Positions 1 to 64,000 of a stretch of 64,000 bases of DNA are shown here, piece by piece. Source of the DNA: Candidatus Planktophila lacus (GTDB lineage: Bacteria > Actinomycetota > Actinomycetes > Nanopelagicales > Nanopelagicaceae); assembly GCF_002287925.1 (NCBI RefSeq), contig NZ_CP016769.1:1-64000 (forward strand), read 5' to 3'. The first letter of the stretch is position 1. Every line of letters starts with the position of its first letter. The notes beneath the pieces were generated by a model that worked only from the letters and a program-made list of their open reading frames with translations, was not told the DNA's origin and made no database searches. The position numbers were made by a program, and so were the translations under genes.

Positions 1-104
1 CCTCTGTCCACAGGTATCCGTCAAAGTGGCTCTAAATGAAGGCTAAAGCCCTACTTTAGACCACAGCCTGTGGATAACGTTGTGGATAGTCTAAGGGGGC
101 AATT
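1..104. promoter_or_regulatory. dnaA upstream region with DnaA boxes
   Basis: The short region before dnaA holds DnaA-box sequences: TGTGGATAA at 69-77, TGTGGATAG at 81-89, and a partial box (TGTCCACAG) near 5-13. Such boxes upstream of dnaA usually allow autoregulation by DnaA and can be part of a bipartite origin. A purine-rich AAGGGGG just before the ATG at 105 is the likely ribosome binding site. The window starts inside this spacer, so the upstream gene (rpmH in most actinobacteria) is not visible. Confidence 0.7.
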
Positions 105-1517
105 ATGGCAGTAGTTGAGATAGAACTCGCCGACCTTTGGGACCGGGTTATTGAGCATGTCTCACTCGGAGAACCACAACACCGCGCCTTTCTAACAATG
201 ACTAAACCGCTGGGTTTAATCCAGAGCGATGGTGGAATCACAAACCTACTTGTTGCAGCCCCAAATGTTTTTGCAAAAGATGTTCTCGAGTCCCGACTTC
301 GTGTTGTTGTTAATGAAGTCCTTACTCGCGAACTTGGAGATAAAACAAATATCGCAGTGATGGTCGATGAGTCGCTCGAACTCGCGGATCACCCAGCGCC
401 GGCGGTTGTTATTGAAGTAGCGCCATCACGTCCGGGCACTGGCCGCGACAACACCGAAACTGGCACTCGTAAAAACGATGAGCCTTCGCAATTAAATCCT
501 CGTTATATTTTTGAAACTTTTGTTATTGGTGCATCAAACCGTTTTGCTCACGCCGCAGCTGTTGCAGTAGCTGAAGCGCCAGCAAAGGCTTACAACCCAC
601 TCTTTATTTACGGAGAGTCTGGGCTTGGCAAGACTCACTTGTTGCACGCTATTGGCGCCTATGCCAAAGAGCTTTATGGTAGTGTGCGAGTTCGTTATGT
701 TTCATCTGAAGAATTCACCAACGATTTTATTAACTCTATCCGCGACGATAAAGCCTCTGCTTTCCAGCGACGTTACCGCGACTTAGATGTTCTTCTTGTC
801 GACGATATTCAATTCTTGGAAAATAAAGAACGTACCCAGGAAGAGTTCTTCCATACTTTTAATACGCTTTATAACGCCAATAAACAAATAGTTATTTCAT
901 CTGACCGCCCACCAAAGCAATTAACAACTTTGGAAGATCGACTACGTTCTCGTTTCGAATGGGGTTTGATTACAGATATCCAGCCACCAGAACTTGAAAC
1001 CCGTATTGCGATTCTGCGTAAGAAAGCTGCGCAAGATAAGTTAAATGCACCGGATGATGTTCTCGAATATATTGCAAGTAAAATCTCTACAAATATTCGC
1101 GAGCTAGAAGGCGCTCTTATTCGCGTTACCGCTTTCGCCAGCCTTAACCGCCAAGGTGTTGATTTAGGTTTAGCTGAAATCGTTCTTAAAGATTTGATCC
1201 CAAGTGGCGCAGGTCCAGAAATCACCGCGCCGACAATCATGGCCCAAACCGCCGCTTACTTCAGTTTGACGATCGACGATCTTTGCGGGACCTCACGTTC
1301 TCGGGTTTTGGTAAATGCGCGCCAGATCGCGATGTACTTGTGCCGCGAGTTAACTGAGCTTTCGTTACCGAAGATCGGCCAGACTTTTGGCGGTCGCGAC
1401 CACACAACTGTTATGCACGCCGACCGAAAGATCCGCCAGTTGATGGCTGAACGCCGGTCTATTTATAACCAGGTCACCGAGTTAACTAACAGGATTAAAT
1501 CTCAAAATAGGGGTTAG
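105..1517 (+). CDS. dnaA: Chromosomal replication initiator DnaA
   Basis: DnaA binds DnaA boxes at oriC, melts the duplex and loads the replicative helicase. The 470-residue protein has the full layout: an N-terminal interaction domain (about 1-85), a variable linker, an AAA+ domain with Walker A GESGLGKT (170-177) and Walker [10 protein letters not shown] (near 230), and a C-terminal DNA-binding domain with the DnaA signature around [13 protein letters not shown] (near 430). The ATG at 105 follows an AAGGGGG ribosome site and gives a normal N-terminus. DnaA boxes lie on both sides of the gene, so autoregulation is expected. Length and order (dnaA, spacer, dnaN) are typical of actinobacteria. 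Confidence 0.98.
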
Positions 1518-1904
1518 GTGCTTTGTCCGATTTTTCACCTTTTGGGGTGCTTACCCCCAACTGTGGAGAAATTGTGGATAACTGTGGATTTCAACAGGAA
1601 ATCTGTGGTTAAAACTAGGTTTAAAAAGTTTCGTTTTTAAGAAAGGGGTAGTTGTGGTGAGAGAAGCTGTTAATACACACAGAAACGCTGGGTTTGTCCA
1701 CAACTTTCCAACAAGTAAAAACGCCTCTGAGCAGGACTTTCCTTATTTATCCACAGATATCCACGGTGGTTACTACTACTACCTATATATACAAGAAACC
1801 CGCCCCCAAGCGAACCCCACAGCTTTTAAATCTTTAAAAACCCAACTAACTAAAAACCTACCTGCTGTGCAAGACTTTCAACTAAAGAAAAAGAGGGTTA
1901 CGGC
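1518..1904. other. oriC: Replication origin oriC (dnaA-dnaN spacer)
   Basis: The 387-bp spacer between dnaA and dnaN carries many DnaA-box-like 9-mers on both strands: TGTGGATAA at 1573-1581, TGTGGATTT at 1583-1591, TTGTCCACA at 1694-1702, TTATCCACA at 1747-1755 and ATATCCACG at 1757-1765. An AT-rich stretch with TATATATA lies at about 1784-1791, followed by further A/T-rich sequence up to dnaN. The position between dnaA and dnaN, the box cluster and the AT-rich unwinding tract together identify the chromosomal origin. An 84-codon open frame (1654-1908) overlaps the origin, but its translation is low-complexity and looks non-coding. Confidence 0.9.
1747..1791 (+). promoter_or_regulatory. Basal unwinding element: DnaA box, DnaA-trio and AT-rich tract
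   Basis: In order on the + strand are a perfect DnaA box TTATCCACA (1747-1755), a second near-box ATATCCACG (1757-1765), a short GC-rich spacer, four TAC triplets (1771-1782) and the AT tract CTATATATA. The complement of the triplets reads 3'-ATG repeated, i.e. the 3'-GAT-5' DnaA-trio phase on the strand DnaA is known to engage in Bacillus subtilis. The arrangement matches the published box-spacer-trio layout, so this is the likely duplex opening site. Confidence 0.7.
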
Positions 1905-3035
1905 GTGAAATTCACTGTAGATCAAGGCGCGCTCACAGATGGCGTTAATTGGGTTTCCCGGAGCCTTTCAACCCGACCAATTAAAACCGAGCTTCTCGGA
2001 ATCGTTATCGATGCCACTGGCGATGAGGTAATCCTTTCTGGTTCCGATTTAGAAACCTCAAGCAAATCTTTCTTTAAAGCAGATATCGCACAACCTGGAA
2101 AAGTATTGGTTCCCGGAAAGTTACTCGCGGAAATTTCTCGCTCCCTTCCAAATAAACCAATCACAATCACTTTAGATGGTTCTCGTGTTCTTGTTACTTC
2201 AGGTTCGGCAAAATTTACACTGCCAACTCTTTCAATCTCTGAATACCCAAATCTGCCTGAACTTCCAGAAACAACCGGAGTTGTTGCAAGCGATGTTTTC
2301 GCAACCGCGGTTGCGCAGGTTGCAATTGCTGCAGGCCGTGATGACTCACTACCAACACTTACCGGTGTACATATTGAAATCAACGAAGAGACTGTCACGT
2401 TGGCTGCAACAGACCGCTACCGTTTAGCAGTTCGCGAATTTAATTGGCAACCAACAACCCCGGGTCTTTCAACAACATCACTGTTGCGCGGGCGCACAAT
2501 TGCCGATGCTGCTAAATCTTTAACTGGTTCAAAGAACGTTTCACTATCTTTCGCACCCGCAACTAGCAACGACCGCCTCGCAGGATTTTCCGGCGAAGGT
2601 AAGTCGATGACATCGCGCATGCTGGATGGAACCTTTCCTCCATACCGCCACTTGTTGCCACAAGAAGTAACAACCACTGCAATCGTTGAAGTTGCACCAT
2701 TCCTAGATTCAGTTCGCCGCGTTGCACTTGTAACCGATAAAACAGTTCCGCTTCGCCTTGAATTTGCAAATAACTCAGTTTCACTTGAGGCAGGCGCCGG
2801 CGAAGAAGCACAAGCCACCGAAGCTATTGAAATTTTGTTAAACGGTGAAGCTATATCAATCGCCTTCAACCCAGTTTTCTTAGCTGATGGCCTGCAAGCC
2901 GTCGGAACTTCATTTGTACAAATTTCATTCACTGGTTCAAATAAACCAGCGATCCTCATGGGCAAATCAGAGCGCGATGGCAAGGTAATCGAAAACTATC
3001 GCTACCTTTTAATGCCGATGCGCTACGCCTCTTAA
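1905..3035 (+). CDS. dnaN: DNA polymerase III beta subunit (sliding clamp)
   Basis: This is the ring-shaped clamp that tethers DNA polymerase III to DNA. The 376-residue product aligns by eye with bacterial DnaN over all three clamp domains, starting MKFTVDQGAL and ending with the conserved YRYLLMPMR tail that forms part of the peptide-binding cleft. The start is GTG at 1905, preceded by an AGAGGG ribosome site. It follows oriC and is followed after 10 bp by recF, so dnaN, recF and the DUF721 gene probably form one transcript. Confidence 0.98.
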   Translation: MKFTVDQGALTDGVNWVSRSLSTRPIKTELLGIVIDATGDEVILSGSDLETSSKSFFKADIAQPGKVLVPGKLLAEISRSLPNKPITITLDGSRVLVTSGSAKFTLPTLSISEYPNLPELPETTGVVASDVFATAVAQVAIAAGRDDSLPTLTGVHIEINEETVTLAATDRYRLAVREFNWQPTTPGLSTTSLLRGRTIADAAKSLTGSKNVSLSFAPATSNDRLAGFSGEGKSMTSRMLDGTFPPYRHLLPQEVTTTAIVEVAPFLDSVRRVALVTDKTVPLRLEFANNSVSLEAGAGEEAQATEAIEILLNGEAISIAFNPVFLADGLQAVGTSFVQISFTGSNKPAILMGKSERDGKVIENYRYLLMPMRYAS

Positions 3036-3045
3036 GGCCACTTAA

Positions 3046-4149
3046 GTGCGCGTTAAAAAATTAGCGCTGACTAATTTCCGCTCATATAAATCTCTCGAGC
3101 TAGAGCTAGCTCCTGGACCAACCACCTTCATAGGCAATAACGGCTCCGGTAAAACAAATATCGCAGAAAGTTTGATTTATCTTGCATACCTTTCTTCACA
3201 CCGCGTTTCTCAAAACCTTCCACTTCTACATCTTGGCACCGATCAAGCGATCATTCGCGCCGAAATCGAGCGCGATGACCGCACTCTGCAGGTAGACCTA
3301 GAGATAAATGCCAGTAAAGCCAACCGTGCGCGGTTAAATCAAAACGCAACCAAATCACAACGCGATATTCTTGGCGCCCTGCAAGTTATCTATTTCTCAC
3401 CTGAAGATTTAGATCTAGTGCGCGGTGAACCAACCCACCGCCGGGATTTTCTAGACAAACTTTTAATCACGCGAGCCCCAAGACTTGCTGGAGTTATTTC
3501 TGATTACGACCGCGTTGTTAAACAACGCAACACCTTGTTGAAAACTCGCGCGCCCGAAAACGCGCTGGCGCCATGGACAGAACAATTAATTAATTTAGGC
3601 GCACAATTAAGTGCTGAAAGAATTGCCTTAGTTGAAGAGTTAAACCCTTATGTAGCTGCAAACTACGCAAACCTAAATGAAGTAAAACCGGCGTCGATTG
3701 CTTATAAATCCGCAACTGACGGTTTAACCACAAATACCGATGAAAATATCCAAACCTTAACTGCGCGCCAACTAGAAGTAGCCCGTCAAGAAACCGAGCG
3801 CGGAGCATCACTTATTGGTCCACATCGCGATGACCTACATCTACAACTCGGCGATTTTCCAGCAAAAGGTTATGCCAGCCACGGTGAATCCTGGTCAATG
3901 GCTATCTCACTTCGTGTCGGAGCTTTTAACTTACTTAAATCTGAAGGCGCCGAACCCATTTTAATTCTCGACGATATCTTCGCCGAACTTGATACCGCCC
4001 GCCGCGCACAGTTAACTTCAGTTACAAAGATGGCTGAACAAACAATTATTACCGCAGCGGTTGAAAGCGATCTTCCACCAGAGTTATTATCAAGTAAGTA
4101 CTACGTATCCCCAGGTGTGGTAAGTAAAGAAAGGGCAACCAATGTCTAA
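3046..4149 (+). CDS. recF: DNA replication/repair protein RecF
   Basis: RecF is an SMC/ABC-type ATPase that helps load RecA at gapped DNA. The 367-residue protein has a Walker A motif GNNGSGKT (30-37), and near the C-terminus a Walker B/D-loop block, ILILDDIFAELD, typical of RecF. The start is GTG at 3046. The last 8 bp overlap the start of the DUF721 gene (ATG at 4142), which points to translational coupling. The dnaN-recF-DUF721-gyrB order is standard for actinobacteria. Confidence 0.97.
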   Translation: MRVKKLALTNFRSYKSLELELAPGPTTFIGNNGSGKTNIAESLIYLAYLSSHRVSQNLPLLHLGTDQAIIRAEIERDDRTLQVDLEINASKANRARLNQNATKSQRDILGALQVIYFSPEDLDLVRGEPTHRRDFLDKLLITRAPRLAGVISDYDRVVKQRNTLLKTRAPENALAPWTEQLINLGAQLSAERIALVEELNPYVAANYANLNEVKPASIAYKSATDGLTTNTDENIQTLTARQLEVARQETERGASLIGPHRDDLHLQLGDFPAKGYASHGESWSMAISLRVGAFNLLKSEGAEPILILDDIFAELDTARRAQLTSVTKMAEQTIITAAVESDLPPELLSSKYYVSPGVVSKERATNV

Positions 4150-4594
4150 ACGCGACCTTGCCTTAGATTTATTTCGTAGCTACAAAACCGGATTTATAAA
4201 GAAAACAAAAGTTGTTGAAGAACGCACCTCAAAACCCGGCGACCCAACTCTTATCAATAAAGTAATCGAAGATTTAATAACGCAGCGCGATTGGCATTTA
4301 GGAATCGCCGAAGGAACTCTGTTCTCAAATTGGAAATCAATTGTCGGTGACGAGATTGCATCCCACACAACACCACTCTCACTTCTCGAAGGCGCCTTAC
4401 TTGTGCAATGCTCATCAACTGCTTGGGCTACACAATTAACTGCAGTTGGTTTAGATCTGCTGCACTCGGTTCAGAAGAGCGCTCCTGATGCCGGCGTGCA
4501 ATCTTTAAACTTCATCGGGCCGCAAGCGCCCTCCTGGAAACGCGGCCTCCGGACCATCAAAAACGAACGCGGCCCGCGCGATACCTACGGTTAA
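4142..4594 (+). CDS. DUF721 (DciA-like) family protein
   Basis: This 150-residue protein sits in the place always taken by a DUF721 gene in actinobacteria, between recF and gyrB. The core (about 50-135) has the DUF721 pattern: a W in FSNWKSIVGDEIASHT, then LLEGALLVQCSSTAWATQL, and a final hydrophobic strand. DUF721 includes DciA, which loads or retains the replicative helicase in bacteria lacking DnaC; that role here is inferred from family and position. The start overlaps recF. The basic N-terminus is probably disordered. Confidence 0.85.
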   Translation: MSKRDLALDLFRSYKTGFIKKTKVVEERTSKPGDPTLINKVIEDLITQRDWHLGIAEGTLFSNWKSIVGDEIASHTTPLSLLEGALLVQCSSTAWATQLTAVGLDLLHSVQKSAPDAGVQSLNFIGPQAPSWKRGLRTIKNERGPRDTYG

Positions 4595-6743
<2,149 letters not shown>

Positions 6744-9272
6744 ATGGCTGACGATAAAAAACCTAAAGATGTAACTCCAGTCGATCGCACTGGCATGGTT
6801 AACCCTGGTGATGATTTCGATCGCATTGAAACAGTTGACCTTCAAGTTGAAATGGCGCGTTCGTACCTCGACTATGCAATGTCAGTCATTGTTGGCCGTG
6901 CTTTGCCAGATGTGCGAGATGGATTAAAGCCGGTTCACCGCCGCGTTTTATATGCGATGTACGACGCTGGTTATCGACCAGATAAGGGTTACTACAAATC
7001 TTCACGTATCGTCGGTGATGTCATGGGTAATTACCACCCACACGGTGACACCGCGATCTATGACACCGTTGTTCGCTTAGCCCAGCACTGGTCTCTGCGC
7101 TATCCATTGGTAGATGGCAACGGAAACTTCGGTTCTCCCGGCAACGATCCAGCAGCGGCAATGCGTTATACCGAAGCTCGTTTATCGCCTATCGCGATGG
7201 AGATGATGCGCGATATCGATGAAGACACCGTTAACTTCTCACCAAACTATGACGGCCGTTCTCAAGAGCCAGATGTTTTGCCAAGCCGTTTCCCAAACCT
7301 GCTTGTAAATGGTTCTGCTGGTATTGCAGTTGGTATGGCGACAAATATTCCGCCACACAACTTACGCGAAATCACCGAAGGCGTTATTTACGCTCTTAAA
7401 AATCCAGATATCAAACCTGAAGATTTGTTAAACGAACTTCTAAAGATTGTTAAAGGCCCAGATTTCCCAACTAAGGCTTTAATTGTTGGACGCACTGGCA
7501 TCGAAGAGGCTTACCGCACAGGCCGTGGTTCAATCACGATGCGCGCAGTTGTGCAGGTTGAAGAAATCAATAAGCGCACCTGTCTTGTAGTTTCCGAACT
7601 TCCATATCAAGTTAACCCAGATAACTTAGCCCTTAAGATCGCCGAACTTGTTAAAGATGGCAAGATCAAAGGCATCGCCGATGTGCGCGATGAAGGCAAC
7701 GAGCGTCTTGGCCAACGTCTAGTAATTGTTCTTCAATCTTCTGCAATTCCTAAAGTTATTTTAAATAACCTTTATAAACAGACTCAATTACAAGATACCT
7801 TCGGCGCAAACATGTTGGCACTTGTCGACGGCGTGCCACGCACCCTGCGTTTAGATGAATTCATCAAGTTCTACATCGAACACCAAGTAGAAGTAATCAT
7901 CCGCCGTACTAAATATCGTTTGGCCGAAAAAGAAAAACGCGCCCACATCTTGCAGGGCTACCTCAAAGCACTCGATGCTCTTGATGCGGTTATCGCTTTA
8001 ATCCGTGCATCTACCACCCCTGAAGAAGCGCGCACCGGTTTGATGAAGCTACTTGATGTCGATGAAGTGCAAGCAAATGCAATTCTCGATATGCAACTGC
8101 GCCGCATCGCGGCGTTGGAGCGCCAGAAGATCAACGACGAATACAACGGGCTTATGGCCGATATTGTCGAGTTAAACGAGATCTTGGCCAGCGAAGCAAA
8201 GCAGCGCCAGATAATCATTTCAGAGCTCACTGAACTCACTGCAAAATATGGCGACGAACGCCGCACCCAAATTGTTGCTAGCGAAGGTGATTTCTCGGCT
8301 GAAGATTTAATTCCAGATCAAGATGCGGTCGTCACAATTACTCGTGGTGGCTATGCCAAACGTACCAACGCAGATCTTTATAAATCACAACGTCGCGGTG
8401 GCCGCGGCGTAAAAGGTGCGGCGCTAAAGCAAGATGATGTTGTCGACCACTTCTTCGTTGCCAGCACACACGACTGGTTATTGTTCTTCACCAACCAAGG
8501 ACGCGTCTACCGCGCCAAAGTTCACGAACTTCCAGATGCAGGCCGCGATGCACGCGGACAACATGTTGCAAACTTGATGGCCTTTAAACCGGATGAGCTA
8601 ATTGCACAAGTCTTGTCATTTAAAGATTACACAGCATCTCCTTATCTAGTTCTTGCAACTAAAACTGGTTTAGTTAAGAAGACTCCACTTACCGAATATG
8701 ACTCACCACGCACCGGCGGCTTAATTGCAATCTCACTAAAACCAGGCGATGAAGTTGTATCTGCAGCGCTTGTAAACAAAGGCGATGAATTGTTATTGGT
8801 TTCCAAGAAAGCGATGTCACTTCGCTTCGCCGCAGATGAAGAATCACTTCGTCCAATGGGTCGCTCAACAAGTGGTGTTATCGGAATGAAGTTCCGCGCC
8901 AATGATGAACTTCTAACAATGGCGCGCATCGATTCACAAACAGCAACAGCATTTGTATTTACTGCAACCGACGGTGGTTACGGAAAGAAAACCCCACTCG
9001 ATGAATACCGCTTACAAGGTCGCGGCGGTATAGGCATTAAAGCTGCCAAGATCGATGAAAATTCACGTGGCTCACTCGTTAGCGCACTAGTTCTTGCTGA
9101 TACCGATGAAATCTTGGCGATCACATCTGCAGGAACCGTTATGCGCACACCAGCTGCTGAAGTCCGCCAAACCGGCCGCGACTCAATGGGTGTTCGCTTG
9201 GTAAACCTCGATGAAGGCGTTGCACTGGTCTCTGTTACACAGAACCAGGAAGATGAGATTTCGGGCAAATAA
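6744..9272 (+). CDS. gyrA: DNA gyrase subunit A
   Basis: GyrA is the breakage-reunion subunit. The 842-residue protein has the catalytic tyrosine in AAMRYTEAR (near 142), the quinolone-determining region [10 protein letters not shown] (near 98-107, Thr at the Ser83 position of E. coli and Asp kept at the Asp87 position), and the C-terminal beta-pinwheel with the GyrA box QRRGGRG (near 549-555) that marks gyrase rather than topoisomerase IV. It starts directly after the gyrB stop. Repeated blade motifs up to the C-terminus show that the wrapping domain is complete. Confidence 0.98.
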
Positions 9273-9304
9273 CGCTAGTCTTGCCCACCTGCGCTAAGGC
9301 GCGT

Positions 9305-9334
9305 TTTGGTCTCTTGAAGAAGTTCAAGTAACCT
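9305..9334 (+). promoter_or_regulatory. Possible promoter for the tRNA-Ile/tRNA-Ala pair
   Basis: TTTGGT (9305-9310) and TAACCT (9329-9334) are spaced by 18 bp, and the predicted start would lie about 25 nt before tRNA-Ile. A palindrome CTTGAA-GAAG-TTCAAG (9313-9328) fills the spacer. Just upstream, GCGC-TAAG-GCGC-GTTTT (about 9292-9307) might be a weak gyrA terminator. Both calls rest on short matches only. Confidence 0.35.
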
Positions 9335-9367
9335 AGCGCTTCTGCATTAAAGAGAGATCTTTCTTGC

Positions 9368-9442
9368 GGGCCCATAGCTCAGCCTGGTTAGAGCGCTTCC
9401 CTGATAAGGAAGAGGTCGGTGGTTCAAGTCCACCTGGGCCCA
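9368..9442 (+). tRNA. tRNA-Ile (GAT anticodon)
   Basis: The acceptor stem GGGCCCA pairs with TGGGCCC, the D-arm has TAGCTCAGCCTGGTTAGAGC, the anticodon loop is CTGATAA (anticodon GAT), and the T-arm is GGTGG-TTCAAGT-CCACC. The discriminator base is A and no CCA is encoded (the next bases are CCC). It is followed after 13 bp by tRNA-Ala; this Ile-Ala pair behind gyrA is common in actinobacteria. Confidence 0.97.
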
Positions 9443-9455
9443 CCCGTTCTAACAC

Positions 9456-9528
9456 GGGGACCTAGCTCAATTGGTAGAGCACCGCCTTTGCAAGGCGGGG
9501 GTTAGGGGTTCGATTCCCCTGGTCTCCA
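9456..9528 (+). tRNA. tRNA-Ala (TGC anticodon)
   Basis: The acceptor GGGGACC pairs with GGTCTCC (one G-T pair), the anticodon arm is CCGCC-TTTGCAA-GGCGG (anticodon TGC), and the T-arm is AGGGG-TTCGATT-CCCCT. The discriminator is A and no CCA is encoded. It probably shares a transcript with the tRNA-Ile just upstream. Confidence 0.97.
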
Positions 9529-9615
9529 CAAATTTTAATTTTGGAACCAGTAAAACTGGTCTCCACACAGTTCTTATTTAATGTAATTCATCCACTTAAA
9601 CGATTGGCTACAAAT

Positions 9616-10128
9616 ATGTCATCAACAGCAACTCTTCACACATCACTCGGCGACATCGTTATCGAGCTCTACCCAAATCACGCACCAAAGACAGTTGCAA
9701 ACTTTGTTGAACTTGCAACCGGTGCGAAAGAGTGGACCGATCCACGCGATGGCAAGAAGACAACTGCAAAGTTGTACGACGGAACAATTTTCCACCGCGT
9801 CATTTCAGGTTTCATGATTCAAGGTGGAGATCCACTCGGAAAAGGTTTCGGCGGACCTGGTTACCAATTCGCTGACGAATTCCACGGCGAACTTCAATTC
9901 GATGCGCCATACATTCTTGCAATGGCTAACTCAGGCCCAGGAACAAATGGTTCACAGTTCTTTATCACTGTTGCACCAACAACTTGGTTGAACCGCAAGC
10001 ACACCATCTTCGGAGCAGTTAAAGACGCTACTTCTCAGGCTGTTGTAGACAAGATCGGTTCAACACCAACAGGTGCACAAGATGTTCCTGTTACACCAGT
10101 TGTAATCAATAGCGTCACAATCGCTTAA
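9616..10128 (+). CDS. Peptidyl-prolyl cis-trans isomerase, cyclophilin type
   Basis: Cyclophilins speed up the isomerisation of proline peptide bonds during protein folding. The conserved core begins at [19 protein letters not shown] and shows the active-site blocks [15 protein letters not shown] (catalytic Arg) and [10 protein letters not shown]. The ATG at 9616 is chosen because it gives a normal cytosolic cyclophilin of 170 residues; an upstream in-frame TTG (9541) would add 25 residues with no family match that begin just after the tRNA. No signal peptide is seen, so it is probably cytoplasmic. The rhomboid gene follows after 9 bp. Confidence 0.93.
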
Positions 10129-10137
10129 CTCTTAATT

Positions 10138-10677
10138 ATGTATCAAATGAAGCGTTCTGCAACGCTCTCATTAATTACACTAATTTCCGGTGCGTACTTA
10201 TTAAATCTGGGCTACCCAGAGTTTTACGATTACACAGCGCTCTTCAGACCATTTGTAGATTCAGGTGAATACTGGCGACTCTTTACTGTCGCTCTCGTTC
10301 ACGGCGGACTCACACATCTATTTTTTAATATGTTCTCACTTCTTGTTTTAGGAAATCCCATCGAAGCTGCTCTTGGCAAAGCGCGCTTTCTTGTAATTTT
10401 CTTTATCTCACTCTTAACCGGTTCCCTCGCTTCGATCTATCTAACAAACGATCTCCACGTTTCCGTTGGCGCATCTGGCGCAATCTTCGGTTTATTCGGC
10501 GCCTTCATCGCACTTCGCAAGCGCATCAACGACGGCGTACGCGATATCTATGTAATCGTCGGACTTAACTTCGTATTCGGCTTCATCCTGGGCGGCGTCG
10601 ACTGGCGCGCCCACCTTGGCGGCCTTGTCGGGGGCTACCTGACTACCGCGGTATTGCTTCGAATTACACGCGTGTAA
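10138..10677 (+). CDS. Rhomboid family intramembrane serine protease
   Basis: Rhomboids cut substrate proteins inside the membrane. This 179-residue protein has about six hydrophobic segments, the HGGLTHLFFNMF motif of transmembrane helix 2, the catalytic serine in GASGAIFG (Ser near 113) and the catalytic histidine in RAHLGGLVGGY (His near 159). Both dyad residues are present, so it should be active. It is short, with a minimal six-helix core and no cytosolic domain. Another in-frame ATG lies at 10147. It converges with the FeS oxidoreductase gene across a large stem-loop. Confidence 0.92.
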   Translation: MYQMKRSATLSLITLISGAYLLNLGYPEFYDYTALFRPFVDSGEYWRLFTVALVHGGLTHLFFNMFSLLVLGNPIEAALGKARFLVIFFISLLTGSLASIYLTNDLHVSVGASGAIFGLFGAFIALRKRINDGVRDIYVIVGLNFVFGFILGGVDWRAHLGGLVGGYLTTAVLLRITRV

Positions 10678-10724
10678 TTCATACACACTGTGCACAAACC
10701 CTGTGGATATCTTTTTAAACGTGA

Positions 10725-10793
10725 AACTAAGGATTCCGAAGCGCAAGGACTGTAAAAGGCTTTTCCCCAGTCCTCAGCAAGGAATCCTTAGTT
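10725..10793 (+). repeat. Two-tier stem-loop element, copy 1
   Basis: The outer arms AACTAAGGATTCC (10725-10737) and GGAATCCTTAGTT (10781-10793) are a perfect 13-bp inverted repeat. Inside, AGGACTG (10746-10752) pairs with CAGTCCT (10768-10774), leaving an 8/6-nt asymmetric internal loop and a 15-nt terminal loop, TAAAAGGCTTTTCCC. A second element with the same architecture and an identical loop but different stems lies at 12875-12946. Copy 1 sits between convergent genes and overlaps the FeS gene stop codon, so it may act as a two-way terminator, but no T-run follows it. Confidence 0.75.
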
Positions 10794-12830
10794 CTTAAGA
10801 TTTCTAAGTAGGACTTGAGCTACATCCAAAACCTCAACGTCGCTTTGCCGCGCAACCATTCCGTCGCCAACCATCACGCGACAGAACGGACATGCAACTG
10901 CAACTTCATCAACGCCGGTTGAAATAGCTTCATCGACGCGATTTAAATTAATACGAGTTCCAATTTTCTCTTCCATCCACATACGTCCACCACCACCACC
11001 GCAACAGAATGAACGCTCTTGATTACGTGGCATCTCAGTAATGTCGCAACCGGATGCTTCAAGCAGTTCGCGTGGTGGCGCATAGATTTGATTGTGACGA
11101 CCCAAGTAACAAGGATCGTGATAGGTAAGTTTCTGTTCGCTCTTATGTGGACTTGGCTTTAAGCGCTTCTCTTTAATCAAAGTGTTAAGTAATTGAGTGT
11201 GGTGCAACATCTCAAGCTCGAAGCCACTCTGTGCATAGTCGCGACCAATTGTTGTGAAGCAGTGAGGGCAGGTAACAACCACCTTCTTCTTACCCTTTGG
11301 GCGACCTGCAAATACTTCGTTAAAAGTTTCGATGTTTTCGCGTGAAAGTATTTGGTAAAGGAATTCATTTCCGGCACGACGTGCGGGATCTCCCGTACAT
11401 GTCTCGCGCTTTCCTAGAACTGCGAAGTTAACACCAGCCATGTATAGAAGTTCCGCAACAGCCTTCGTTGTCTTCTTAGCGCGTTCTTCATATGCACCCG
11501 CACAACCAACCCAGAATAAATATTCAACTTCATCTGGCAATACGCCTTCAACAACGCGAACTGGAAAATCACACTCTGCAATCCAGCCTTCGCGATCTTG
11601 TTTATTGGCACCCCAAGGGTTGCCGGCTTTTTCAAGATTGCGGAATGTTCCACCAAGTTCTGATGGAAATTCTGATTCAACCAAGACCTGGAAGCGGCGC
11701 ATATTTACGATGTGATCGACATGTTCGATATCAACCGGGCATTCATTTACGCAGGCGCCACACATGGTGCAAGACCAGAGCACATCGAGTGAAATAGGGC
11801 TGTTCTCGCCAACTATCGCCTCTGTTTCAACAACTTTAGCCATCGCGTGATCGCGCATCGCCATAATCAAAAGCTTTGGTGAAAGTGGTTTATCTGTATG
11901 CCAAGCAGGACATTGCGATTGGCACCGTCCACACTCGGTACAGGAAGTCATATCGAGCAGACCCTTCCAAGAAATATCTGCACGATTTCCTAAACCAAAG
12001 ACATCATCTTCGGCAGGATCTTCAAAGTTAACTGGCTTACCGTGCGACAACATTTCAGGAAGCGCGCCAAGTGAGTTACTGCCATCGCTATTGCGCTTAT
12101 AGAAAATATTAAAGAAGGCTAAGAAGCGGTGCCAAGCAATACCCATTGTTAAATTACTTGCGATAACAATGAACCACGCCATCGAAATAACTATTTTGGC
12201 TGTTGCTACCCAGACGATTGCGTTTTCGATTGCGGCAACACTCATACCTTGGAAAGCAAGAACTGCTGGCCAAGAGATTGCATAATGCCAGTTCCAGTTT
12301 TCTTCCCCAGCGAGTGCGCCTTCAAGACCGCGCAGTGCAATTACACAGAAGACAATCGCAAGGATTGTTGCTTCAACGTAATAAGCCTTGCCCATTCCAG
12401 AACCAGCAAAACGGTTAAGCATGCGAAAACGTGTAACTTGGCGAATGCCAATTAAGGTAACAATGCCAACTCCGGTAGCCATCGCGATAAATTCCGCGAA
12501 TAGTTCATAAACAACCCAATGACCAATTAAGGGCAACGCAAACTCCGGATTAATTACTTGCCCATAGGCTGTAACCAAAGTTCCAAAGAGCGCACCGAAA
12601 CCGACCATGACAAACCAGTGCGCAATCCCAGTTGCGGTGAAGTTGAGCATCTTGGTGTGGCCCAAAACTTCCTTCAACATATTCTTAAAGCGCGCACTCT
12701 GATCATTGCTGCGCGTTGGATCGGCTTGGCCCTTGCGATAAATCCCAATCAACTGGCGCACCCGAACCGTCAGCAGAGCGAGAGCTACAACGGTGATCGT
12801 GTACGAAAGTGTGGCCAGGGCGATACGCAT
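10788..12830 (-). CDS. Membrane FeS oxidoreductase with CCG domains (heterodisulfide-reductase-like)
   Basis: The 680-residue protein has an N-terminal membrane part with about five to six helices (1-235), similar in style to respiratory gamma/cytochrome b subunits. Two ferredoxin-type [4Fe-4S] motifs follow: CTECGRCQSQCP (near 297) and CTMCGACVNECP (near 354). Two cysteine-rich CCG domains come last: CVGCAG/CTGD... then CPHCF (near 519), CCGGGGGRMW (near 608) and CPFCR (near 647). Such proteins pass electrons between a soluble donor and the quinone pool; the donor here is unknown. The ATG at 12830 lies 6 nt after TAACCT, which suggests leaderless transcription. The gene is flanked on both sides by copies of the same stem-loop element. 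Confidence 0.88.
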   Translation of the reverse strand: MRIALATLSYTITVVALALLTVRVRQLIGIYRKGQADPTRSNDQSARFKNMLKEVLGHTKMLNFTATGIAHWFVMVGFGALFGTLVTAYGQVINPEFALPLIGHWVVYELFAEFIAMATGVGIVTLIGIRQVTRFRMLNRFAGSGMGKAYYVEATILAIVFCVIALRGLEGALAGEENWNWHYAISWPAVLAFQGMSVAAIENAIVWVATAKIVISMAWFIVIASNLTMGIAWHRFLAFFNIFYKRNSDGSNSLGALPEMLSHGKPVNFEDPAEDDVFGLGNRADISWKGLLDMTSCTECGRCQSQCPAWHTDKPLSPKLLIMAMRDHAMAKVVETEAIVGENSPISLDVLWSCTMCGACVNECPVDIEHVDHIVNMRRFQVLVESEFPSELGGTFRNLEKAGNPWGANKQDREGWIAECDFPVRVVEGVLPDEVEYLFWVGCAGAYEERAKKTTKAVAELLYMAGVNFAVLGKRETCTGDPARRAGNEFLYQILSRENIETFNEVFAGRPKGKKKVVVTCPHCFTTIGRDYAQSGFELEMLHHTQLLNTLIKEKRLKPSPHKSEQKLTYHDPCYLGRHNQIYAPPRELLEASGCDITEMPRNQERSFCCGGGGGRMWMEEKIGTRINLNRVDEAISTGVDEVAVACPFCRVMVGDGMVARQSDVEVLDVAQVLLRNLKN

Positions 12831-12836
12831 AACGCG

Positions 12837-12842
12837 AGGTTA
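12837..12842 (-). promoter_or_regulatory. Leaderless -10 box of the FeS oxidoreductase gene
   Basis: On the minus strand TAACCT is followed by exactly 6 nt and then the ATG at 12830, so transcription is expected to start at the start codon. The same TANNNT-N6-ATG spacing recurs at several other genes in the window. It implies that the stem-loop at 12875-12946 lies upstream of the transcript rather than in a 5' leader. Confidence 0.55.
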
Positions 12843-12874
12843 CCGATCACGGCCTCGATTTACCTTGAGATGAA

Positions 12875-12946
12875 GCCTTTGAATTCCGCCAGTAAAGCCG
12901 ACCGTAAAAGGCTTTTCCCCGGTCGGCGATGGTGGAATTCAAAGGC
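12875..12946 (+). repeat. Two-tier stem-loop element, copy 2
   Basis: The outer arms GCCTTTGAATTCC (12875-12887) and GGAATTCAAAGGC (12934-12946) form a perfect 13-bp inverted repeat. The inner arms GCCGACCG (12897-12904) and CGGTCGGC (12920-12927) are a perfect 8-bp repeat. The terminal loop TAAAAGGCTTTTCCC (12905-12919) is identical to that of copy 1 (10725-10793), while both stems differ and remain fully paired. The internal loop is 9/6 nt. It lies between the divergent FeS oxidoreductase and dnaK promoters, in the same orientation as copy 1. Confidence 0.75.
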
Positions 12947-12991
12947 TGGGAATATCTGGGCAGGTGAGGGAGTTATACGGGATGCCCCAAC

Positions 12992-13035
12992 CTTGAGTCG
13001 CACCTACTCAACCTTTTGAGTAAGATGGACTCAGG
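12992..13035 (+). promoter_or_regulatory. Tandem HAIR operators and promoter of the dnaK operon
   Basis: CTTGAGT-N7-ACTCAAC (12992-13012) matches the HspR operator HAIR (CTTGAGT-N7-ACTCAAG) in 13 of 14 fixed bases. A second, weaker copy TTTGAGT-N7-ACTCAGG (13015-13035) follows at once. A -10-like TAAGAT (13021-13026) falls inside the second copy, so HspR bound here would block RNA polymerase. The gene for HspR is the last gene of the same operon (16370-16765), giving a closed feedback loop with DnaK as co-repressor, as known in Streptomyces. Confidence 0.88.
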
Positions 13036-13101
13036 TTAGAGCAGCCTCAACCCCAGATCGGGCTTGAGATGAGCTAAGAAACGTAAAAAGGAGCAATACA
13101 C

Positions 13102-14934
13102 ATGGCTAGAGCAGTCGGAATCGACCTAGGAACTACAAATAGCTGCGTATCGGTACTCGAAGGTGGAGAGCCAACGGTTATCGCAAACGCAGAAGGCGCT
13201 CGCACAACCCCATCGATCGTCGCCTTCGCAAAGAATGGCGAAGTCCTCGTCGGTGAAGTTGCTAAGCGTCAGTCAGTGACAAACGTTGAACGCACAATCC
13301 GTTCCGTTAAGCGTCACATGGGTACTAACTGGTCGATGGATATCGATGGCAAGAAGTACACCGCACAAGAAATTTCTGCACGCGTTCTACAAAAGCTGAA
13401 GCGCGATGCTGAGGCGTATCTCGGAGAAACAGTTACAGATGCAGTTATTACTGTTCCTGCTTACTTCTCTGATGCAGAACGTCAAGCAACAAAAGAAGCC
13501 GGCGAAATTGCGGGCCTCAATGTTCTTCGCATTATCAACGAACCAACTGCAGCAGCGCTCGCATACGGTCTTGATAAAGCAGATCAAGAACAAACAATTC
13601 TCGTATTCGACTTAGGTGGTGGAACGTTCGACGTTTCACTTCTTGAAATCGGCGATGGCGTTGTTGAAGTTAAAGCAACTGCTGGTGATAACCACCTCGG
13701 TGGCGATGACTGGGATCAAGCACTAGTTGATCACTTGGTACAAACATTCGGTTCTAAGAACGGGATTGATTTAACCAAGGACAAGATGGCGATGCAGCGT
13801 GTTCGCGAAGCAGCTGAAAAAGCGAAGATCGAACTCTCATCTTCACAGCAAGCTTCAGTTAACTTGCCTTACATCACTGTTGATGCGGAGAAGAATCCCC
13901 TCTTCCTTGACGAAACAATTACACGTGCACAATTCCAAACACTTACAGCACCACTTCTAGATCGTTGCAAGAAGCCATTCCAGCAAGTTCTTAAGGACTC
14001 CGGAATCGCAATCGGCAATATCAAGAGCGTTGTTCTTGTTGGTGGTTCAACCCGTATGCCAGCAGTCGTTGATCTAGTTCGCGATCTAACTGGCGGAAAA
14101 GAGCCAAATAAGGGCGTAAACCCTGATGAAGTTGTTGCAGTTGGTGCATCACTTCAAGCTGGTGTACTTAAGGGTGAAGTTAAAGATGTTCTCCTTCTCG
14201 ACGTAACACCGCTAACACTTGGTATCGAAACCAAGGGTGGCGTTATGACAAAGATGATCGAGCGCAACACAACTATCCCTACAAAGCGCAGCGAAATCTT
14301 TACAACTGCTGATGACAATCAGCCAGCCGTACAGATTCAGGTTTACCAGGGCGAGCGTGAAATGGCTGCTTACAACAAGAAGCTAGGCATGTTCGAGCTA
14401 ACCGGAATCGCTCCAGCTCCACGCGGAGTTCCACAAGTTGAAGTTACCTTCGATATCGACGCAAACGGAATCGTTCACGTTGGTGCAAAGGATCTTGCAA
14501 CAGGCAAAGAACAATCAGTCACAATCAGTGGTGGATCTGCTCTTTCAAAGGAAGAGATTGATCGCATGATGGCAGATGCTGAAGCTCACGCGGCAGAAGA
14601 TGCACAGCGTAAGGAAGAAGCAGAGATCCGCAACAACGGAGACTCACTTGTCTATCAGACTGAAAAGTTCATTGCAGATAACGCAGAAAAACTTTCAGAA
14701 GGCGAAGCAGCCGAGAAGAAAACTGAAGTTGAGGCAGCACTTGCTGAACTAAAGACTTCACTCGGTGGCGCTAACTTCGAATCAATTAAGTCAAACACTG
14801 AAAAGGTTGCAACGCTTAGCCAAGCACTTGGTTCAGCAATGTATGCCGCAGCAGGAGCCGCAGCCGGTGATGGTGCAGCAACTGAAGATGGTGTTGAAGA
14901 TGCAGAGGTAGTTGAAGACGAAGGCGCTAAGTAG
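13102..14934 (+). CDS. dnaK: Molecular chaperone DnaK (Hsp70)
   Basis: DnaK is an ATP-driven chaperone. The 610-residue protein shows the Hsp70 signatures: [11 protein letters not shown] at the N-terminus, [14 protein letters not shown]-type phosphate loop ([13 protein letters not shown] near 170), [11 protein letters not shown] (near 310), the substrate-binding beta domain and a helical lid, ending in an acidic tail [13 protein letters not shown] strong GGAG ribosome site precedes the ATG. The codon choice looks like that of a highly expressed gene. It is first in an operon with grpE, dnaJ and hspR and is controlled by the HAIR sites upstream. Confidence 0.98.
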
Positions 14935-15440
14935 TGTCAGACTCGACAACAGAAGCGGATGACGCTTTGCTAACAACTGAAGAAGCAGTGGAGGCTGCCC
15001 CGGTTCAGGAGACTGATCCGGTGGCAGCGCTCACCGCTGATTTACAACGACTTCAGGCTGAATACGCCAACTACCGCAAACGTGTAGAACGCGATCGCGC
15101 ACTTGCTCACGAACTAGCAATTGGTGGAGTTTTAAGCGAACTTCTTGCAACCCTCGATGATATTGCCCGCGCAACCGAACACGGTGAGCTAACTGGCGGA
15201 TTTAAATCCGTTGCAGATCAAATCACTGCAACAACAACTCGCCTTGGTTTGGAAAAGTACGGCACAGCTGGTGAAGAATTTGATCCACAAATTCACGAAG
15301 CGCTTCTGCATGACACAAGTGCAGATGTAAAGGTGCCGACTGCAACAAAGATTTTGCAGCCTGGATATAAATTTAAAGAACGTATCCTGCGCCCGGCTCG
15401 CGTTGCAGTTACCGATCCAGCCGAAACGCCTGCGGAGTAA
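14934..15440 (+). CDS. grpE: Nucleotide exchange factor GrpE
   Basis: GrpE releases ADP from DnaK. The 168-residue protein has an acidic, low-complexity N-terminus, a long helix from about 30 (DPVAALTADLQRLQAEYANYRKRVERDR) and the C-terminal beta domain with the family motif FDPQIHEAL and GYKFKERILRPARV. Its GTG start shares one base with the dnaK stop codon (TAGTG), so translation is coupled. The length is slightly short but normal for actinobacteria. Confidence 0.96.
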   Translation: MSDSTTEADDALLTTEEAVEAAPVQETDPVAALTADLQRLQAEYANYRKRVERDRALAHELAIGGVLSELLATLDDIARATEHGELTGGFKSVADQITATTTRLGLEKYGTAGEEFDPQIHEALLHDTSADVKVPTATKILQPGYKFKERILRPARVAVTDPAETPAE

Positions 15441-15449
15441 TTACTTTCC

Positions 15450-16373
15450 ATGGCCGCTAAAGACCTTTATGAAAAGGATTTCTATAAGATCCTCGGAGTT
15501 GGCAAATCTGCCAGCGGCGATGAGATCAAGAAGAAATACCGTTCTTTAGCGCGCGAATTGCACCCTGATAAAACTAAGGGCGATGCCGCAATGGAAGAAA
15601 AGTTCAAAGCAGTTTCTGAGGCTTACGACATCTTGTCCGATGGCAAGAAGCGCGCTGAATACGATCAAGCGCGCGATATGTTCGAACGCGGTGGTTTCCG
15701 CGCACCACAAGGCGGCCAAAATTTCCAAGGTGGAGATTTCTCCGACATCTTCGGTGGCGGAAACCCACAAGATATCTTCGCTAACTTATTTGGTGGCGGT
15801 GGACGTCGCGGTCCGCGTAAAGGACAAGATTTACAAACCGAAGCAACAATTACCTTTAAAGAAGCGGCTTTCGGTACAACTTTAGAACTTCGCTTATCTG
15901 CAGATGGTGGGCCATCTCAAACTATTTCAGCGCGCGTTCCAGCTGGAGTAAAAGATGGCGCAAAAATTCGCGTTAAAGGAAAAGGTTCCAGAGGCGAAGC
16001 AGGCCCCGGCGACTTATTTATCTTGCTACATGTAAAGCCCCACGCTGTTTTTTCACGTAAAGGCGAGAACATTGCACTAACCGTGCCAGTTACATTTACC
16101 GAAGCAGCACTTGGCGGAGACATTAAAGTTCCAACGCTTGCCGGCGATGAAGTTACCTTGCGCATTGCCCCCGGAACTTCTAATGGACGTGTCTTGCGCG
16201 TTAAGGGCCGCGGAATTACCAAGGGTGCAACCGTCGGAGATTTACTTGTAACTATTGAAGTGCAAGTTCCACAACGCGTTGAAGGTGAAGCACTTGATGC
16301 GCTTAAGAAATATGCCGAAGCAACTGCTGATCAAGAAGTTCGTAAAGAATTTAACACGAAGGCGCTGCAATGA
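15450..16373 (+). CDS. dnaJ: DnaJ-family co-chaperone without zinc finger
   Basis: The 307-residue protein has an N-terminal J domain (about 8-75) with the HPD motif in ELHPDKTKG, which stimulates DnaK ATPase. A Gly/Phe-rich linker (about 85-125) and a two-part C-terminal substrate-binding domain with AGVKDGAKIRVKGKG follow. The four CxxCxGxG repeats of classical DnaJ are absent, so this is a type II (CbpA/DnaJ1-like) protein. It lies 9 bp after grpE and overlaps hspR by 4 bp (ATGA). The operon therefore supplies a zinc-free J protein; a class I DnaJ may exist elsewhere. Confidence 0.93.
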   Translation: MAAKDLYEKDFYKILGVGKSASGDEIKKKYRSLARELHPDKTKGDAAMEEKFKAVSEAYDILSDGKKRAEYDQARDMFERGGFRAPQGGQNFQGGDFSDIFGGGNPQDIFANLFGGGGRRGPRKGQDLQTEATITFKEAAFGTTLELRLSADGGPSQTISARVPAGVKDGAKIRVKGKGSRGEAGPGDLFILLHVKPHAVFSRKGENIALTVPVTFTEAALGGDIKVPTLAGDEVTLRIAPGTSNGRVLRVKGRGITKGATVGDLLVTIEVQVPQRVEGEALDALKKYAEATADQEVRKEFNTKALQ

Positions 16374-16765
16374 GCGACAAAGAAAATTTAGATAACCAAC
16401 AACCTGATGACGAAGCAGGTCTATACGTCATCTCTGTTGCTGCTGAACTTTCTGGTCTACATCCACAAACACTGCGCCAATACGACCGCCTAGGTTTAGT
16501 TTCGCCCAACCGCACTGTTGGCCGCAATCGCCGTTATTCATTGCGCGATATTGCATCACTTCGCATGGTGCAGCGCTTAACCGGTGAAGGTATTAACCAT
16601 GCGGGTATTAAACGAATCATTGAACTCGAATCTGCAATGGCCAATATGGCGATTGAGGTTGCACAACTTCGCATTGAAGTCGATGCGCTTCTTACCGAAA
16701 ATCCACCAAAAGGACTTGCGGTGCGAAAGAAGAACGAAGTAATCGTTTACGAAGAAGAGCGCTAA
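16370..16765 (+). CDS. hspR: MerR-family heat-shock repressor HspR
   Basis: HspR represses dnaK operons by binding HAIR sites, with DnaK as co-repressor. The 131-residue protein carries a MerR winged helix (about 18-85) with VISVAAELSGLHPQTLRQYDRLGLVSPNRTVGRNRRYS, the usual HspR sequence, then a short coiled-coil. It overlaps dnaJ (ATGA) and closes the operon. HAIR sites ahead of dnaK (12992-13035) make autoregulation very likely. It converges with the DUF1501 gene, overlapping it by 4 bp. Confidence 0.95.
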   Translation: MSDKENLDNQQPDDEAGLYVISVAAELSGLHPQTLRQYDRLGLVSPNRTVGRNRRYSLRDIASLRMVQRLTGEGINHAGIKRIIELESAMANMAIEVAQLRIEVDALLTENPPKGLAVRKKNEVIVYEEER

Positions 16766-18030
16766 ACGCTTTTAATCGCGTTTACGCGCCCTGACCATTT
16801 ACCTAAAATCTTCTCCGCTGGTGTACCTAAAACCTTTTCGATCACCGTCGAGTAAACATCGCGGAAATCTGTAGTAACAGCTAGGTCGCCATCGATTAAC
16901 TTTGTAAGAGATGGTTGATCTCCATAGAAACCACCCTGTACGCGATCGCCAATTAAGAACATTGGGCCGGCGCTTCCGTGGTCCGTGCCTTCGGAACCAT
17001 TTGCCTTAACACGTCGCCCAAATTCGCTATAAACCATGACGGTAATATCTTTAGAACGACCAGATGCTTTCATCTGACTCAAAAACTTAGTGATGCTGGA
17101 AGAGACAGTTCCAAGCAATAAAGCTTGGGCATTTGCTTCATTTGCATGGGTATCGAAGCCACCGAGGGATACCGACCAAACCTTTGTTGGCGCACCTGAA
17201 GCAATTAACTTTCCAACGAGATTTAACTGTTGCGTAAGATTTGAATCTCCACCAGCGTTACCACCAGAAATTGTTGGAAGATCATCAGACATCGGAGCTG
17301 GTTGCGATAGAACGGGGGTAATACTTCCAGAGACATTAAATAAGTTGCGCATCGATGTCGCTGCAGCGGCCATTAGCGGGCTATCTTTCTGCGAAGGCGC
17401 ACTTAAGCGCTGACATGCTTTTGCAAATTGGCCTGACGGAATTATCAAACCACCAAGTGGTAACGCCGAGCCGCTCTGTATTTTTCCAGCTAAAAGTGGA
17501 GGCAGAACGCTTCCCAAGCTAATTGCAGTCATTGGATCTACTTTTTGCGTATCTAACCAACGCCCTAACCAACCAGTGTTTAGATGGGTTTGCGGAGAAC
17601 CAGTCTGCCAAATCGCCATTGAAGAGAAATGTGAACGATCAGGTTTTGGATAACCAACGCCACGCACAATTGCAACTTTCTTCTCATCCCAAAGCCCTTT
17701 TATTCCAGTCATCGATGGATTGAAAGCAAAATCTTTATCAATCTGCAGCAGCGACTCTGGTGCGTAAGTTAAATCAGGACGCGCAGCAAAGTAAGCCGGA
17801 TCTTTATATGGAATAACGGTATTTAATCCATCGTTGCCTCCGTAAAGAGTTACAACAACAAGAATTGGCGTACCTAAAGGCAGAGGGCGTGTAATTGCTG
17901 CATTTGCTACATCATCAAGTGATAAGACAGATGTTGCCGCGGCCGAGACTCCAGAGTACTTAAGGAATTGACGGCGCGTAAAGCGCGTCATACCTAATTG
18001 TTCACGAGAGAAAACTGGTTTTTCAATCAT
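16762..18030 (-). CDS. Tat-exported DUF1501 protein
   Basis: The 422-residue protein has a twin-arginine signal near its N-terminus (TRRQFLKYSG, then a hydrophobic Ala/Ser segment to about 45). The rest belongs to the DUF1501 family, an alkaline-phosphatase/sulfatase-like fold, with VTLYGGNDGLNTVIPY, GGFDTHANE and EFGRRVKANGSEGTDHGSAGPMF blocks. DUF1501 and DUF1800 genes nearly always occur together in secreted two-protein systems of unknown role. Here they overlap by 4 bp (ATGA), with DUF1800 first. The protein is expected to be folded before export. Confidence 0.88.
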   Translation of the reverse strand: MIEKPVFSREQLGMTRFTRRQFLKYSGVSAAATSVLSLDDVANAAITRPLPLGTPILVVVTLYGGNDGLNTVIPYKDPAYFAARPDLTYAPESLLQIDKDFAFNPSMTGIKGLWDEKKVAIVRGVGYPKPDRSHFSSMAIWQTGSPQTHLNTGWLGRWLDTQKVDPMTAISLGSVLPPLLAGKIQSGSALPLGGLIIPSGQFAKACQRLSAPSQKDSPLMAAAATSMRNLFNVSGSITPVLSQPAPMSDDLPTISGGNAGGDSNLTQQLNLVGKLIASGAPTKVWSVSLGGFDTHANEANAQALLLGTVSSSITKFLSQMKASGRSKDITVMVYSEFGRRVKANGSEGTDHGSAGPMFLIGDRVQGGFYGDQPSLTKLIDGDLAVTTDFRDVYSTVIEKVLGTPAEKILGKWSGRVNAIKSV

Positions 18031-19316
18031 GCGCTCACCACATATTCTGGACTACAGATCGCCAAGGTAATTAAGCGCTCTGGGTTATTGCGAACTTCGC
18101 GAAGCGCAAACGTTGTGCGCGGTGACCACTCAACAACTCCTAACAAATCCGCCAGGTATGCAGATCTCTTTTCAGGGGCAATAGTTGTTAACTGCGAAGT
18201 ATCGATTTGAGACGCGATCCACGTTGCAAAAGCTAGGCGGAATTGCGCACTCGCTGAACTAAGCCAAGCCTCATCGGTTGGCCAACCTCCTACATTTGGT
18301 GGAGAAAATGGAATCTGTGACAATTTATCGAGGTAACTATTTATCTTATTCTGCGAGTTCATTTGTGATGGCGTTAAATTGAATGCACGGCAAACGGCGA
18401 TAAACCATTCAATTGGTGATTTAACGATGGAATATTCAGGGTTTGCGAGAGCTTTACTTTCAACCATCGACTTAATAAGGGCTGAAATGTCTCGACTAGC
18501 GAATGCCGCAATCGAAGGATTGTTCTCAGACAGTGGCGCAGTAGATGAGATGAATCGGTACCAAATTCGCTCATTAATAAACTTCGCACAATCTGGCTGT
18601 GATACCAAGTGTTTAATTACTTCTTCAGGAGACATCACGCCGGTTTTGCCTAAGACGGTAACGGCGCCAGTATCTCTACGCCGTGGAACCGAAACTACTT
18701 CACCAGTGCTGCGAGTGATCTGATAACCAGTAAATGCGCGCGCTAACTCTCGAACATCCATCTCGGAGTAGCGATTTACCCCAAGAACAAATAGCTCCAT
18801 CATCTCGCGCGACAGATTTTCATTGGGCGCCTTTAAAGTATTTTCTCCACCGTCTAACCAGATTTGAAGTGCGCCATCAAAAAACATCGCAGATGCGAAA
18901 TCACTAAAGTTTCCTAACGCATATTTTCTAAATGTTAAATTCTGGTTGTACATCGGCAGCGCGTAATTAACTTTTCCAATTGATGTCGCCCAATGTCCAT
19001 GCCAGAACCAGACCATCTTTTCGTGCAATTGATTTTCTGAAGCCACCATTTGATCTAGCCACCACTTGGAGAGAGAAGTGGTTTGTGCACGCAAGCTTTG
19101 CGAGAACGCGGCGATCTCTGGGCTTTTAGGTTCGGGACGTTTTCCTAAATCAATTAACACCGGCGGAGTAACAGCGATTTCATTCTTTGATTTTGCGAGA
19201 AGTTCAGAGCGGGTTTTCTCAACCCCATTCTTTAGTGCGGCCTCAAATTCACCAGGGCGCGGGCCAAATCCAAAACGATGAAAGAGGCGAGCGGTCTCAA
19301 GGCGCTTTAGATCCAT
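18027..19316 (-). CDS. DUF1800 family protein
   Basis: The product (about 429 residues) shows the DUF1800 pattern: an early RLFHRFGFGPRPGE motif, KMVWFWHGHWATS, the NENLSREMMELFVLG block and PPNVGGWPTDEAWL. The function is unknown; the family is all-alpha and partners DUF1501 proteins. The ATG at 19316 is chosen because a TACTCT box lies exactly 6 nt upstream and the N-terminal 18 residues of a longer reading have no family match. No clear signal peptide is seen. It is transcribed divergently from pyrE, 44 bp away. Confidence 0.85.
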   Translation of the reverse strand: MDLKRLETARLFHRFGFGPRPGEFEAALKNGVEKTRSELLAKSKNEIAVTPPVLIDLGKRPEPKSPEIAAFSQSLRAQTTSLSKWWLDQMVASENQLHEKMVWFWHGHWATSIGKVNYALPMYNQNLTFRKYALGNFSDFASAMFFDGALQIWLDGGENTLKAPNENLSREMMELFVLGVNRYSEMDVRELARAFTGYQITRSTGEVVSVPRRRDTGAVTVLGKTGVMSPEEVIKHLVSQPDCAKFINERIWYRFISSTAPLSENNPSIAAFASRDISALIKSMVESKALANPEYSIVKSPIEWFIAVCRAFNLTPSQMNSQNKINSYLDKLSQIPFSPPNVGGWPTDEAWLSSASAQFRLAFATWIASQIDTSQLTTIAPEKRSAYLADLLGVVEWSPRTTFALREVRNNPERLITLAICSPEYVVSA

Positions 19317-19322
19317 GCAAGG

Positions 19323-19354
19323 AGAGTATGTGGAGCAGGTGAACAATGTAAGGT
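19323..19354. promoter_or_regulatory. Divergent leaderless promoters of DUF1800 gene and pyrE
   Basis: Two -10-like boxes face away from each other in the 44-bp spacer. TACTCT on the minus strand (19323-19328) lies 6 nt before the DUF1800 ATG, and TAAGGT on the plus strand (19349-19354) lies 6 nt before the pyrE ATG. There is no room for ribosome sites, so both mRNAs are expected to begin at or next to the ATG. Confidence 0.55.
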
Positions 19355-19360
19355 TGCCAC

Positions 19361-19894
19361 ATGAACTCACACGAACTTCTCCGAGAAGAGATAAAAAACA
19401 AGGCCGTTGTTCACGGAAAAGTCATACTTTCATCCGGAAAAGAAGCCGATTACTACGTTGATCTGCGTCGTGTAACCCTCGATCATGTTGCTGCCCCACT
19501 CGTTGGTGAAGTAATGCTCGAACTAACTAAAGATCTTGATTACGAGGCAGTTGGTGGTTTAACGCTCGGCGCAGATCCAGTTGCAACAGCGATGATGCAC
19601 GTGGCAGCGCGCAACGGCAAAGAAATTAACTCATTCGTAGTCCGCAAAGCAGAAAAAGCTCACGGATTGCAGCGCCGCATCGAAGGTCCAGATGTTGTTG
19701 GAAAGCGCGTCTTGGCAGTTGAAGATACTTCCACGACAGGTGGCTCTGTTTTAACTGCGGTTGAAGCCCTTAAAGACGCTGGCGCAATTGTGGTTGGCGT
19801 TGCCGTAATCGTAGAACGCGGCGCAAAGCAAGCGATCATTGATGCTGGATACGAATACCGCGCAGCATTCCAACCGTCAGATTTGGGTCTTTAA
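19361..19894 (+). CDS. pyrE: Orotate phosphoribosyltransferase
   Basis: PyrE makes orotidine 5'-phosphate from orotate and PRPP in pyrimidine synthesis. The 177-residue protein begins with LREEIKNKAVVHGKVILSSG and DYYVDLRR, typical of the family, and has the PRPP-binding loop VLAVEDTSTTGGSVLTAVE (near 122-140). The length is normal. The ATG lies 6 nt after TAAGGT, suggesting a leaderless mRNA. It stands alone, away from other pyr genes. Confidence 0.95.
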   Translation: MNSHELLREEIKNKAVVHGKVILSSGKEADYYVDLRRVTLDHVAAPLVGEVMLELTKDLDYEAVGGLTLGADPVATAMMHVAARNGKEINSFVVRKAEKAHGLQRRIEGPDVVGKRVLAVEDTSTTGGSVLTAVEALKDAGAIVVGVAVIVERGAKQAIIDAGYEYRAAFQPSDLGL

Positions 19895-19898
19895 GAAA

Positions 19899-20555
19899 TT
19901 AACTTAAGTGGCGTTTAGTGCGCCACTCGCGCAGAATTTCTAGCGCAACCGGCAAGACGCTTATCGCAATAATCAAACCAACTATTGGAAGCAGATATTT
20001 ATCAACGCTTCCCTCGATACGTTCGCCTAGAAAAAAGCCCAAGCCAATTACCGATTGCGTCCAAATAACTGCGCCAACTACGTTCCAGAGGAAGAATTTC
20101 TTTGCAGGCACTCCCACAATTCCGCACATAGGATTTATCAGCGTGCGTACAAAAGGAATAAAGCGCGCTAAAACCAAAGCCTTACCGGTGCCATATTTAT
20201 TTAGCCACTTCTGCGTTGCTTGCACTTTCTTCTGATTAAAAATGCGGCCATCGGGGCGATCAAAGAGCTTTACCCCGTATTTTGCGCCAATCCAGTAGCC
20301 GGTCTGAGATCCGATAATTGCAACAAGCGGCGCTGCAATTAATAACGAAATGATCTCAATTTGCACACCATCGAAGACTTTTGCAGCCGCACCCGAAGCG
20401 CCGACACCTGCTAGGAATAAAAGTGAGTCTCCTGGGAAGAATAAACCGATCAACAAACCAGTTTCCATAAAAATTATGGCGAGAATACCTATAAGGCCAA
20501 GAGTTGAAATAATCGAATGAGCATCAAAGAGATTAACCGTTTGGGAAAAATGCAT
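19899..20555 (-). CDS. DedA family membrane protein
   Basis: The product (about 218 residues) has several membrane helices and DedA/VTT-domain motifs: an ETGLLIGLFFPGDSLLFLAG block, GSQTGYWIGAKYG and the RFIPFVRTLINPMCGI segment with the conserved Arg pair. DedA proteins are proton-dependent transporters; some flip undecaprenyl phosphate or phospholipids. The ATG at 20555 is preferred over an upstream start because TATCCT lies exactly 6 nt before it on the minus strand. The neighbouring gene diverges 23 bp away, with overlapping -10 boxes. Confidence 0.9.
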   Translation of the reverse strand: MHFSQTVNLFDAHSIISTLGLIGILAIIFMETGLLIGLFFPGDSLLFLAGVGASGAAAKVFDGVQIEIISLLIAAPLVAIIGSQTGYWIGAKYGVKLFDRPDGRIFNQKKVQATQKWLNKYGTGKALVLARFIPFVRTLINPMCGIVGVPAKKFFLWNVVGAVIWTQSVIGLGFFLGERIEGSVDKYLLPIVGLIIAISVLPVALEILREWRTKRHLS

Positions 20556-20561
20556 ACCTAG

Positions 20562-20571
20562 AGGATAAGGT
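20562..20571. promoter_or_regulatory. Overlapping divergent -10 boxes of dedA and GH32 genes
   Basis: TATCCT on the minus strand (20562-20567) lies 6 nt before the DedA ATG, and TAAGGT on the plus strand (20566-20571) lies 7 nt before the GH32 ATG. They share two base pairs, so the two promoters probably compete for polymerase. Confidence 0.5.
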
Positions 20572-20578
20572 ACGCGCC

Positions 20579-21967
20579 ATGTCTTCGCACTCAGGCTCAG
20601 GGTTGCACTTCTCACCTGAGCGCAACTGGATGAACGACCCAAATGGGTTGATCTTCTATAAAGGTAAATACCACCTCTTCTTCCAACATAACCCTTTCGA
20701 AAATGTTTGGGGCAATATGTCGTGGGGTCATGCAGTAAGCGAAGATTTGATTAACTGGAATGAATTGCCAGTAGCTATTGCTTGCGATGATTCACACGCA
20801 ATTTTTTCGGGTAGCGCGGTAGTTGATTACTTCAACACATCAGGCTTCGGCACTTTAGAAAACCCGGCCATGGTGGCTATCTACACTGCACATAAACACG
20901 ATGATTCGCATCAAGCGCAGGCTTTGGCATATAGTCTCGACGAAGGTTTGACCTGGGTTAAATATGAAGGCAACCCCGTTCTTGATCTACAACTAAACCA
21001 CTTCCGCGATCCAAAAGTGATGTGGGATAGAACAACAGAAGCTTGGTTAATGACCGTTGTTCTTCCCAAGGAAAGAAAAGTCTCTTTCTATTCATCAAAA
21101 GATCTAAAAAATTGGGCGCATTTAAGTGACTTTGGCCCAGTTGGCGCCACCGATGGCGATTGGGAATGCCCGGATCTATTTCCTTTATTTGTAGACGGCG
21201 ATGAAAGCAGAACCAAATGGGTTCTGCTAATTTCAATTAACCCAGGTGGTTTAACTGGTGGATCCGGAACACAATATTTCATCGGTGACTGGAACGGAAA
21301 AGAATTCATTGCCGACGATGTAAGAACTAATTGGTTAGATTACGGCCGCGACAATTACGCCGGTGTCACATTTAACGACGTACCAAACCAGCGCCGCGTC
21401 TTTATCGGCTGGATGAGCAACTGGGAATATGCACACAGCTTTCCAACATCACCATGGCGTGGTGCGATGACGCTTCCACGCGAGCTAACACTAATAACCA
21501 AAGATGGAAAGATTTCACTCGCTGCAAAACCAGTTGCAGAGCTAGAAAATTATCTTGGTGAGAAGTTAACGGCAGGAAACAAAGCGGAGCTCTTACAGAT
21601 AATGGCAACTATTTCGACAAGCGAAGGTCTTTCAACAAAGTTTCGCGTAACCGCTGATGCCGGAAGCTATTTCGAGTTTGGGTACGACGCCAAAAGTAAA
21701 TCTATTTTCGTTGATCGCAGTAACGCTTGGAATGAAATCCCCTCAACCCATATTCATTGCGCACGCCTAACCGGCGATGAAAAAACCTTTGATATCTGCG
21801 CAATTGTTGGCAGCGCATCAGTTGAAATCTTCGCGGTAGGCGGAACTCTTGTAATAACGGATCTTTTATTTCTATCTGGGGTGAGCCGTAGCGTTTCCTT
21901 CGAGATCGCCGAAGGATGCCAGCCACCCCGTTCGATCGCCGTTCGGGCTATCGCGCCACGCCGTTAA
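20579..21967 (+). CDS. GH32 beta-fructosidase (sucrose/fructan hydrolase)
   Basis: GH32 enzymes cleave terminal fructose from sucrose, raffinose or short fructans. All three catalytic acids are visible: the nucleophile Asp20 in WMNDPNG, the transition-state stabiliser Asp144 in FRDPK, and the acid/base Glu196 in WECPDLF. The 462-residue length includes the five-blade propeller and a C-terminal beta-sandwich (from about 330). No signal peptide is seen, so it acts on imported sugar in the cytoplasm. It precedes the sugar-binding protein and permease genes, and the set probably handles one substrate group. Confidence 0.93.
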   Translation: MSSHSGSGLHFSPERNWMNDPNGLIFYKGKYHLFFQHNPFENVWGNMSWGHAVSEDLINWNELPVAIACDDSHAIFSGSAVVDYFNTSGFGTLENPAMVAIYTAHKHDDSHQAQALAYSLDEGLTWVKYEGNPVLDLQLNHFRDPKVMWDRTTEAWLMTVVLPKERKVSFYSSKDLKNWAHLSDFGPVGATDGDWECPDLFPLFVDGDESRTKWVLLISINPGGLTGGSGTQYFIGDWNGKEFIADDVRTNWLDYGRDNYAGVTFNDVPNQRRVFIGWMSNWEYAHSFPTSPWRGAMTLPRELTLITKDGKISLAAKPVAELENYLGEKLTAGNKAELLQIMATISTSEGLSTKFRVTADAGSYFEFGYDAKSKSIFVDRSNAWNEIPSTHIHCARLTGDEKTFDICAIVGSASVEIFAVGGTLVITDLLFLSGVSRSVSFEIAEGCQPPRSIAVRAIAPRR

Positions 21968-22130
21968 AGCCCCGCATAGCACTGCAAAAACCTGCAAAAA
22001 ACCCTGAAAATGTCATTACATCGTTACGAGCAAAGCACCAATTGTCCGATTTTGGCTTGCGCGGCTCGTGTATTTTTCCCCTCAAATCAGCCGGTAACTC
22101 TCTGCCGGCTGCCCCTTTGAGAGGAAATAT
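21968..22130 (+). promoter_or_regulatory. Leader of the sugar-binding protein gene with an SD-sequestering hairpin
   Basis: The 163-bp spacer after the GH32 gene ends in a two-part stem. CCCCTCAAA (22078-22086) can pair with TTTGAGAGG (22116-22124), with one mismatch, and inside it AGCCGG (22089-22094) pairs with CCGGCT (22105-22110). The 3' arm contains the GAGAGG ribosome site of the ATG at 22131, so pairing would hide it. A regulated leader (riboswitch-like or protein-controlled) is possible, but I do not recognise a known class. Confidence 0.5.
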
Positions 22131-23462
22131 ATGAAGAAGACAAAGCTCGGAGCGCTCCTTGCCGCTTCAGCAGTTGCTCTTTCACTTGTTTCAGTAGCGC
22201 CAACAGCGTCAGCTGCAACATGTTCAAAGAAGACAACTGTCACAATGCTCGGAACAATCAAGCCTGAAATTCAGGATCAATTCCTTGCAGCAGTTGCTTC
22301 TTACAACAAGAGCCAAAACTGCTACACACTTAAGTCGATCCCTGGTGATCGCAACATTACATTCCTACAGAACGTAACCCCAAAGTATGCTGCAAATGAT
22401 GCACCAACAATCATGTACACACTTCAAGAGATTCCTGACATGGCTGACAAGGTCATGGACTGGAAGGGAACAAAGCTTGTAAAGCTAGTTTCACCAGGAC
22501 TTCTTGAAGCTGCAAAGGTTGGCGGCAAGCAGGTTGGTGTTCCATCAACAGCTGAAGCTTTCGGTCTTCTTTACAACAAGAAGGTAATCAAGGCTGCTGG
22601 TATTGATGCAACAAAGATCAAGACACGTGCAGATCTAGAAGCAGCATTTAAGAAGCTTCAGGCAGCTGGAAAGAAGCCACTTCACTTCTCAGCTATCTGG
22701 TGGTCACTTGGTGCACACTTCACAAACATCTTCCATGCAAACGCTGGCAAGACACACGAAGCACGTCTAGCAGTTCTAGATCAGCTTTCAGATGGAAAGA
22801 AGAACCTTTCAGCAGATCCAGCATTTAAGAACTGGCTTGCTACATACGATCTTCTAAAGAAGTACAACTCATCACCAGCAAACCTCACAGACACTGAATA
22901 CGATGCTTCAATTGCAGCACTTGCAAGCGGAGATTTCGGATTCATGTTCCAAGGTAACTGGACTGAGCCAAACTTGATGACTGCTGCAAAGGGCACCGAT
23001 TTCGGAATCATGCCTCTTCCAACAGGCACAACCGCATCAACATACGGAAATGATTCAATTCCAGTTGGTGTACCTGGTTACTTCATGATCGATGCAAAGC
23101 AGTCAACAAAGGCTGAGCGCGATGGTGCAGTTGACTTCCTTACATGGCTCTACACATCACCAACCGGACAGCGTTTCGTTGCTGATCCTGTAACTGATGG
23201 CGGAATGGGATTCATTCCTGTTTACAAGGGCTTCAAGGTTCAGCCAGCTACAAGCATGGCTCGCGATATCGCGAAGTATGTTGATGGCGGAAAGACACTT
23301 GAGTGGATCAACACCTACTACCCAGCAGGTCTCCAAGAGACAGTTGGAAAGGTATCTATGCAGCAGTACTTCACCGACAAGATCAGCGCAGCTGACCTTG
23401 CTAAGGCGATCCAAGATGCATGGAAGGGCTCAACAAAGACTTGGCGTGGAGCAGCGAAGTAA
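22131..23462 (+). CDS. Sugar ABC transporter substrate-binding protein
   Basis: The 443-residue protein begins with a Sec signal peptide (KKTKLGALLAASAVALSLVS, cleavage likely after TASA near 28). It then has the family 1 extracellular sugar-binding fold: VTMLGTIKPEIQDQFLAAV, LLYNKKVIKAAGID and a C-terminal GYFMIDAKQSTKAERDGAVDFLTWL block. Codon choice is strongly biased, as in very highly expressed genes. No lipobox cysteine follows the signal, so the anchor is unclear; the Cys at 31 is a few residues further on. It is followed by a strong hairpin and then two permease genes. Confidence 0.93.
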   Translation: MKKTKLGALLAASAVALSLVSVAPTASAATCSKKTTVTMLGTIKPEIQDQFLAAVASYNKSQNCYTLKSIPGDRNITFLQNVTPKYAANDAPTIMYTLQEIPDMADKVMDWKGTKLVKLVSPGLLEAAKVGGKQVGVPSTAEAFGLLYNKKVIKAAGIDATKIKTRADLEAAFKKLQAAGKKPLHFSAIWWSLGAHFTNIFHANAGKTHEARLAVLDQLSDGKKNLSADPAFKNWLATYDLLKKYNSSPANLTDTEYDASIAALASGDFGFMFQGNWTEPNLMTAAKGTDFGIMPLPTGTTASTYGNDSIPVGVPGYFMIDAKQSTKAERDGAVDFLTWLYTSPTGQRFVADPVTDGGMGFIPVYKGFKVQPATSMARDIAKYVDGGKTLEWINTYYPAGLQETVGKVSMQQYFTDKISAADLAKAIQDAWKGSTKTWRGAAK

Positions 23463-23500
23463 TTTCGCACACCCATATCTAAGTTAATAAAAAGTAAATA

Positions 23501-23540
23501 AAATCATCCTGAGGCGGGGCAACCCGCCTCAGGATGATTT
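23501..23540 (+). terminator. 18-bp perfect hairpin between binding protein and permease genes
   Basis: AAATCATCCTGAGGCGGG (23501-23518) and CCCGCCTCAGGATGATTT (23523-23540) form an uninterrupted 18-bp stem with a GCAA tetraloop (GNRA type). It is placed as intergenic hairpins of binding-protein operons usually are: partial termination or protection of the upstream mRNA 3' end yields more binding protein than permease. There is only a short A/T tail, so full termination is not assured. Confidence 0.85.
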
Positions 23541-23571
23541 ACTTAAAGCGAGAAAGAATTAGGAGATCCAA

Positions 23572-24441
23572 GTGAAATCAGCGAGATCCATGAAGCGATT
23601 CATGAAATTTGCTGGCGTTCCACTTGCCATCTTTTCTATTGTTCTCGTAGTTCCTTTTGTAAACGGTGTCTATTACACCTTTACTGATTGGGATGGATTT
23701 GAAACAACAAAGTTAGTTGGATTTAGCAATTACGCAGAGTCATTTCAGGACCCAACATTTTGGTCGACTCTTCGATTTACAGCGTTATTCGTAGTCGTCT
23801 CCTTGGTTTTAGTTAATGCCGTTGCTTTTGGACTGGCTCTTATCGTTACATCCAAATTAAAAAGCGCTAATTTTCTGCGCACATTCTTCTTTGTACCAAA
23901 CCTCGTCGGTGGAGTAGTCCTCGGTGTTATTTGGCAATTTATCTTTAACAGCGCAATAGTTGCTCTCGCAAATAAATACGATTGGGAACTTTTCAAACAG
24001 TCTTGGCTACAGGACACAAATAAAGCATTTTGGGCGCTCATCATCGTTACCGTTTGGCAGTCATCTGGTTACATGATGATCGTTTACATCACCGGACTTA
24101 TCTCAATCGAAAACGATGTCCTTGAAGCATCGCAAATCGACGGCGCTTCACCTCTGCGCACTCTATTTACAATTAAAATTCCTTTGATGGCTCAGGCATT
24201 CACTATCGCGCTCTTCTTGACGCTGCGCGGTGGCTTTATGGCCTACGACGTAAACGTCGCGCTCACCGGCGGCGGCCCATTCCGTACAACTGAATTGATT
24301 TCGCTTCACATCTTCCAAGACGCTTTCGCCAACGGAAACTTTGGCACTGGTCAATCAAAGGCGGTCGTAATGTTCTTGATCGTTGCCCTTGCAGCCTTAG
24401 TCCAAGTGACAGTCTCTAAGAGATACGAGGTTCAGCGATGA
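23572..24441 (+). CDS. Sugar ABC transporter permease (MalF/UgpA type)
   Basis: This 289-residue inner-membrane protein has six hydrophobic helices and the ABC permease EAA loop in LEASQIDGASPLRTLFTIKIPLM (near 185), which contacts the ATPase. The GGGPFRTTELISLHIFQDAF block near the C-terminus is typical of the sugar type 1 (CUT1) family. An AGGAG-like site precedes the start. It overlaps the second permease gene by 4 bp. No ATPase gene is nearby, so a shared MsiK-like ATPase encoded elsewhere is expected. Confidence 0.95.
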   Translation: MKSARSMKRFMKFAGVPLAIFSIVLVVPFVNGVYYTFTDWDGFETTKLVGFSNYAESFQDPTFWSTLRFTALFVVVSLVLVNAVAFGLALIVTSKLKSANFLRTFFFVPNLVGGVVLGVIWQFIFNSAIVALANKYDWELFKQSWLQDTNKAFWALIIVTVWQSSGYMMIVYITGLISIENDVLEASQIDGASPLRTLFTIKIPLMAQAFTIALFLTLRGGFMAYDVNVALTGGGPFRTTELISLHIFQDAFANGNFGTGQSKAVVMFLIVALAALVQVTVSKRYEVQR

Positions 24442-25262
24442 GTACACGCGCCCGTTGGGGCAAGCGGGCCACATTCGCAGTTGGCTACACGCTGGCTTTC
24501 GCATATGTCTTCCCATTCTTCTTAGTCTTCGTAAACTCACTCAAGCTCAAATATGACATCTTGGCTAACCCGCTAGCGATTCCAATTTCAATTACTTGGG
24601 AGAACTTCCAGCAGGCCTACACCAAGATGAACTTCTTCAGATCTCTGACGAATTCGATAATCATCACAGTATTGAGCGTTTCATTACTAATCGTGTTTTC
24701 ATCAATGTTGGCTTATTACTTAGCGCGCACGAAAACAAAGCTAACTAAGTACATCTTCCTAGTACTTGTGGCATCAATGATCGTGCCTTTCCAAGCGTTG
24801 ATGATCCCATTTATGGCGCGCTTCGCTCAGTTTGTTTCGTGGAACAACCGTGGAGCACTGATCTTCTTCTACATCGGATTTGGCGTTGCTCTATCTACAT
24901 TCCTTTATCATGGCTTTATCTCCACAATTCCAACCGAAATTGATGAAGCAGCTTCTATTGATGGCGCATCGGATATGGTCGCATTCTGGAAGATCATCTT
25001 CCCGATGATGCGTCCCATCACCGCAACTGTTGCAATTATCAATGCGCTCTGGATTTGGAATGATTTCCTATTACCGCGGCTTGTACTAACCAATGAAACG
25101 CAGACCTTGCCGCTTTCTACTTATCTCTTCTATGGCCAGTACTCTATTGAGTACGGACAAGCCATGGCCGGACTTGTTTTAGCTGTAATTCCAATTGTTA
25201 TCTTCTACCTAGTTCTACAAAAGCAATTTATCTCCGGTATCTCACAAGGCGCAGTCAAGTAA
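24438..25262 (+). CDS. Sugar ABC transporter permease (MalG/UgpE type)
   Basis: This 274-residue partner permease has six helices and the EAA motif in IDEAASIDGASDMVAFWKIIFPMMRP (near 170-195). It ends with a short basic/aromatic tail (LQKQFISGISQGAVK) characteristic of CUT1 MalG-type proteins. It overlaps the first permease by 4 bp (ATGA), so the two are co-translated. The alpha-glucosidase gene follows 26 bp later with its own AGAAAGAGA ribosome site. Confidence 0.95.
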   Translation: MSTRARWGKRATFAVGYTLAFAYVFPFFLVFVNSLKLKYDILANPLAIPISITWENFQQAYTKMNFFRSLTNSIIITVLSVSLLIVFSSMLAYYLARTKTKLTKYIFLVLVASMIVPFQALMIPFMARFAQFVSWNNRGALIFFYIGFGVALSTFLYHGFISTIPTEIDEAASIDGASDMVAFWKIIFPMMRPITATVAIINALWIWNDFLLPRLVLTNETQTLPLSTYLFYGQYSIEYGQAMAGLVLAVIPIVIFYLVLQKQFISGISQGAVK

Positions 25263-25288
25263 CCCTTAAATAAATAAGAAAGAGAAAA

Positions 25289-26947
25289 ATGTCTTTATCT
25301 AAAGATAAAAATTGGTGGCGTCAGGCTGTCGTTTATCAGATCTATCCACGCTCATTTAAAGATTCTAATGGCGACGGACTAGGTGATATCAAAGGCATTA
25401 CTTCAAAGATCGATTACCTATCATCACTAAGCCTTGATGCGGTCTGGCTTTCACCTTTCTATCCATCAGCACTTGTAGATGGCGGATACGACGTTGATGA
25501 TTATCGTGATGTAGATCCAAAACTTGGTTCACTTGCAGATTTTGATGAGATGCTCTCGAAGCTACATGCGGCTGGAATCCGAATCTTTGTAGATATCGTC
25601 CCTAACCACTCTTCAAATTTGCATCTCTGGTTTAAGGAAGCGATCGCCGCTGAACCTGGTTCTGCAGCGCGAAATCGCTACATTTTCCGCGATGGCAAGG
25701 GCGCAAGCGGTGAACTACCACCCACCGATTGGCCATCACACTTTGCACCGAGTGCCTGGACCCACGAATCAAAGATGGGTGGAAAACATAACCAGTGGTA
25801 CTGCCACTTATTTGCTCCAGAACAACCTGATTGGAACTGGGATAACCGCGAAATTGAAGAAGATTTCCTAAAGACTCTTAAGTTCTGGGCCGACCGTGGC
25901 GTTGATGGTTTCCGCATCGATGTCGCACACGCGATGAAGAAAGATCTATCTGAGCCGCTACAGAGCCAGCCAAGATATGCCAGCCATAAGGAGCTTGAGC
26001 TTGCTAACGGCACAAACGTCCTATTTGATCGTAATGAAGTTCATGAAGTTTATAAAGAGTGGCGCAAGCTATTTGAGCAATATGATCCACCACGCGTTGC
26101 AGTTGCTGAAGCCAATGTATCTGCAGAAGGCGCAGTTAAATACGCCAGCACTGCAGAGTTAGGACAATGCTTTAACTTTGAACTCTTAGATGCAAACTTC
26201 ATCGCAAATGAGTTTAAGTTGATTATTGATCGCGCACTTGTTAACGCTAAGAAGGCGGGATCTTCTACAACTTGGTGTTTAAATAACCACGATCAGATGC
26301 GTCCAGCAACAAAGTTTGGACTTCTTCCAACTGTTGACCGAGTTAATTGGCGTAACTCAAACGGAACTTCTAGCCCACTTGACGAAAAACTTGGAACCCA
26401 ATCTGCAGTCGCAGGTTCAATGTTGATCATGGCTCTTCCTGGATGTACATACATTTATCAAGGTGAAGAACTCGGACTTCATGAAGTAATGGATATTCCG
26501 GAAAGTGAAATTCAAGATCCACAATATTTACGCAATCATAAAATTGATAAAGGCCGCGATGGCTGCCGCGTTCCACTTCCTTGGACAAAAACTGGTTCAT
26601 CATTTGGATTCGGCGATGGCGGATCGCACCTGCCACAACCCAAGCACTTTGGCGATTACTCAATCGAGGTCGAAAGCGCCGATCCAAGCTCACCGCTTTC
26701 AATCTTCCGCAAAGCACTCGCCCTTCGTAAAACCTTGATCGCGCCAGAAGATATGACTTGGCACGAGACCGGCGATGCCCAAGTGCTGCACTTCTCTCGC
26801 CCCAACGGCTGGAACTGCATCACCAACTTCGGTCGCAACCATTACAACTTCGATGGCGCCGGCGAGGTAATCCACTCATCTGGCCCACTCGGCAAAGCCG
26901 GCGACCTGCCTCCCGCGACCACGGTCTGGCTCCGCTCCTCCCTATAG
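25289..26947 (+). CDS. GH13 alpha-glucosidase
   Basis: This intracellular GH13 enzyme should release glucose from maltose-, sucrose- or isomalto-type oligosaccharides. The (beta/alpha)8 barrel starts at WWRQAVVYQIYPRSF. The catalytic residues are the nucleophile Asp211 (GFRIDVAHA), acid/base Glu274 (VAEANV) and Asp335 (NNHDQMR). The 552-residue length and lack of a signal peptide fit the oligo-1,6-/alpha-glucosidase subfamily. It is the last gene of the sugar cluster and would act on disaccharides brought in by the transporter. The exact substrate cannot be told from sequence alone. Confidence 0.92.
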   Translation: MSLSKDKNWWRQAVVYQIYPRSFKDSNGDGLGDIKGITSKIDYLSSLSLDAVWLSPFYPSALVDGGYDVDDYRDVDPKLGSLADFDEMLSKLHAAGIRIFVDIVPNHSSNLHLWFKEAIAAEPGSAARNRYIFRDGKGASGELPPTDWPSHFAPSAWTHESKMGGKHNQWYCHLFAPEQPDWNWDNREIEEDFLKTLKFWADRGVDGFRIDVAHAMKKDLSEPLQSQPRYASHKELELANGTNVLFDRNEVHEVYKEWRKLFEQYDPPRVAVAEANVSAEGAVKYASTAELGQCFNFELLDANFIANEFKLIIDRALVNAKKAGSSTTWCLNNHDQMRPATKFGLLPTVDRVNWRNSNGTSSPLDEKLGTQSAVAGSMLIMALPGCTYIYQGEELGLHEVMDIPESEIQDPQYLRNHKIDKGRDGCRVPLPWTKTGSSFGFGDGGSHLPQPKHFGDYSIEVESADPSSPLSIFRKALALRKTLIAPEDMTWHETGDAQVLHFSRPNGWNCITNFGRNHYNFDGAGEVIHSSGPLGKAGDLPPATTVWLRSSL

Positions 26948-27065
26948 CGCCACCCAGAAATACGGGCATTTTCGTTCTAATAGATATGTATATGTAGACT
27001 CACGCCCATCTTCGCGTTCTGATCCATCCATAAGAACGCCCTGACTCTCCAACGGAGGAGAACCA
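26948..27065 (+). promoter_or_regulatory. hppA upstream region
   Basis: The 118-bp spacer has AT-rich -10-like sequence around TAGATATGTATATGTAG (about 26981-26997) and a 7-bp hairpin GCGTTCT/AGAACGC (27014-27020 with 27033-27039) in the expected leader. A strong GGAGGAG ribosome site precedes the ATG at 27066. No regulatory class is recognised. Confidence 0.45.
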
Positions 27066-29351
27066 ATGCGAGCATCTGCCGCCCTGTCCAATGTGCAAGT
27101 AACCGGCGCAAACCTAAATATCACCTACGTGGTCCTAGCGATTTCACTCATCGCTCTTGCGATCGCCTGGGTTTTGCGCGCCCAAGTCTTAGCTGCCAGC
27201 GATGGCACCGAAAAGATGCGCGAAATCGCTGAAGCGATTCAAGAAGGCGCCGCCGCATACCTTGCGCGCCAGTTCCGCACACTTTCATATTTCGTAGGAA
27301 TCGTTTTCTTCCTACTCTTCGCACTTCCTGCTGATACAACTTCAATCCGTATCGGCCGCTCACTCTTCTTCCTTATGGGCGCAGGTTTCTCTGCACTCGT
27401 TGGTTACAACGGAATGTGGCTCGCAGTTCGCGCAAATGTGCGAGTTGCAGAAGCTGCTCGTCAGAAGTCAGCCGAAAAGGCAGTACAGATCGCATTCCGC
27501 ACCGGCGGCGTTGTCGGTATGACAACAGTTGGTCTCGGACTTATCGGTGCATCTGGCGCAGTTCTTATCTTCCGCGAAAATGCACCAACAGTTCTTGAAG
27601 GTTTCGGATTCGGTGCAGCGATGCTCGCAATGTTTATGCGCGTCGGCGGCGGAATCTTTACCAAGGCAGCAGATGTCGGAGCTGACCTCGTCGGTAAAGT
27701 TGAAAAGAATATTCCAGAAGATGACCCACGCAACGCAGCAACAATTGCAGATAACGTCGGCGATAACGTCGGCGACTGCGCTGGTATGGCCGCAGACTTG
27801 TTCGAGTCATATGCCGTAACACTTGTTGCAGCACTTATCTTGGGTAAGGCTGCATTCGGTAACGAAGGTCTGATCTATCCGTTGATCGTTCCTGCAATCG
27901 GTATCGTTACAGCAGTTATCGGTATCTTCCTTACCAAGCTTCGCTCAACAGATAAGTCAGCGATGAGTGCAATTAACCGTTCATTCTTCCTATCTGCAGT
28001 TATCTCTGCAGGTCTTACAGGTCTTGCAACATTTACCTACCTACCTGCAAAGTTTGATCAACTTACAAACTTCTCTCCAAAGGTTTTGGAAGATGCCGGC
28101 AATATCAACCCACGCGTTCTTGCATTCGGCGCAGTATTAATCGGTATCGCACTTGCTGCAGCAATTCAGGTACTAACTGGCTTCTTTACTGAAGTTGGCA
28201 AGCGCCCTGTTAACGACGTTGCAGCCTCTTCACAGACAGGTGCAGCAACAGTGCTTTTGGCTGGCATCTCAGTTGGTTTCGAATCAGCGGTTTACTCAGG
28301 TCTGCTAATTGCAGCTTCGGTATTCGGCGCATTCTTGCTCGGTGGCGGATCAATCGTCTTATCACTCTTCGCAATCGCAATCGCCGGAACCGGATTGCTA
28401 ACGACTGTTGGCGTAATCGTTGCGATGGATACATTTGGTCCGATCTCCGATAACGCACAAGGCATCGCTGAAATGTCTGGCGATGTTAAGGGCGAGGCCG
28501 CACAGATCCTTACCTCACTCGATGCAGTTGGTAACACAACTAAGGCGATCACTAAGGGAATTGCAATCGCAACTGCAGTACTTGCCGCAACCGCGTTGTT
28601 CGGTGCATTCACCGATGCAATCAAGGAAGCAGTTATCAAGGCTGTTGGCGAAGGCCAAGAAGTTGCACTTCAATACCAAGGCGTTCTCGATGTTGCAGAT
28701 CCACGTAACCTCGTTGGTCTAATCATTGGTGCAGCAGTTGTATTCCTCTTCTCAGGACTTGCAATCAACGCAGTTTCTCGCGCGGCAGGTGCTGTGGTTA
28801 TGGAAGTTCGTAACCAGTTCAAGATGCACCCAGGAATCATGAACGGAACTGAAAAGCCTGAATACGGTCGCGTTGTTGATATCTGTACTCGCGATTCACT
28901 ACGCGAACTTGCAACTCCAGGAATTCTTGCAGTGATGGCACCAATCGCAGTTGGCTTCGGACTTGGAGTTGGCGCACTCGGTGCATACCTTGCAGGTGCA
29001 ATCGGCACCGGAACACTTATGGCTGTCTTCCTTTCAAACTCAGGCGGAGCTTGGGATAACGCAAAGAAGATGGTTGAAGATGGAAATTACGGCGGCAAGG
29101 GCTCTGATGCTCACGCTGCAACCATCGTTGGTGACACTGTCGGAGATCCATTTAAGGACACCGCCGGCCCTGCAATCAACCCACTTATCAAGGTTATGAA
29201 CCTTGTGGGCTTGTTGATTACACCTGCGATTGTAAGTTTCGCACTTCCAACTCAGCAATCAACATCGCTCATCATTTCACTCGTTGCAGTCGCCTTGATT
29301 ATCGGTGCGTTAATTCGCAACCGACGCCAAGCAACTTCAATCGAATACTAA
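27066..29351 (+). CDS. hppA: K+-independent proton-pumping inorganic pyrophosphatase
   Basis: This membrane enzyme couples pyrophosphate hydrolysis to proton export. The 761-residue protein has about 16 helices and the pyrophosphate-binding loops with DVGADLVGKVE, the paired DNVGDNVGDCAGMAADLFE, and the C-terminal GGAWDNAKK...GDTVGDPFKDTAGP. In GNTTKAITKG (near 489) there is a Lys at the position that is Ala in K+-dependent enzymes and a Thr three residues on, the established signature of the K+-independent, proton-pumping class. It lies alone with its own ribosome site and is followed by topA after 29 bp. Confidence 0.96.
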   Translation: MRASAALSNVQVTGANLNITYVVLAISLIALAIAWVLRAQVLAASDGTEKMREIAEAIQEGAAAYLARQFRTLSYFVGIVFFLLFALPADTTSIRIGRSLFFLMGAGFSALVGYNGMWLAVRANVRVAEAARQKSAEKAVQIAFRTGGVVGMTTVGLGLIGASGAVLIFRENAPTVLEGFGFGAAMLAMFMRVGGGIFTKAADVGADLVGKVEKNIPEDDPRNAATIADNVGDNVGDCAGMAADLFESYAVTLVAALILGKAAFGNEGLIYPLIVPAIGIVTAVIGIFLTKLRSTDKSAMSAINRSFFLSAVISAGLTGLATFTYLPAKFDQLTNFSPKVLEDAGNINPRVLAFGAVLIGIALAAAIQVLTGFFTEVGKRPVNDVAASSQTGAATVLLAGISVGFESAVYSGLLIAASVFGAFLLGGGSIVLSLFAIAIAGTGLLTTVGVIVAMDTFGPISDNAQGIAEMSGDVKGEAAQILTSLDAVGNTTKAITKGIAIATAVLAATALFGAFTDAIKEAVIKAVGEGQEVALQYQGVLDVADPRNLVGLIIGAAVVFLFSGLAINAVSRAAGAVVMEVRNQFKMHPGIMNGTEKPEYGRVVDICTRDSLRELATPGILAVMAPIAVGFGLGVGALGAYLAGAIGTGTLMAVFLSNSGGAWDNAKKMVEDGNYGGKGSDAHAATIVGDTVGDPFKDTAGPAINPLIKVMNLVGLLITPAIVSFALPTQQSTSLIISLVAVALIIGALIRNRRQATSIEY

Positions 29352-29380
29352 GAGAAGTACTTCCCCACTCTTAGGAACCG

Positions 29381-32152
29381 ATGGCAAAAGACCTTATAAA
29401 ACTGGTGATCGTTGAATCACCAGCGAAGGCGCGCAAGATTGGCGACTACCTCGGCGATGGTTACATCGTCGAGGCTAGCGTCGGTCATATCCGCGATCTT
29501 CCACAGCGCGCAGCTGACATTCCTAAAGAGGTAAAGAAGCTCGCTTGGTCTAAAGAAGGCGTCGATATCGAAAATGATTTCGCACCTCTATATGTCATCA
29601 ACCCCGATAAAAAAGCCAAGGTCGCCGAACTCAAAGAGTTAATGAAAGGCGCCGACGAGTTATTACTGGCAACAGATGAAGACCGCGAAGGCGAAGCGAT
29701 TGCTTGGCACTTAGTTGAAGTCCTTGAACCAAAGATTCCAATTAAGCGGATGGTCTTTAACGAGATCACCAAGGAAGCTATTCAGGCCGCTGTAGAAAAT
29801 ACTCGCGATCTTGATTACAACTTAATCGATGCCCAAGAAACTCGCCGCGTACTTGACCGCCTTTACGGCTACCGACTTTCTCCAGTCTTGTGGAAGAAAG
29901 TTATGCCACGCATCTCTGCCGGTCGCGTGCAATCAGTTGCCACCAAGTTAATCGTTGAAAAAGAACGTGAACGCATGGCCTTTATCTCATCTTCTTGGTG
30001 GGATTTAAATGCAACTTGCGAACTCGGTTTCACCGCTCGCCTGCTTTCAGTAGAAGGCAAAAAAGTAGCCTCCACTAGTGACTTTGGAGCCGATGGCGCC
30101 GTTAAAGAAAAGTCCCTTGAAAATATCTTGCTTCTTGATGAAAAGTCAGCGCACGCACTTGTTGATTCACTTAAATCAACTGCGCTAACTGTTAAATCAA
30201 TGGAGGAATCTCCACGTACCGAACGCCCTAAGCCACCATTTACAACTTCCACCATGCAGCAGGATGCTGGTTCACGTCTTGGTTGGGGCGCACAGATCAC
30301 GATGCGCGTTGCACAACGTCTGTACGAAAACGGTTACATCACCTACATGCGTACCGACTCAATCAATCTTTCGGCGCAAGCAATCAACGCCGCACGTGCT
30401 GCTGCAAAATCTCTTTACGGCGCCGACCACGTTGCCGATGCGCCACGCGTTTACCAAGGTAAATCAAAAAACGCCCAAGAAGCGCACGAAGCAATTCGTC
30501 CAGCAGGTGACACCTTTAAAACTCCTGGCGAACTTGCACCAGAGCTTTCCCGCGATGAATTCGCACTTTACGACCTCATCTGGAAGCGCACCGTTGCTTC
30601 CCAAATGGCCGATGCCAAAAAGATGCAGATGCGCGTTGACTTCGATGCCAGGACTTCAGATAACAAAGACACAATCTTTCGCGCCAACGGAAGCGTGATC
30701 ACGTTTCCAGGATTCCTTGCCGCTTACGACGACATCGTCGATGAAAACACCAAGGTCGATGAAGAAGCAACGGATAAGCGTCTACCTGCAATGTCAGTTG
30801 GCCAATCAATCAAAGTCAGCGAATACAACTGCGAAGGCCACGACACAAAGCCACCTGCTCGTTACACCGAACCAACACTCGTTAAGAAACTCGAAGAACT
30901 CGGCATCGGTCGCCCATCAACATTTGCTTCCATCATTCAAACAATTCAAGATCGCGGTTACGTTTACAAACGCGGTCGCGCACTTGTTCCAACATTCTTA
31001 GCATTCTCAGTTACCGGCCTTCTCGAAACCCACTTCACCAAGCTCGTTGATTACGACTTCACAGCCAGCATGGAAGAAGACCTAGACAAGATCGCAGCGG
31101 GCGAAGCCGGCCGCGTTGATTGGCTCCGCGATTTCTATTACGGCGCAGACGGACAGCCAGGCCTGGATGAACTCTCACTCGATCTCGGTGGCATCGATGC
31201 CCGCGCTACAAACACTATGAATTTATCTGACACCATCGAAATCCGCGTAGGTCGCTACGGCGCGTACCTGCAAGAAAATGTTCCAGATCAAGATCGCAAA
31301 CTTGCAAACATCCCTGAGGAACTTGCACCAGATGAGTTAACTCTTGAAAAAGCTATCGAACTACTTGCCGCCCCTTCAGGCGAACGCGAACTCGGTACAG
31401 ATCCAAACACCGGCCTTGAAGTGATTGCCAAGTCAGGACGTTTCGGCCCTTACATCACCGAAGTATTCCCAGAAGAGCCCGTCGAGCTAGATGACAAAGG
31501 CGAACCAAAGAAGAAGCGCAAGAAGAAAGATGCACCCAAGCCAAAGACCGCTTCTCTTCTTTCCACAATGACACTCGACACCATCACCATTGATGATGCG
31601 CTAAAACTTCTCTCACTCCCTCGCATCCTTGGCACAAACTCCGCCGGCGAAGATATAACAATTCAAAACGGTCGCTACGGCCCATACCTAAAAGCTGGCG
31701 CTGATTCGCGCACGCTAACAAGCGAAGACCAACTCTTCTCACTTTCACTCGATGAAGCACTTGAGATTTACTCAAAGCCAAAAGAGCGTCGTCGTGGCGT
31801 TGCAAAGCCTCCACTTAAAGAACTTGGTAAAGATCCTGCAACCGAGAAAGAAGTTATCGTTAAAGATGGTCGCTTCGGCATGTATGTAACCGATGGCGAA
31901 ACCAATGCAACGCTTCGTCGCGGTGACACGCTTGAGGCGTTAACAATCGAGCGGGCGCTAGAACTTCTTGCCGGACGTCGTGCCTGGGAAGCCGAAAACG
32001 GCCCATCACCTAAGAAATCTCGTAAAAAAGCAGCAAAGGTTAAGCCTGGTGATGCTGCGCCAACTCTTACCAAGAACACCGTAAAGAAGGCTGCAACTAA
32101 GAAAAAAGCAGCTAAAAAAGCCACCGGCAAAGCCGCAAAGAAAGCCGAATAG
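29381..32152 (+). CDS. topA: DNA topoisomerase I
   Basis: TopA relaxes negative supercoils. The 923-residue protein starts with the Toprim domain (VIVESPAKARKIGDYLG, then ATDEDREGEAIAWHL near 105). It has the catalytic tyrosine in ITYMRTDS (Tyr322), and ends with repeated Toprim-C modules (SGRFGPY, NGRYGPY, DGRFGMY) and a Lys/Ala-rich tail typical of actinobacteria. It lacks the Cys4 zinc fingers of E. coli, as usual for the phylum. Its last 784 bp, together with the start of galE, are tandemly duplicated just downstream; this upstream copy is the complete one. Its TAG stop forms part of the galE -10 box. Confidence 0.97.
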   Translation: MAKDLIKLVIVESPAKARKIGDYLGDGYIVEASVGHIRDLPQRAADIPKEVKKLAWSKEGVDIENDFAPLYVINPDKKAKVAELKELMKGADELLLATDEDREGEAIAWHLVEVLEPKIPIKRMVFNEITKEAIQAAVENTRDLDYNLIDAQETRRVLDRLYGYRLSPVLWKKVMPRISAGRVQSVATKLIVEKERERMAFISSSWWDLNATCELGFTARLLSVEGKKVASTSDFGADGAVKEKSLENILLLDEKSAHALVDSLKSTALTVKSMEESPRTERPKPPFTTSTMQQDAGSRLGWGAQITMRVAQRLYENGYITYMRTDSINLSAQAINAARAAAKSLYGADHVADAPRVYQGKSKNAQEAHEAIRPAGDTFKTPGELAPELSRDEFALYDLIWKRTVASQMADAKKMQMRVDFDARTSDNKDTIFRANGSVITFPGFLAAYDDIVDENTKVDEEATDKRLPAMSVGQSIKVSEYNCEGHDTKPPARYTEPTLVKKLEELGIGRPSTFASIIQTIQDRGYVYKRGRALVPTFLAFSVTGLLETHFTKLVDYDFTASMEEDLDKIAAGEAGRVDWLRDFYYGADGQPGLDELSLDLGGIDARATNTMNLSDTIEIRVGRYGAYLQENVPDQDRKLANIPEELAPDELTLEKAIELLAAPSGERELGTDPNTGLEVIAKSGRFGPYITEVFPEEPVELDDKGEPKKKRKKKDAPKPKTASLLSTMTLDTITIDDALKLLSLPRILGTNSAGEDITIQNGRYGPYLKAGADSRTLTSEDQLFSLSLDEALEIYSKPKERRRGVAKPPLKELGKDPATEKEVIVKDGRFGMYVTDGETNATLRRGDTLEALTIERALELLAGRRAWEAENGPSPKKSRKKAAKVKPGDAAPTLTKNTVKKAATKKKAAKKATGKAAKKAE

Positions 32153-32161
32153 AGTTAACCC

Positions 32162-32491
32162 ATGAACCGCGAGAAATGGCTAATTACTGGCGGCGCGGGC
32201 TATATCGGCACACATATCGCTGATCTCTTTATCGCAGACGGCAAAGATGTAGTCCTTCTTGATTCGCTTTACCAAGGACTTTCTTCACGCATTGATTACC
32301 TGTGCAAGAAGCACAACACAGATATTCCACTTGAAGTTGTTGATATCCGCGATTACACAGCTATAGAAAACATTCTAGAAAACAACAACTTTTCCGGGAT
32401 TGTTCACACAGCAGCGCTTAAAGCAGTTGGCGAATCGCCCCTTCAGGCGAACGCGAACTCGGTACAGATCCAAACACCGGCCTTGAAGTGA
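32162..32491 (+). pseudogene. Truncated galE copy
   Basis: The first 92 residues match the intact epimerase (MNREKWLITGGAGYIGTHIA up to LKAVGES). The frame then crosses the duplication joint and reads 17 residues of topA sequence out of frame before stopping. It keeps the NAD-binding GxxGxxG motif but lacks the catalytic Tyr/Lys and the substrate domain, so it cannot be an active epimerase. It retains the full leaderless promoter (TAGAGT, 6 nt, ATG), so it is probably transcribed. Confidence 0.9.
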
Positions 32492-33219
32492 TTGCCAAGT
32501 CAGGACGTTTCGGCCCTTACATCACCGAAGTATTCCCAGAAGAGCCCGTCGAGCTAGATGACAAAGGCGAACCAAAGAAGAAGCGCAAGAAGAAAGATGC
32601 ACCCAAGCCAAAGACCGCTTCTCTTCTTTCCACAATGACACTCGACACCATCACCATTGATGATGCGCTAAAACTTCTCTCACTCCCTCGCATCCTTGGC
32701 ACAAACTCCGCCGGCGAAGATATAACAATTCAAAACGGTCGCTACGGCCCATACCTAAAAGCTGGCGCTGATTCGCGCACGCTAACAAGCGAAGACCAAC
32801 TCTTCTCACTTTCACTCGATGAAGCACTTGAGATTTACTCAAAGCCAAAAGAGCGTCGTCGTGGCGTTGCAAAGCCTCCACTTAAAGAACTTGGTAAAGA
32901 TCCTGCAACCGAGAAAGAAGTTATCGTTAAAGATGGTCGCTTCGGCATGTATGTAACCGATGGCGAAACCAATGCAACGCTTCGTCGCGGTGACACGCTT
33001 GAGGCGTTAACAATCGAGCGGGCGCTAGAACTTCTTGCCGGACGTCGTGCCTGGGAAGCCGAAAACGGCCCATCACCTAAGAAATCTCGTAAAAAAGCAG
33101 CAAAGGTTAAGCCTGGTGATGCTGCGCCAACTCTTACCAAGAACACCGTAAAGAAGGCTGCAACTAAGAAAAAAGCAGCTAAAAAAGCCACCGGCAAAGC
33201 CGCAAAGAAAGCCGAATAG
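32488..33219 (+). pseudogene. Truncated topA copy (C-terminal modules only)
   Basis: This open frame of 243 codons equals the TopA C-terminus: the Toprim-C modules and the Lys/Ala-rich tail. It lacks the Toprim and catalytic tyrosine regions. An internal GTG at 32488 overlaps the stop of the truncated galE copy (GTGA), so by chance it could be translated by coupling into a small DNA-binding protein. Without that it is an inert by-product of the duplication. Confidence 0.88.
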
Positions 33220-33228
33220 AGTTAACCC

Positions 33229-34197
33229 ATGAACCGCGAGAAATGGCTAATTACTGGCGGCGCGGGCTATATCGGCACACATATCGCTGATCTCTTTATC
33301 GCAGACGGCAAAGATGTAGTCCTTCTTGATTCGCTTTACCAAGGACTTTCTTCACGCATTGATTACCTGTGCAAGAAGCACAACACAGATATTCCACTTG
33401 AAGTTGTTGATATCCGCGATTACACAGCTATAGAAAACATTCTAGAAAACAACAACTTTTCCGGGATTGTTCACACAGCAGCGCTTAAAGCAGTTGGCGA
33501 ATCTGTTGAGAAGCCAGATGAGTACAAAGAAGTTAACTTCACTGCAACAACAGAGTTGTTAAATCTTGCGCAAAAGCATGGCGTGAAGAAATTCTTGTTC
33601 TCTTCCACCGCAGCTGTCTACGGTAGCCCAGACACCATGGATCCTTGTAAAGAGAACGGTCCGCTTGCACCAATCTCTCCTTATGGCTCAACAAAGCTTG
33701 ATGCGGAAAGTAAAGTTACAGAATTTATAAATACGCCAGGTAACTCTGGAACATCGCTTCGCTTCTTCAATGTTGTTGGCACAGCAGCACACGAGCTGCT
33801 CGATAACTCTATTGAAAACCTTGTACCAATTGTCTTGGGCAAATTAAGCAATAACGAAGCGCCGGTTATCTTCGGCACTGATTACCCAACCGAAGATGGC
33901 ACTTGCGTGCGCGATTACGTAGATGTTCGCGATATTGCTGCAGCGCACTTGGTAGCTGCTAACGCAACTAAGCCAATTCCAGCGATCATCAACGTTGGCA
34001 CAGGACGCGGAGCATCAGTGCGCGAGATCGTAAAGTTAGTGCTGGAGGCTATAAATAAGAGCGATGCTCAGGTTATTGAGGCGCCACGACGTGCGGGAGA
34101 CCCAGCATTTCTATGCGCAAACGTTGATTTAGCAGCGACAGAACTTGGATTCAAATCAAAGTACAGCCTGGAAGAAAGTATTCGTAGCCTCTTCTAA
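33229..34197 (+). CDS. galE: UDP-glucose 4-epimerase
   Basis: GalE interconverts UDP-glucose and UDP-galactose, feeding galactose into surface glycans. The 322-residue protein has the Rossmann motif TGGAGYIGTHIA at the N-terminus and the catalytic YxxxK pair (Tyr152 and Lys156 in PYGSTKLDAE), with a Ser-Ser-Thr block just before at FSSTAAVYG. The length is normal for this extended SDR family. The ATG lies 6 nt after TAGAGT, which includes the stop codon of the topA fragment. This is the complete copy; a broken one lies upstream. Confidence 0.95.
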   Translation: MNREKWLITGGAGYIGTHIADLFIADGKDVVLLDSLYQGLSSRIDYLCKKHNTDIPLEVVDIRDYTAIENILENNNFSGIVHTAALKAVGESVEKPDEYKEVNFTATTELLNLAQKHGVKKFLFSSTAAVYGSPDTMDPCKENGPLAPISPYGSTKLDAESKVTEFINTPGNSGTSLRFFNVVGTAAHELLDNSIENLVPIVLGKLSNNEAPVIFGTDYPTEDGTCVRDYVDVRDIAAAHLVAANATKPIPAIINVGTGRGASVREIVKLVLEAINKSDAQVIEAPRRAGDPAFLCANVDLAATELGFKSKYSLEESIRSLF

Positions 34198-34593
34198 TTA
34201 AACCTTGGCACCAGGCGATAAAACGTTTATCCCCATCTTCTTCGCATTCTTTGCCATCTGTTTATCGTAAGTGATCATTCCGTCAATCGAACCAGATATG
34301 AGAAGTGCAGATGCAACATGAATAGCATCAAGAGTTCGAAGCGAGACATCCTCATTAAATGCTTCAGCAAAGTTTAAAACCTTTTGCTCTAAATTCAGGG
34401 ATTCGATTTGAGCTAAAACATCATCCGCAACAAAGATCATCTTGGGATTAATCCGATTTACTGTTCGCTTCACCTCGACGCGAGTAATTGCGGATGTAAC
34501 CATGCGGTTCTTCATAGCCTTATCTAATTCGGCTGTTTCCTTCTCAATAAAAATTAACTTGAGAATTGCAGAGCTATCGATATACCAGCTCAA
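34198..34593 (-). CDS. PIN-domain toxin, VapC family
   Basis: VapC-type PIN proteins are Mg2+-dependent ribonucleases. The 131-residue product shows the acidic active-site set: Asp6 (WYIDSSAI), Glu40 (TRVEVKR), Asp89 (RTLDAIHVASAL) and Asp110 (ITYDKQM). It overlaps the upstream antitoxin gene by 4 bp (ATGA), the usual arrangement. It directly abuts the end of the convergent galE gene. An active toxin-antitoxin pair in a streamlined genome is notable. Confidence 0.9.
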   Translation of the reverse strand: MSWYIDSSAILKLIFIEKETAELDKAMKNRMVTSAITRVEVKRTVNRINPKMIFVADDVLAQIESLNLEQKVLNFAEAFNEDVSLRTLDAIHVASALLISGSIDGMITYDKQMAKNAKKMGINVLSPGAKV

Positions 34594-34946
34594 TATCGTT
34601 CCTCAGCGCGCATTTCCATCAATACTTGGGTTGAAGTCTTAGAACCCGTCATTTTTACACGGCCTGGATGTGGTCGCCAATCGGGATTACGCGCAGGTTT
34701 AATCAAACCGCTTTCAATGTACTCATCGTAAAGCGACTTGGTAATTGGCAGTATGCGCGCAACCGGCACACCATGTTCGGTGATTTCGATAATTGCACCA
34801 TCTTTAACTTGATCTAAAACTTTTGATGCATTTTGGCGAAGTTCGCGCACACCAACAGATTCGATAGCCACAACTTTTATCGCGGGCTTCTTAGCTGGAC
34901 TTCGCGTTGCGCCAGTCGGCTTTGGTTTACGTGCTGCAGTTGTCAT
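34590..34946 (-). CDS. Antitoxin, Phd/YefM family
   Basis: The product (about 118 residues) has a basic Thr/Lys/Pro-rich N-terminus (about 1-30) followed by a Phd/YefM fold: ESVGVRELRQNASKVLDQVKDGAIIEITEHGVPVARILP (near 33-70). The C-terminal tail should wrap around the toxin. The ATG at 34946 is preferred because TACCTT lies exactly 6 nt upstream, and because a longer reading would start inside the operator. The unusual long basic N-terminal extension may give extra DNA contact. Confidence 0.87.
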   Translation of the reverse strand: MTTAARKPKPTGATRSPAKKPAIKVVAIESVGVRELRQNASKVLDQVKDGAIIEITEHGVPVARILPITKSLYDEYIESGLIKPARNPDWRPHPGRVKMTGSKTSTQVLMEMRAEERY

Positions 34947-34952
34947 GCTGCA

Positions 34953-34980
34953 AAGGTAGCACAAACGGTAAAAGTGCTAC
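34953..34980 (-). promoter_or_regulatory. Promoter and palindromic operator of the toxin-antitoxin operon
   Basis: GTAGCAC (34956-34962) and GTGCTAC (34974-34980) form a perfect 7-bp inverted repeat with an 11-bp spacer. It overlaps the minus-strand -10 box TACCTT (34953-34958) that lies 6 nt before the antitoxin ATG. Autorepression by the antitoxin-toxin complex at such a site is standard for this class. Confidence 0.7.
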
Positions 34981-35042
34981 ATCTAATTAATCGCCTAGTT
35001 AAAGCCCTTTTCGCCCCTATTTAGCGCGTCTGGTGCTGCCGA

Positions 35043-35048
35043 TAGACT
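35043..35048 (+). promoter_or_regulatory. Leaderless -10 box of the MFS-Tmk gene
   Basis: TAGACT is followed by exactly 6 nt and the ATG at 35055, and no ribosome site is present. It matches the spacing seen at pyrE, galE and other genes here. Confidence 0.55.
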
Positions 35049-35054
35049 TCACAC

Positions 35055-37100
35055 ATGCCCGCAAGCCTGCCGACCCCTGCCGCCCCGGCGCAGGATGCAA
35101 CCCGCAGCGTTCTGGCGATCCCAGCATTCCGCAAGCTCTGGAACTCGATGGTCTTCTCATCCCTCGGTGATTGGTTAGGCCTTCTCGCAACCACGGCGCT
35201 CGCTGCACAACTTTCTGGCGGATCTTATGCAACTGCAAACTTTGCAATCGCGGGCGTTTTTATTGCACGCCTTTTGCCTGCAGTTTTCTTAGGCCCAATC
35301 GCCGGAGTAATCGCAGATCGCTTTGATCGCCGCAAGTTAATGGTGACCGCCGACATTTTCCGTGCTGGACTTTATATCTCGATCCCAATTGTTAACACGT
35401 ATTTCTGGTTGTACGCCGCAATGATCTTGGTCGAGTGCTTAACGCTCTTCTGGTCACCAGCGAAAGAAGCAACAGTTCCGAATTTAGTTGGCAAGGATAA
35501 GTTAGAGAGCGCAAACCAAGCATCACTTCTAGCCGCATACGGCACAGCGCCAGTTGCGGCGATCTTGTTCTCACTCTTAACGCTCTTTGCCTCCGCGATT
35601 GAATCGCTCTTTCCATTCTCAATCGGTACCTCTGTTGATATTGCACTCTATGCAAATGCCGCCACCTTCGCATTCGCCGCATTTACGATCTGGGGACTTA
35701 AAGAGATTCCTAAAGGCGCAGCTGCTGAAAAAGCTAAAGATGAAAACATTTGGAAATCACTTCACGATGGCTGGAAATCAGTTAGCGAAACCAAGTTAAT
35801 TCGAGGCCTCGTCGTGGGCATGATCGGTGCCTTCTCTGCAGCAGGTGCCGTCATTGGTCTTGCGCGCACATTCGTGGGCGATCTTGGTGGCGGAGATGCG
35901 GCTTACGGTGTCTTGTTCGGTGCAGTCTTTACCGGTCTTGCAATCGGTATCGCCTTTGGCCCAAAGATATTCGCGCAATTTTCTCGTCGTCGTTTATTTG
36001 GCGCTTCTCTTACAACCGCCGGAATATTCCTTGTTCTGCTTGCCTTAATCCCAAACCTTGTTCTGGCAGTCTTTACAGTTATCTTCCTCGGAGCTTTTAG
36101 CGGCATCACCTGGGTTACCGGCTTCACGATGCTGGGCATGGAAGTTGCCGATGAAGTACGCGGTCGCACCTTCGCCTTCGTGCAATCACTTATCCGCATC
36201 ACACTGGTTGCAGTTCTTGCAATCGCACCAGCAGTTGCCGCAGCGTTCGGTGTCCATACCTACAAAATTCAAAACGCAACATTTAACTTCAACGGCGCAC
36301 AGGTAACAATTCTTATCGCAGGTCTTATCGCATCAATCATCGGCGCAATTTCATATCACCAGATGAAAGATCGCCCAAGTGTTTCGCTCTGGTCAGATAT
36401 TGCAAATGCACTTAAAGGCGAACTCGGTGGTATCACTGGTGCACCAACAACTGGTGTCTTCATAGCATTCGAAGGTGGCGAAGGCACTGGTAAATCTACG
36501 CAATCAAAACTTCTTAAAGAATGGTTAGAGGCGCGAGGTGAAAACGTTGTCTTATCGCGCGAACCCGGCGGCACAGATTTAGGACAAGGCCTGCGCAAGA
36601 TTTTGCTCGGACACGAAACCGGTGTTATTAGCCCGCGCGCTGAAGCACTTCTTTATGCAGCAGATCGCGCACACCATGTCTTTTCAATTATTCGTCCTGC
36701 ACTTGCCGAAGGCAAAGTCGTAATTACCGACCGTTACTTTGATTCATCAATTGCCTACCAAGGCGCCGGTCGCGTACTTGCACCCGGAGAAGTCGCACGC
36801 ATTTCACGTTGGGCAACCGAATCACTTTTCCCAACGCTAACAATTGTTATCGACTTACCTGCTGAAATCGGCATCGGTCGTCTGCACAACCCAGATCGCT
36901 TAGAAGCAGAACCACTTGCCTTCCACGAGCGCGTGCGCCAAGAGTTCTTGCAACTTGCCCGCCTTGATCCAGAACGTTATTTAGTTGTCGATGGCAAACA
37001 AACAATTCAAGAAATTCACGCCGCGATCATCGCGCGCGTTGGCGAACTTCCTGCGCTAAATAAAACAGATAAGCCTGCAAAGAAAATCTTTAAACGTTAA
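35055..37100 (+). CDS. tmk: Fused MFS transporter / thymidylate kinase
   Basis: One 681-residue frame joins two proteins. Residues about 1-455 are a 12-helix major facilitator transporter with the DRFDRRKLM loop motif. Residues about 468-681 are a complete thymidylate kinase with P-loop FEGGEGTGKST, the REPGGT motif and DRYFDSSIAYQG. Thymidylate kinase makes dTDP for DNA synthesis. Fusions of this kind are known in actinobacteria such as Streptomyces, so this is unlikely to be an error; the reason for the fusion is unknown. holB follows directly, and the tmk-holB pair is common in bacteria. Confidence 0.95.
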   Translation: MPASLPTPAAPAQDATRSVLAIPAFRKLWNSMVFSSLGDWLGLLATTALAAQLSGGSYATANFAIAGVFIARLLPAVFLGPIAGVIADRFDRRKLMVTADIFRAGLYISIPIVNTYFWLYAAMILVECLTLFWSPAKEATVPNLVGKDKLESANQASLLAAYGTAPVAAILFSLLTLFASAIESLFPFSIGTSVDIALYANAATFAFAAFTIWGLKEIPKGAAAEKAKDENIWKSLHDGWKSVSETKLIRGLVVGMIGAFSAAGAVIGLARTFVGDLGGGDAAYGVLFGAVFTGLAIGIAFGPKIFAQFSRRRLFGASLTTAGIFLVLLALIPNLVLAVFTVIFLGAFSGITWVTGFTMLGMEVADEVRGRTFAFVQSLIRITLVAVLAIAPAVAAAFGVHTYKIQNATFNFNGAQVTILIAGLIASIIGAISYHQMKDRPSVSLWSDIANALKGELGGITGAPTTGVFIAFEGGEGTGKSTQSKLLKEWLEARGENVVLSREPGGTDLGQGLRKILLGHETGVISPRAEALLYAADRAHHVFSIIRPALAEGKVVITDRYFDSSIAYQGAGRVLAPGEVARISRWATESLFPTLTIVIDLPAEIGIGRLHNPDRLEAEPLAFHERVRQEFLQLARLDPERYLVVDGKQTIQEIHAAIIARVGELPALNKTDKPAKKIFKR

Positions 37101-38273
37101 ATGAGCACACCTTCCGTCTTTGACTCTTTAGTCGGCCAATCCCACATCACCGAAATCTTGCAAGGCGCAGTCGCGGCATCGCGCACCAACGCCGAATCCC
37201 CCGAAACTTCTAGACACGGAATGACCCACGCCTGGATCTTCACCGGCCCGCCCGGTTCTGGCCGTTCATCAGCAGCCGTTGCCTTCGCCGCAGCCCTGAT
37301 CTGCCCAAAGGGGGGGTGTGGCACCTGCCAGGAGTGCCGTAGCGCCCTGACCGGGGGCCATCCTGACGTCGAGATCATCCGCACCGAAGGCCTTTCCATC
37401 AAGATCGATGAGGTCCGCGAGCTCCTGACTCGCACATCCTGGGCGCCCTCCATGGGCGGCTGGCGCGTGGTCGTTATGGAAGATGCCGATCGCATGACCG
37501 AATCCGCCGCCAACGCACTTCTCAAAGCGATCGAAGAACCCGGTGCTCGCACCGTTTGGTTGCTCTGCGCCCCAACGCTTCACGACATCTTGCCCACCAT
37601 TCGCTCGCGCTGTCGCCACCTGCAACTGCGCACGCCATCAACCCAAGATGTCACCGCCGTTCTCGAAAACCGCGACGGAATTTCACCAGCAATGGCAGAT
37701 TTCGCAGCCCGCGTTTCCCAAGGCCACATCGGCCGCGCCCGTTACATCGCAACCAATGAACACGTGCGCAGCAATCGCGCCCAAATCATGAAGCTGCCAC
37801 TACAACTCTCCTCAATCGCCGCAGCCTTTCAAGCAGCGCAAACTCTGGTCGACCTAGCAACACAAGAAGCAAACGCCGCAATTGAAGAACGTGACGAGAA
37901 AGAAACCGCCGCGCTCGCCGAGGCATATGGCAAAGGCGCAACCGGTCGCGGCATGGCAACCGGTGGATCAAAGGCGATCAAAGAACTTGAGAAAGAACAG
38001 AAATCCCGCGCCACCCGCATGGTGCGCGATTCTCTAGATGGCGCCCTACTTGATATCGCAACTTTCTATCGCGATGTCATGATGGTTCAGGCCGGCGCCA
38101 CCGATTCCATTATCAACATAGATATGACCGATCAAATAACCGCTTATGCGCATAAAACACCCGCACATGCGACGGTAAAGAAGGTCAACGCCATAATGGA
38201 AGCTAGGACCAACTTGAGCCACAACGCAGCACCACTTTTAACCATCGAAGCCTTGATGTGTCGTTTGGCCTAA
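37101..38273 (+). CDS. holB: DNA polymerase III delta-prime subunit
   Basis: This clamp-loader subunit is part of the machine that opens DnaN rings. The 390-residue protein begins at the stop codon of MFS-Tmk with no spacer. It has an AAA+ P-loop-like GPPGSGRSSAA (near 51-61), a zinc-binding set CPKGGCGTCQECRSALTGGHPD, and the family motif MTESAANALLKAIEEPGART (SRC motif TIRSRCRH follows). The sensor Arg/Lys positions are modified, as in delta-prime proteins. The C-terminal half is helical and Ala/Glu-rich. It overlaps the next gene by one base (TAATG). Confidence 0.95.
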   Translation: MSTPSVFDSLVGQSHITEILQGAVAASRTNAESPETSRHGMTHAWIFTGPPGSGRSSAAVAFAAALICPKGGCGTCQECRSALTGGHPDVEIIRTEGLSIKIDEVRELLTRTSWAPSMGGWRVVVMEDADRMTESAANALLKAIEEPGARTVWLLCAPTLHDILPTIRSRCRHLQLRTPSTQDVTAVLENRDGISPAMADFAARVSQGHIGRARYIATNEHVRSNRAQIMKLPLQLSSIAAAFQAAQTLVDLATQEANAAIEERDEKETAALAEAYGKGATGRGMATGGSKAIKELEKEQKSRATRMVRDSLDGALLDIATFYRDVMMVQAGATDSIINIDMTDQITAYAHKTPAHATVKKVNAIMEARTNLSHNAAPLLTIEALMCRLA

Positions 38274-39796
38274 TGAAAAAACGCACCCCTTTTCTAACCG
38301 CTCTGACTCTCGCCTTTGCACTAGTTGCAGCAGGATGCGCTTCCAATGTAGCGATTGAAAAACCACTCTCTGATTTAGCCGCCTATGAAAACCAGAAACT
38401 CGACTGGGCAACTTGCTACGAAGATTTTGAATGCACCGACCTGCGTGTGCCTATTGATTACGCTGACTTAACAGTTGGAACATTTAAATTAGCCGTTCTT
38501 CGCTACAAAGCGCAAGATCAAAAGAACCGCATTGGTTCGCTAATCGTTAACCCCGGCGGCCCCGGAGGTTCAGGCGTTGACTATGCCTATAACGCCGAAT
38601 ACGTCTTTGATCCCGATGTTCTCGACCGTTATGACATCGTGGGCTTTGATCCACGTGGCGTAGACCGCAGCGCACCGATTGAATGCTTAACCGATGAAGA
38701 GACCGATGCAAATTACGCATCTGATGCCAAGCCTGACACCGAGGCAGAACTTGAAAAGGCGCTCGCCGATTCAGAAGATTTCATCAAAAAATGTGAAGAG
38801 AAGAACGAATTCTTAACCCATTACTCAACTGCTGAATCCGCCCGCGATATGGACATCCTGCGCTCAGCCCTTGGCGATAAGAAGATAAACTTCTTCGGAA
38901 AATCCTACGGAACCTACCTCGGCACACTTTATGCCCAGTTCTTCCCCGACAAAGTCGGCCGCATGATTCTCGACGGTGCACTCGATCCAAATATTTCAAT
39001 CCTCGAACAAAACATTTCCCAAGCAGTTGGCTTCGATATAGCACTAGACGCGTTCCTTGCAGACTGTGCAAAGCAAGATGATTGCCCACTTCCTGCCAAT
39101 CGCCAAGAAGCAACCGCTGCAATCATCGCGCTCTTCACAACTGCCGCCACCAATCCTCTTCCACGTAAAACAAAAGTTGAAAATGACGACCGCGTTGCCA
39201 CCGAATCTCTTATCGTTCTCGGCACCGCATCCGCTCTTTACGACGATGTCGACGGATGGCCGAAACTTAGAACCGCATTTCTTGAAGGCCAACGCGGCTT
39301 CGGTGACACATTCCTCGACCTTGCCGATCAATACACCGGTCGCTCTTCCGATGGCATGTACATGTCTAACGAACTTGATTCTGGAGCCGTCATTGACTGC
39401 CTTGATTGGCCCGACACTCGCAGCATTGAACAAACTAAAGCAGAAGCCCAACGCTTCACCGACCGCGCACCCGTCTTTGGTCCATACCTTGCCTACACAA
39501 ATATCGCCTGTAAGTCCCTAACACCAGCGCCGAAAGACAAATTAACGCGCACCACAAATAAAATTACTTCAATCAAAACCGCACCGATACTGGTCATCGG
39601 TACAACCCGTGACCCAGCTACCCCTTACGACTGGGCAGTTGGTCTCCACGAAATCTTCACCACATCAAAACTAATCTCCCTCGACGCCGATGGCCACACT
39701 GGCCAAGGCCGCGGCAGCGCCTGCGTCGATAACGCAGTGGATTCCTACTTACTTCAAGGCGTAACACCAAAGAATAATTTAGTTTGTAACTTATGA
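38273..39796 (+). CDS. Secreted lipoprotein alpha/beta hydrolase (TAP/SlpD-like peptidase)
   Basis: The product (507 residues from ATG 38273) has a lipoprotein signal with lipobox VAAGC near 21, so it is anchored outside the membrane. The mature part matches the actinobacterial tripeptidyl aminopeptidase family: NPGGPGGSG (oxyanion region, near 92), the nucleophile elbow FFGKSYGTYLG (Ser near 212), and the C-terminal acid/His blocks TTRDPATPY and DADGHTGQG. It probably trims peptides outside the cell. The start overlaps the holB stop. This is the last gene with host-like base use before the AT-rich glycan island. Confidence 0.9.
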   Translation: MKKRTPFLTALTLAFALVAAGCASNVAIEKPLSDLAAYENQKLDWATCYEDFECTDLRVPIDYADLTVGTFKLAVLRYKAQDQKNRIGSLIVNPGGPGGSGVDYAYNAEYVFDPDVLDRYDIVGFDPRGVDRSAPIECLTDEETDANYASDAKPDTEAELEKALADSEDFIKKCEEKNEFLTHYSTAESARDMDILRSALGDKKINFFGKSYGTYLGTLYAQFFPDKVGRMILDGALDPNISILEQNISQAVGFDIALDAFLADCAKQDDCPLPANRQEATAAIIALFTTAATNPLPRKTKVENDDRVATESLIVLGTASALYDDVDGWPKLRTAFLEGQRGFGDTFLDLADQYTGRSSDGMYMSNELDSGAVIDCLDWPDTRSIEQTKAEAQRFTDRAPVFGPYLAYTNIACKSLTPAPKDKLTRTTNKITSIKTAPILVIGTTRDPATPYDWAVGLHEIFTTSKLISLDADGHTGQGRGSACVDNAVDSYLLQGVTPKNNLVCNL

Positions 39797-40884
39797 ACGG
39801 ACCAAATCTGAAGAACGAAAAGCTAATAGAAATTCAATTTCTTAGAGTTTTGGCCATAATGTCCGTGGTGATATTTCACTTCACTGCACGAAGAGCATCC
39901 GAGTTACCCTACGGAAAATGGGTTTCGGGCGAGCCGTGGTCTTTAGGCTGGATTGGCGTTGAATTATTTTTTATAGTTTCAGGTTTTGTGATTGCCTTTT
40001 CAATTTCAAGAACTTCAAGCATGAGAAATTTCCTGATAAATCGCGCGATTCGGCTATACCCAGCCTTAATACTGCTACTTCCTGCAGTTTATGTGGTTCA
40101 ACGATTTACGCCCCACTCTCCTTATTCAGATCGGTCTACGCTCTGGAATCTCATTGGATCTGCGACTTTAATTCCTCCGACAGTTCTAAATCATGTTTCC
40201 GATCAAAGTTTTGATTGGCTAACCCTAGTTCTCTGGTCACTAAAAGTAGAAGTGTTTTTTTATTTACTTTGTGCATTTATGGTCTTTCTAATCGGGAAAA
40301 ATCGCCTATCTCTAGCTTTAATTGTTTTCGTGACGATGATTAATTTCTTAGTAGGGTTAAATGAGTATTTAGATGATGACTCAATTTTTTGGGTAATAAA
40401 ATCAATAAAGGTTTTCGGCTTTGATTATTTGGCTTGGTTTTTGATTGGGGTTTTGATTTATGATTTAAGATTTAAGCCCAAATCTAAACTTCTTTCGGCG
40501 AGTTTAGTGTTAGTTTCAACCTCAACTTTGATTAATTTATACTTTGTAAATGATTCAAGTATCGGTACATCAATAGCTGGATTAGTCGTAGTGGGAGTCG
40601 CACTGGCCTTTGGGCTTTTTTGTGTAATTAAGCGATTCTGGATGGAGAAATGGATCTTGGCAATTGGGAATTCCAGTTATGAACTCTATTTAGTCCACCA
40701 AGGGGTGGGTTTGACTTTTTTGATTTATTTAGTTAATAGGTACGAGCTTGGGGCCGTAAATGGAACCCTATCGGGCATTTCTATTGTTGCTGTCCTAACA
40801 TACCTCTGTCATTTGATTTTCGTCCACATAACAGGACCTTTTAATTTAAGCATAAAGAGAGCAATACCCAAGAAATGGTATTAA
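39793..40884 (+). CDS. Membrane acyltransferase, family 3
   Basis: This 363-residue polytopic protein has about ten helices. The family 3 acyltransferase signature is clear: IQFLRVLAIMSVVIFHF with the catalytic His, then GWIGVELFFIVSGFVIAFS and an RAIRLYPALI motif. Such enzymes O-acetylate or succinylate cell-surface sugars from the cytoplasmic acyl-CoA pool. It overlaps the previous stop codon (ATGA). From here on the DNA is AT-richer, with more AGA, TTT and AAT codons, marking the start of the variable island. Confidence 0.9.
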   Translation: MNGPNLKNEKLIEIQFLRVLAIMSVVIFHFTARRASELPYGKWVSGEPWSLGWIGVELFFIVSGFVIAFSISRTSSMRNFLINRAIRLYPALILLLPAVYVVQRFTPHSPYSDRSTLWNLIGSATLIPPTVLNHVSDQSFDWLTLVLWSLKVEVFFYLLCAFMVFLIGKNRLSLALIVFVTMINFLVGLNEYLDDDSIFWVIKSIKVFGFDYLAWFLIGVLIYDLRFKPKSKLLSASLVLVSTSTLINLYFVNDSSIGTSIAGLVVVGVALAFGLFCVIKRFWMEKWILAIGNSSYELYLVHQGVGLTFLIYLVNRYELGAVNGTLSGISIVAVLTYLCHLIFVHITGPFNLSIKRAIPKKWY

Positions 40885-40967
40885 TAATCCCCCCCACATC
40901 GTGCAAGGTATCTAAATTTGCTTAGACTAATGGATATCCACTTCCTGTAACTAATTGCATATCTAGA

Positions 40968-40973
40968 TATGAT
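40968..40973 (+). promoter_or_regulatory. Leaderless -10 box of the polytopic membrane protein gene
   Basis: TATGAT, a near-consensus -10, is followed by exactly 6 nt and the ATG at 40980. Two other in-frame starts (TTG 40974, GTG 40977) overlap this spacing, but the box favours the ATG. The 89-bp spacer before it also has a run of 7 C after the acyltransferase stop. Confidence 0.5.
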
Positions 40974-40979
40974 TTGGTG

Positions 40980-42395
40980 ATGACCAAGCTAGCCCCATTC
41001 CTATTTTGGAAACTTTGGCTTGCTGTGTTATCAATATCGGTTTTGGTAGTGATTGCAAAATGGCCAAATGCTTCGGGTGAAGATATTACTCATTCTAGAG
41101 AATTTTTTCAGCAGGATTTGAGGAGTGACTTTCTAGGCAGTGTCGGAACTGTATTTTATGGCCTAATTCCAAATGGCTTTTTTTCTTGGTATCACAATCT
41201 ACTGTTGCTTCAAGTTTTGTTTACCAGTGTGGGCTTTTATCTTATCTTTAAAAATAGGACGTTTGCACAATCAAAAATCCGTAATGTTTCTCTTCTATTA
41301 ATTCTCTACTTTGGAATAATACTAGGTGCTGCTCAATCTAGAGATGGCATTATGCTTGCCTTCAGTGTATTTGGTATTGGGTTGTTTCTGGCTTCTAAAA
41401 ATGTAAAAATATCAAGTCTTAGATTTGCGATTTCTGTAGTGGCTTGGTTCATCGTTATTCTGGGATTTTCATTTCGTCCCTGGCTTTCTATTTCGCTCGT
41501 ATTCATTTTCTTGGCTGTATGGAAAATTCGAGACCAAAATAAATCGATTTCACGATTTGTATTAATAGGTGTTATTTTTGTCTTGCTTTCCTCACCAATG
41601 ATTATTGATCAATCCACGAAAAAGATCTGGAATCTTCAAGACGCTTATCCTCAACAAATTGTAATGATTCACGACCTTACGGCCACGTATTGCTGGAGCG
41701 TGAATGCATCGTCAGTCAAGCATGCGGCAGAAGGTTTGAGTGCACTTACTACAAACCCCGAGGCCCTTCGAGAGATCTGTCAATTTTTTAAACCAAATAC
41801 TTGGCAGGCTGTTTCAGGCTTTATTCCTTCAGCATTACCTACAAAAGGAATGGTAGCCCCGATTAAATTGATTGATCTAAATGACGACTCCCGGTATCAG
41901 AAGCTCCAAGAAGAATGGTTTCATGTGATTTCACGCGACCCGTTTACGTATATACAAAACCACATGTCCTTCGGCACTCAAGTGCTAATTTCGGGAGAGT
42001 CGCGCAATTTAAGCGTGGTCGAGACGGCGCAAGCACTTCTTGAAGATATTAGATTAGAGACTTCATTTAATTTCCTAGTATCTATCTTTGAATCACCATA
42101 CGAAATAGTTATTTCGTTGCATCTTCTTTCCCCTCTCGCTTTTCTTATCTTTTTAATTGCAGTTTATGTCAAAGATAGAAAGTTGGAATCTCAATTTTTG
42201 AGATTAGCTAGCGTCCGCTATGCCATACTCGCATTTATTTCCTGGATGGCGCTAACTATTCTCGCTTTTGCAAGTGATAACGGAAGATATACATATCAAC
42301 CAGTCTTTTTCTTGTATTTGGTTATGTTGCTAGAAAGCATCAAGCTTCCTACTGAATATTTCAAAAAGGAAAGTGATTTGAACCATGAAGAGTGA
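40980..42395 (+). CDS. Polytopic membrane protein, possible glycan polymerase
   Basis: The product (471 residues) is an integral membrane protein with about ten or more hydrophobic segments spread over its length, and one large loop between about 220 and 355. I do not recognise conserved motifs. Its place between an acyltransferase and a glycosyltransferase, its size and topology fit the poorly conserved Wzy O-antigen polymerase or glycosyltransferase-C groups, but this is inference. It overlaps the next gene by 11 bp, suggesting a joint operon. Confidence 0.65.
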   Translation: MTKLAPFLFWKLWLAVLSISVLVVIAKWPNASGEDITHSREFFQQDLRSDFLGSVGTVFYGLIPNGFFSWYHNLLLLQVLFTSVGFYLIFKNRTFAQSKIRNVSLLLILYFGIILGAAQSRDGIMLAFSVFGIGLFLASKNVKISSLRFAISVVAWFIVILGFSFRPWLSISLVFIFLAVWKIRDQNKSISRFVLIGVIFVLLSSPMIIDQSTKKIWNLQDAYPQQIVMIHDLTATYCWSVNASSVKHAAEGLSALTTNPEALREICQFFKPNTWQAVSGFIPSALPTKGMVAPIKLIDLNDDSRYQKLQEEWFHVISRDPFTYIQNHMSFGTQVLISGESRNLSVVETAQALLEDIRLETSFNFLVSIFESPYEIVISLHLLSPLAFLIFLIAVYVKDRKLESQFLRLASVRYAILAFISWMALTILAFASDNGRYTYQPVFFLYLVMLLESIKLPTEYFKKESDLNHEE

Positions 42396-43119
42396 TTTCA
42401 TTACATGCGTAGTACCTGCTAGAAATGAAGCAGGGCATTTGAGAGAAGTAATTTCACAGGTTAAATCAATTGAAGCGATTAAGGACATCATAATCGTAGA
42501 GGGTGGATCGAGTGATAAAACATGGAATGTATCCCTTGAATTAGCACAAGAGGATCCCACGATAATTAGAGCATTTCAGCAAACTGGAAAGGGAAAATTT
42601 AATGCTGTACAGCATGGCGCCGCCAATGCGAAGTACCCTTATCTGCTCGTGTGGGATGCGGATGGAACGGTTCCACTCGAATGCACCGTAAAAGTAATTG
42701 AACACGCTCTCGAATCGGGTCACGCAACAATGGGAGATCGATTGCGAGGTGAAATCGAGCCGGGGGCTATGCGCTTTGCGAACTGGGTCGCAAACTGGGT
42801 ATTTGCGTTCTTATGGTGGCCAATCCTTCACTCCAAACCTTCAGATATGTTATGTGGAACTAAGATTGTTCAAACTAGTGCCATCACCTCAATTCCCCAA
42901 TGGTTACTAAAAATCGACCCTTATGGAGATTTTGCGTTGATTGCGAATGCAAGATTCCAGGGCTACCAAATCCATTCCGTGGTTGTTGATTACGATGCTA
43001 GAAAATATGGCTCAACAAACATACATCGGTGGAGTGGAGGCTTCCGCCTGCTTTTTACAACCCTTTGTATCTACAGTTGGCTTCTATTACGAAAACGAGA
43101 AATTGATGAGCCAAAGTAA
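42385..43119 (+). CDS. Family 2 glycosyltransferase (dolichol-phosphate-mannose synthase-like)
   Basis: This 244-residue cytosolic enzyme has a GT-A fold: VVPARNEAGHLREVI at the N-terminus, IIVEGGSSDKTW, and the metal-binding DADGT (near 92). The C-terminal half resembles polyprenyl-phosphate glycosyltransferases (the DPM1 style), so it may charge undecaprenyl phosphate or transfer a sugar onto a lipid-linked glycan. It overlaps both neighbours, the membrane protein by 11 bp and the methyltransferase by 14 bp. Confidence 0.85.
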   Translation: MKSDFITCVVPARNEAGHLREVISQVKSIEAIKDIIIVEGGSSDKTWNVSLELAQEDPTIIRAFQQTGKGKFNAVQHGAANAKYPYLLVWDADGTVPLECTVKVIEHALESGHATMGDRLRGEIEPGAMRFANWVANWVFAFLWWPILHSKPSDMLCGTKIVQTSAITSIPQWLLKIDPYGDFALIANARFQGYQIHSVVVDYDARKYGSTNIHRWSGGFRLLFTTLCIYSWLLLRKREIDEPK

Positions 43120-43879
43120 AACGTACGAACAATTTCTAGAGAATCAGCTACGTAATTCAAAAATTCAAACAATCCAAGTATATTTTAAGTTTTTATATTC
43201 TTTAGTATATTCAAGACTTGCAGGTAAAAGAAATATTCTTGAAATAGGTTCAGGCGCTGGAATTAGTTCTGAATTTTTAAAAGGCCTTCAGGTCACACGT
43301 ACAGATTTGTTAGCGTGGAAAGATAACGATGTAATTGGTGGTATTGATGCTATGAATCTTCCCTATGAAGATGACGCTTTCGATGGAATTTTTGCCGTTG
43401 ATGCTTTGCACCATATCCCCTTCCCTGCAAAGGCTCTAACAGAGATGATTCGAGTTTGCGCGCCAAATAATCAGGTGATATTGGTAGAGCCTTACGTATC
43501 AATTCTATCATTTCCTGTCTATCGAGTGTTTCATACTGAAAAGACTTCTTGGAAAACGCTAAAATTTCATTTCGATCGTCCGATGGTTGGAGACAAACCA
43601 AATGAGGGCGATCAATGCATCGCCCAAAGTATTTTTCTAAATCTTGATAAATGTGATGAATTGAGAACCCTCTCAAGCAAAGAAATTACAATTGAAATTC
43701 AATATCTCAGTCCCCTTGCGTTTTTTGCAACGGGTGGATTGACCAAGCCAATCAGAGGGCTATCGATTTTAATCTCGGCACTTATTAAATTTGAGGAGAG
43801 AATGCCCCAATTCTTGCTCAAGCAACTTGGATCAAGGATCTTCGTTGTGATTGGAGTTCAGAGTCCCAAAATCGTCTAA
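43106..43879 (+). CDS. SAM-dependent methyltransferase (class I)
   Basis: The product is about 257 residues. The SAM-binding motif NILEIGSGAGISSEFL (near 45) and the post-motif DDAFDGIFAVDALHHIPFPAKAL are clear, fitting a Methyltransf_11-type enzyme. The start at 43106 is chosen because upstream codons in this frame lie inside the glycosyltransferase gene and have no family match. It probably methylates a sugar or lipid-linked glycan, given the neighbours; the target is unknown. Confidence 0.85.
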   Translation: MSQSKTYEQFLENQLRNSKIQTIQVYFKFLYSLVYSRLAGKRNILEIGSGAGISSEFLKGLQVTRTDLLAWKDNDVIGGIDAMNLPYEDDAFDGIFAVDALHHIPFPAKALTEMIRVCAPNNQVILVEPYVSILSFPVYRVFHTEKTSWKTLKFHFDRPMVGDKPNEGDQCIAQSIFLNLDKCDELRTLSSKEITIEIQYLSPLAFFATGGLTKPIRGLSILISALIKFEERMPQFLLKQLGSRIFVVIGVQSPKIV

Positions 43880-43992
43880 TCCGCACTAGCCAAGACTCGA
43901 AAGCTGCATCCAAATCACGAGCTGCCAAGCCGCGTTCAGGTTCCTCCAATGCTTGGTCATTAGCACCCCTCGGGATAGGGCAAAATTGCCCC

Positions 43993-44637
43993 ATGCGCTT
44001 AGACCATGTCTCATATGTAACGTCCCATGATCAATTAGCCGATACCGTGCAACGCCTAGGTTCACGCCTAGGAACAACATTTGTTGATGGCGGTATCCAC
44101 CCACGTTTTGGAACACGTAACTTCACAGCACCACTTCTTGATGGAAAATACATCGAAGTTGTTTGCCCGCTTGATCACCCAGCTACCGAACAAACACCTT
44201 GGGGTAAGGCAGTATCAAAGAAAGCACAGCAAGGGGGAGGCTGGCTTACTTGGGTGTTTAGTACTGAGGACATTTCACCAATCGAAGAAAAATTCGGTCG
44301 CAAGGCAGTGGACGGCCACCGCACACGACCAGACGGCACCGACCTCAAGTGGAAGCAAATTGGCGTTAAAGAAATCGAGGACTCACGCGAACTTCCTTTT
44401 TTTATTCAATGGCTAACCGAAGATCACCCATCCAAAGATGGAGTTACAGTTTCAAAGATTGAGAAGATCGTTATTTCGGACAAGGACCAACTTTCCGATT
44501 CATGGTTTAAAAACGAAATCCTTAGTGGATTAGATCAAATTTCAATTGATTGGGTGGATCCTTCAACACAGGAGGGTGAAACCGGAATCGTTGCGGTTCA
44601 TTTGAATACGCCGACCGGTGTTGTCAGGCTTGATTAG
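43993..44637 (+). CDS. Glyoxalase-like (VOC) domain protein
   Basis: The 214-residue protein starts MRLDHVSYVTSHDQLADTV, a glyoxalase-like strand-helix unit, and continues with FTAPLLDGKYIEVVCPLDHP, as in the Glyoxalase_3 group seen in actinobacteria. No enzyme activity can be assigned. Its codon use is like the core genes before 39.8 kb, not like the AT-rich neighbours, so it may be a resident gene left among imported ones. A GGGCAA-AA-TTGCCC inverted repeat (43978-43991) ends just before the ATG and may be an operator. Confidence 0.75.
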   Translation: MRLDHVSYVTSHDQLADTVQRLGSRLGTTFVDGGIHPRFGTRNFTAPLLDGKYIEVVCPLDHPATEQTPWGKAVSKKAQQGGGWLTWVFSTEDISPIEEKFGRKAVDGHRTRPDGTDLKWKQIGVKEIEDSRELPFFIQWLTEDHPSKDGVTVSKIEKIVISDKDQLSDSWFKNEILSGLDQISIDWVDPSTQEGETGIVAVHLNTPTGVVRLD

Positions 44638-44649
44638 AAAAATCTTTTC

Positions 44650-45546
44650 ATGGATGACGTTCCAGTCTTACTTCTCGGGTACAACCGCCCAGAATTCCTA
44701 GCTCAACGCATTCAAGAACTACGCAAGATTGCCCCGCCACTGATTTACATATCAATAGACGGCTCTAACGAATTAACGGAAATTGAGATTAATCGCCAAC
44801 TATCCTTGAATCTAGAAGATTGGCCAATTGGATCTTCGATTGTGTTGTGGCGACAGAGTGAAAATTTTGGGCTGACGCGCCACGTAACTTCAGCCATTGG
44901 GAGAGTTCTCAAAGAGCACCCCAATGTAATTGTGGTGGAGGACGATATTTCACTTTCGCCAAGTTTCTACACGAATATGATTCGTGGGTTTCGTGTTTTG
45001 AAAGAAAATAGCGTGCGAGGAACAGTAGGAGCATTTTCACCCATAAAGCTACCCAAAAAACTTGAGAGATTAAATCGGTGGAGAAAAACCCCCTATTTCT
45101 CATGCTGGGGTTGGGGGATATCAAGGGAAATTTGGGAAAAGTATCAAGTGGATCTAAGAAAAGAAAATATAGAATTATCGCTTTCTAAATCAAAAATCTG
45201 GAATGACTTATCGAGAACACAAAGAAATGTTTGGATGAGGAGATTCGAAAAAATTGTTTTATACCCACTTGATACCTGGGATGTACAGGTTCAATATATG
45301 TCATTCAAATACGACCTCGTTAGTATTCTTCCAATCTCGAGATTCATAGATAATGTTGGATTTTCTGATGAGCGTGGTGCTCATACCAAAGGTAATAAAC
45401 CGCGATGGATTATGTCAGATGGTTATTCAACTTCTAAAATACACACGAATTCAATTTCAAGGTTATCGCGACCCCTCACAAAACTAATCGACTCCAACAC
45501 TTTTGCGGGGGATTCTAAATTTTTTCAATGGTGGATGAGCAAGTAG
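44650..45546 (+). CDS. Glycosyltransferase (GT-A fold, GNT-I-like)
   Basis: The 298-residue protein begins PVLLLGYNRPEFLAQRIQELR, then ISIDGS and VIVVEDDISLSPSFY, the order seen in GNT-I/family 2-like glycosyltransferases, where EDD takes the place of the DxD metal site. Residues such as YFSCWGWGISREIWEKY near 160 are typical of this group in capsule clusters. It is AT-rich like the island. A terminator-like hairpin follows at 45583-45617. Confidence 0.8.
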   Translation: MDDVPVLLLGYNRPEFLAQRIQELRKIAPPLIYISIDGSNELTEIEINRQLSLNLEDWPIGSSIVLWRQSENFGLTRHVTSAIGRVLKEHPNVIVVEDDISLSPSFYTNMIRGFRVLKENSVRGTVGAFSPIKLPKKLERLNRWRKTPYFSCWGWGISREIWEKYQVDLRKENIELSLSKSKIWNDLSRTQRNVWMRRFEKIVLYPLDTWDVQVQYMSFKYDLVSILPISRFIDNVGFSDERGAHTKGNKPRWIMSDGYSTSKIHTNSISRLSRPLTKLIDSNTFAGDSKFFQWWMSK

Positions 45547-45582
45547 GTCTTACACCCACCCACCCCCAATCGATTACACCAG

Positions 45583-45617
45583 AACCTCATTACATGGCTA
45601 GACCGTAATGAGGTTTT
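45583..45617 (+). terminator. Rho-independent terminator
   Basis: AACCTCATTAC (45583-45593) pairs perfectly with GTAATGAGGTT (45605-45615) over 11 bp with an 11-nt loop, ending in a short T-run. It lies 36 bp after the glycosyltransferase stop and before a long gene-free stretch, so it probably ends the plus-strand transcript. Confidence 0.75.
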
Positions 45618-46043
45618 GCTAAACTTAAATAAAAAATTCACACTAATTTCTGGTTGTGAATACTTAAGAGTTGAAACTGCAAGTAAGACCATTTTCTCTA
45701 TCTTGATAAAATTCTTATCGAGCAGGTCTTCGTAATTAACGCACCTGCTCCAATTCCCAGCGATAGTTCGCAATTATTATCTTTGCTCAAGACAATCATG
45801 TTCAACTGAACGGATACGCCCTAAAGCAAATTTTATCGCCCACTCATATATTTGTCAGAATAAAAAGCACGCAATCAAATACTAATTGTTCACCCAATTA
45901 CAGTTCCACGCGCGTCTTAACGTTTTCTAGTAACTGACTTTTAGTATGATTTAAATCTCTAGTTGTCTATTCATTCCTGTAAGTCACTAAGAATGACAAC
46001 AGAAACCGCCGAAAGAGTATTTTGGAAGCTCTCTGGAAACTAA
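45618..46043. other. Gene-free AT-rich spacer
   Basis: About 430 bp with no convincing coding frame, RNA gene or repeat. It lies between the end of a plus-strand operon and the end of a minus-strand gene. The sequence is AT-rich and looks like decayed island DNA. A CAGAAACCGCC 11-mer at 46000-46010 recurs at 48010-48020, which may be chance. Confidence 0.5.
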
Positions 46044-46676
46044 CTAATTCTTTAAGATGTGTTTTTTACTCCAATAATCAAAACGCAATATTTGCCTTAA
46101 ACCTTCTTCTATTTTCCCAGCAAAATGTGGAGTATTCGTATCGAAAACGACCAACATTCCCCGTTTTCCTAAAATTGGAGAAAAATCTACAGCGGAGGTA
46201 TCAAATTCAGGTTGATTACTTTGATATTCCAAGGCAGCAGGATCCTTCATAAATATTTGCTTTCTTAACTCTTCAAAATCATTTGGATTTTGTTTGCTTG
46301 TTGTAAATGGACCGGATTCGAGATTTACATCGGTCAAGTACACCATTGCTTTTGTGTAACGTTGTGTATCTATGTGAGGTAAGAAAGGTGATGCTTTAGC
46401 TTCAAATGCATGGATAGAATTCGAAGTTGTGGTCTGGAACCACAATTTATGAAATTCTAAGTGTTTGTCGATTTGTTTCATGATTTTTTCGATATCTCGA
46501 AACAAATCACTCAGAACTTCAGATTCAGAATTCTCGATATCGGCTTTCTTGAACTCGACTACACCTGGTCGACTTTCTGGTAATTGAAAAAATTTTTTTA
46601 ACTCATCAATATGCCCTTCATCCAAGAATTGATGTTGGACATAACACCCAGTTGATTTCACTTCTTGAAGTGTCAT
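46044..46676 (-). CDS. Fe(II)/2-oxoglutarate-type dioxygenase (phytanoyl-CoA dioxygenase-like)
   Basis: The product (210 residues) shows the iron-binding triad of cupin-type dioxygenases: His101 and Asp103 in LPHIDTQRY, His184 in NTPHFAGK, and a following Arg (LRQILRF, near 194-198) for 2-oxoglutarate. It probably hydroxylates a small molecule or sugar precursor. The ATG at 46676 is chosen because GGGAGG lies 5 nt upstream; a further ATG at 46712 lies directly on a TATACT -10 box (46713-46718), so it cannot be in the mRNA. A tRNA relic lies just behind the promoter. Confidence 0.8.
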   Translation of the reverse strand: MTLQEVKSTGCYVQHQFLDEGHIDELKKFFQLPESRPGVVEFKKADIENSESEVLSDLFRDIEKIMKQIDKHLEFHKLWFQTTTSNSIHAFEAKASPFLPHIDTQRYTKAMVYLTDVNLESGPFTTSKQNPNDFEELRKQIFMKDPAALEYQSNQPEFDTSAVDFSPILGKRGMLVVFDTNTPHFAGKIEEGLRQILRFDYWSKKHILKN

Positions 46677-46737
46677 TTCTGCCTCCCGCTTATTCTCAAG
46701 AAAATTGTGCATAGTATAGTCATTATTTCAACCTCCT

Positions 46738-46783
46738 AGCGGGATGAGTCGGACTTGAACCGAAGAAGTCCGAATTATGAGTC
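46738..46783 (-). other. 3'-half tRNA(CAU) relic A
   Basis: On the minus strand the segment reads as the 3' part of a tRNA with exact domain lengths. It has anticodon loop CTCATAA (anticodon CAT), 3' anticodon stem TTCGG, 5-nt variable loop, T-arm TTCGG-TTCAAGT-CCGAC and acceptor 3' strand TCATCCC followed by G. The 5' anticodon stem (GGCGA) no longer pairs, and no D-arm or 5' acceptor follows, so the tRNA is cut in the anticodon stem. The terminal CCA is CTA here. Such 3' halves are what integrases leave when they recombine at a tRNA anticodon arm. Confidence 0.75.
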
Positions 46784-46909
46784 GCCAGAGACTAAGACCT
46801 ACGCGTTCCCTATTGTGCTCGGGTTGTTGAGATTACACTCAATTTCAACGAGAAACACCCATAGCTCAGCACGCCATTGCACCAACTATTTTTGCGATAT
46901 CGGCTTATT

Positions 46910-47825
46910 TCATTTCAGAGATAAAAATCCTTTTAAAAAGTGAGTTATTCTTTTTAATAAAGCAGGAGAGTTTAGGAATAAAGCTAGATTAAGAGCCATT
47001 CTTTTATCAGATGCAGTCCGATCATTTTTACCAATCAGAAATGAAGCGAGTGCCGTGAATCCGTAATTTGATAAAATGTATGAAATGTGTTCAATTGATG
47101 AATGAGATTGAAGGCGATTATCTTCGTAGTTATCTTCAAAAATGTTTTTTCTACACAGCAAAACAGATACACCTATAACTTCTCTTTTACTTGAATTGAT
47201 TTCAGTACCTTTTGGCAGCCAAGTTACTGCTGGTTTCAAATCGATTGCCACGTAACCATTAAGACGTGCCCACCCTAAGATTTGTTCCAAGTTTCCGCTT
47301 TCATGATAAATGCTATTTAACCAAGTGTGCACAAAAATGAGTGGTTGGTATTTGTCACAAGTTTTAATTGCTCCTTGAAGAATTTCATACTCAGAACCTT
47401 GGGTTACTATGCGAATCAGATGAATTTTTTCAAGCGAATGTTCTTTTTCTATTAAACTATCGAGCGTAGTCACATTTACTTTAACTTCTTTCAATACATC
47501 ATATCTTGAAGAGTGTTGATCGAAACGCCCTGGTATTTGTGGTTTATAAATCGAACTGCAAAGCTCTTGTCTTGTGACATACAGTGTTGCTTCCGATTCT
47601 TTGCTCCCTAACAATAAAGGGAATTTGTTAGAAGGCGATTCAAGCAAGTCTGTGTCCGCACCAAATTGTATTTGGTTGATGTTCTGTCTGGAAATCTTTA
47701 TATCAACTGGGGGATTCGGCGAATTTGTTCCGATGTCAAGGACGTTAAGATGAACATCGGATAGAGTTATTTTTTGGGGCGAAGCGAGAACGGGGGGGGG
47801 GGGTGACCTTTTTGAAGAAAATCAT
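46910..47825 (-). CDS. FkbM-family methyltransferase, out of frame at a 12-G tract
   Basis: An ATG at 47825 (minus strand) behind GGAG starts MIFFKKVTPPP, and then the frame is lost in a run of 12 C (12 G on the plus strand, 47792-47803). With 11 the frame runs on through VLASPQKITLSDVHLNVLDIGT into the long downstream frame and gives a protein of about 304 residues. The downstream part has FkbM features: EATLYVTRQELCSSIYKP, VNVTTLDSLI and IRIVTQGSEYEILQGA. As read, the only long open frame starts at a TTG (47647), is 245 residues long and lacks the SAM-binding N-terminus. This is either a phase-variable gene in the off state, a decaying gene, or a homopolymer sequencing error. FkbM enzymes O-methylate sugars and other hydroxyls. 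Confidence 0.75.
47792..47803. repeat. Homopolymer tract of 12 G (C on the coding strand)
   Basis: Twelve consecutive G bases interrupt the FkbM methyltransferase frame at codons 8-12. It is the longest G/C run in the window; the next longest I saw are 8 C (in 53220-53235) and 7. Slippage by one base would restore the reading frame, and tracts of this kind drive on/off switching of surface genes in Campylobacter and Neisseria. Confidence 0.85.
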
Positions 47826-48127
47826 CTAGTCTCCTAATTCCCTTGTCGCTATTTCTGTTGTCGGCTTAAGCTACTCCTCTACCTAGCTCCTGATCTTACC
47901 TTAAGATTTTTGAGCTTTCCGAATTTGGGCCGACAAAACGATTCGAGATCATATTCTCCGCGAAAAATCTTGTTCGAAAACACCTATGCGCACCTAATCA
48001 ATCAAGAGGCAGAAACCGCCAGTGGAATGTTCGCCAACGCCTTTAATGCCTAAATTGCAAGAGTGTTAGACAAGTTAGCTATAAATAGTTATTTAAAGTT
48101 TAATAGTGAACATAATCGCAGTTCAAG
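47826..48127. other. Gene-free spacer between two island modules
   Basis: About 300 bp with no credible coding frame. On the minus strand it contains the FkbM ribosome site (GGAG, close to 47830-47834) and probably its promoter, and it follows the tRNA relic at 48128-48177. The sequence is AT-rich without obvious repeats. Confidence 0.5.
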
Positions 48128-48177
48128 TGGTGGGGCAGATAGGGCTCGAACCTACGAGGACCGGATTATGAGTCCGT
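48128..48177 (-). other. 3'-half tRNA(CAU) relic B with encoded CCA
   Basis: The minus strand reads as tRNA positions about 27 to 76: anticodon arm ACGGA-CTCATAA-TCCGG (four of five pairs; anticodon CAT), 5-nt variable loop, T-arm GTAGG-TTCGAGC-CCTAT, acceptor 3' strand CTGCCCC, discriminator A and CCA. The 5' half is absent; the protein gene at 48166-49164 runs into it instead and uses the TAA of the anticodon loop as its stop. The acceptor sequence differs from relic A, so two different tRNA genes or variants were the sources. The two complete tRNAs in this window do not encode CCA. Confidence 0.8.
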
Positions 48178-49164
48178 CCATGCGTGATTTGTTATGTGTA
48201 ATTTTCGGGCGGCATCAATTAACCCACATATAGTGTTGTCAGAGACGTTTAAAACAGCGAAGTGATGGGACTTTGATGTAGCCCAGTATGGATTGGATTC
48301 TCTTCCGGTTATTCTGAGGTCATTAAATGGCAAATCGTCCAATATCTGAAATCCCGAAGCTTTATCGATACTTATTTTGGAGAAGCCAAGTGATTTGCCG
48401 TAACTGTCTGAGCAATCTTGGAAAGGCCTTATGAGGGAACCATTCCACTGAAACACCGCCCCTGCATTTCGCGCAAAATCTTTCCCTTTATATAATCCAG
48501 ATGAGCCATGTTCAATATACGGCCCAGTGATACTTTCAGCCATGAATACGCGTATTGAGTATTCATCGTCTATCCCGTAAATCCAAAAGAATCCATCAAT
48601 TTCATGAATATTGGGGTCATATATACTAATCGGAATAGACCCAACGGCATCCAAATTATTTAATTGCAAATCATATTTATATACCTGAGTCTCTAGCTGC
48701 TGTGAGTACTCTTCAATTACCAAGTAAAGTTCCCCTTGAACGATAATTGGATAAGGATAAGAAATAGTATGAGTTCGATTCACTCCTGCTTTATCATTTG
48801 CATACTTTACAACCGAAAAATTCTCAATGAAGGTTAAACTTTCATTAGTCTCCACTTTGGCAATAGCGGTAACATACTTATCGCCTACGTACCCACATAT
48901 TTCAAAAAAGATGAGAAGTTTACCTTTGAAAGAAATTAGGAATGGGTCACACACAAAATAATCAGTAAATACAACTCCATCATCCGTTCTAAAATCGAAA
49001 AAAGTATAGTTCTGCCCCAGAAGAGGAAATTGGTCTAACTTATAGTCCAGATTATTTACATCGAGCAAACATTTGCCAATAGACCAATAGAATTTATGCG
49101 AGGAACCCTTAGGAGTATCCCTAAGGGTCGTCTTTCTATGGGAAAAGTACTTCTTCATATTCAT
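48166..49164 (-). CDS. Beta-propeller glycan-cluster protein (GINT1 N-terminal-like)
   Basis: The 332-residue protein resembles the five-blade propeller domain (GH43-like) named after the N-terminus of glucosamine inositolphosphorylceramide transferase: CDPFLISFKGKLLIFFEI, SYPYPIIVQGELYLVIEE, IDGFFWIYGIDDEYSIRVFMAESITGPY and FARNAGAVFQWNGSLIRPFQDCSDSYG. In bacteria this domain is found next to formyltransferases and glycosyltransferases in surface-sugar clusters; its activity is not established. The last residues (HAWTDS) and the stop come from the tRNA relic, so the original C-terminus may have been replaced. The start overlaps the upstream gene (ATGA). Confidence 0.72.
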   Translation of the reverse strand: MNMKKYFSHRKTTLRDTPKGSSHKFYWSIGKCLLDVNNLDYKLDQFPLLGQNYTFFDFRTDDGVVFTDYFVCDPFLISFKGKLLIFFEICGYVGDKYVTAIAKVETNESLTFIENFSVVKYANDKAGVNRTHTISYPYPIIVQGELYLVIEEYSQQLETQVYKYDLQLNNLDAVGSIPISIYDPNIHEIDGFFWIYGIDDEYSIRVFMAESITGPYIEHGSSGLYKGKDFARNAGAVFQWNGSLIRPFQDCSDSYGKSLGFSKISIDKASGFQILDDLPFNDLRITGRESNPYWATSKSHHFAVLNVSDNTICGLIDAARKLHITNHAWTDS

Positions 49165-50468
49165 AAAGTTATTACGCCAGCCGCATGTAATCTACCTAAG
49201 AGAGATTCAACTTCTTGAAAATTTAGGGATAGCGATTTACAAATTTGTATTGTATCTGTTTTCCCATCTAGCATGTTCAAAATATTCAAGATATTTCTGG
49301 CTTCCAAATGGGAAGTATTTCCGTCTTTGTTAATATTTGGGTACAGACCAAGTGAATCGAGCTTCGGTTCACCAACATTGTTATTGATGTAGATTCTATT
49401 TCGCTCGAGAATATAAATAATCTCAGAATAAAACTTTATAGATTTAGACAACCCTGCTTCACTTATAAACCCTAAATCATCCAAGGAAGTGTGATATTCA
49501 GGATAGTCATGATATTTGTTTGTCATTACTGAACAGACTGGCCAATTTATCGCGGGACTACACCATTGCCTTTCATCACTTCCCCTTTTTAGAAAATCCG
49601 ACCGCTTAAATTCATAGTTGAGTAGGGCAAGTTCGGCAACTCTATCCGCAAGGGTCATGCCATAACGAGATGGCATGAAAACGAGATCGGAATCTACTCC
49701 AACACATGTAAGAACATATCCTGCGACAATAGATTTTGAGATTTCAGTTCGACGCAAGCTGAGGTAATGAATTGCCCCTATAGTTTCGGGTCCAATATAG
49801 AAGCGATATGAGTACCTCAACTCATTTCTTAAAGATTTTTTCCAAAGTGAATTTACAAGGCTCATCCAAACAGCTGGACCAGAAAGTTCATTATTTGCCA
49901 TCTGCGGGTGACAAAAGTAAGTTGAAAAGAAAACTTCTGTATCTTCGCGGCCTGGAATAAAAATCTCGCCAAGTCTCATAACCCCTGGTGGGGAAGTTGT
50001 ACTGATCCGCACCCTATAGTCCCCCGCTTCAAGAGTTTCAACAACAGAGTAAGGCAAACAGACTCCCCAAGTTTTTGAGTAGTAGGACGTCACATATGGA
50101 ATTGCTGTGGGTAAATCAGAACGAGTGTGAATGTGGCTTAGCAACTCTTGGAGTTCAAATATCGCATCAATTGACTGAGAGCCAACCACCACATATAGAT
50201 TCGAAAGCTCCAGATCTATCAATTCTTCGCCATTAGGGCTTACGAGAGATGCGGAGACCAGATTCCATTCATTAGGAACTGTCCAGCCATTAAAATCTGT
50301 CCCGCTGGGAATATCAATGAAATTGATTTTTGGGATTAGAAAAGATTCAAGCACGCTCATGGAATCCAAATTTCCTTTTGAAACAATTGAGCGCGGAATC
50401 TGGAATGCCTGGATGCAAAAATCCATTGCAGCTTTAGCGTCCTGCTGAAAATCTACATTCTCGGACAT
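49161..50468 (-). CDS. DUF4910 aminopeptidase-like protein
   Basis: The 435-residue protein matches the DUF4910/DUF2172 group of M28-related peptidase-like proteins. It has FIDIPSGTDFNGWTVPNEWN, a conserved metal-site-like FFSTYFCHPQMANNELSG (His/Asn/Glu), then GSDERQWCSPAINWPVCSVM and YHDYPEYHTSLDDL with further His/Asp ligands, and a C-terminal winged helix (about 370-435). These proteins recur in bacterial glycan clusters, often beside NeuB-type genes; a role in deacylating or trimming an amino-sugar adduct has been suggested only by context. It overlaps both neighbours. Confidence 0.8.
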   Translation of the reverse strand: MSENVDFQQDAKAAMDFCIQAFQIPRSIVSKGNLDSMSVLESFLIPKINFIDIPSGTDFNGWTVPNEWNLVSASLVSPNGEELIDLELSNLYVVVGSQSIDAIFELQELLSHIHTRSDLPTAIPYVTSYYSKTWGVCLPYSVVETLEAGDYRVRISTTSPPGVMRLGEIFIPGREDTEVFFSTYFCHPQMANNELSGPAVWMSLVNSLWKKSLRNELRYSYRFYIGPETIGAIHYLSLRRTEISKSIVAGYVLTCVGVDSDLVFMPSRYGMTLADRVAELALLNYEFKRSDFLKRGSDERQWCSPAINWPVCSVMTNKYHDYPEYHTSLDDLGFISEAGLSKSIKFYSEIIYILERNRIYINNNVGEPKLDSLGLYPNINKDGNTSHLEARNILNILNMLDGKTDTIQICKSLSLNFQEVESLLGRLHAAGVITL

Positions 50469-51391
50469 AAAATTTCCATGAATTTCAAATCGGCGTACAC
50501 CTGGTAAATACTTTGGAGAGTCGAGATACCTTTGGAATCCAAATATGGATTATTCATCTTTGAGATACCTTCGACACGAGTAAAACTATAGCCCAAATTA
50601 GGAAACTGAAATAAAGATAAATCCACTAGTGCGCTTGAGTAAATAGACCACCATTTTGTCGGGATCGGAGAGCTTTGGAGCACTAAACTAATACTGTCCG
50701 AGTTTTCGCTACAAATTTCAGAAATTATAGAAGAGTTGAACTTCAAAATTTCTCGTCTATGCATATAATATTTAACGGAAGTGCAATTATGAAAATTCAT
50801 GGCGTTAAGGACTAGAAATTCTAAGTCACCAAGGCTCATGAAACCGCTTTCTACCAAAGGACTCCCAAATACACCCAATATGCCTGGCTCTGTTTTCAAA
50901 TCAGAGAAATCTAGGGATTCACACCGGCGGTGACTCTCGAGCGAATAAACTTTCGAATCCAGCAAATGTGCATAGGAACTATAAAAGCTGAACTCCTTAG
51001 TTCTATTTTCTTTCACCAATAATTTAGCAATGGAAACCACTATCAACCCGTCGTCTAAGACAATTTTTCTTGACTTGGAAACAGTTTCGAAATATTCACG
51101 ACAGAAATATCCCAAGATATTTCCCAGTACAAACTCTATAGTTTTAAAGTTACGGCCGAAAAAAACAAAAAGTGGATGGATTTTTGAGTAGATTTTTTCA
51201 GAAAGGAAGAGAGTATTTTTAGGTTTTAATTTCTTAAGCGCATGTTTGTACTGAGTCTGACTTAACTGGGTTTGGTCTGCGAGATCAAAAACGACACAAA
51301 TATTGAAATAAGACGATCCCACATCATCTAGAAATCTTCCGAGCTCAACAACCTGCTTAGGTGAATTTGTTAGAGATAGAAAAAATCTCAT
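50453..51391 (-). CDS. Putative sialyltransferase-like glycosyltransferase (GT52/polysialyltransferase type)
   Basis: The 312-residue protein has the late pattern seen in bacterial sialyl- and polysialyltransferases: a DDG loop near the middle (KIVLDDGLIVV), then GVFGSPLVESGFMSLGDLEFLV followed by YYMHRRE, which corresponds to the conserved G-x-P-L-x-E and H-P-R-E blocks. No signal peptide is seen. The match is from a few short blocks, so the family call is moderate. Together with the NeuA/NeuB genes nearby, transfer of a CMP-nonulosonic acid is the natural guess. Confidence 0.6.
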   Translation of the reverse strand: MRFFLSLTNSPKQVVELGRFLDDVGSSYFNICVVFDLADQTQLSQTQYKHALKKLKPKNTLFLSEKIYSKIHPLFVFFGRNFKTIEFVLGNILGYFCREYFETVSKSRKIVLDDGLIVVSIAKLLVKENRTKEFSFYSSYAHLLDSKVYSLESHRRCESLDFSDLKTEPGILGVFGSPLVESGFMSLGDLEFLVLNAMNFHNCTSVKYYMHRREILKFNSSIISEICSENSDSISLVLQSSPIPTKWWSIYSSALVDLSLFQFPNLGYSFTRVEGISKMNNPYLDSKGISTLQSIYQVYADLKFMEILCPRM

Positions 51392-51997
51392 TTAGCTATT
51401 ATTCGTTAATTTCACATTACGAGTGAAGAGAAAATCTCTCATATTTGAGAATTTCAGTTGACTTTGGTTTGACCAGTTGATTGAAGAGGAAACGCTGTGT
51501 TCAAACAAGGCTCCCCTTTCTTTATAATTATTAAAATAGTGCGGTTTGTCAGAAGGTTTATTAAGTCTATAGTCAAAATCACACCCGAAAAGACAAATAT
51601 CAGTGGCGCCAAAATGAAGCGCAACTAGAATCCCAAAATCCAATACAACATTAGCATTCATATTTTGCACAAGGGGAAACTCATTTACAAACTCTAACGC
51701 GATCGACTTCGATAAGAGATTTTCATAACTTTGAAAAAAATCTCTAGAGTCAACTTCTTTAAATAGTGAAGCTAGATTTTCACTCAAGAATACTTCCTGC
51801 GTCGCGCTAGTGATAGCTTTCTTCCATTCCTCAGAATGCCCGAACCTTTGATCCGCGCACACATAAATTACTTGATTATTCCAATCCGAAAAATTCTCCC
51901 AAATTAAGCGATTTGTGATCAAAACCTTATCAAAAGATTCATAGAGTGCTTGATCTAAAATTAGACTAGGCCCATTTCCAAGTATTGCAATCTTCAT
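51392..51997 (-). CDS. DUF115/GT42-like protein
   Basis: The 201-residue protein starts MKIAILGNGPSL, an N-terminal motif shared by GT42 sialyltransferases (Cst-II type) and DUF115 proteins. It later has VLDFGILVALHFGATDICLFGCDFDY, which fits DUF115 better. Proteins of both groups act on or with CMP-nonulosonic acids in surface glycosylation. It is a compact single domain. It directly follows the formyltransferase gene (ATGA overlap) and precedes the GT52-like gene, so a joint role is likely. Confidence 0.6.
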   Translation of the reverse strand: MKIAILGNGPSLILDQALYESFDKVLITNRLIWENFSDWNNQVIYVCADQRFGHSEEWKKAITSATQEVFLSENLASLFKEVDSRDFFQSYENLLSKSIALEFVNEFPLVQNMNANVVLDFGILVALHFGATDICLFGCDFDYRLNKPSDKPHYFNNYKERGALFEHSVSSSINWSNQSQLKFSNMRDFLFTRNVKLTNNS

Positions 51998-52830
51998 TGA
52001 TCAACCAGGTTAGGCGTCCTGAGCTTTGGTAGTGGAAGAACAGAATCATTTGGCCACAATGCATCCAGCACTTGGTCATCAAACAAATTATAGATTAACT
52101 CTAAATGGGAGATTCTAAAGTCTGTCGTTAGAAAAGTTTTGCCAACTATCGGTTGTGGTTCCGAAAATAGATTCGATTTCTCTAGGAGTCGATCAAACAG
52201 TCTTCCTAAATCTCTTTTTCCTGCTTTTACAGATGCTATCGCGGTTTCGTGGAGAGTTAGATTCCGTTCGAAAACTGGAAGCGTCTGATGAAGTATGTCA
52301 CCGGCATCAGGCTGAAGATTTATTCGGTGAAAAGTGATTCCTGTGCTGAAGGGATCCATGAAATAAGTTGGCCAAAATAAGGTGGCAGAACCACGATACT
52401 TCGGGGAAAGTCCGAGATGAATATTAAATGTCTCCTCCGGAAGCAGGTCCAAAGTCTCATTTGTTAGCATCCCTGCCCCCATAACAATGCATGCATTTGC
52501 ACCAAAGGATTGAATTGACTGGTGAACAGTGTTTTCATTGAGTTGATCAGGAGTAATTTTTGTGAGACTGACATGCGGAAGGTACTCGTAGGCACTCAGA
52601 TCCTTGCTTCCGTAATGCTCACTTTCGAGCCGCTGTCGCAATTTGAAATGGTGACTAAAAAGTTTGCGTTGCGCGGGACTTGGATTCCTATCCTTAACCG
52701 GAAAATCTGGTAACAACGACTCTCGTTGCATGAAAATGATTTTAAATTGAACCTGGGAGTGTTGTGTAATGACATCCCTCAGAATGTATTCGTGTCTAGG
52801 GTGTGAACCGGAAATTATTAAAACTTTCAT
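51994..52830 (-). CDS. Sugar N-formyltransferase-like protein
   Basis: The 278-residue protein has the formyltransferase core of Fmt/ArnA/VioF enzymes. The catalytic triad is complete: Asn136 and His138 in FNIHLGLSPKYRGS, and Asp178 in QPDAGDIL. These enzymes move a formyl group from N10-formyl-tetrahydrofolate to an amino group; in this setting an amino sugar is the likely acceptor rather than Met-tRNA, since it sits between an Idh-type dehydrogenase and glycosyltransferases. It shares one base with the dehydrogenase gene upstream (TAATG) and 4 bp with the gene downstream. Confidence 0.85.
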   Translation of the reverse strand: MKVLIISGSHPRHEYILRDVITQHSQVQFKIIFMQRESLLPDFPVKDRNPSPAQRKLFSHHFKLRQRLESEHYGSKDLSAYEYLPHVSLTKITPDQLNENTVHQSIQSFGANACIVMGAGMLTNETLDLLPEETFNIHLGLSPKYRGSATLFWPTYFMDPFSTGITFHRINLQPDAGDILHQTLPVFERNLTLHETAIASVKAGKRDLGRLFDRLLEKSNLFSEPQPIVGKTFLTTDFRISHLELIYNLFDDQVLDALWPNDSVLPLPKLRTPNLVDQ

Positions 52831-53777
52831 TAAATCAATTCCTTCTCAATCATTTCAATTAACTTAAGTACCGAAATTGCCTGCGATAAATCGCAGTCTG
52901 TGCTCGCGTAATCGCCAGCTTCCAGGAATTCTCTGAATGAAAATACCTGTGCCTGAAACCCTGGTTTGTATAAAGTTAGTGGTTCAGCTAATTCCAGTGC
53001 TACATGAGGGATGTATCTTCTAAGTGGATATTCTGAGTTGGGCTCAAAGATTTCGATTTTATCAAATTCGGATATATTCTCAAAACCTTTTGATAATATG
53101 GTGCGCCCTCCACCTGAAATCTTTATACTTACATTTTCAGGCGACCCCCAGTTTGTAAGTAGCGAAATTATATGACCGTCATCCGATTCAAGCTGAACCA
53201 TAAAGCCATTCCCGGTCTCTTCAATCCCCCCCCACGCTCCTTTGATAACTAAAGGCCCTGAGATGTATTGTAGAAAATCAATCATGTGGCAGCCATTAAT
53301 TCGAAATTGATCAAACGTTTTAATGGAATCAGGAAAGTTTGCTTGAATAAAGGAAGAAGGATTACTCCTAAGAAAATTACGCATTTTTGAAGCGCTCGCG
53401 TAGTAACGACGATTATAAGCAAAAAAGAGCTTATTTTGGTTTTTGTGATTTGCAAACTGCAACAAGTCAGTGGAACGGAGACCACCCGGTTTCTCTATAA
53501 ATATAGGTAACCCAGTAGAAATAACCTGACTAATCGCAAAAGGTGTAACCGAAGTTTCAAGTGCGATGACAATGGCGTCAACACTGTCGCATTCCTGAAG
53601 GAAGCTTGAAAGATTGGGGCTCACTGGAATACTCCAGCGATCTCCAAACGCCTTCAATCTATTTGAGCCCGATCGGCTAAATGCAATCTTCGGTGCGAAT
53701 CCAGCGTCAAGAAAAGCAGGTAGATGAAAATTGGATATTGGGCCGCTTCCCCAGTAAGCCAATTTGTAACTTTTCAT
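52830..53777 (-). CDS. Gfo/Idh/MocA family oxidoreductase
   Basis: The product (about 315 residues) has an N-terminal Rossmann fold (KLAYWGSGPISNFHLPAFLDAG) and the family EKP motif in PIFIEKPGGLRS (near 95). The C-terminal domain is the usual alpha/beta sheet. These enzymes oxidise or reduce sugar hydroxyls with NAD(P). The start ATG 53777 overlaps the stop of the gene upstream (ATGA); the longer reading from 53789 is less likely. It contains a run of 8 C (about 53225-53232) that does not break the frame. It pairs with the next oxidoreductase. Confidence 0.85.
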   Translation of the reverse strand: MKSYKLAYWGSGPISNFHLPAFLDAGFAPKIAFSRSGSNRLKAFGDRWSIPVSPNLSSFLQECDSVDAIVIALETSVTPFAISQVISTGLPIFIEKPGGLRSTDLLQFANHKNQNKLFFAYNRRYYASASKMRNFLRSNPSSFIQANFPDSIKTFDQFRINGCHMIDFLQYISGPLVIKGAWGGIEETGNGFMVQLESDDGHIISLLTNWGSPENVSIKISGGGRTILSKGFENISEFDKIEIFEPNSEYPLRRYIPHVALELAEPLTLYKPGFQAQVFSFREFLEAGDYASTDCDLSQAISVLKLIEMIEKELI

Positions 53778-54781
53778 GTGACCCTCCAAGATTTAGTGTA
53801 GGAATTCAGGTCAAGTCTCGTAGATTGTAAGTCTTGCTGAGTCAATTTTCTTTTATGTGATAGCTGCATAGCTAGAATTATTATCTCGTTAGCCCTAACA
53901 GAACCTTGGAAATCCAACGGATCAGGGCAATCTCCGCTGAGGGAATCCAAGAGAGATTCAAAAGAATTAATGGAGCCAGGTATTAGGTTCCCTTGATCGC
54001 ACATTGTTGCTAAGTCATATTTCTTCGATGATCCTAACTTAGGTAGATCATTTCGAAAGACCTGGTATTCGCCAGAAAAATTTAGCGATACATGCCCTTC
54101 TTCAAAAAGTAATAATTGCATTGGAGTAACTCTAGATAGTTCGCTGTACTCAAATCTAATTCGCTTCCCTCCAATTAGAACTTGTATTTCTCCGATGGCG
54201 GTATCAAATTTTGGACGATTTTTTTGAATTGAAAATTTCAGATTACCCGATATCTCAAATTCTTTTTGATCAAGTGTGAACAATTCATTGAGCGAAGCTA
54301 ACCAATGAACACCACCAGAAGCAAGGCACATTGCGCCTCCAATTGAACTGAAACTAATTAATTCACCCAAATCAAATCTCTCATTCAACCGAGAAATTCC
54401 AGAGGTGACTCCAAGTAATTTCCAACGGTTATGAGATCTAAATTGTACTTTCGGATTAGACGCTTGCAGTGAAACCAATGTATCTAATTCAGACAGGCTG
54501 TTAGTCAAGAGCTTTTCTACAATGAGATATTTAGGGCTAAGCGCTACAGCCATGATCGCATTTTCAAGATGCGAGTCTGCGGTTGTAGCAACAACAATAT
54601 AGTCAAAAACAGATTCTAAATTTTCTAATTGGTCTACCAAGGTCAATTCCTGAATTTCTTGTTTGAGATCAGCTGACTTCTTTGATTCCCGTTCGCACAA
54701 ATACATCGAGTGACCCAGCTTTACGCCCGCAAGTAGATAATTTTTCCCAGCACTACCCCCGCCGATTACCAAACCTTTCAT
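53774..54781 (-). CDS. Gfo/Idh/MocA-like oxidoreductase
   Basis: The 335-residue protein begins with a nucleotide-binding GLVIGGGSAGKNYLLAGVKLGH and continues with DYIVVATTADSHLENAIMAV and LIVEKLLTNSL, where EKL replaces the common EKP. Two dehydrogenases of this family next to a NeuA gene are often seen in legionaminic/pseudaminic-type clusters, for example in Campylobacter ptm loci; the substrate is not known. The gene lies 5 bp after the NeuA stop. Confidence 0.8.
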   Translation of the reverse strand: MKGLVIGGGSAGKNYLLAGVKLGHSMYLCERESKKSADLKQEIQELTLVDQLENLESVFDYIVVATTADSHLENAIMAVALSPKYLIVEKLLTNSLSELDTLVSLQASNPKVQFRSHNRWKLLGVTSGISRLNERFDLGELISFSSIGGAMCLASGGVHWLASLNELFTLDQKEFEISGNLKFSIQKNRPKFDTAIGEIQVLIGGKRIRFEYSELSRVTPMQLLLFEEGHVSLNFSGEYQVFRNDLPKLGSSKKYDLATMCDQGNLIPGSINSFESLLDSLSGDCPDPLDFQGSVRANEIIILAMQLSHKRKLTQQDLQSTRLDLNSYTKSWRVT

Positions 54782-54786
54782 GCGCC

Positions 54787-55503
54787 CTAAGATCTTCTTT
54801 TTAAGATTGAAGAAACGATCTCAAGGTCGAATTCCGTATCAATATCGTAGGCATCTTCTTGTGAAATATCTACATAACCAACTCTGGTTTGAAATGTGTT
54901 TAAACCGTCGATGTTGTATTCCTGGTTCATCAAGGCATGCTTTGCCAATCCACACATTGTGCCCCCATTAAAGCGCACCACCCTTGGTAACTCCTGACGA
55001 TTAGACCAAAGAGTGTGCGCATCTATTTGATTAAAAGGAATAATGGTTTCATTTTTTATTACTTGCATCGCCCTGTAAGGATGGTGCTCAATTTCGTTCA
55101 CAGTAAAAACCCAATCAAAATTGCCGGATTGAATTTTTTCTACTGTTTCATTTATTTGTGATACTTTGCGAAGTGGAGTTGTTGGCAGAAGCGCGCAGAA
55201 ACTATGCGGAAGTTCATTCCTAGACTTTAAAAACTCCATCGCAAACTTGTACACCAAGAACATGTGTGCGGTATCGGTGGCAGTGTCCTCTGGCCTTAAA
55301 ACCGGGCACTCTGCGCCATAATTCAAGGCTACTTGTTGAATTTCAAGGGAGTCGGTCATGACTATGACGCGATCGAGATTTGATTCCAGTCCCGCTTTGA
55401 TTGCATGCGCAATCAACGGGACGCCGTCAAGTAACCTCAGATTCTTGTTAACTATGCCTTTCGACCCCCCTCGAGCGGGGATTAATCCAACGGTTGACGC
55501 CAT
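54787..55503 (-). CDS. CMP-nonulosonic acid synthetase (NeuA-like cytidylyltransferase)
   Basis: The product (about 238 residues) activates a nine-carbon acid sugar with CTP. The key CTP-binding loop is GLIPARGGSKGIVNKNL at the N-terminus, followed by LLDGVPLIAHAIKAGL and VLRPEDTATDTAHM, as in NeuA/PseF/LegF enzymes. The ATG at 55503 is favoured by AAGGA at the right distance; an ATG four codons earlier (55515) is also possible. It leads a minus-strand operon of at least eight genes down to 48166. Confidence 0.9.
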   Translation of the reverse strand: MASTVGLIPARGGSKGIVNKNLRLLDGVPLIAHAIKAGLESNLDRVIVMTDSLEIQQVALNYGAECPVLRPEDTATDTAHMFLVYKFAMEFLKSRNELPHSFCALLPTTPLRKVSQINETVEKIQSGNFDWVFTVNEIEHHPYRAMQVIKNETIIPFNQIDAHTLWSNRQELPRVVRFNGGTMCGLAKHALMNQEYNIDGLNTFQTRVGYVDISQEDAYDIDTEFDLEIVSSILKRRS

Positions 55504-55589
55504 GGCTTCCTTCATTCTCTCAATTTCTTTAGACTAGCATTTGACAATGAAACCATACCGAATTGAAGCAAATTAGTGGAGGCAAGACC

Positions 55590-56201
55590 ATGGAACCACT
55601 AATTTCTGTTGTAGTTTGCGCCTGGAATGAAGAGTTATATATCCAAACTTGTATTCGATCACTCCTTAATCAGAAAATTGAAGCGCCATTTGAGATTATT
55701 CTTGTAAATGACGGCAGTACAGACTCAACTTTGAAGGTAATGGAAAACTACCGAGATATCGAAATGGTAAAAATCAAGTCAAACGTCAGAAATATGGGAA
55801 TTGGGTATACATCCAATGTGGGAATCAGAATGGCACATGGTCGATACGTGGTGAGGGTTGATGCGGACGACTATGTCTCTGAGTATTTCCTTCAAACACT
55901 ATTTCTCGCGATGAACGATGTAGTTACTCACAAAGCAGTCAGCTGCGATTATCATTTAGTCTCTAAAAATGGCGAAATAATCGGTAGGAGAAGTTTTCCA
56001 GATGCTCCTATCGCATGTGGAATTATGTTCGAAAAGGAAGCACTAATAAACATCGGACTCTACAATGATGATTTAAGAGTCTTTGAAGAGAGAGAACTAC
56101 TGGAAAGGTTTATTCGAAGTTACAAGATGTTGAATTTACCGATAAGTCTATACCGGTATAGAATGCATGAAGCAAATACCAGCCGGGCGACATTAAACTG
56201 A
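55590..56201 (+). CDS. Family 2 glycosyltransferase
   Basis: This roughly 203-residue, single-domain GT-A protein begins PLISVVVCAWNEELYIQTCIRSLLNQ. It has the nucleotide-binding EIILVNDGSTDSTLKVME and the metal-binding DADDYVSEYF (near 82). It is short, lacking the C-terminal region of larger family 2 enzymes. The ATG at 55590 is chosen because GGAGG lies 9 nt upstream. It diverges from NeuA and is followed 11 bp later by NeuB. Confidence 0.88.
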   Translation: MEPLISVVVCAWNEELYIQTCIRSLLNQKIEAPFEIILVNDGSTDSTLKVMENYRDIEMVKIKSNVRNMGIGYTSNVGIRMAHGRYVVRVDADDYVSEYFLQTLFLAMNDVVTHKAVSCDYHLVSKNGEIIGRRSFPDAPIACGIMFEKEALINIGLYNDDLRVFEERELLERFIRSYKMLNLPISLYRYRMHEANTSRATLN

Positions 56202-56212
56202 AAGTAAAAATC

Positions 56213-57250
56213 ATGAATGCACCTCAAACATTAAGATTCGATAATAACTTTCACCTCCTGGCGGAGATTGGCGTTAATCATGAAGGAGACATAAATACCG
56301 CAAAGAAAATGTTTCAAGAAGCCAAATCTGCAGGGTGCCACAGTGTAAAGCTTCAAGCATACAAAGCTGAAAACTTAGTTACTCGAGCAGCGGCCGCTTA
56401 CTGGGATACATCCAAAGAAGAGACTAAATCTCAAATTGAATTGTTTCGAAAATATGATCGTTTTAGTATTTCTGACTATATAGAGTTATCAGATTTTGCC
56501 CACTCAATAGATTTACAGTTTGGCCTTTCCATCTTTAATTTGGAATGGATTGAACCTTTAAGCGAAGTTGTTGACTACTTCAAAATTGCATCTGCTGATA
56601 TCACTTGCACCCCCCTTTTGGAGAAAATTTCTAGATTCAATAAACCAATAATTCTCTCAACTGGCGCTGCAACTTTAAAAGAGATTCAAACAGCGGTTGA
56701 TACACTTACTCAAAACGGCAATAGCGATGTAACTTTATTACACTGTATACTTAACTACCCTACAGATTTATTTGACTCAAACCTTAAATTCCTTTCTAAC
56801 TTACGTCTTAACTTTCCAGAATTAAGAATTGGACTTTCGGATCATGTTGCTGAAATTGAATTTGTAAGGTTTTCCATTGCCAGGGTATTTGGGGCGTCGG
56901 TGATTGAAAAACACTTTACCAATGACAAAAAACTCCAAGGTAACGACCATTACCATTCAGGAAGCGCAGAAGACTTTGCCAACATTCTCTCCATTGTTAA
57001 GCAAACAGATTTGCTGATGGGTTCCGGAGAAGAAATTTTGGAATGTGAGATCCCTGCGCGACAAGGAGCCCGCAGGAGTATCGTTTATTCTAAAGATTTG
57101 GCACTTGGTGAAGTGATCGAATTTGAACACCTACTTTTCAAGCGACCGGGTATAGGAGTATCTCCGACTCAATACGCAGCTATTGTAGGAAAGACACTGT
57201 TGCAAAACGTAAGCGCCGATCAGTTGGTGCAATTATCAGATTTCACCTAA
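56213..57250 (+). CDS. Nonulosonic acid synthase (NeuB/SpsE-like)
   Basis: NeuB-type enzymes condense phosphoenolpyruvate with a six-carbon amino sugar to make sialic, legionaminic or pseudaminic acid. The 345-residue protein has the N-terminal NeuB barrel (LLAEIGVNHEGDINTAKKM, then FKIASADITCTPLL and LSTGAATLKEI) and a C-terminal SAF/antifreeze-like domain (from about 285: GARRSIVYSKDLALGEVIEFEHLLFKRPG). Both domains are complete. Which acid is made cannot be told from sequence. It abuts the SpsF-like gene with no gap. Confidence 0.92.
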   Translation: MNAPQTLRFDNNFHLLAEIGVNHEGDINTAKKMFQEAKSAGCHSVKLQAYKAENLVTRAAAAYWDTSKEETKSQIELFRKYDRFSISDYIELSDFAHSIDLQFGLSIFNLEWIEPLSEVVDYFKIASADITCTPLLEKISRFNKPIILSTGAATLKEIQTAVDTLTQNGNSDVTLLHCILNYPTDLFDSNLKFLSNLRLNFPELRIGLSDHVAEIEFVRFSIARVFGASVIEKHFTNDKKLQGNDHYHSGSAEDFANILSIVKQTDLLMGSGEEILECEIPARQGARRSIVYSKDLALGEVIEFEHLLFKRPGIGVSPTQYAAIVGKTLLQNVSADQLVQLSDFT

Positions 57251-57976
57251 ATGATTTTGGTACAAGCAAGATCGACTTCTAAGCGACTCCCAAACAAATC
57301 GCTTCTTAGTATTGGTGGAGTGGCAATAATCGAATGGGTGTTATCGGCTTGTCTTGATCTTGAAAATGAGCATACAGTGGTTCTCTGTATCCCAAACACA
57401 ACAGAAGAACTAGAACTTGAAAGCTTTGTGCGATTCAAATTTCCACGAGTTCGCATATTCAAAGGCAGTGAGGAAAATGTTTTTCAAAGATTTCAAGGAG
57501 CGTATAAATCACACCTCGATGAACTCTTGGCTGAAAACATCTCTAACGGAGTGATCAGAATCTGCGCTGACCGACCACTACTTTCAAGGTATCTGATTTC
57601 AGACCTCGTTCATATCGACCATGAAGTAGATCAACTGCTTTATAACCATTTCAATCCACTCAGAGTCGGCCCAATAGGCATCGGCGGGGAGTCCATGTCA
57701 CGATATCTAGCAGAGAATTTATTTACAGGAAAAATGTTTGCCCTTGCAAATTTTGAGCATGTAACTTCTGATTTATATCAAACCATGCCAGAAAATTGTA
57801 AGTTTATAGAAACCTTCCCTGAAAAATACTTTGAATCCTCCTTTGACTTAACTGTAGATACTGCGGAGGATCTGAAAATGTTGAATCAATTAGTTGTTGA
57901 TTTTCATATAATTCCGGGAGGGGATATTTCTGCGAGCCAATACAGAGAGATAGGAAACTTTCTATGCAAAAAATAG
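57251..57976 (+). CDS. SpsF-like cytidylyltransferase family protein
   Basis: The 241-residue protein starts MILVQARSTSKRLPNKSLLSI, a modified nucleotide-binding loop as in SpsF/CMP-KDO synthetase-type proteins, and continues with NVFQRFQGAY and RICADRPLL. It differs clearly from the NeuA-like gene at 54787, so the cluster has two nucleotidyltransferases that may activate different acid sugars. It overlaps the next gene by 13 bp. Confidence 0.85.
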   Translation: MILVQARSTSKRLPNKSLLSIGGVAIIEWVLSACLDLENEHTVVLCIPNTTEELELESFVRFKFPRVRIFKGSEENVFQRFQGAYKSHLDELLAENISNGVIRICADRPLLSRYLISDLVHIDHEVDQLLYNHFNPLRVGPIGIGGESMSRYLAENLFTGKMFALANFEHVTSDLYQTMPENCKFIETFPEKYFESSFDLTVDTAEDLKMLNQLVVDFHIIPGGDISASQYREIGNFLCKK

Positions 57977-58644
57977 AGTTCGGGGACGAGTATTTTAGTA
58001 AACGAAATTTGAATGACTTAAGCCGCATGAAGTCCTTTGCCCTTGAAGCCCAGTTTATGCACAAATATGTTGACAATACTGGAATAGTCTGCGATGTTGG
58101 ATGCAGCACTGGAGAATTTCTCAAATTCATTAATTGGCAAGGCAGAAAATTTGGTATTGAAATTAATTCTTATGCTGCGAAGGAAGCAAAAAAATCGTCC
58201 ATTCAAATAATTGAACAGCTGCAGGATGCTATTGAAATTTTTGACGTGATTGTTCTGCGAGGAACCATTCAACACCTCCCTTCACCTTTTGAGACAATAA
58301 AAACCGCTTTCGATAAACTACGACCCGGCGGAGTCTTATTTTTAATTGCGACTCCTAACACAGACTCGATCTACTTTCGCATTTTTGGCGACTTACCTGC
58401 CTTTGATTTTCCGCGTAACTATTGGTTACCAGGTTTTAAACAGTTGAAACTTGTTTGCGAACGTGAGGGCTTCTCTTTTTCGGGAGTCCAATACCCGTAC
58501 TTAAAGTCCGGTTACGCTTCGAGATGGGATTTCGTCAAGTTTATCGCAAGAATTTTCCTTAGAACACCTCGACTAGGTTGTGCATTTCCTAGAAATATGA
58601 TGAATCTAGCCTTTACAAAACCTATAACCAGAGACAACGCATAG
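57964..58644 (+). CDS. SAM-dependent methyltransferase (Methyltransf_23-like)
   Basis: The 226-residue protein has the SAM motif IVCDVGCSTGEFLKFI (near 38) and then IEIFDVIVLRGTIQHLPSPFETI, with GGVLFLIATPNTDS. These fit the small glycan-cluster methyltransferase group. It overlaps the SpsF-like gene by 13 bp and so is part of the plus-strand operon that starts at 55590. The acceptor is unknown. Confidence 0.85.
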   Translation: MQKIEFGDEYFSKRNLNDLSRMKSFALEAQFMHKYVDNTGIVCDVGCSTGEFLKFINWQGRKFGIEINSYAAKEAKKSSIQIIEQLQDAIEIFDVIVLRGTIQHLPSPFETIKTAFDKLRPGGVLFLIATPNTDSIYFRIFGDLPAFDFPRNYWLPGFKQLKLVCEREGFSFSGVQYPYLKSGYASRWDFVKFIARIFLRTPRLGCAFPRNMMNLAFTKPITRDNA

Positions 58645-58958
58645 GAACCGTTTTTGTCTTGATAGAATTGAAAAATAAGGAAGAAAAAAATTTAATGGCG
58701 AACCTTGATTAAAATTAATTTTACAGAATTGTTTCTACTCCAGATTTTAGTATATTGAGTGAGCGATTTGCCAAAAAACTTCTTGTATTTTAGGAAAAGC
58801 TGAGTAAATTATTTTGAGCACCCGATCATCTCTCGACCACTAGAAACTAATTTCCATGCATCCAACTTCTCACTATGACCAAGTATGTCAAACGTAGAAA
58901 CAACGAATCAAAATGTTCTTGCGGAATACAGGAAGGTTTCACGTGATATCGTCTTCCC
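58645..58958 (+). other. Spacer with a possible lost N-terminus
   Basis: No firm gene is seen from 58645 to 58884. From the ATG at 58885 a short frame codes about 25 residues (MSNVETTNQNVLAEYRKVS...) and then leaves the frame of the next gene. A single inserted base near 58956-58959 would join the two frames into one longer protein, so the start of the TIGR04325-type gene may be hidden by a frameshift. Confidence 0.4.
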
Positions 58959-59660
58959 GTGGAGATCTTTCAGGGAAAATTTGAATCACTTGAAACCGCA
59001 CTTAGAGAGCAAAAATTTATTAATCCCAGTGATGCGTTTTCTACAGAAAGATGGAAGACTCGCCAGCAATTATTTTTGGATATGTCTAGAGAAGGGATCT
59101 CACCGAGACATTCAAGCCTTGTTCGTTTTTTAGAAGAGAATGAACAAATCGAAATCGTTTTAGATATTGGAGGAGGTAGTGGTTGGATTTTCCACTTACT
59201 CCGAGCGAGGATTCAAAGACCTTTAACTTACATTAATTTAGAAATTAAAGAAATTTGCGATGAATTTTCAAAAGAATTTAAAGAGACGCACCTAGTACAG
59301 TTTGTAGATTCCTGGGAACCAATCTTTCGACTAGAAAAAATCTCTCTCGTTTACTCCAATTCTACATTGCAATATATTTCTGATGAAATATTTTTTGAAA
59401 ACTTCAAAAAGATTCATCATCCTCAATATCTAGTGCTTGACGATTTTATTGCTACAAGTTCACAAAGTTATTGGACGCTTCAAAACTACTATGGAAATTT
59501 TATTCCGTATTGCTTCCGAAATTTAAATGAATTCAATCAAAAACTGCTAGCACAAGGATATTCGGTTGTATCGGCGGAAGATTATCCACAAACTCTGGCA
59601 TCTGGATTTGACTATGGGAGTGAAAGGATGCCCCAAACGATGGTTTACAAACTATTATGA
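58959..59660 (+). CDS. Putative methyltransferase, TIGR04325-like
   Basis: The 233-residue frame has FQGKFESLETALREQ near the start, which fits the G-x-F-x-S-W-x-E-A block of the TIGR04325 family, and IEIVLDIGGGSGWIFHLL (near 65) as the SAM-binding loop, followed by VYSNSTLQYI. The only in-frame start is GTG 58959 with no ribosome site, which is suspicious; a frameshift just upstream may have separated a further 25 N-terminal residues. The product probably modifies a surface sugar. Confidence 0.7.
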   Translation: MEIFQGKFESLETALREQKFINPSDAFSTERWKTRQQLFLDMSREGISPRHSSLVRFLEENEQIEIVLDIGGGSGWIFHLLRARIQRPLTYINLEIKEICDEFSKEFKETHLVQFVDSWEPIFRLEKISLVYSNSTLQYISDEIFFENFKKIHHPQYLVLDDFIATSSQSYWTLQNYYGNFIPYCFRNLNEFNQKLLAQGYSVVSAEDYPQTLASGFDYGSERMPQTMVYKLL

Positions 59661-59807
59661 TGAGCAACTCTCCATTATGTTAAATTTGAGCATTAACTAA
59701 GAATTAGGTTGACTAACTGCCAAGTCCGAAGCGGGCATTCGAAAACCATGGGGTATATTCGGTGTCAACGATAAGCTAAAAAGCTACAAAAGAACAGGAG
59801 TTCAGAA

Positions 59808-61037
59808 TTGCAATGCAGAATTTGTAGCAAAGACATTGAAAATGTGGTCGATTTTGGATCGATGCCGATTGCCAACAACTTCGTCAAAGAGATTGAAAGT
59901 GACAATTACAGGTTCAACCTATCTGCTTCATTCTGCCAAGATTGCCATCTCTTGCAAATAGATGAACAACCCGTTAAAGAATTAATGTTTCATGACGAAT
60001 ACAAGTTCTTTACTGGATTATCGGAACACATGCGAATTCACTTTCATGAAATGTTCGAGGAATATTTTAATGAAGTTCTCGCTGATTCAAAGGAAGTCTT
60101 TATTGTTGAAATTGGATGTAATGATGGAACACTTCTAGAAGCAGCAAAAAATCGCGGTTTGCGTCACTTAGGCATTGATCCATCTGCAAATGTTGTGGCA
60201 AGAGCAAGGGAACGTGGAATATCAACCGAAATTGCTTTTTTTGATTCAACTGTGGCAAAGAATGTTAAAACTAGTTATCAGAGTGCTGACTTGATATTTG
60301 CGGCAAACGTTGTGTGTCATATCCCGGATCTATTGGATTTTGCAACTGGAATCAATATGTTACTTCATGAAGACGGAAAGTTTATTTTCGAGGAACCTTA
60401 TGTAGGAAGCATGATTGAAAAAACATCCTATGATCAGATTTATGATGAGCATGTTTACATTTTTGGAATCCTAGCAATTCAAAAAGTTTTCAACTTGGTT
60501 GGGTTGGAATTGATAGATGCCATTCCACAATCAACTCATGGTGGTTCAATGAGATACGTAATTGCACATCGTGATAAATTTCAAATTAGCGACAATGTGG
60601 CTAGGCTTATTGATCAGGAATTAGAACGTGGATATGACCAAGTTGAAACTTACAAGAAGTTTGGATCTGAGTGCGAATCTAGAAAGTTTGAACTTTTAAA
60701 ACTGCTGAAAAAACTAAACTCACAAGGCTACAAAGTAGCTGGGTACGCGGCGACTTCAAAAAGTACAACAGTGTTAAATTACTGCAAAATTGATTCGCAA
60801 TTAATTAGCTATATCTCCGATTCCACTACGGATAAACAAGGCAAGCTGTCTCCTGGAATGTATATCCCAGTGGTTTCGCATGAAACCATGCGTGCCAATC
60901 CGCCGGATTATTTAGTTCTGTTTGCATGGAATCATGAAATTGAGATCCTTCGAAAAGAGTCCATGTTGACGTCACAGGGAATGAAATGGATTAGATTTGT
61001 TCCAAAAGTTGAAGTAGTGGAATTTCATGAAAACTAA
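59808..61037 (+). CDS. Sugar C-methyltransferase (NovU/TylC3-like)
   Basis: The 409-residue protein has the three parts of this family. First is an N-terminal zinc-binding domain (Cys3, Cys6, Cys43, Cys46 in MQCRICSK and FCQDCHLL). Next is a SAM-binding domain (FIVEIGCNDGTLLEAAKNRG near 100). Last is a C-terminal domain (VAGYAATSKSTTVLNYCKI and YISDSTTDKQGKLSPGMYIP). It uses SAM to put a methyl group on C-3 of an NDP-4-keto-deoxysugar. The start is a TTG behind CAGGAG. It overlaps the aminotransferase gene by 11 bp, consistent with making a branched amino-deoxysugar. Confidence 0.88.
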   Translation: MQCRICSKDIENVVDFGSMPIANNFVKEIESDNYRFNLSASFCQDCHLLQIDEQPVKELMFHDEYKFFTGLSEHMRIHFHEMFEEYFNEVLADSKEVFIVEIGCNDGTLLEAAKNRGLRHLGIDPSANVVARARERGISTEIAFFDSTVAKNVKTSYQSADLIFAANVVCHIPDLLDFATGINMLLHEDGKFIFEEPYVGSMIEKTSYDQIYDEHVYIFGILAIQKVFNLVGLELIDAIPQSTHGGSMRYVIAHRDKFQISDNVARLIDQELERGYDQVETYKKFGSECESRKFELLKLLKKLNSQGYKVAGYAATSKSTTVLNYCKIDSQLISYISDSTTDKQGKLSPGMYIPVVSHETMRANPPDYLVLFAWNHEIEILRKESMLTSQGMKWIRFVPKVEVVEFHEN

Positions 61038-62136
61038 ACTCTCGTTTGCTAACCCAGCTAAACAAAATGAGAAAAGCCGCCTTCAAATTTTTGAAGCGAT
61101 TGAAAGAGTAGTGTATTCAGGAAATTATATCTTAGGCTCAGAAGTGCAAGACTTCGAGATTGCATTCGCTGAATATATAGGGGCCAGAAATTGCGTGGGA
61201 GTAAATTCAGGAACAGATGCCCTTATTTTGTCGTTGAGGGCGCTAGGAATCGGCCATGGAGATGAAGTCATCACTCCATCTCATACGGCGGTTGCTACCG
61301 TAGCTGCTATATGCACAACTGGCGCAAAACCTGTTTTTGTTGATGTAGATCTAGATACATTTACTTTGATTCCCGAATTGGCCGAGCGAGCCATAAACAG
61401 AAGAACAAAAGCAATAATTGCCGTGCATCTATATGGGCACCCCTGTGATATGGATCGCCTATTGGAATTGGTTGATAGGGTGGGTATTCATTTAATTGAA
61501 GATTGCTCGCAGGCGCACGGTGCTGAATGGAATGGAAAAAAAGTTGGATCATTCGGATCGGTATCGTGTTTTAGTTTCTACCCCACCAAAAACTTAGGTG
61601 CAATTGGAGATGGCGGTGCAGTTTTAACAAATAATGATGAACTGGCCGAAAGAATTCGACTTATTCGCGAATATGGCTGGGATTTAAATAGGACGTCATT
61701 AGAAATTAGCGGAGTTTCAAGATTAGACGAGATTCAAGCAGCAATTCTGAAAGTAAAGCTCGCTGATTTAAAAAAATCGATTGAACGTCGAAATGAAATT
61801 GCTATGTTGTATAGAAATGGAATAAATAATTCTGAAGTTATCTTGCCAACAACTTCAATTAACGCTATTCATGCTTTTCATTTATTTGTAATTAGAACAA
61901 ACATCAGAGAAAAAATGATTAAAGATTTTAGCCGACTTGAAATATTTCCAGGAATACACTATCGGAAGCCGGTACATGCGCAACCAGCATACTTAAAGTA
62001 TCAACCGATGGACGGGGACTCGTTGGCAAATACAAACCATTTAGCTGCAACCGTGCTTTCGTTACCGATGTATCCGGAATTAGATGAAAGCGATGTCAAC
62101 CGAGTTATTGAAGGGATAAACAATGTTCAATCGTGA
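61027..62136 (+). CDS. DegT/DnrJ/EryC1 sugar aminotransferase
   Basis: This PLP enzyme converts a keto-sugar nucleotide to an amino sugar. The 369-residue protein has CVGVNSGTDALILSLRALGIG, the HLYGHPCDMD block, EDCSQAHGAEWNGKKVGSFG and the PLP lysine Lys188 in FYPTKNLGAIGDGGAV. The length is normal. It is most like FdtB/QdtB-type 3-aminotransferases. It overlaps the genes on both sides, so the four-gene run 59808-63853 is one operon. Confidence 0.92.
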   Translation: MKTKLSFANPAKQNEKSRLQIFEAIERVVYSGNYILGSEVQDFEIAFAEYIGARNCVGVNSGTDALILSLRALGIGHGDEVITPSHTAVATVAAICTTGAKPVFVDVDLDTFTLIPELAERAINRRTKAIIAVHLYGHPCDMDRLLELVDRVGIHLIEDCSQAHGAEWNGKKVGSFGSVSCFSFYPTKNLGAIGDGGAVLTNNDELAERIRLIREYGWDLNRTSLEISGVSRLDEIQAAILKVKLADLKKSIERRNEIAMLYRNGINNSEVILPTTSINAIHAFHLFVIRTNIREKMIKDFSRLEIFPGIHYRKPVHAQPAYLKYQPMDGDSLANTNHLAATVLSLPMYPELDESDVNRVIEGINNVQS

Positions 62137-62854
62137 GGAATTTGAAAATGATAAAGTTATTGATATTCAGAATGCCTATTTAGACTCAGATCTTAGGAGA
62201 AAAGGTCTAGATTTCGTCATTCAGTCAGATAAGCATAAATATGGTTATTTTTGGACTTGGATGGGATTGCCGATAATTCAGATGCCAGAAGATATAGTGT
62301 TAACTCAAGAAATTATGTGGGATACCAAGCCGGATGTAATCATAGAAGCTGGTATTGCATGGGGCGGAAGTTTAGCCATGTACGCTGGATTCCAAGAACT
62401 CCAAGGATTCGGACATACGTTTGGAATTGATGTAACGATTCCCGATCACAATCGGGAAGCAATTCTAGGAATTCCAGTTGCTGATCGAATAACTTTGATT
62501 GAGGGATCATCCACTGACCCTTTAGTTTTTTCTAGAATAGCTAATGAAATTCCTGCCGACGCAAATGTAATGCTTGTTTTAGATAGCAACCATACCCATG
62601 AGCACGTCCATGCTGAATTGAAACTTTGGTCTCCATTATTAAAGAAAGGCAATTACATAATAGTTTCTGACACAATTGTAGAGAAGATTCCTCTTCAAAC
62701 TCATCGTCCTAGGCCATGGGGACCGGGGAATAACCCAATGACAGGAATGCATGATTTTCTTAAAAATAATTCGAATTTTACTTTTGAAAACATGTATTCT
62801 AAGAGAGCTATAAATTCATTCAATCCAAATGGCTACTTACTTTGTACGGAATAG
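62123..62854 (+). CDS. CmcI-like (cephalosporin hydroxylase family) methyltransferase
   Basis: The 243-residue protein matches the CmcI/rhamnosyl O-methyltransferase family: a GLPIIQMPEDIVLTQEIMWDTKPDVIIEAGIAWGGSL SAM-site region, FGIDVTIPDHNREAI, LIEGSS and MLVLDSNHTHEHV. Despite the family name, members are usually sugar or lipid O-methyltransferases. Its ATG lies inside the end of the aminotransferase gene (14-bp overlap). It probably completes a methylated deoxysugar. Confidence 0.88.
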   Translation: MFNREEFENDKVIDIQNAYLDSDLRRKGLDFVIQSDKHKYGYFWTWMGLPIIQMPEDIVLTQEIMWDTKPDVIIEAGIAWGGSLAMYAGFQELQGFGHTFGIDVTIPDHNREAILGIPVADRITLIEGSSTDPLVFSRIANEIPADANVMLVLDSNHTHEHVHAELKLWSPLLKKGNYIIVSDTIVEKIPLQTHRPRPWGPGNNPMTGMHDFLKNNSNFTFENMYSKRAINSFNPNGYLLCTE

Positions 62855-62866
62855 TTTCTAAGGGGA

Positions 62867-63853
62867 ATGGGTTTGCCAACTCTCGATGAGAATAATTCTT
62901 CAATTAAGCGAGCTCTTGTAACTGGTTCGTCTGGAAATATCGGCAGCACTCTAGTCCCAAGATTACTTGCTGAAGGCTGGGAGGTATTTGGTGTTACAAG
63001 TCGGCCAGGTATCTCCAGCCATCCGTTATTTCATGAGATTTATTTTAATTGGCATGCCCCTAAGAAGATTTTAGTGCCTCAGATAGATGTAATTTTCCAT
63101 CTCGCTTCTCAGAATAGCGCCTATGAGGCGCGAGAAAATGTGGTAAAAAATGTCACAAATACTCTTTTAAGTTTTGTGACAATTATTGAAAGCGTGAAGG
63201 AGTCTGGCTCTAGACCGGTCCTAATACAGACAGGATCGATTAGTGAATACGGACTGGAAATGCCTGCTTCTACTGATACAAGCTACCCAAATCCCCAAAC
63301 TTTCTATGAGTGCAGCAAGTTAACTACGCAGGTCTATGGTGATCAATATGTAAGGGAAAATATTGTTAGCCAAAATTTTGTACTCCGCCTTTCAAATGTT
63401 TACGGAAATAATCAGAGGACAGATGGCGCTCAACGAGGTTTTCTAGACCGTTGTATCAGATTGGGAATATCTGGACAACCTCTGACTTATTTCGGAACCG
63501 GCAACTATGTTCGAGACTACATTCATATTCAAGATGTCATTAATGCACTTCTTACTTGTTATGAATATCGACGAAAACTAGAGCATCGATCTTACGATAT
63601 TGGAACGAATGTGGCGACAAGTGTTTTTGAAATGCTTCAAATAGTCATTCGAGAAATAGACGATATTGCTAAAATTCGAACAAAACTTTACCAAAAAGAT
63701 TTTCCAGCGAATAGCTATGATATTGAAAAGCGCAATGGATTTGTGCGGCAAACCACGTTCGGGTATGAAACAGGTTGGAAAGCAAAGATAACTCTGTCTG
63801 AAGGTATACGAGAGTCTGTATACTCGATTTTTACAAGGGACTCAAAGATTTAA
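62867..63853 (+). CDS. NAD-dependent sugar epimerase/dehydratase
   Basis: The 328-residue protein has the extended SDR layout: RALVTGSSGNIGSTLVPRLL (GxxGxxG), DVIFHLASQNS, a serine block IQTGSISEYG and the catalytic YxxxK in FYECSKLTTQVYG. The C-terminal YIHIQDVINALL is also typical. It likely epimerises, reduces or dehydrates an NDP-sugar. The gene is 12 bp after the methyltransferase and is the last one seen in the window. Confidence 0.88.
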   Translation: MGLPTLDENNSSIKRALVTGSSGNIGSTLVPRLLAEGWEVFGVTSRPGISSHPLFHEIYFNWHAPKKILVPQIDVIFHLASQNSAYEARENVVKNVTNTLLSFVTIIESVKESGSRPVLIQTGSISEYGLEMPASTDTSYPNPQTFYECSKLTTQVYGDQYVRENIVSQNFVLRLSNVYGNNQRTDGAQRGFLDRCIRLGISGQPLTYFGTGNYVRDYIHIQDVINALLTCYEYRRKLEHRSYDIGTNVATSVFEMLQIVIREIDDIAKIRTKLYQKDFPANSYDIEKRNGFVRQTTFGYETGWKAKITLSEGIRESVYSIFTRDSKI

Positions 63854-64000
63854 CTCAATCTAAGTCTGTTCGATTACTATTCTAAGAGCGGATTATCAAA
63901 CCATTGAAATTGTTGGGTTAATTTTAAATCTACGAAGGAGACCCCGGTGACTTAACTTCATCGCCGGTTCCGCAGAGTTAACTTCGCCAACAAGGATAAT
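63854..64000 (+). other. Terminal spacer, no complete gene
   Basis: About 147 bp after the epimerase stop. There is no complete gene and no clear terminator. A GAAGGAGA run (about 63935-63942) resembles a ribosome site, but no convincing downstream frame is seen before the edge. Confidence 0.4.

Follow-up and report, generated by a model that had tools for sequence, protein, structure and literature searches.

A C12 tract in the first codons of an FkbM-family methyltransferase gene in Candidatus Planktophila lacus: a candidate phase-variable locus in a streamlined lake bacterium

Gene switches that work by slippage in simple repeats are known mainly from host-associated bacteria. In the poly-G/C contingency loci of Campylobacter, Neisseria and Helicobacter, a long G/C run sits among the first codons of a surface-modifying type of gene and the frame is ON at one length in three; these organisms carry many such tracts, and their switching has been measured. 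For C. jejuni NCTC11168, 29 loci of seven or more are given in PMC4965091. Two described cases come from actinobacteria. In the sortase pilus switch of Bifidobacterium breve, a G run of 10-11 inside the gene brings two frames together at one of its lengths, and mixtures of lengths were measured, cultures of the pilus-locus G11 tract being described as containing about 37% G11 and about 60% G12 (PMC9187656). In Propionibacterium acnes, 54 variable tracts are described, consisting of G/C runs that lie between genes or affect frames (PMC4746626).

The locus considered here was found in Candidatus Planktophila lacus, within a window that spans the initial 64 kb of a genome of 1,460,061 bp in one contig (coordinates in Table 1). 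The initial annotation had proposed that a 12-base run puts an FkbM methyltransferase out of frame, and the elements of this proposal held when they were re-examined. The ATG, the GGAG 5 nt upstream of it and the break of phase by C12 after codon 7 were confirmed in the sequence: the ATG frame starts with MIFFKKV, the C run begins at codon 8 and, with the 12 C of the assembly, a frame script ends the reading after 26 residues. The same script confirmed that 11 C joins both frames into a protein of 304 residues and gave joined FkbM frames of 305 aa at 14 C and 303 aa at 8 C, and none at 9, 10, 13 or 15 C. At 11 and 14 C the ATG at 47825 is the sole upstream start; at 10, 12 and 13 C there is none. 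On the downstream side, no in-frame ATG or GTG was found within 260 nt of the tract, and the earliest alternative start is a TTG situated 144 nt downstream, beyond the VLDIGT strand. Further disabling mutations, which the initial annotation had named as the mark of a plain pseudogene, were also looked for, and the 293-codon body contains no internal stop. Read from the sequence, a change in tract length thus toggles the frame of an otherwise intact FkbM gene. The promoter scan around the gene gave no signal (4 promoter-like sites versus a shuffle mean of 3.8), and terminator-like sites numbered 2, compared with 1.1 in shuffles.

Table 1. Features of the FkbM locus (positions in the window) and gene-start G/C runs of at least 11 in the order (genome, and placement of the run relative to the open frame)
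Feature	Position or genome	Strand	Basis or placement
12-G run, C12 on coding strand, candidate switch	47792..47803	+	sequence
ATG start of FkbM reading, seven codons before tract	47823..47825	-	sequence and frame script
GGAG, Shine-Dalgarno-like, 5 nt before ATG	47831..47834	-	read from sequence
FkbM-family methyltransferase body, 3' of tract, open to stop, 293 residues	46910..47791	-	
tRNA-Met(CAT) 3'-half remnant, downstream of FkbM gene	46741..46782	-	88% identity to genome's tRNA-Met
Second tRNA-Met 3'-half remnant, CCA end, upstream of FkbM gene	48128..48176	-	80% identity
Neighbour gene, GINT1_N-like, probable glycan enzyme (inferred)	48166..49164	-	PF24793, 3.9e-18; no NCBIfam match
Neighbour gene, 222 aa	46044..46712	-	no Pfam or NCBIfam match at E 0.001
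FkbM gene	own genome		in first codons
Tyrosine recombinase	G066		run touches TTG, 6 nt before ATG
Tyrosine recombinase	G073		61 nt upstream
UbiA-family gene	G073		10 nt upstream
LuxR-type regulator	G212		within first codons
LuxR-type regulator	G188		66 nt upstream
CtaG	G166		7 nt upstream
Response regulator	G287		within first codons

Membership of the encoded protein in the FkbM family was borne out by two profiles, both above their curated cut-offs: PF05050 matched the frame at 46910-47764 (minus strand) with 1.8e-12 and 48.2 bits (cut-off 22.7), and TIGR01444 (NCBIfam) reached 39.9 bits (cut-off 37.7). In such enzymes, motif I for SAM binding is a loop of the DxGxN type. Judged by eye, the motif-I loop of this protein, DIGTNSPNPP, deviates from the usual DxGxN-G form, and VLDIGTNSPNPP resembles in part only the loop IIDVGANIGQ of the homologue in genome G002; the alignments to PF05050 and TIGR01444 both begin after motif I. 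A single-sequence structure model had a mean pLDDT of 38, unusable for the fold, and the search for related solved structures returned none that was credible (best E 0.25). Among 60 genomes, own included, a homologue search recovered the protein itself and a single match, that in G002, with 28% identity (E 7e-6). Orthologues were confirmed for 0 of 72 pattern matches in the genome contig collection and 0 of 6 in the viral one, searches that reach close relatives only and may omit records near this genome. No relatives were found among phages, a plasmid search gave one weak match (28.6% over 30%), and a comparison of the whole same-species genome G091 with positions 39700-55600 revealed no DNA match to the FkbM gene.

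The run itself is exceptional in its genome. As the initial annotation had stated, no homopolymer in the window is as long, the next longest being at most 8, and the tract is the sole G/C run of at least 9 in the whole genome. With independent bases at 44.6% GC (that of the window), 3.1 runs of at least 9 and 0.03 runs of at least 12 would be expected, and a chance origin was therefore rejected. In the genus as a whole (135 genomes), 14 runs of at least 9 are found in 12 genomes, own included, and four of them are at contig ends.

The survey of long G/C runs covered the 296 genomes of the order, of which 12 contain runs of at least 11, at 14 places in total. Six of these (G129:C32, G141:C36, G007:C10, G282:C8 and two in G189:C66) were left out because each abuts a contig end or lies no more than about 60 bases from one, and poly-G in such places may be artefactual. 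All eight remaining runs are located at most 70 nt upstream of an open frame or in its first codons (Table 1), gene starts being taken from open frames and not from annotated genes. In the control sequence, made of the window plus five further stretches, the zone from 70 nt upstream to 40 nt downstream of a start takes in about 9% of positions and 46 of 298 G/C runs of 4-8; eight out of eight has P ~4e-9 at the 9% background, with a 70-nt limit that was set after seeing the tracts. Not every tract of this set has the frame logic of the FkbM gene. The LuxR frame in G212 has an ATG one base past the tract and may therefore be expressed whatever the tract length. In G287, other ATGs leave the response-regulator frame open at lengths of 18 and 21 as well, so that both would switch less cleanly than FkbM. 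The 15 runs of exactly 10, each in a different one of the 296 genomes, follow the gene-start pattern less clearly: six precede a start by 2-43 nt (L076, L078, L079, L080, L085 and L090), one (L084) is about 31 codons into a frame that it throws out of register, two (L083 and L087) are of uncertain placement, one (L088) is at a contig end, and five (L077, L081, L082, L086 and L089) are more distant from starts. A G10 tract also accompanies an OafA-type acyltransferase in the order.

Two of the regions with recombinases have features of their own. In L056 (G073:C2), positions 2421-10190 encode two tyrosine recombinases, one of which is preceded by a 12-G run, lying amid three large proteins that partly resemble each other and are surface-type by impression (one was scanned and had no Pfam match); inverted repeats, 189 nt (93%) and 178 nt (94%) long, are also present, and the region is a candidate invertible gene cassette. 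In L055 (G066:C11, 4787-8142), the recombinase with a 12-G run adjoins a 772-residue protein that has no Pfam match.

The CtaG tract offered information on how such runs may arise. A CtaG-type match is present in 25 of the 27 genomes of the genus g25, and the leaders of 15 orthologues (55-100% identity; matches at about 26-31% were left out) were compared. The tract is G13 in G166 versus G10 at the same place in G160, the two proteins being 93% identical: gene-start runs can vary in length between close relatives. In the other 13 leaders, a run of 3-6 G just ahead of the start is seen nine times and GGAGG once, and three leaders lack both. From these sequences, the CtaG tract appears to have expanded from a G-rich ribosome-binding site, an origin for which a switch is not needed. 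The enrichment at gene starts was consequently rejected as proof of switching, given that the CtaG leaders reveal another source. Growth of a ribosome-binding site does not fit the FkbM tract, because there the C is on the coding strand, inside the frame and after a separate GGAG.

The mutability of these tracts was approached through a survey of mismatch repair in genomes at least 90% complete, with control genomes positive in 11 of 14 cases for MutS_V and in 7 of 14 for NucS_C. MutS_V (PF00488) was detected in 0 of 13 genomes of the genus, own included, and in 1 of 8 genomes drawn from other families of the class; the figures for NucS_C (PF01939) were 0 of 13, own included, and 8 of 8. Actinobacteria in general are described as being without MutS and MutL, and indels as not being corrected by NucS (PMC8228993). 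Since NucS does not correct indels, it is the absence of MutS, and not that of NucS, that bears on slippage; the apparent loss of NucS in the genus, which adds to the absence of MutS usual in actinobacteria, is a separate oddity.

These observations can be integrated by assuming that the tract is a simple-sequence contingency locus, assembled in its OFF phase and switching by slippage, a model that is our best explanation and that we rate as evenly balanced between true and false. In this model, replication slippage at C12/G12 would lengthen or shorten the run by a base. With 11 or 14 C, translation from the ATG at 47825 would read through and produce the 304- or 305-residue methyltransferase (ON), while at 12 C, as in the assembly, or at 13 C it would stop within 26 residues and the enzyme would not be made (OFF); one tract length in three would thus yield the methyltransferase. 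Slippage is presumed to be frequent in the cell, reversible and selected, the enzyme would modify a surface glycan, and escape from phages through the altered surface is offered as a hypothesis. The proposal of phase variation in the initial annotation stands as that of a candidate: it is favoured by the tract and its frame arithmetic, the FkbM family, the intact body, a run unique in the genome, the recurrence of gene-start tracts across the order, the lack of a MutS match and the probable sugar enzymes nearby. Against it stand the presence of one tract in the genome instead of a suite, the lack of a close FkbM relative in the collections searched and the divergent motif I. The variation of tracts in P. 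acnes, which is described as following clades and as suggesting slow change (PMC4746626), also weighs against fast switching.

The genomic setting bears both on the target of the enzyme and on the first of the rival explanations. The neighbours include probable sugar enzymes, as judged from the PF24793 match and from PseF-like and NeuB-like matches nearby, the latter two under their NCBIfam equivalog cut-offs, and from family and neighbourhood together the target is probably a surface glycan. GC per kb is 35-45% from 40 kb on, the FkbM region included, versus 49% at 38-40 kb, and when the window was compared with positions 36000-72000 of G091 it matched only at 35463-39781 (91.5%) and 43952-44643 (82.8%). 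The gene is flanked by two tRNA-Met remnants in the same orientation, about 1.39 kb apart, between which no integrase was found and the FkbM frame is the only ORF of at least 80 aa. These remnants suggest that the gene came with a tRNA-integrating cassette, perhaps a tycheposon-like one. It could then be that the gene is decaying, having arrived with a mobile cassette and been killed by a recent frameshift in a slippery run, with no selection for switching. The position in a low-GC stretch of which little is common to same-species G091, the tRNA-Met remnants on both sides, the failure to find close relatives and the divergence of motif I all agree with such a history. However, the body retains 293 codons without a further stop, and a 12-base run is unexpected by chance and is not created by a single frameshift. 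On balance we regard decay as unlikely.

Two further features of the same assembly are worth recording. Positions 31369-33503 contain an exact 1,068-bp tandem repeat with a period of 1,067, made of a topA-like end and a galE-like start (we take the genes to be topA and galE), which leaves a truncated galE copy and is either a real duplication or an assembly fault. Likewise, identical tRNA-Met genes are found at G000:C1:413383 and 414636, 1,253 bp apart, and the flanks shown are alike; on this sequence evidence, the pair looks like a second tandem duplication.

A second rival explanation is that the run was miscounted, its true length being 11 and the FkbM gene simply on, with the twelfth base introduced by sequencing or assembly. 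The B. breve report describes tract lengths in cultures that are unlike the database sequence and urges caution (PMC9187656), and the topA/galE duplication, if it is an assembly fault, would point in the same direction. Yet a run of truly 11 bases at a gene start would remain prone to slippage, and therefore a miscount, which we consider improbable, would alter the present state of the gene more than the mechanism. It is also conceivable that transcriptional slippage or ribosomal frameshifting makes some enzyme from the 12 C with the DNA unchanged, as a long run invites slippage, but to our knowledge C runs are not the usual slippage sequence of RNA polymerase, and we hold such read-through to be very improbable.

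Returning to the contingency locus, a broader and doubtful extension can be formulated: the Nanopelagicales, in which at least one genus shows neither MutS nor NucS, may possess a small hidden phasome. Its poly-G/C switches would act at the starts of genes of several kinds, namely regulators (of the LuxR and response-regulator types), recombinases that have large surface-type proteins next to them, and glycan-type genes (FkbM, UbiA and the G10-bearing OafA-type acyltransferase). Slippage would here replace the sensory regulation lost in streamlining and diversify the surface against phages. If the switch is real, clonal lake populations would carry standing variation hidden from consensus genomes. 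An isolate of Planktophila is described together with two of its phages (PMC10202952), and hence the question of switching can be tested.

How, then, does this locus compare with those described? The initial annotation had considered that phase variation would be unusual in a streamlined planktonic actinobacterium. This fits the literature found, since no report of phase variation in Nanopelagicales or freshwater acI was retrieved from open-licence full texts, a body that leaves most subscription journals and bioRxiv preprints outside; what must be qualified is that the mechanism is described in another actinobacterium (PMC9187656). Within the families PF05050 and TIGR01444, the protein stands above both cut-offs, yet its motif I is divergent and it has no close relative in the collections searched. 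With the loci of Campylobacter, Neisseria and Helicobacter it shares the long G/C run, its position in the first codons, the surface-modifying type of gene and the frame that is ON at one length in three; unlike them, it is one tract, with switching predicted from sequence, in a free-living planktonic host. The P. acnes tracts are also actinobacterial and, as described, numerous (PMC4746626), in contrast to a single tract in one assembly. A parallel in an actinobacterium with a joining of two frames is the B. breve switch (PMC9187656), although there the gene is a pilus gene with measured length mixtures and here it is a methyltransferase. Therefore, while the mechanism is already known, Bifidobacterium included, its setting in a streamlined lake bacterium looks new.
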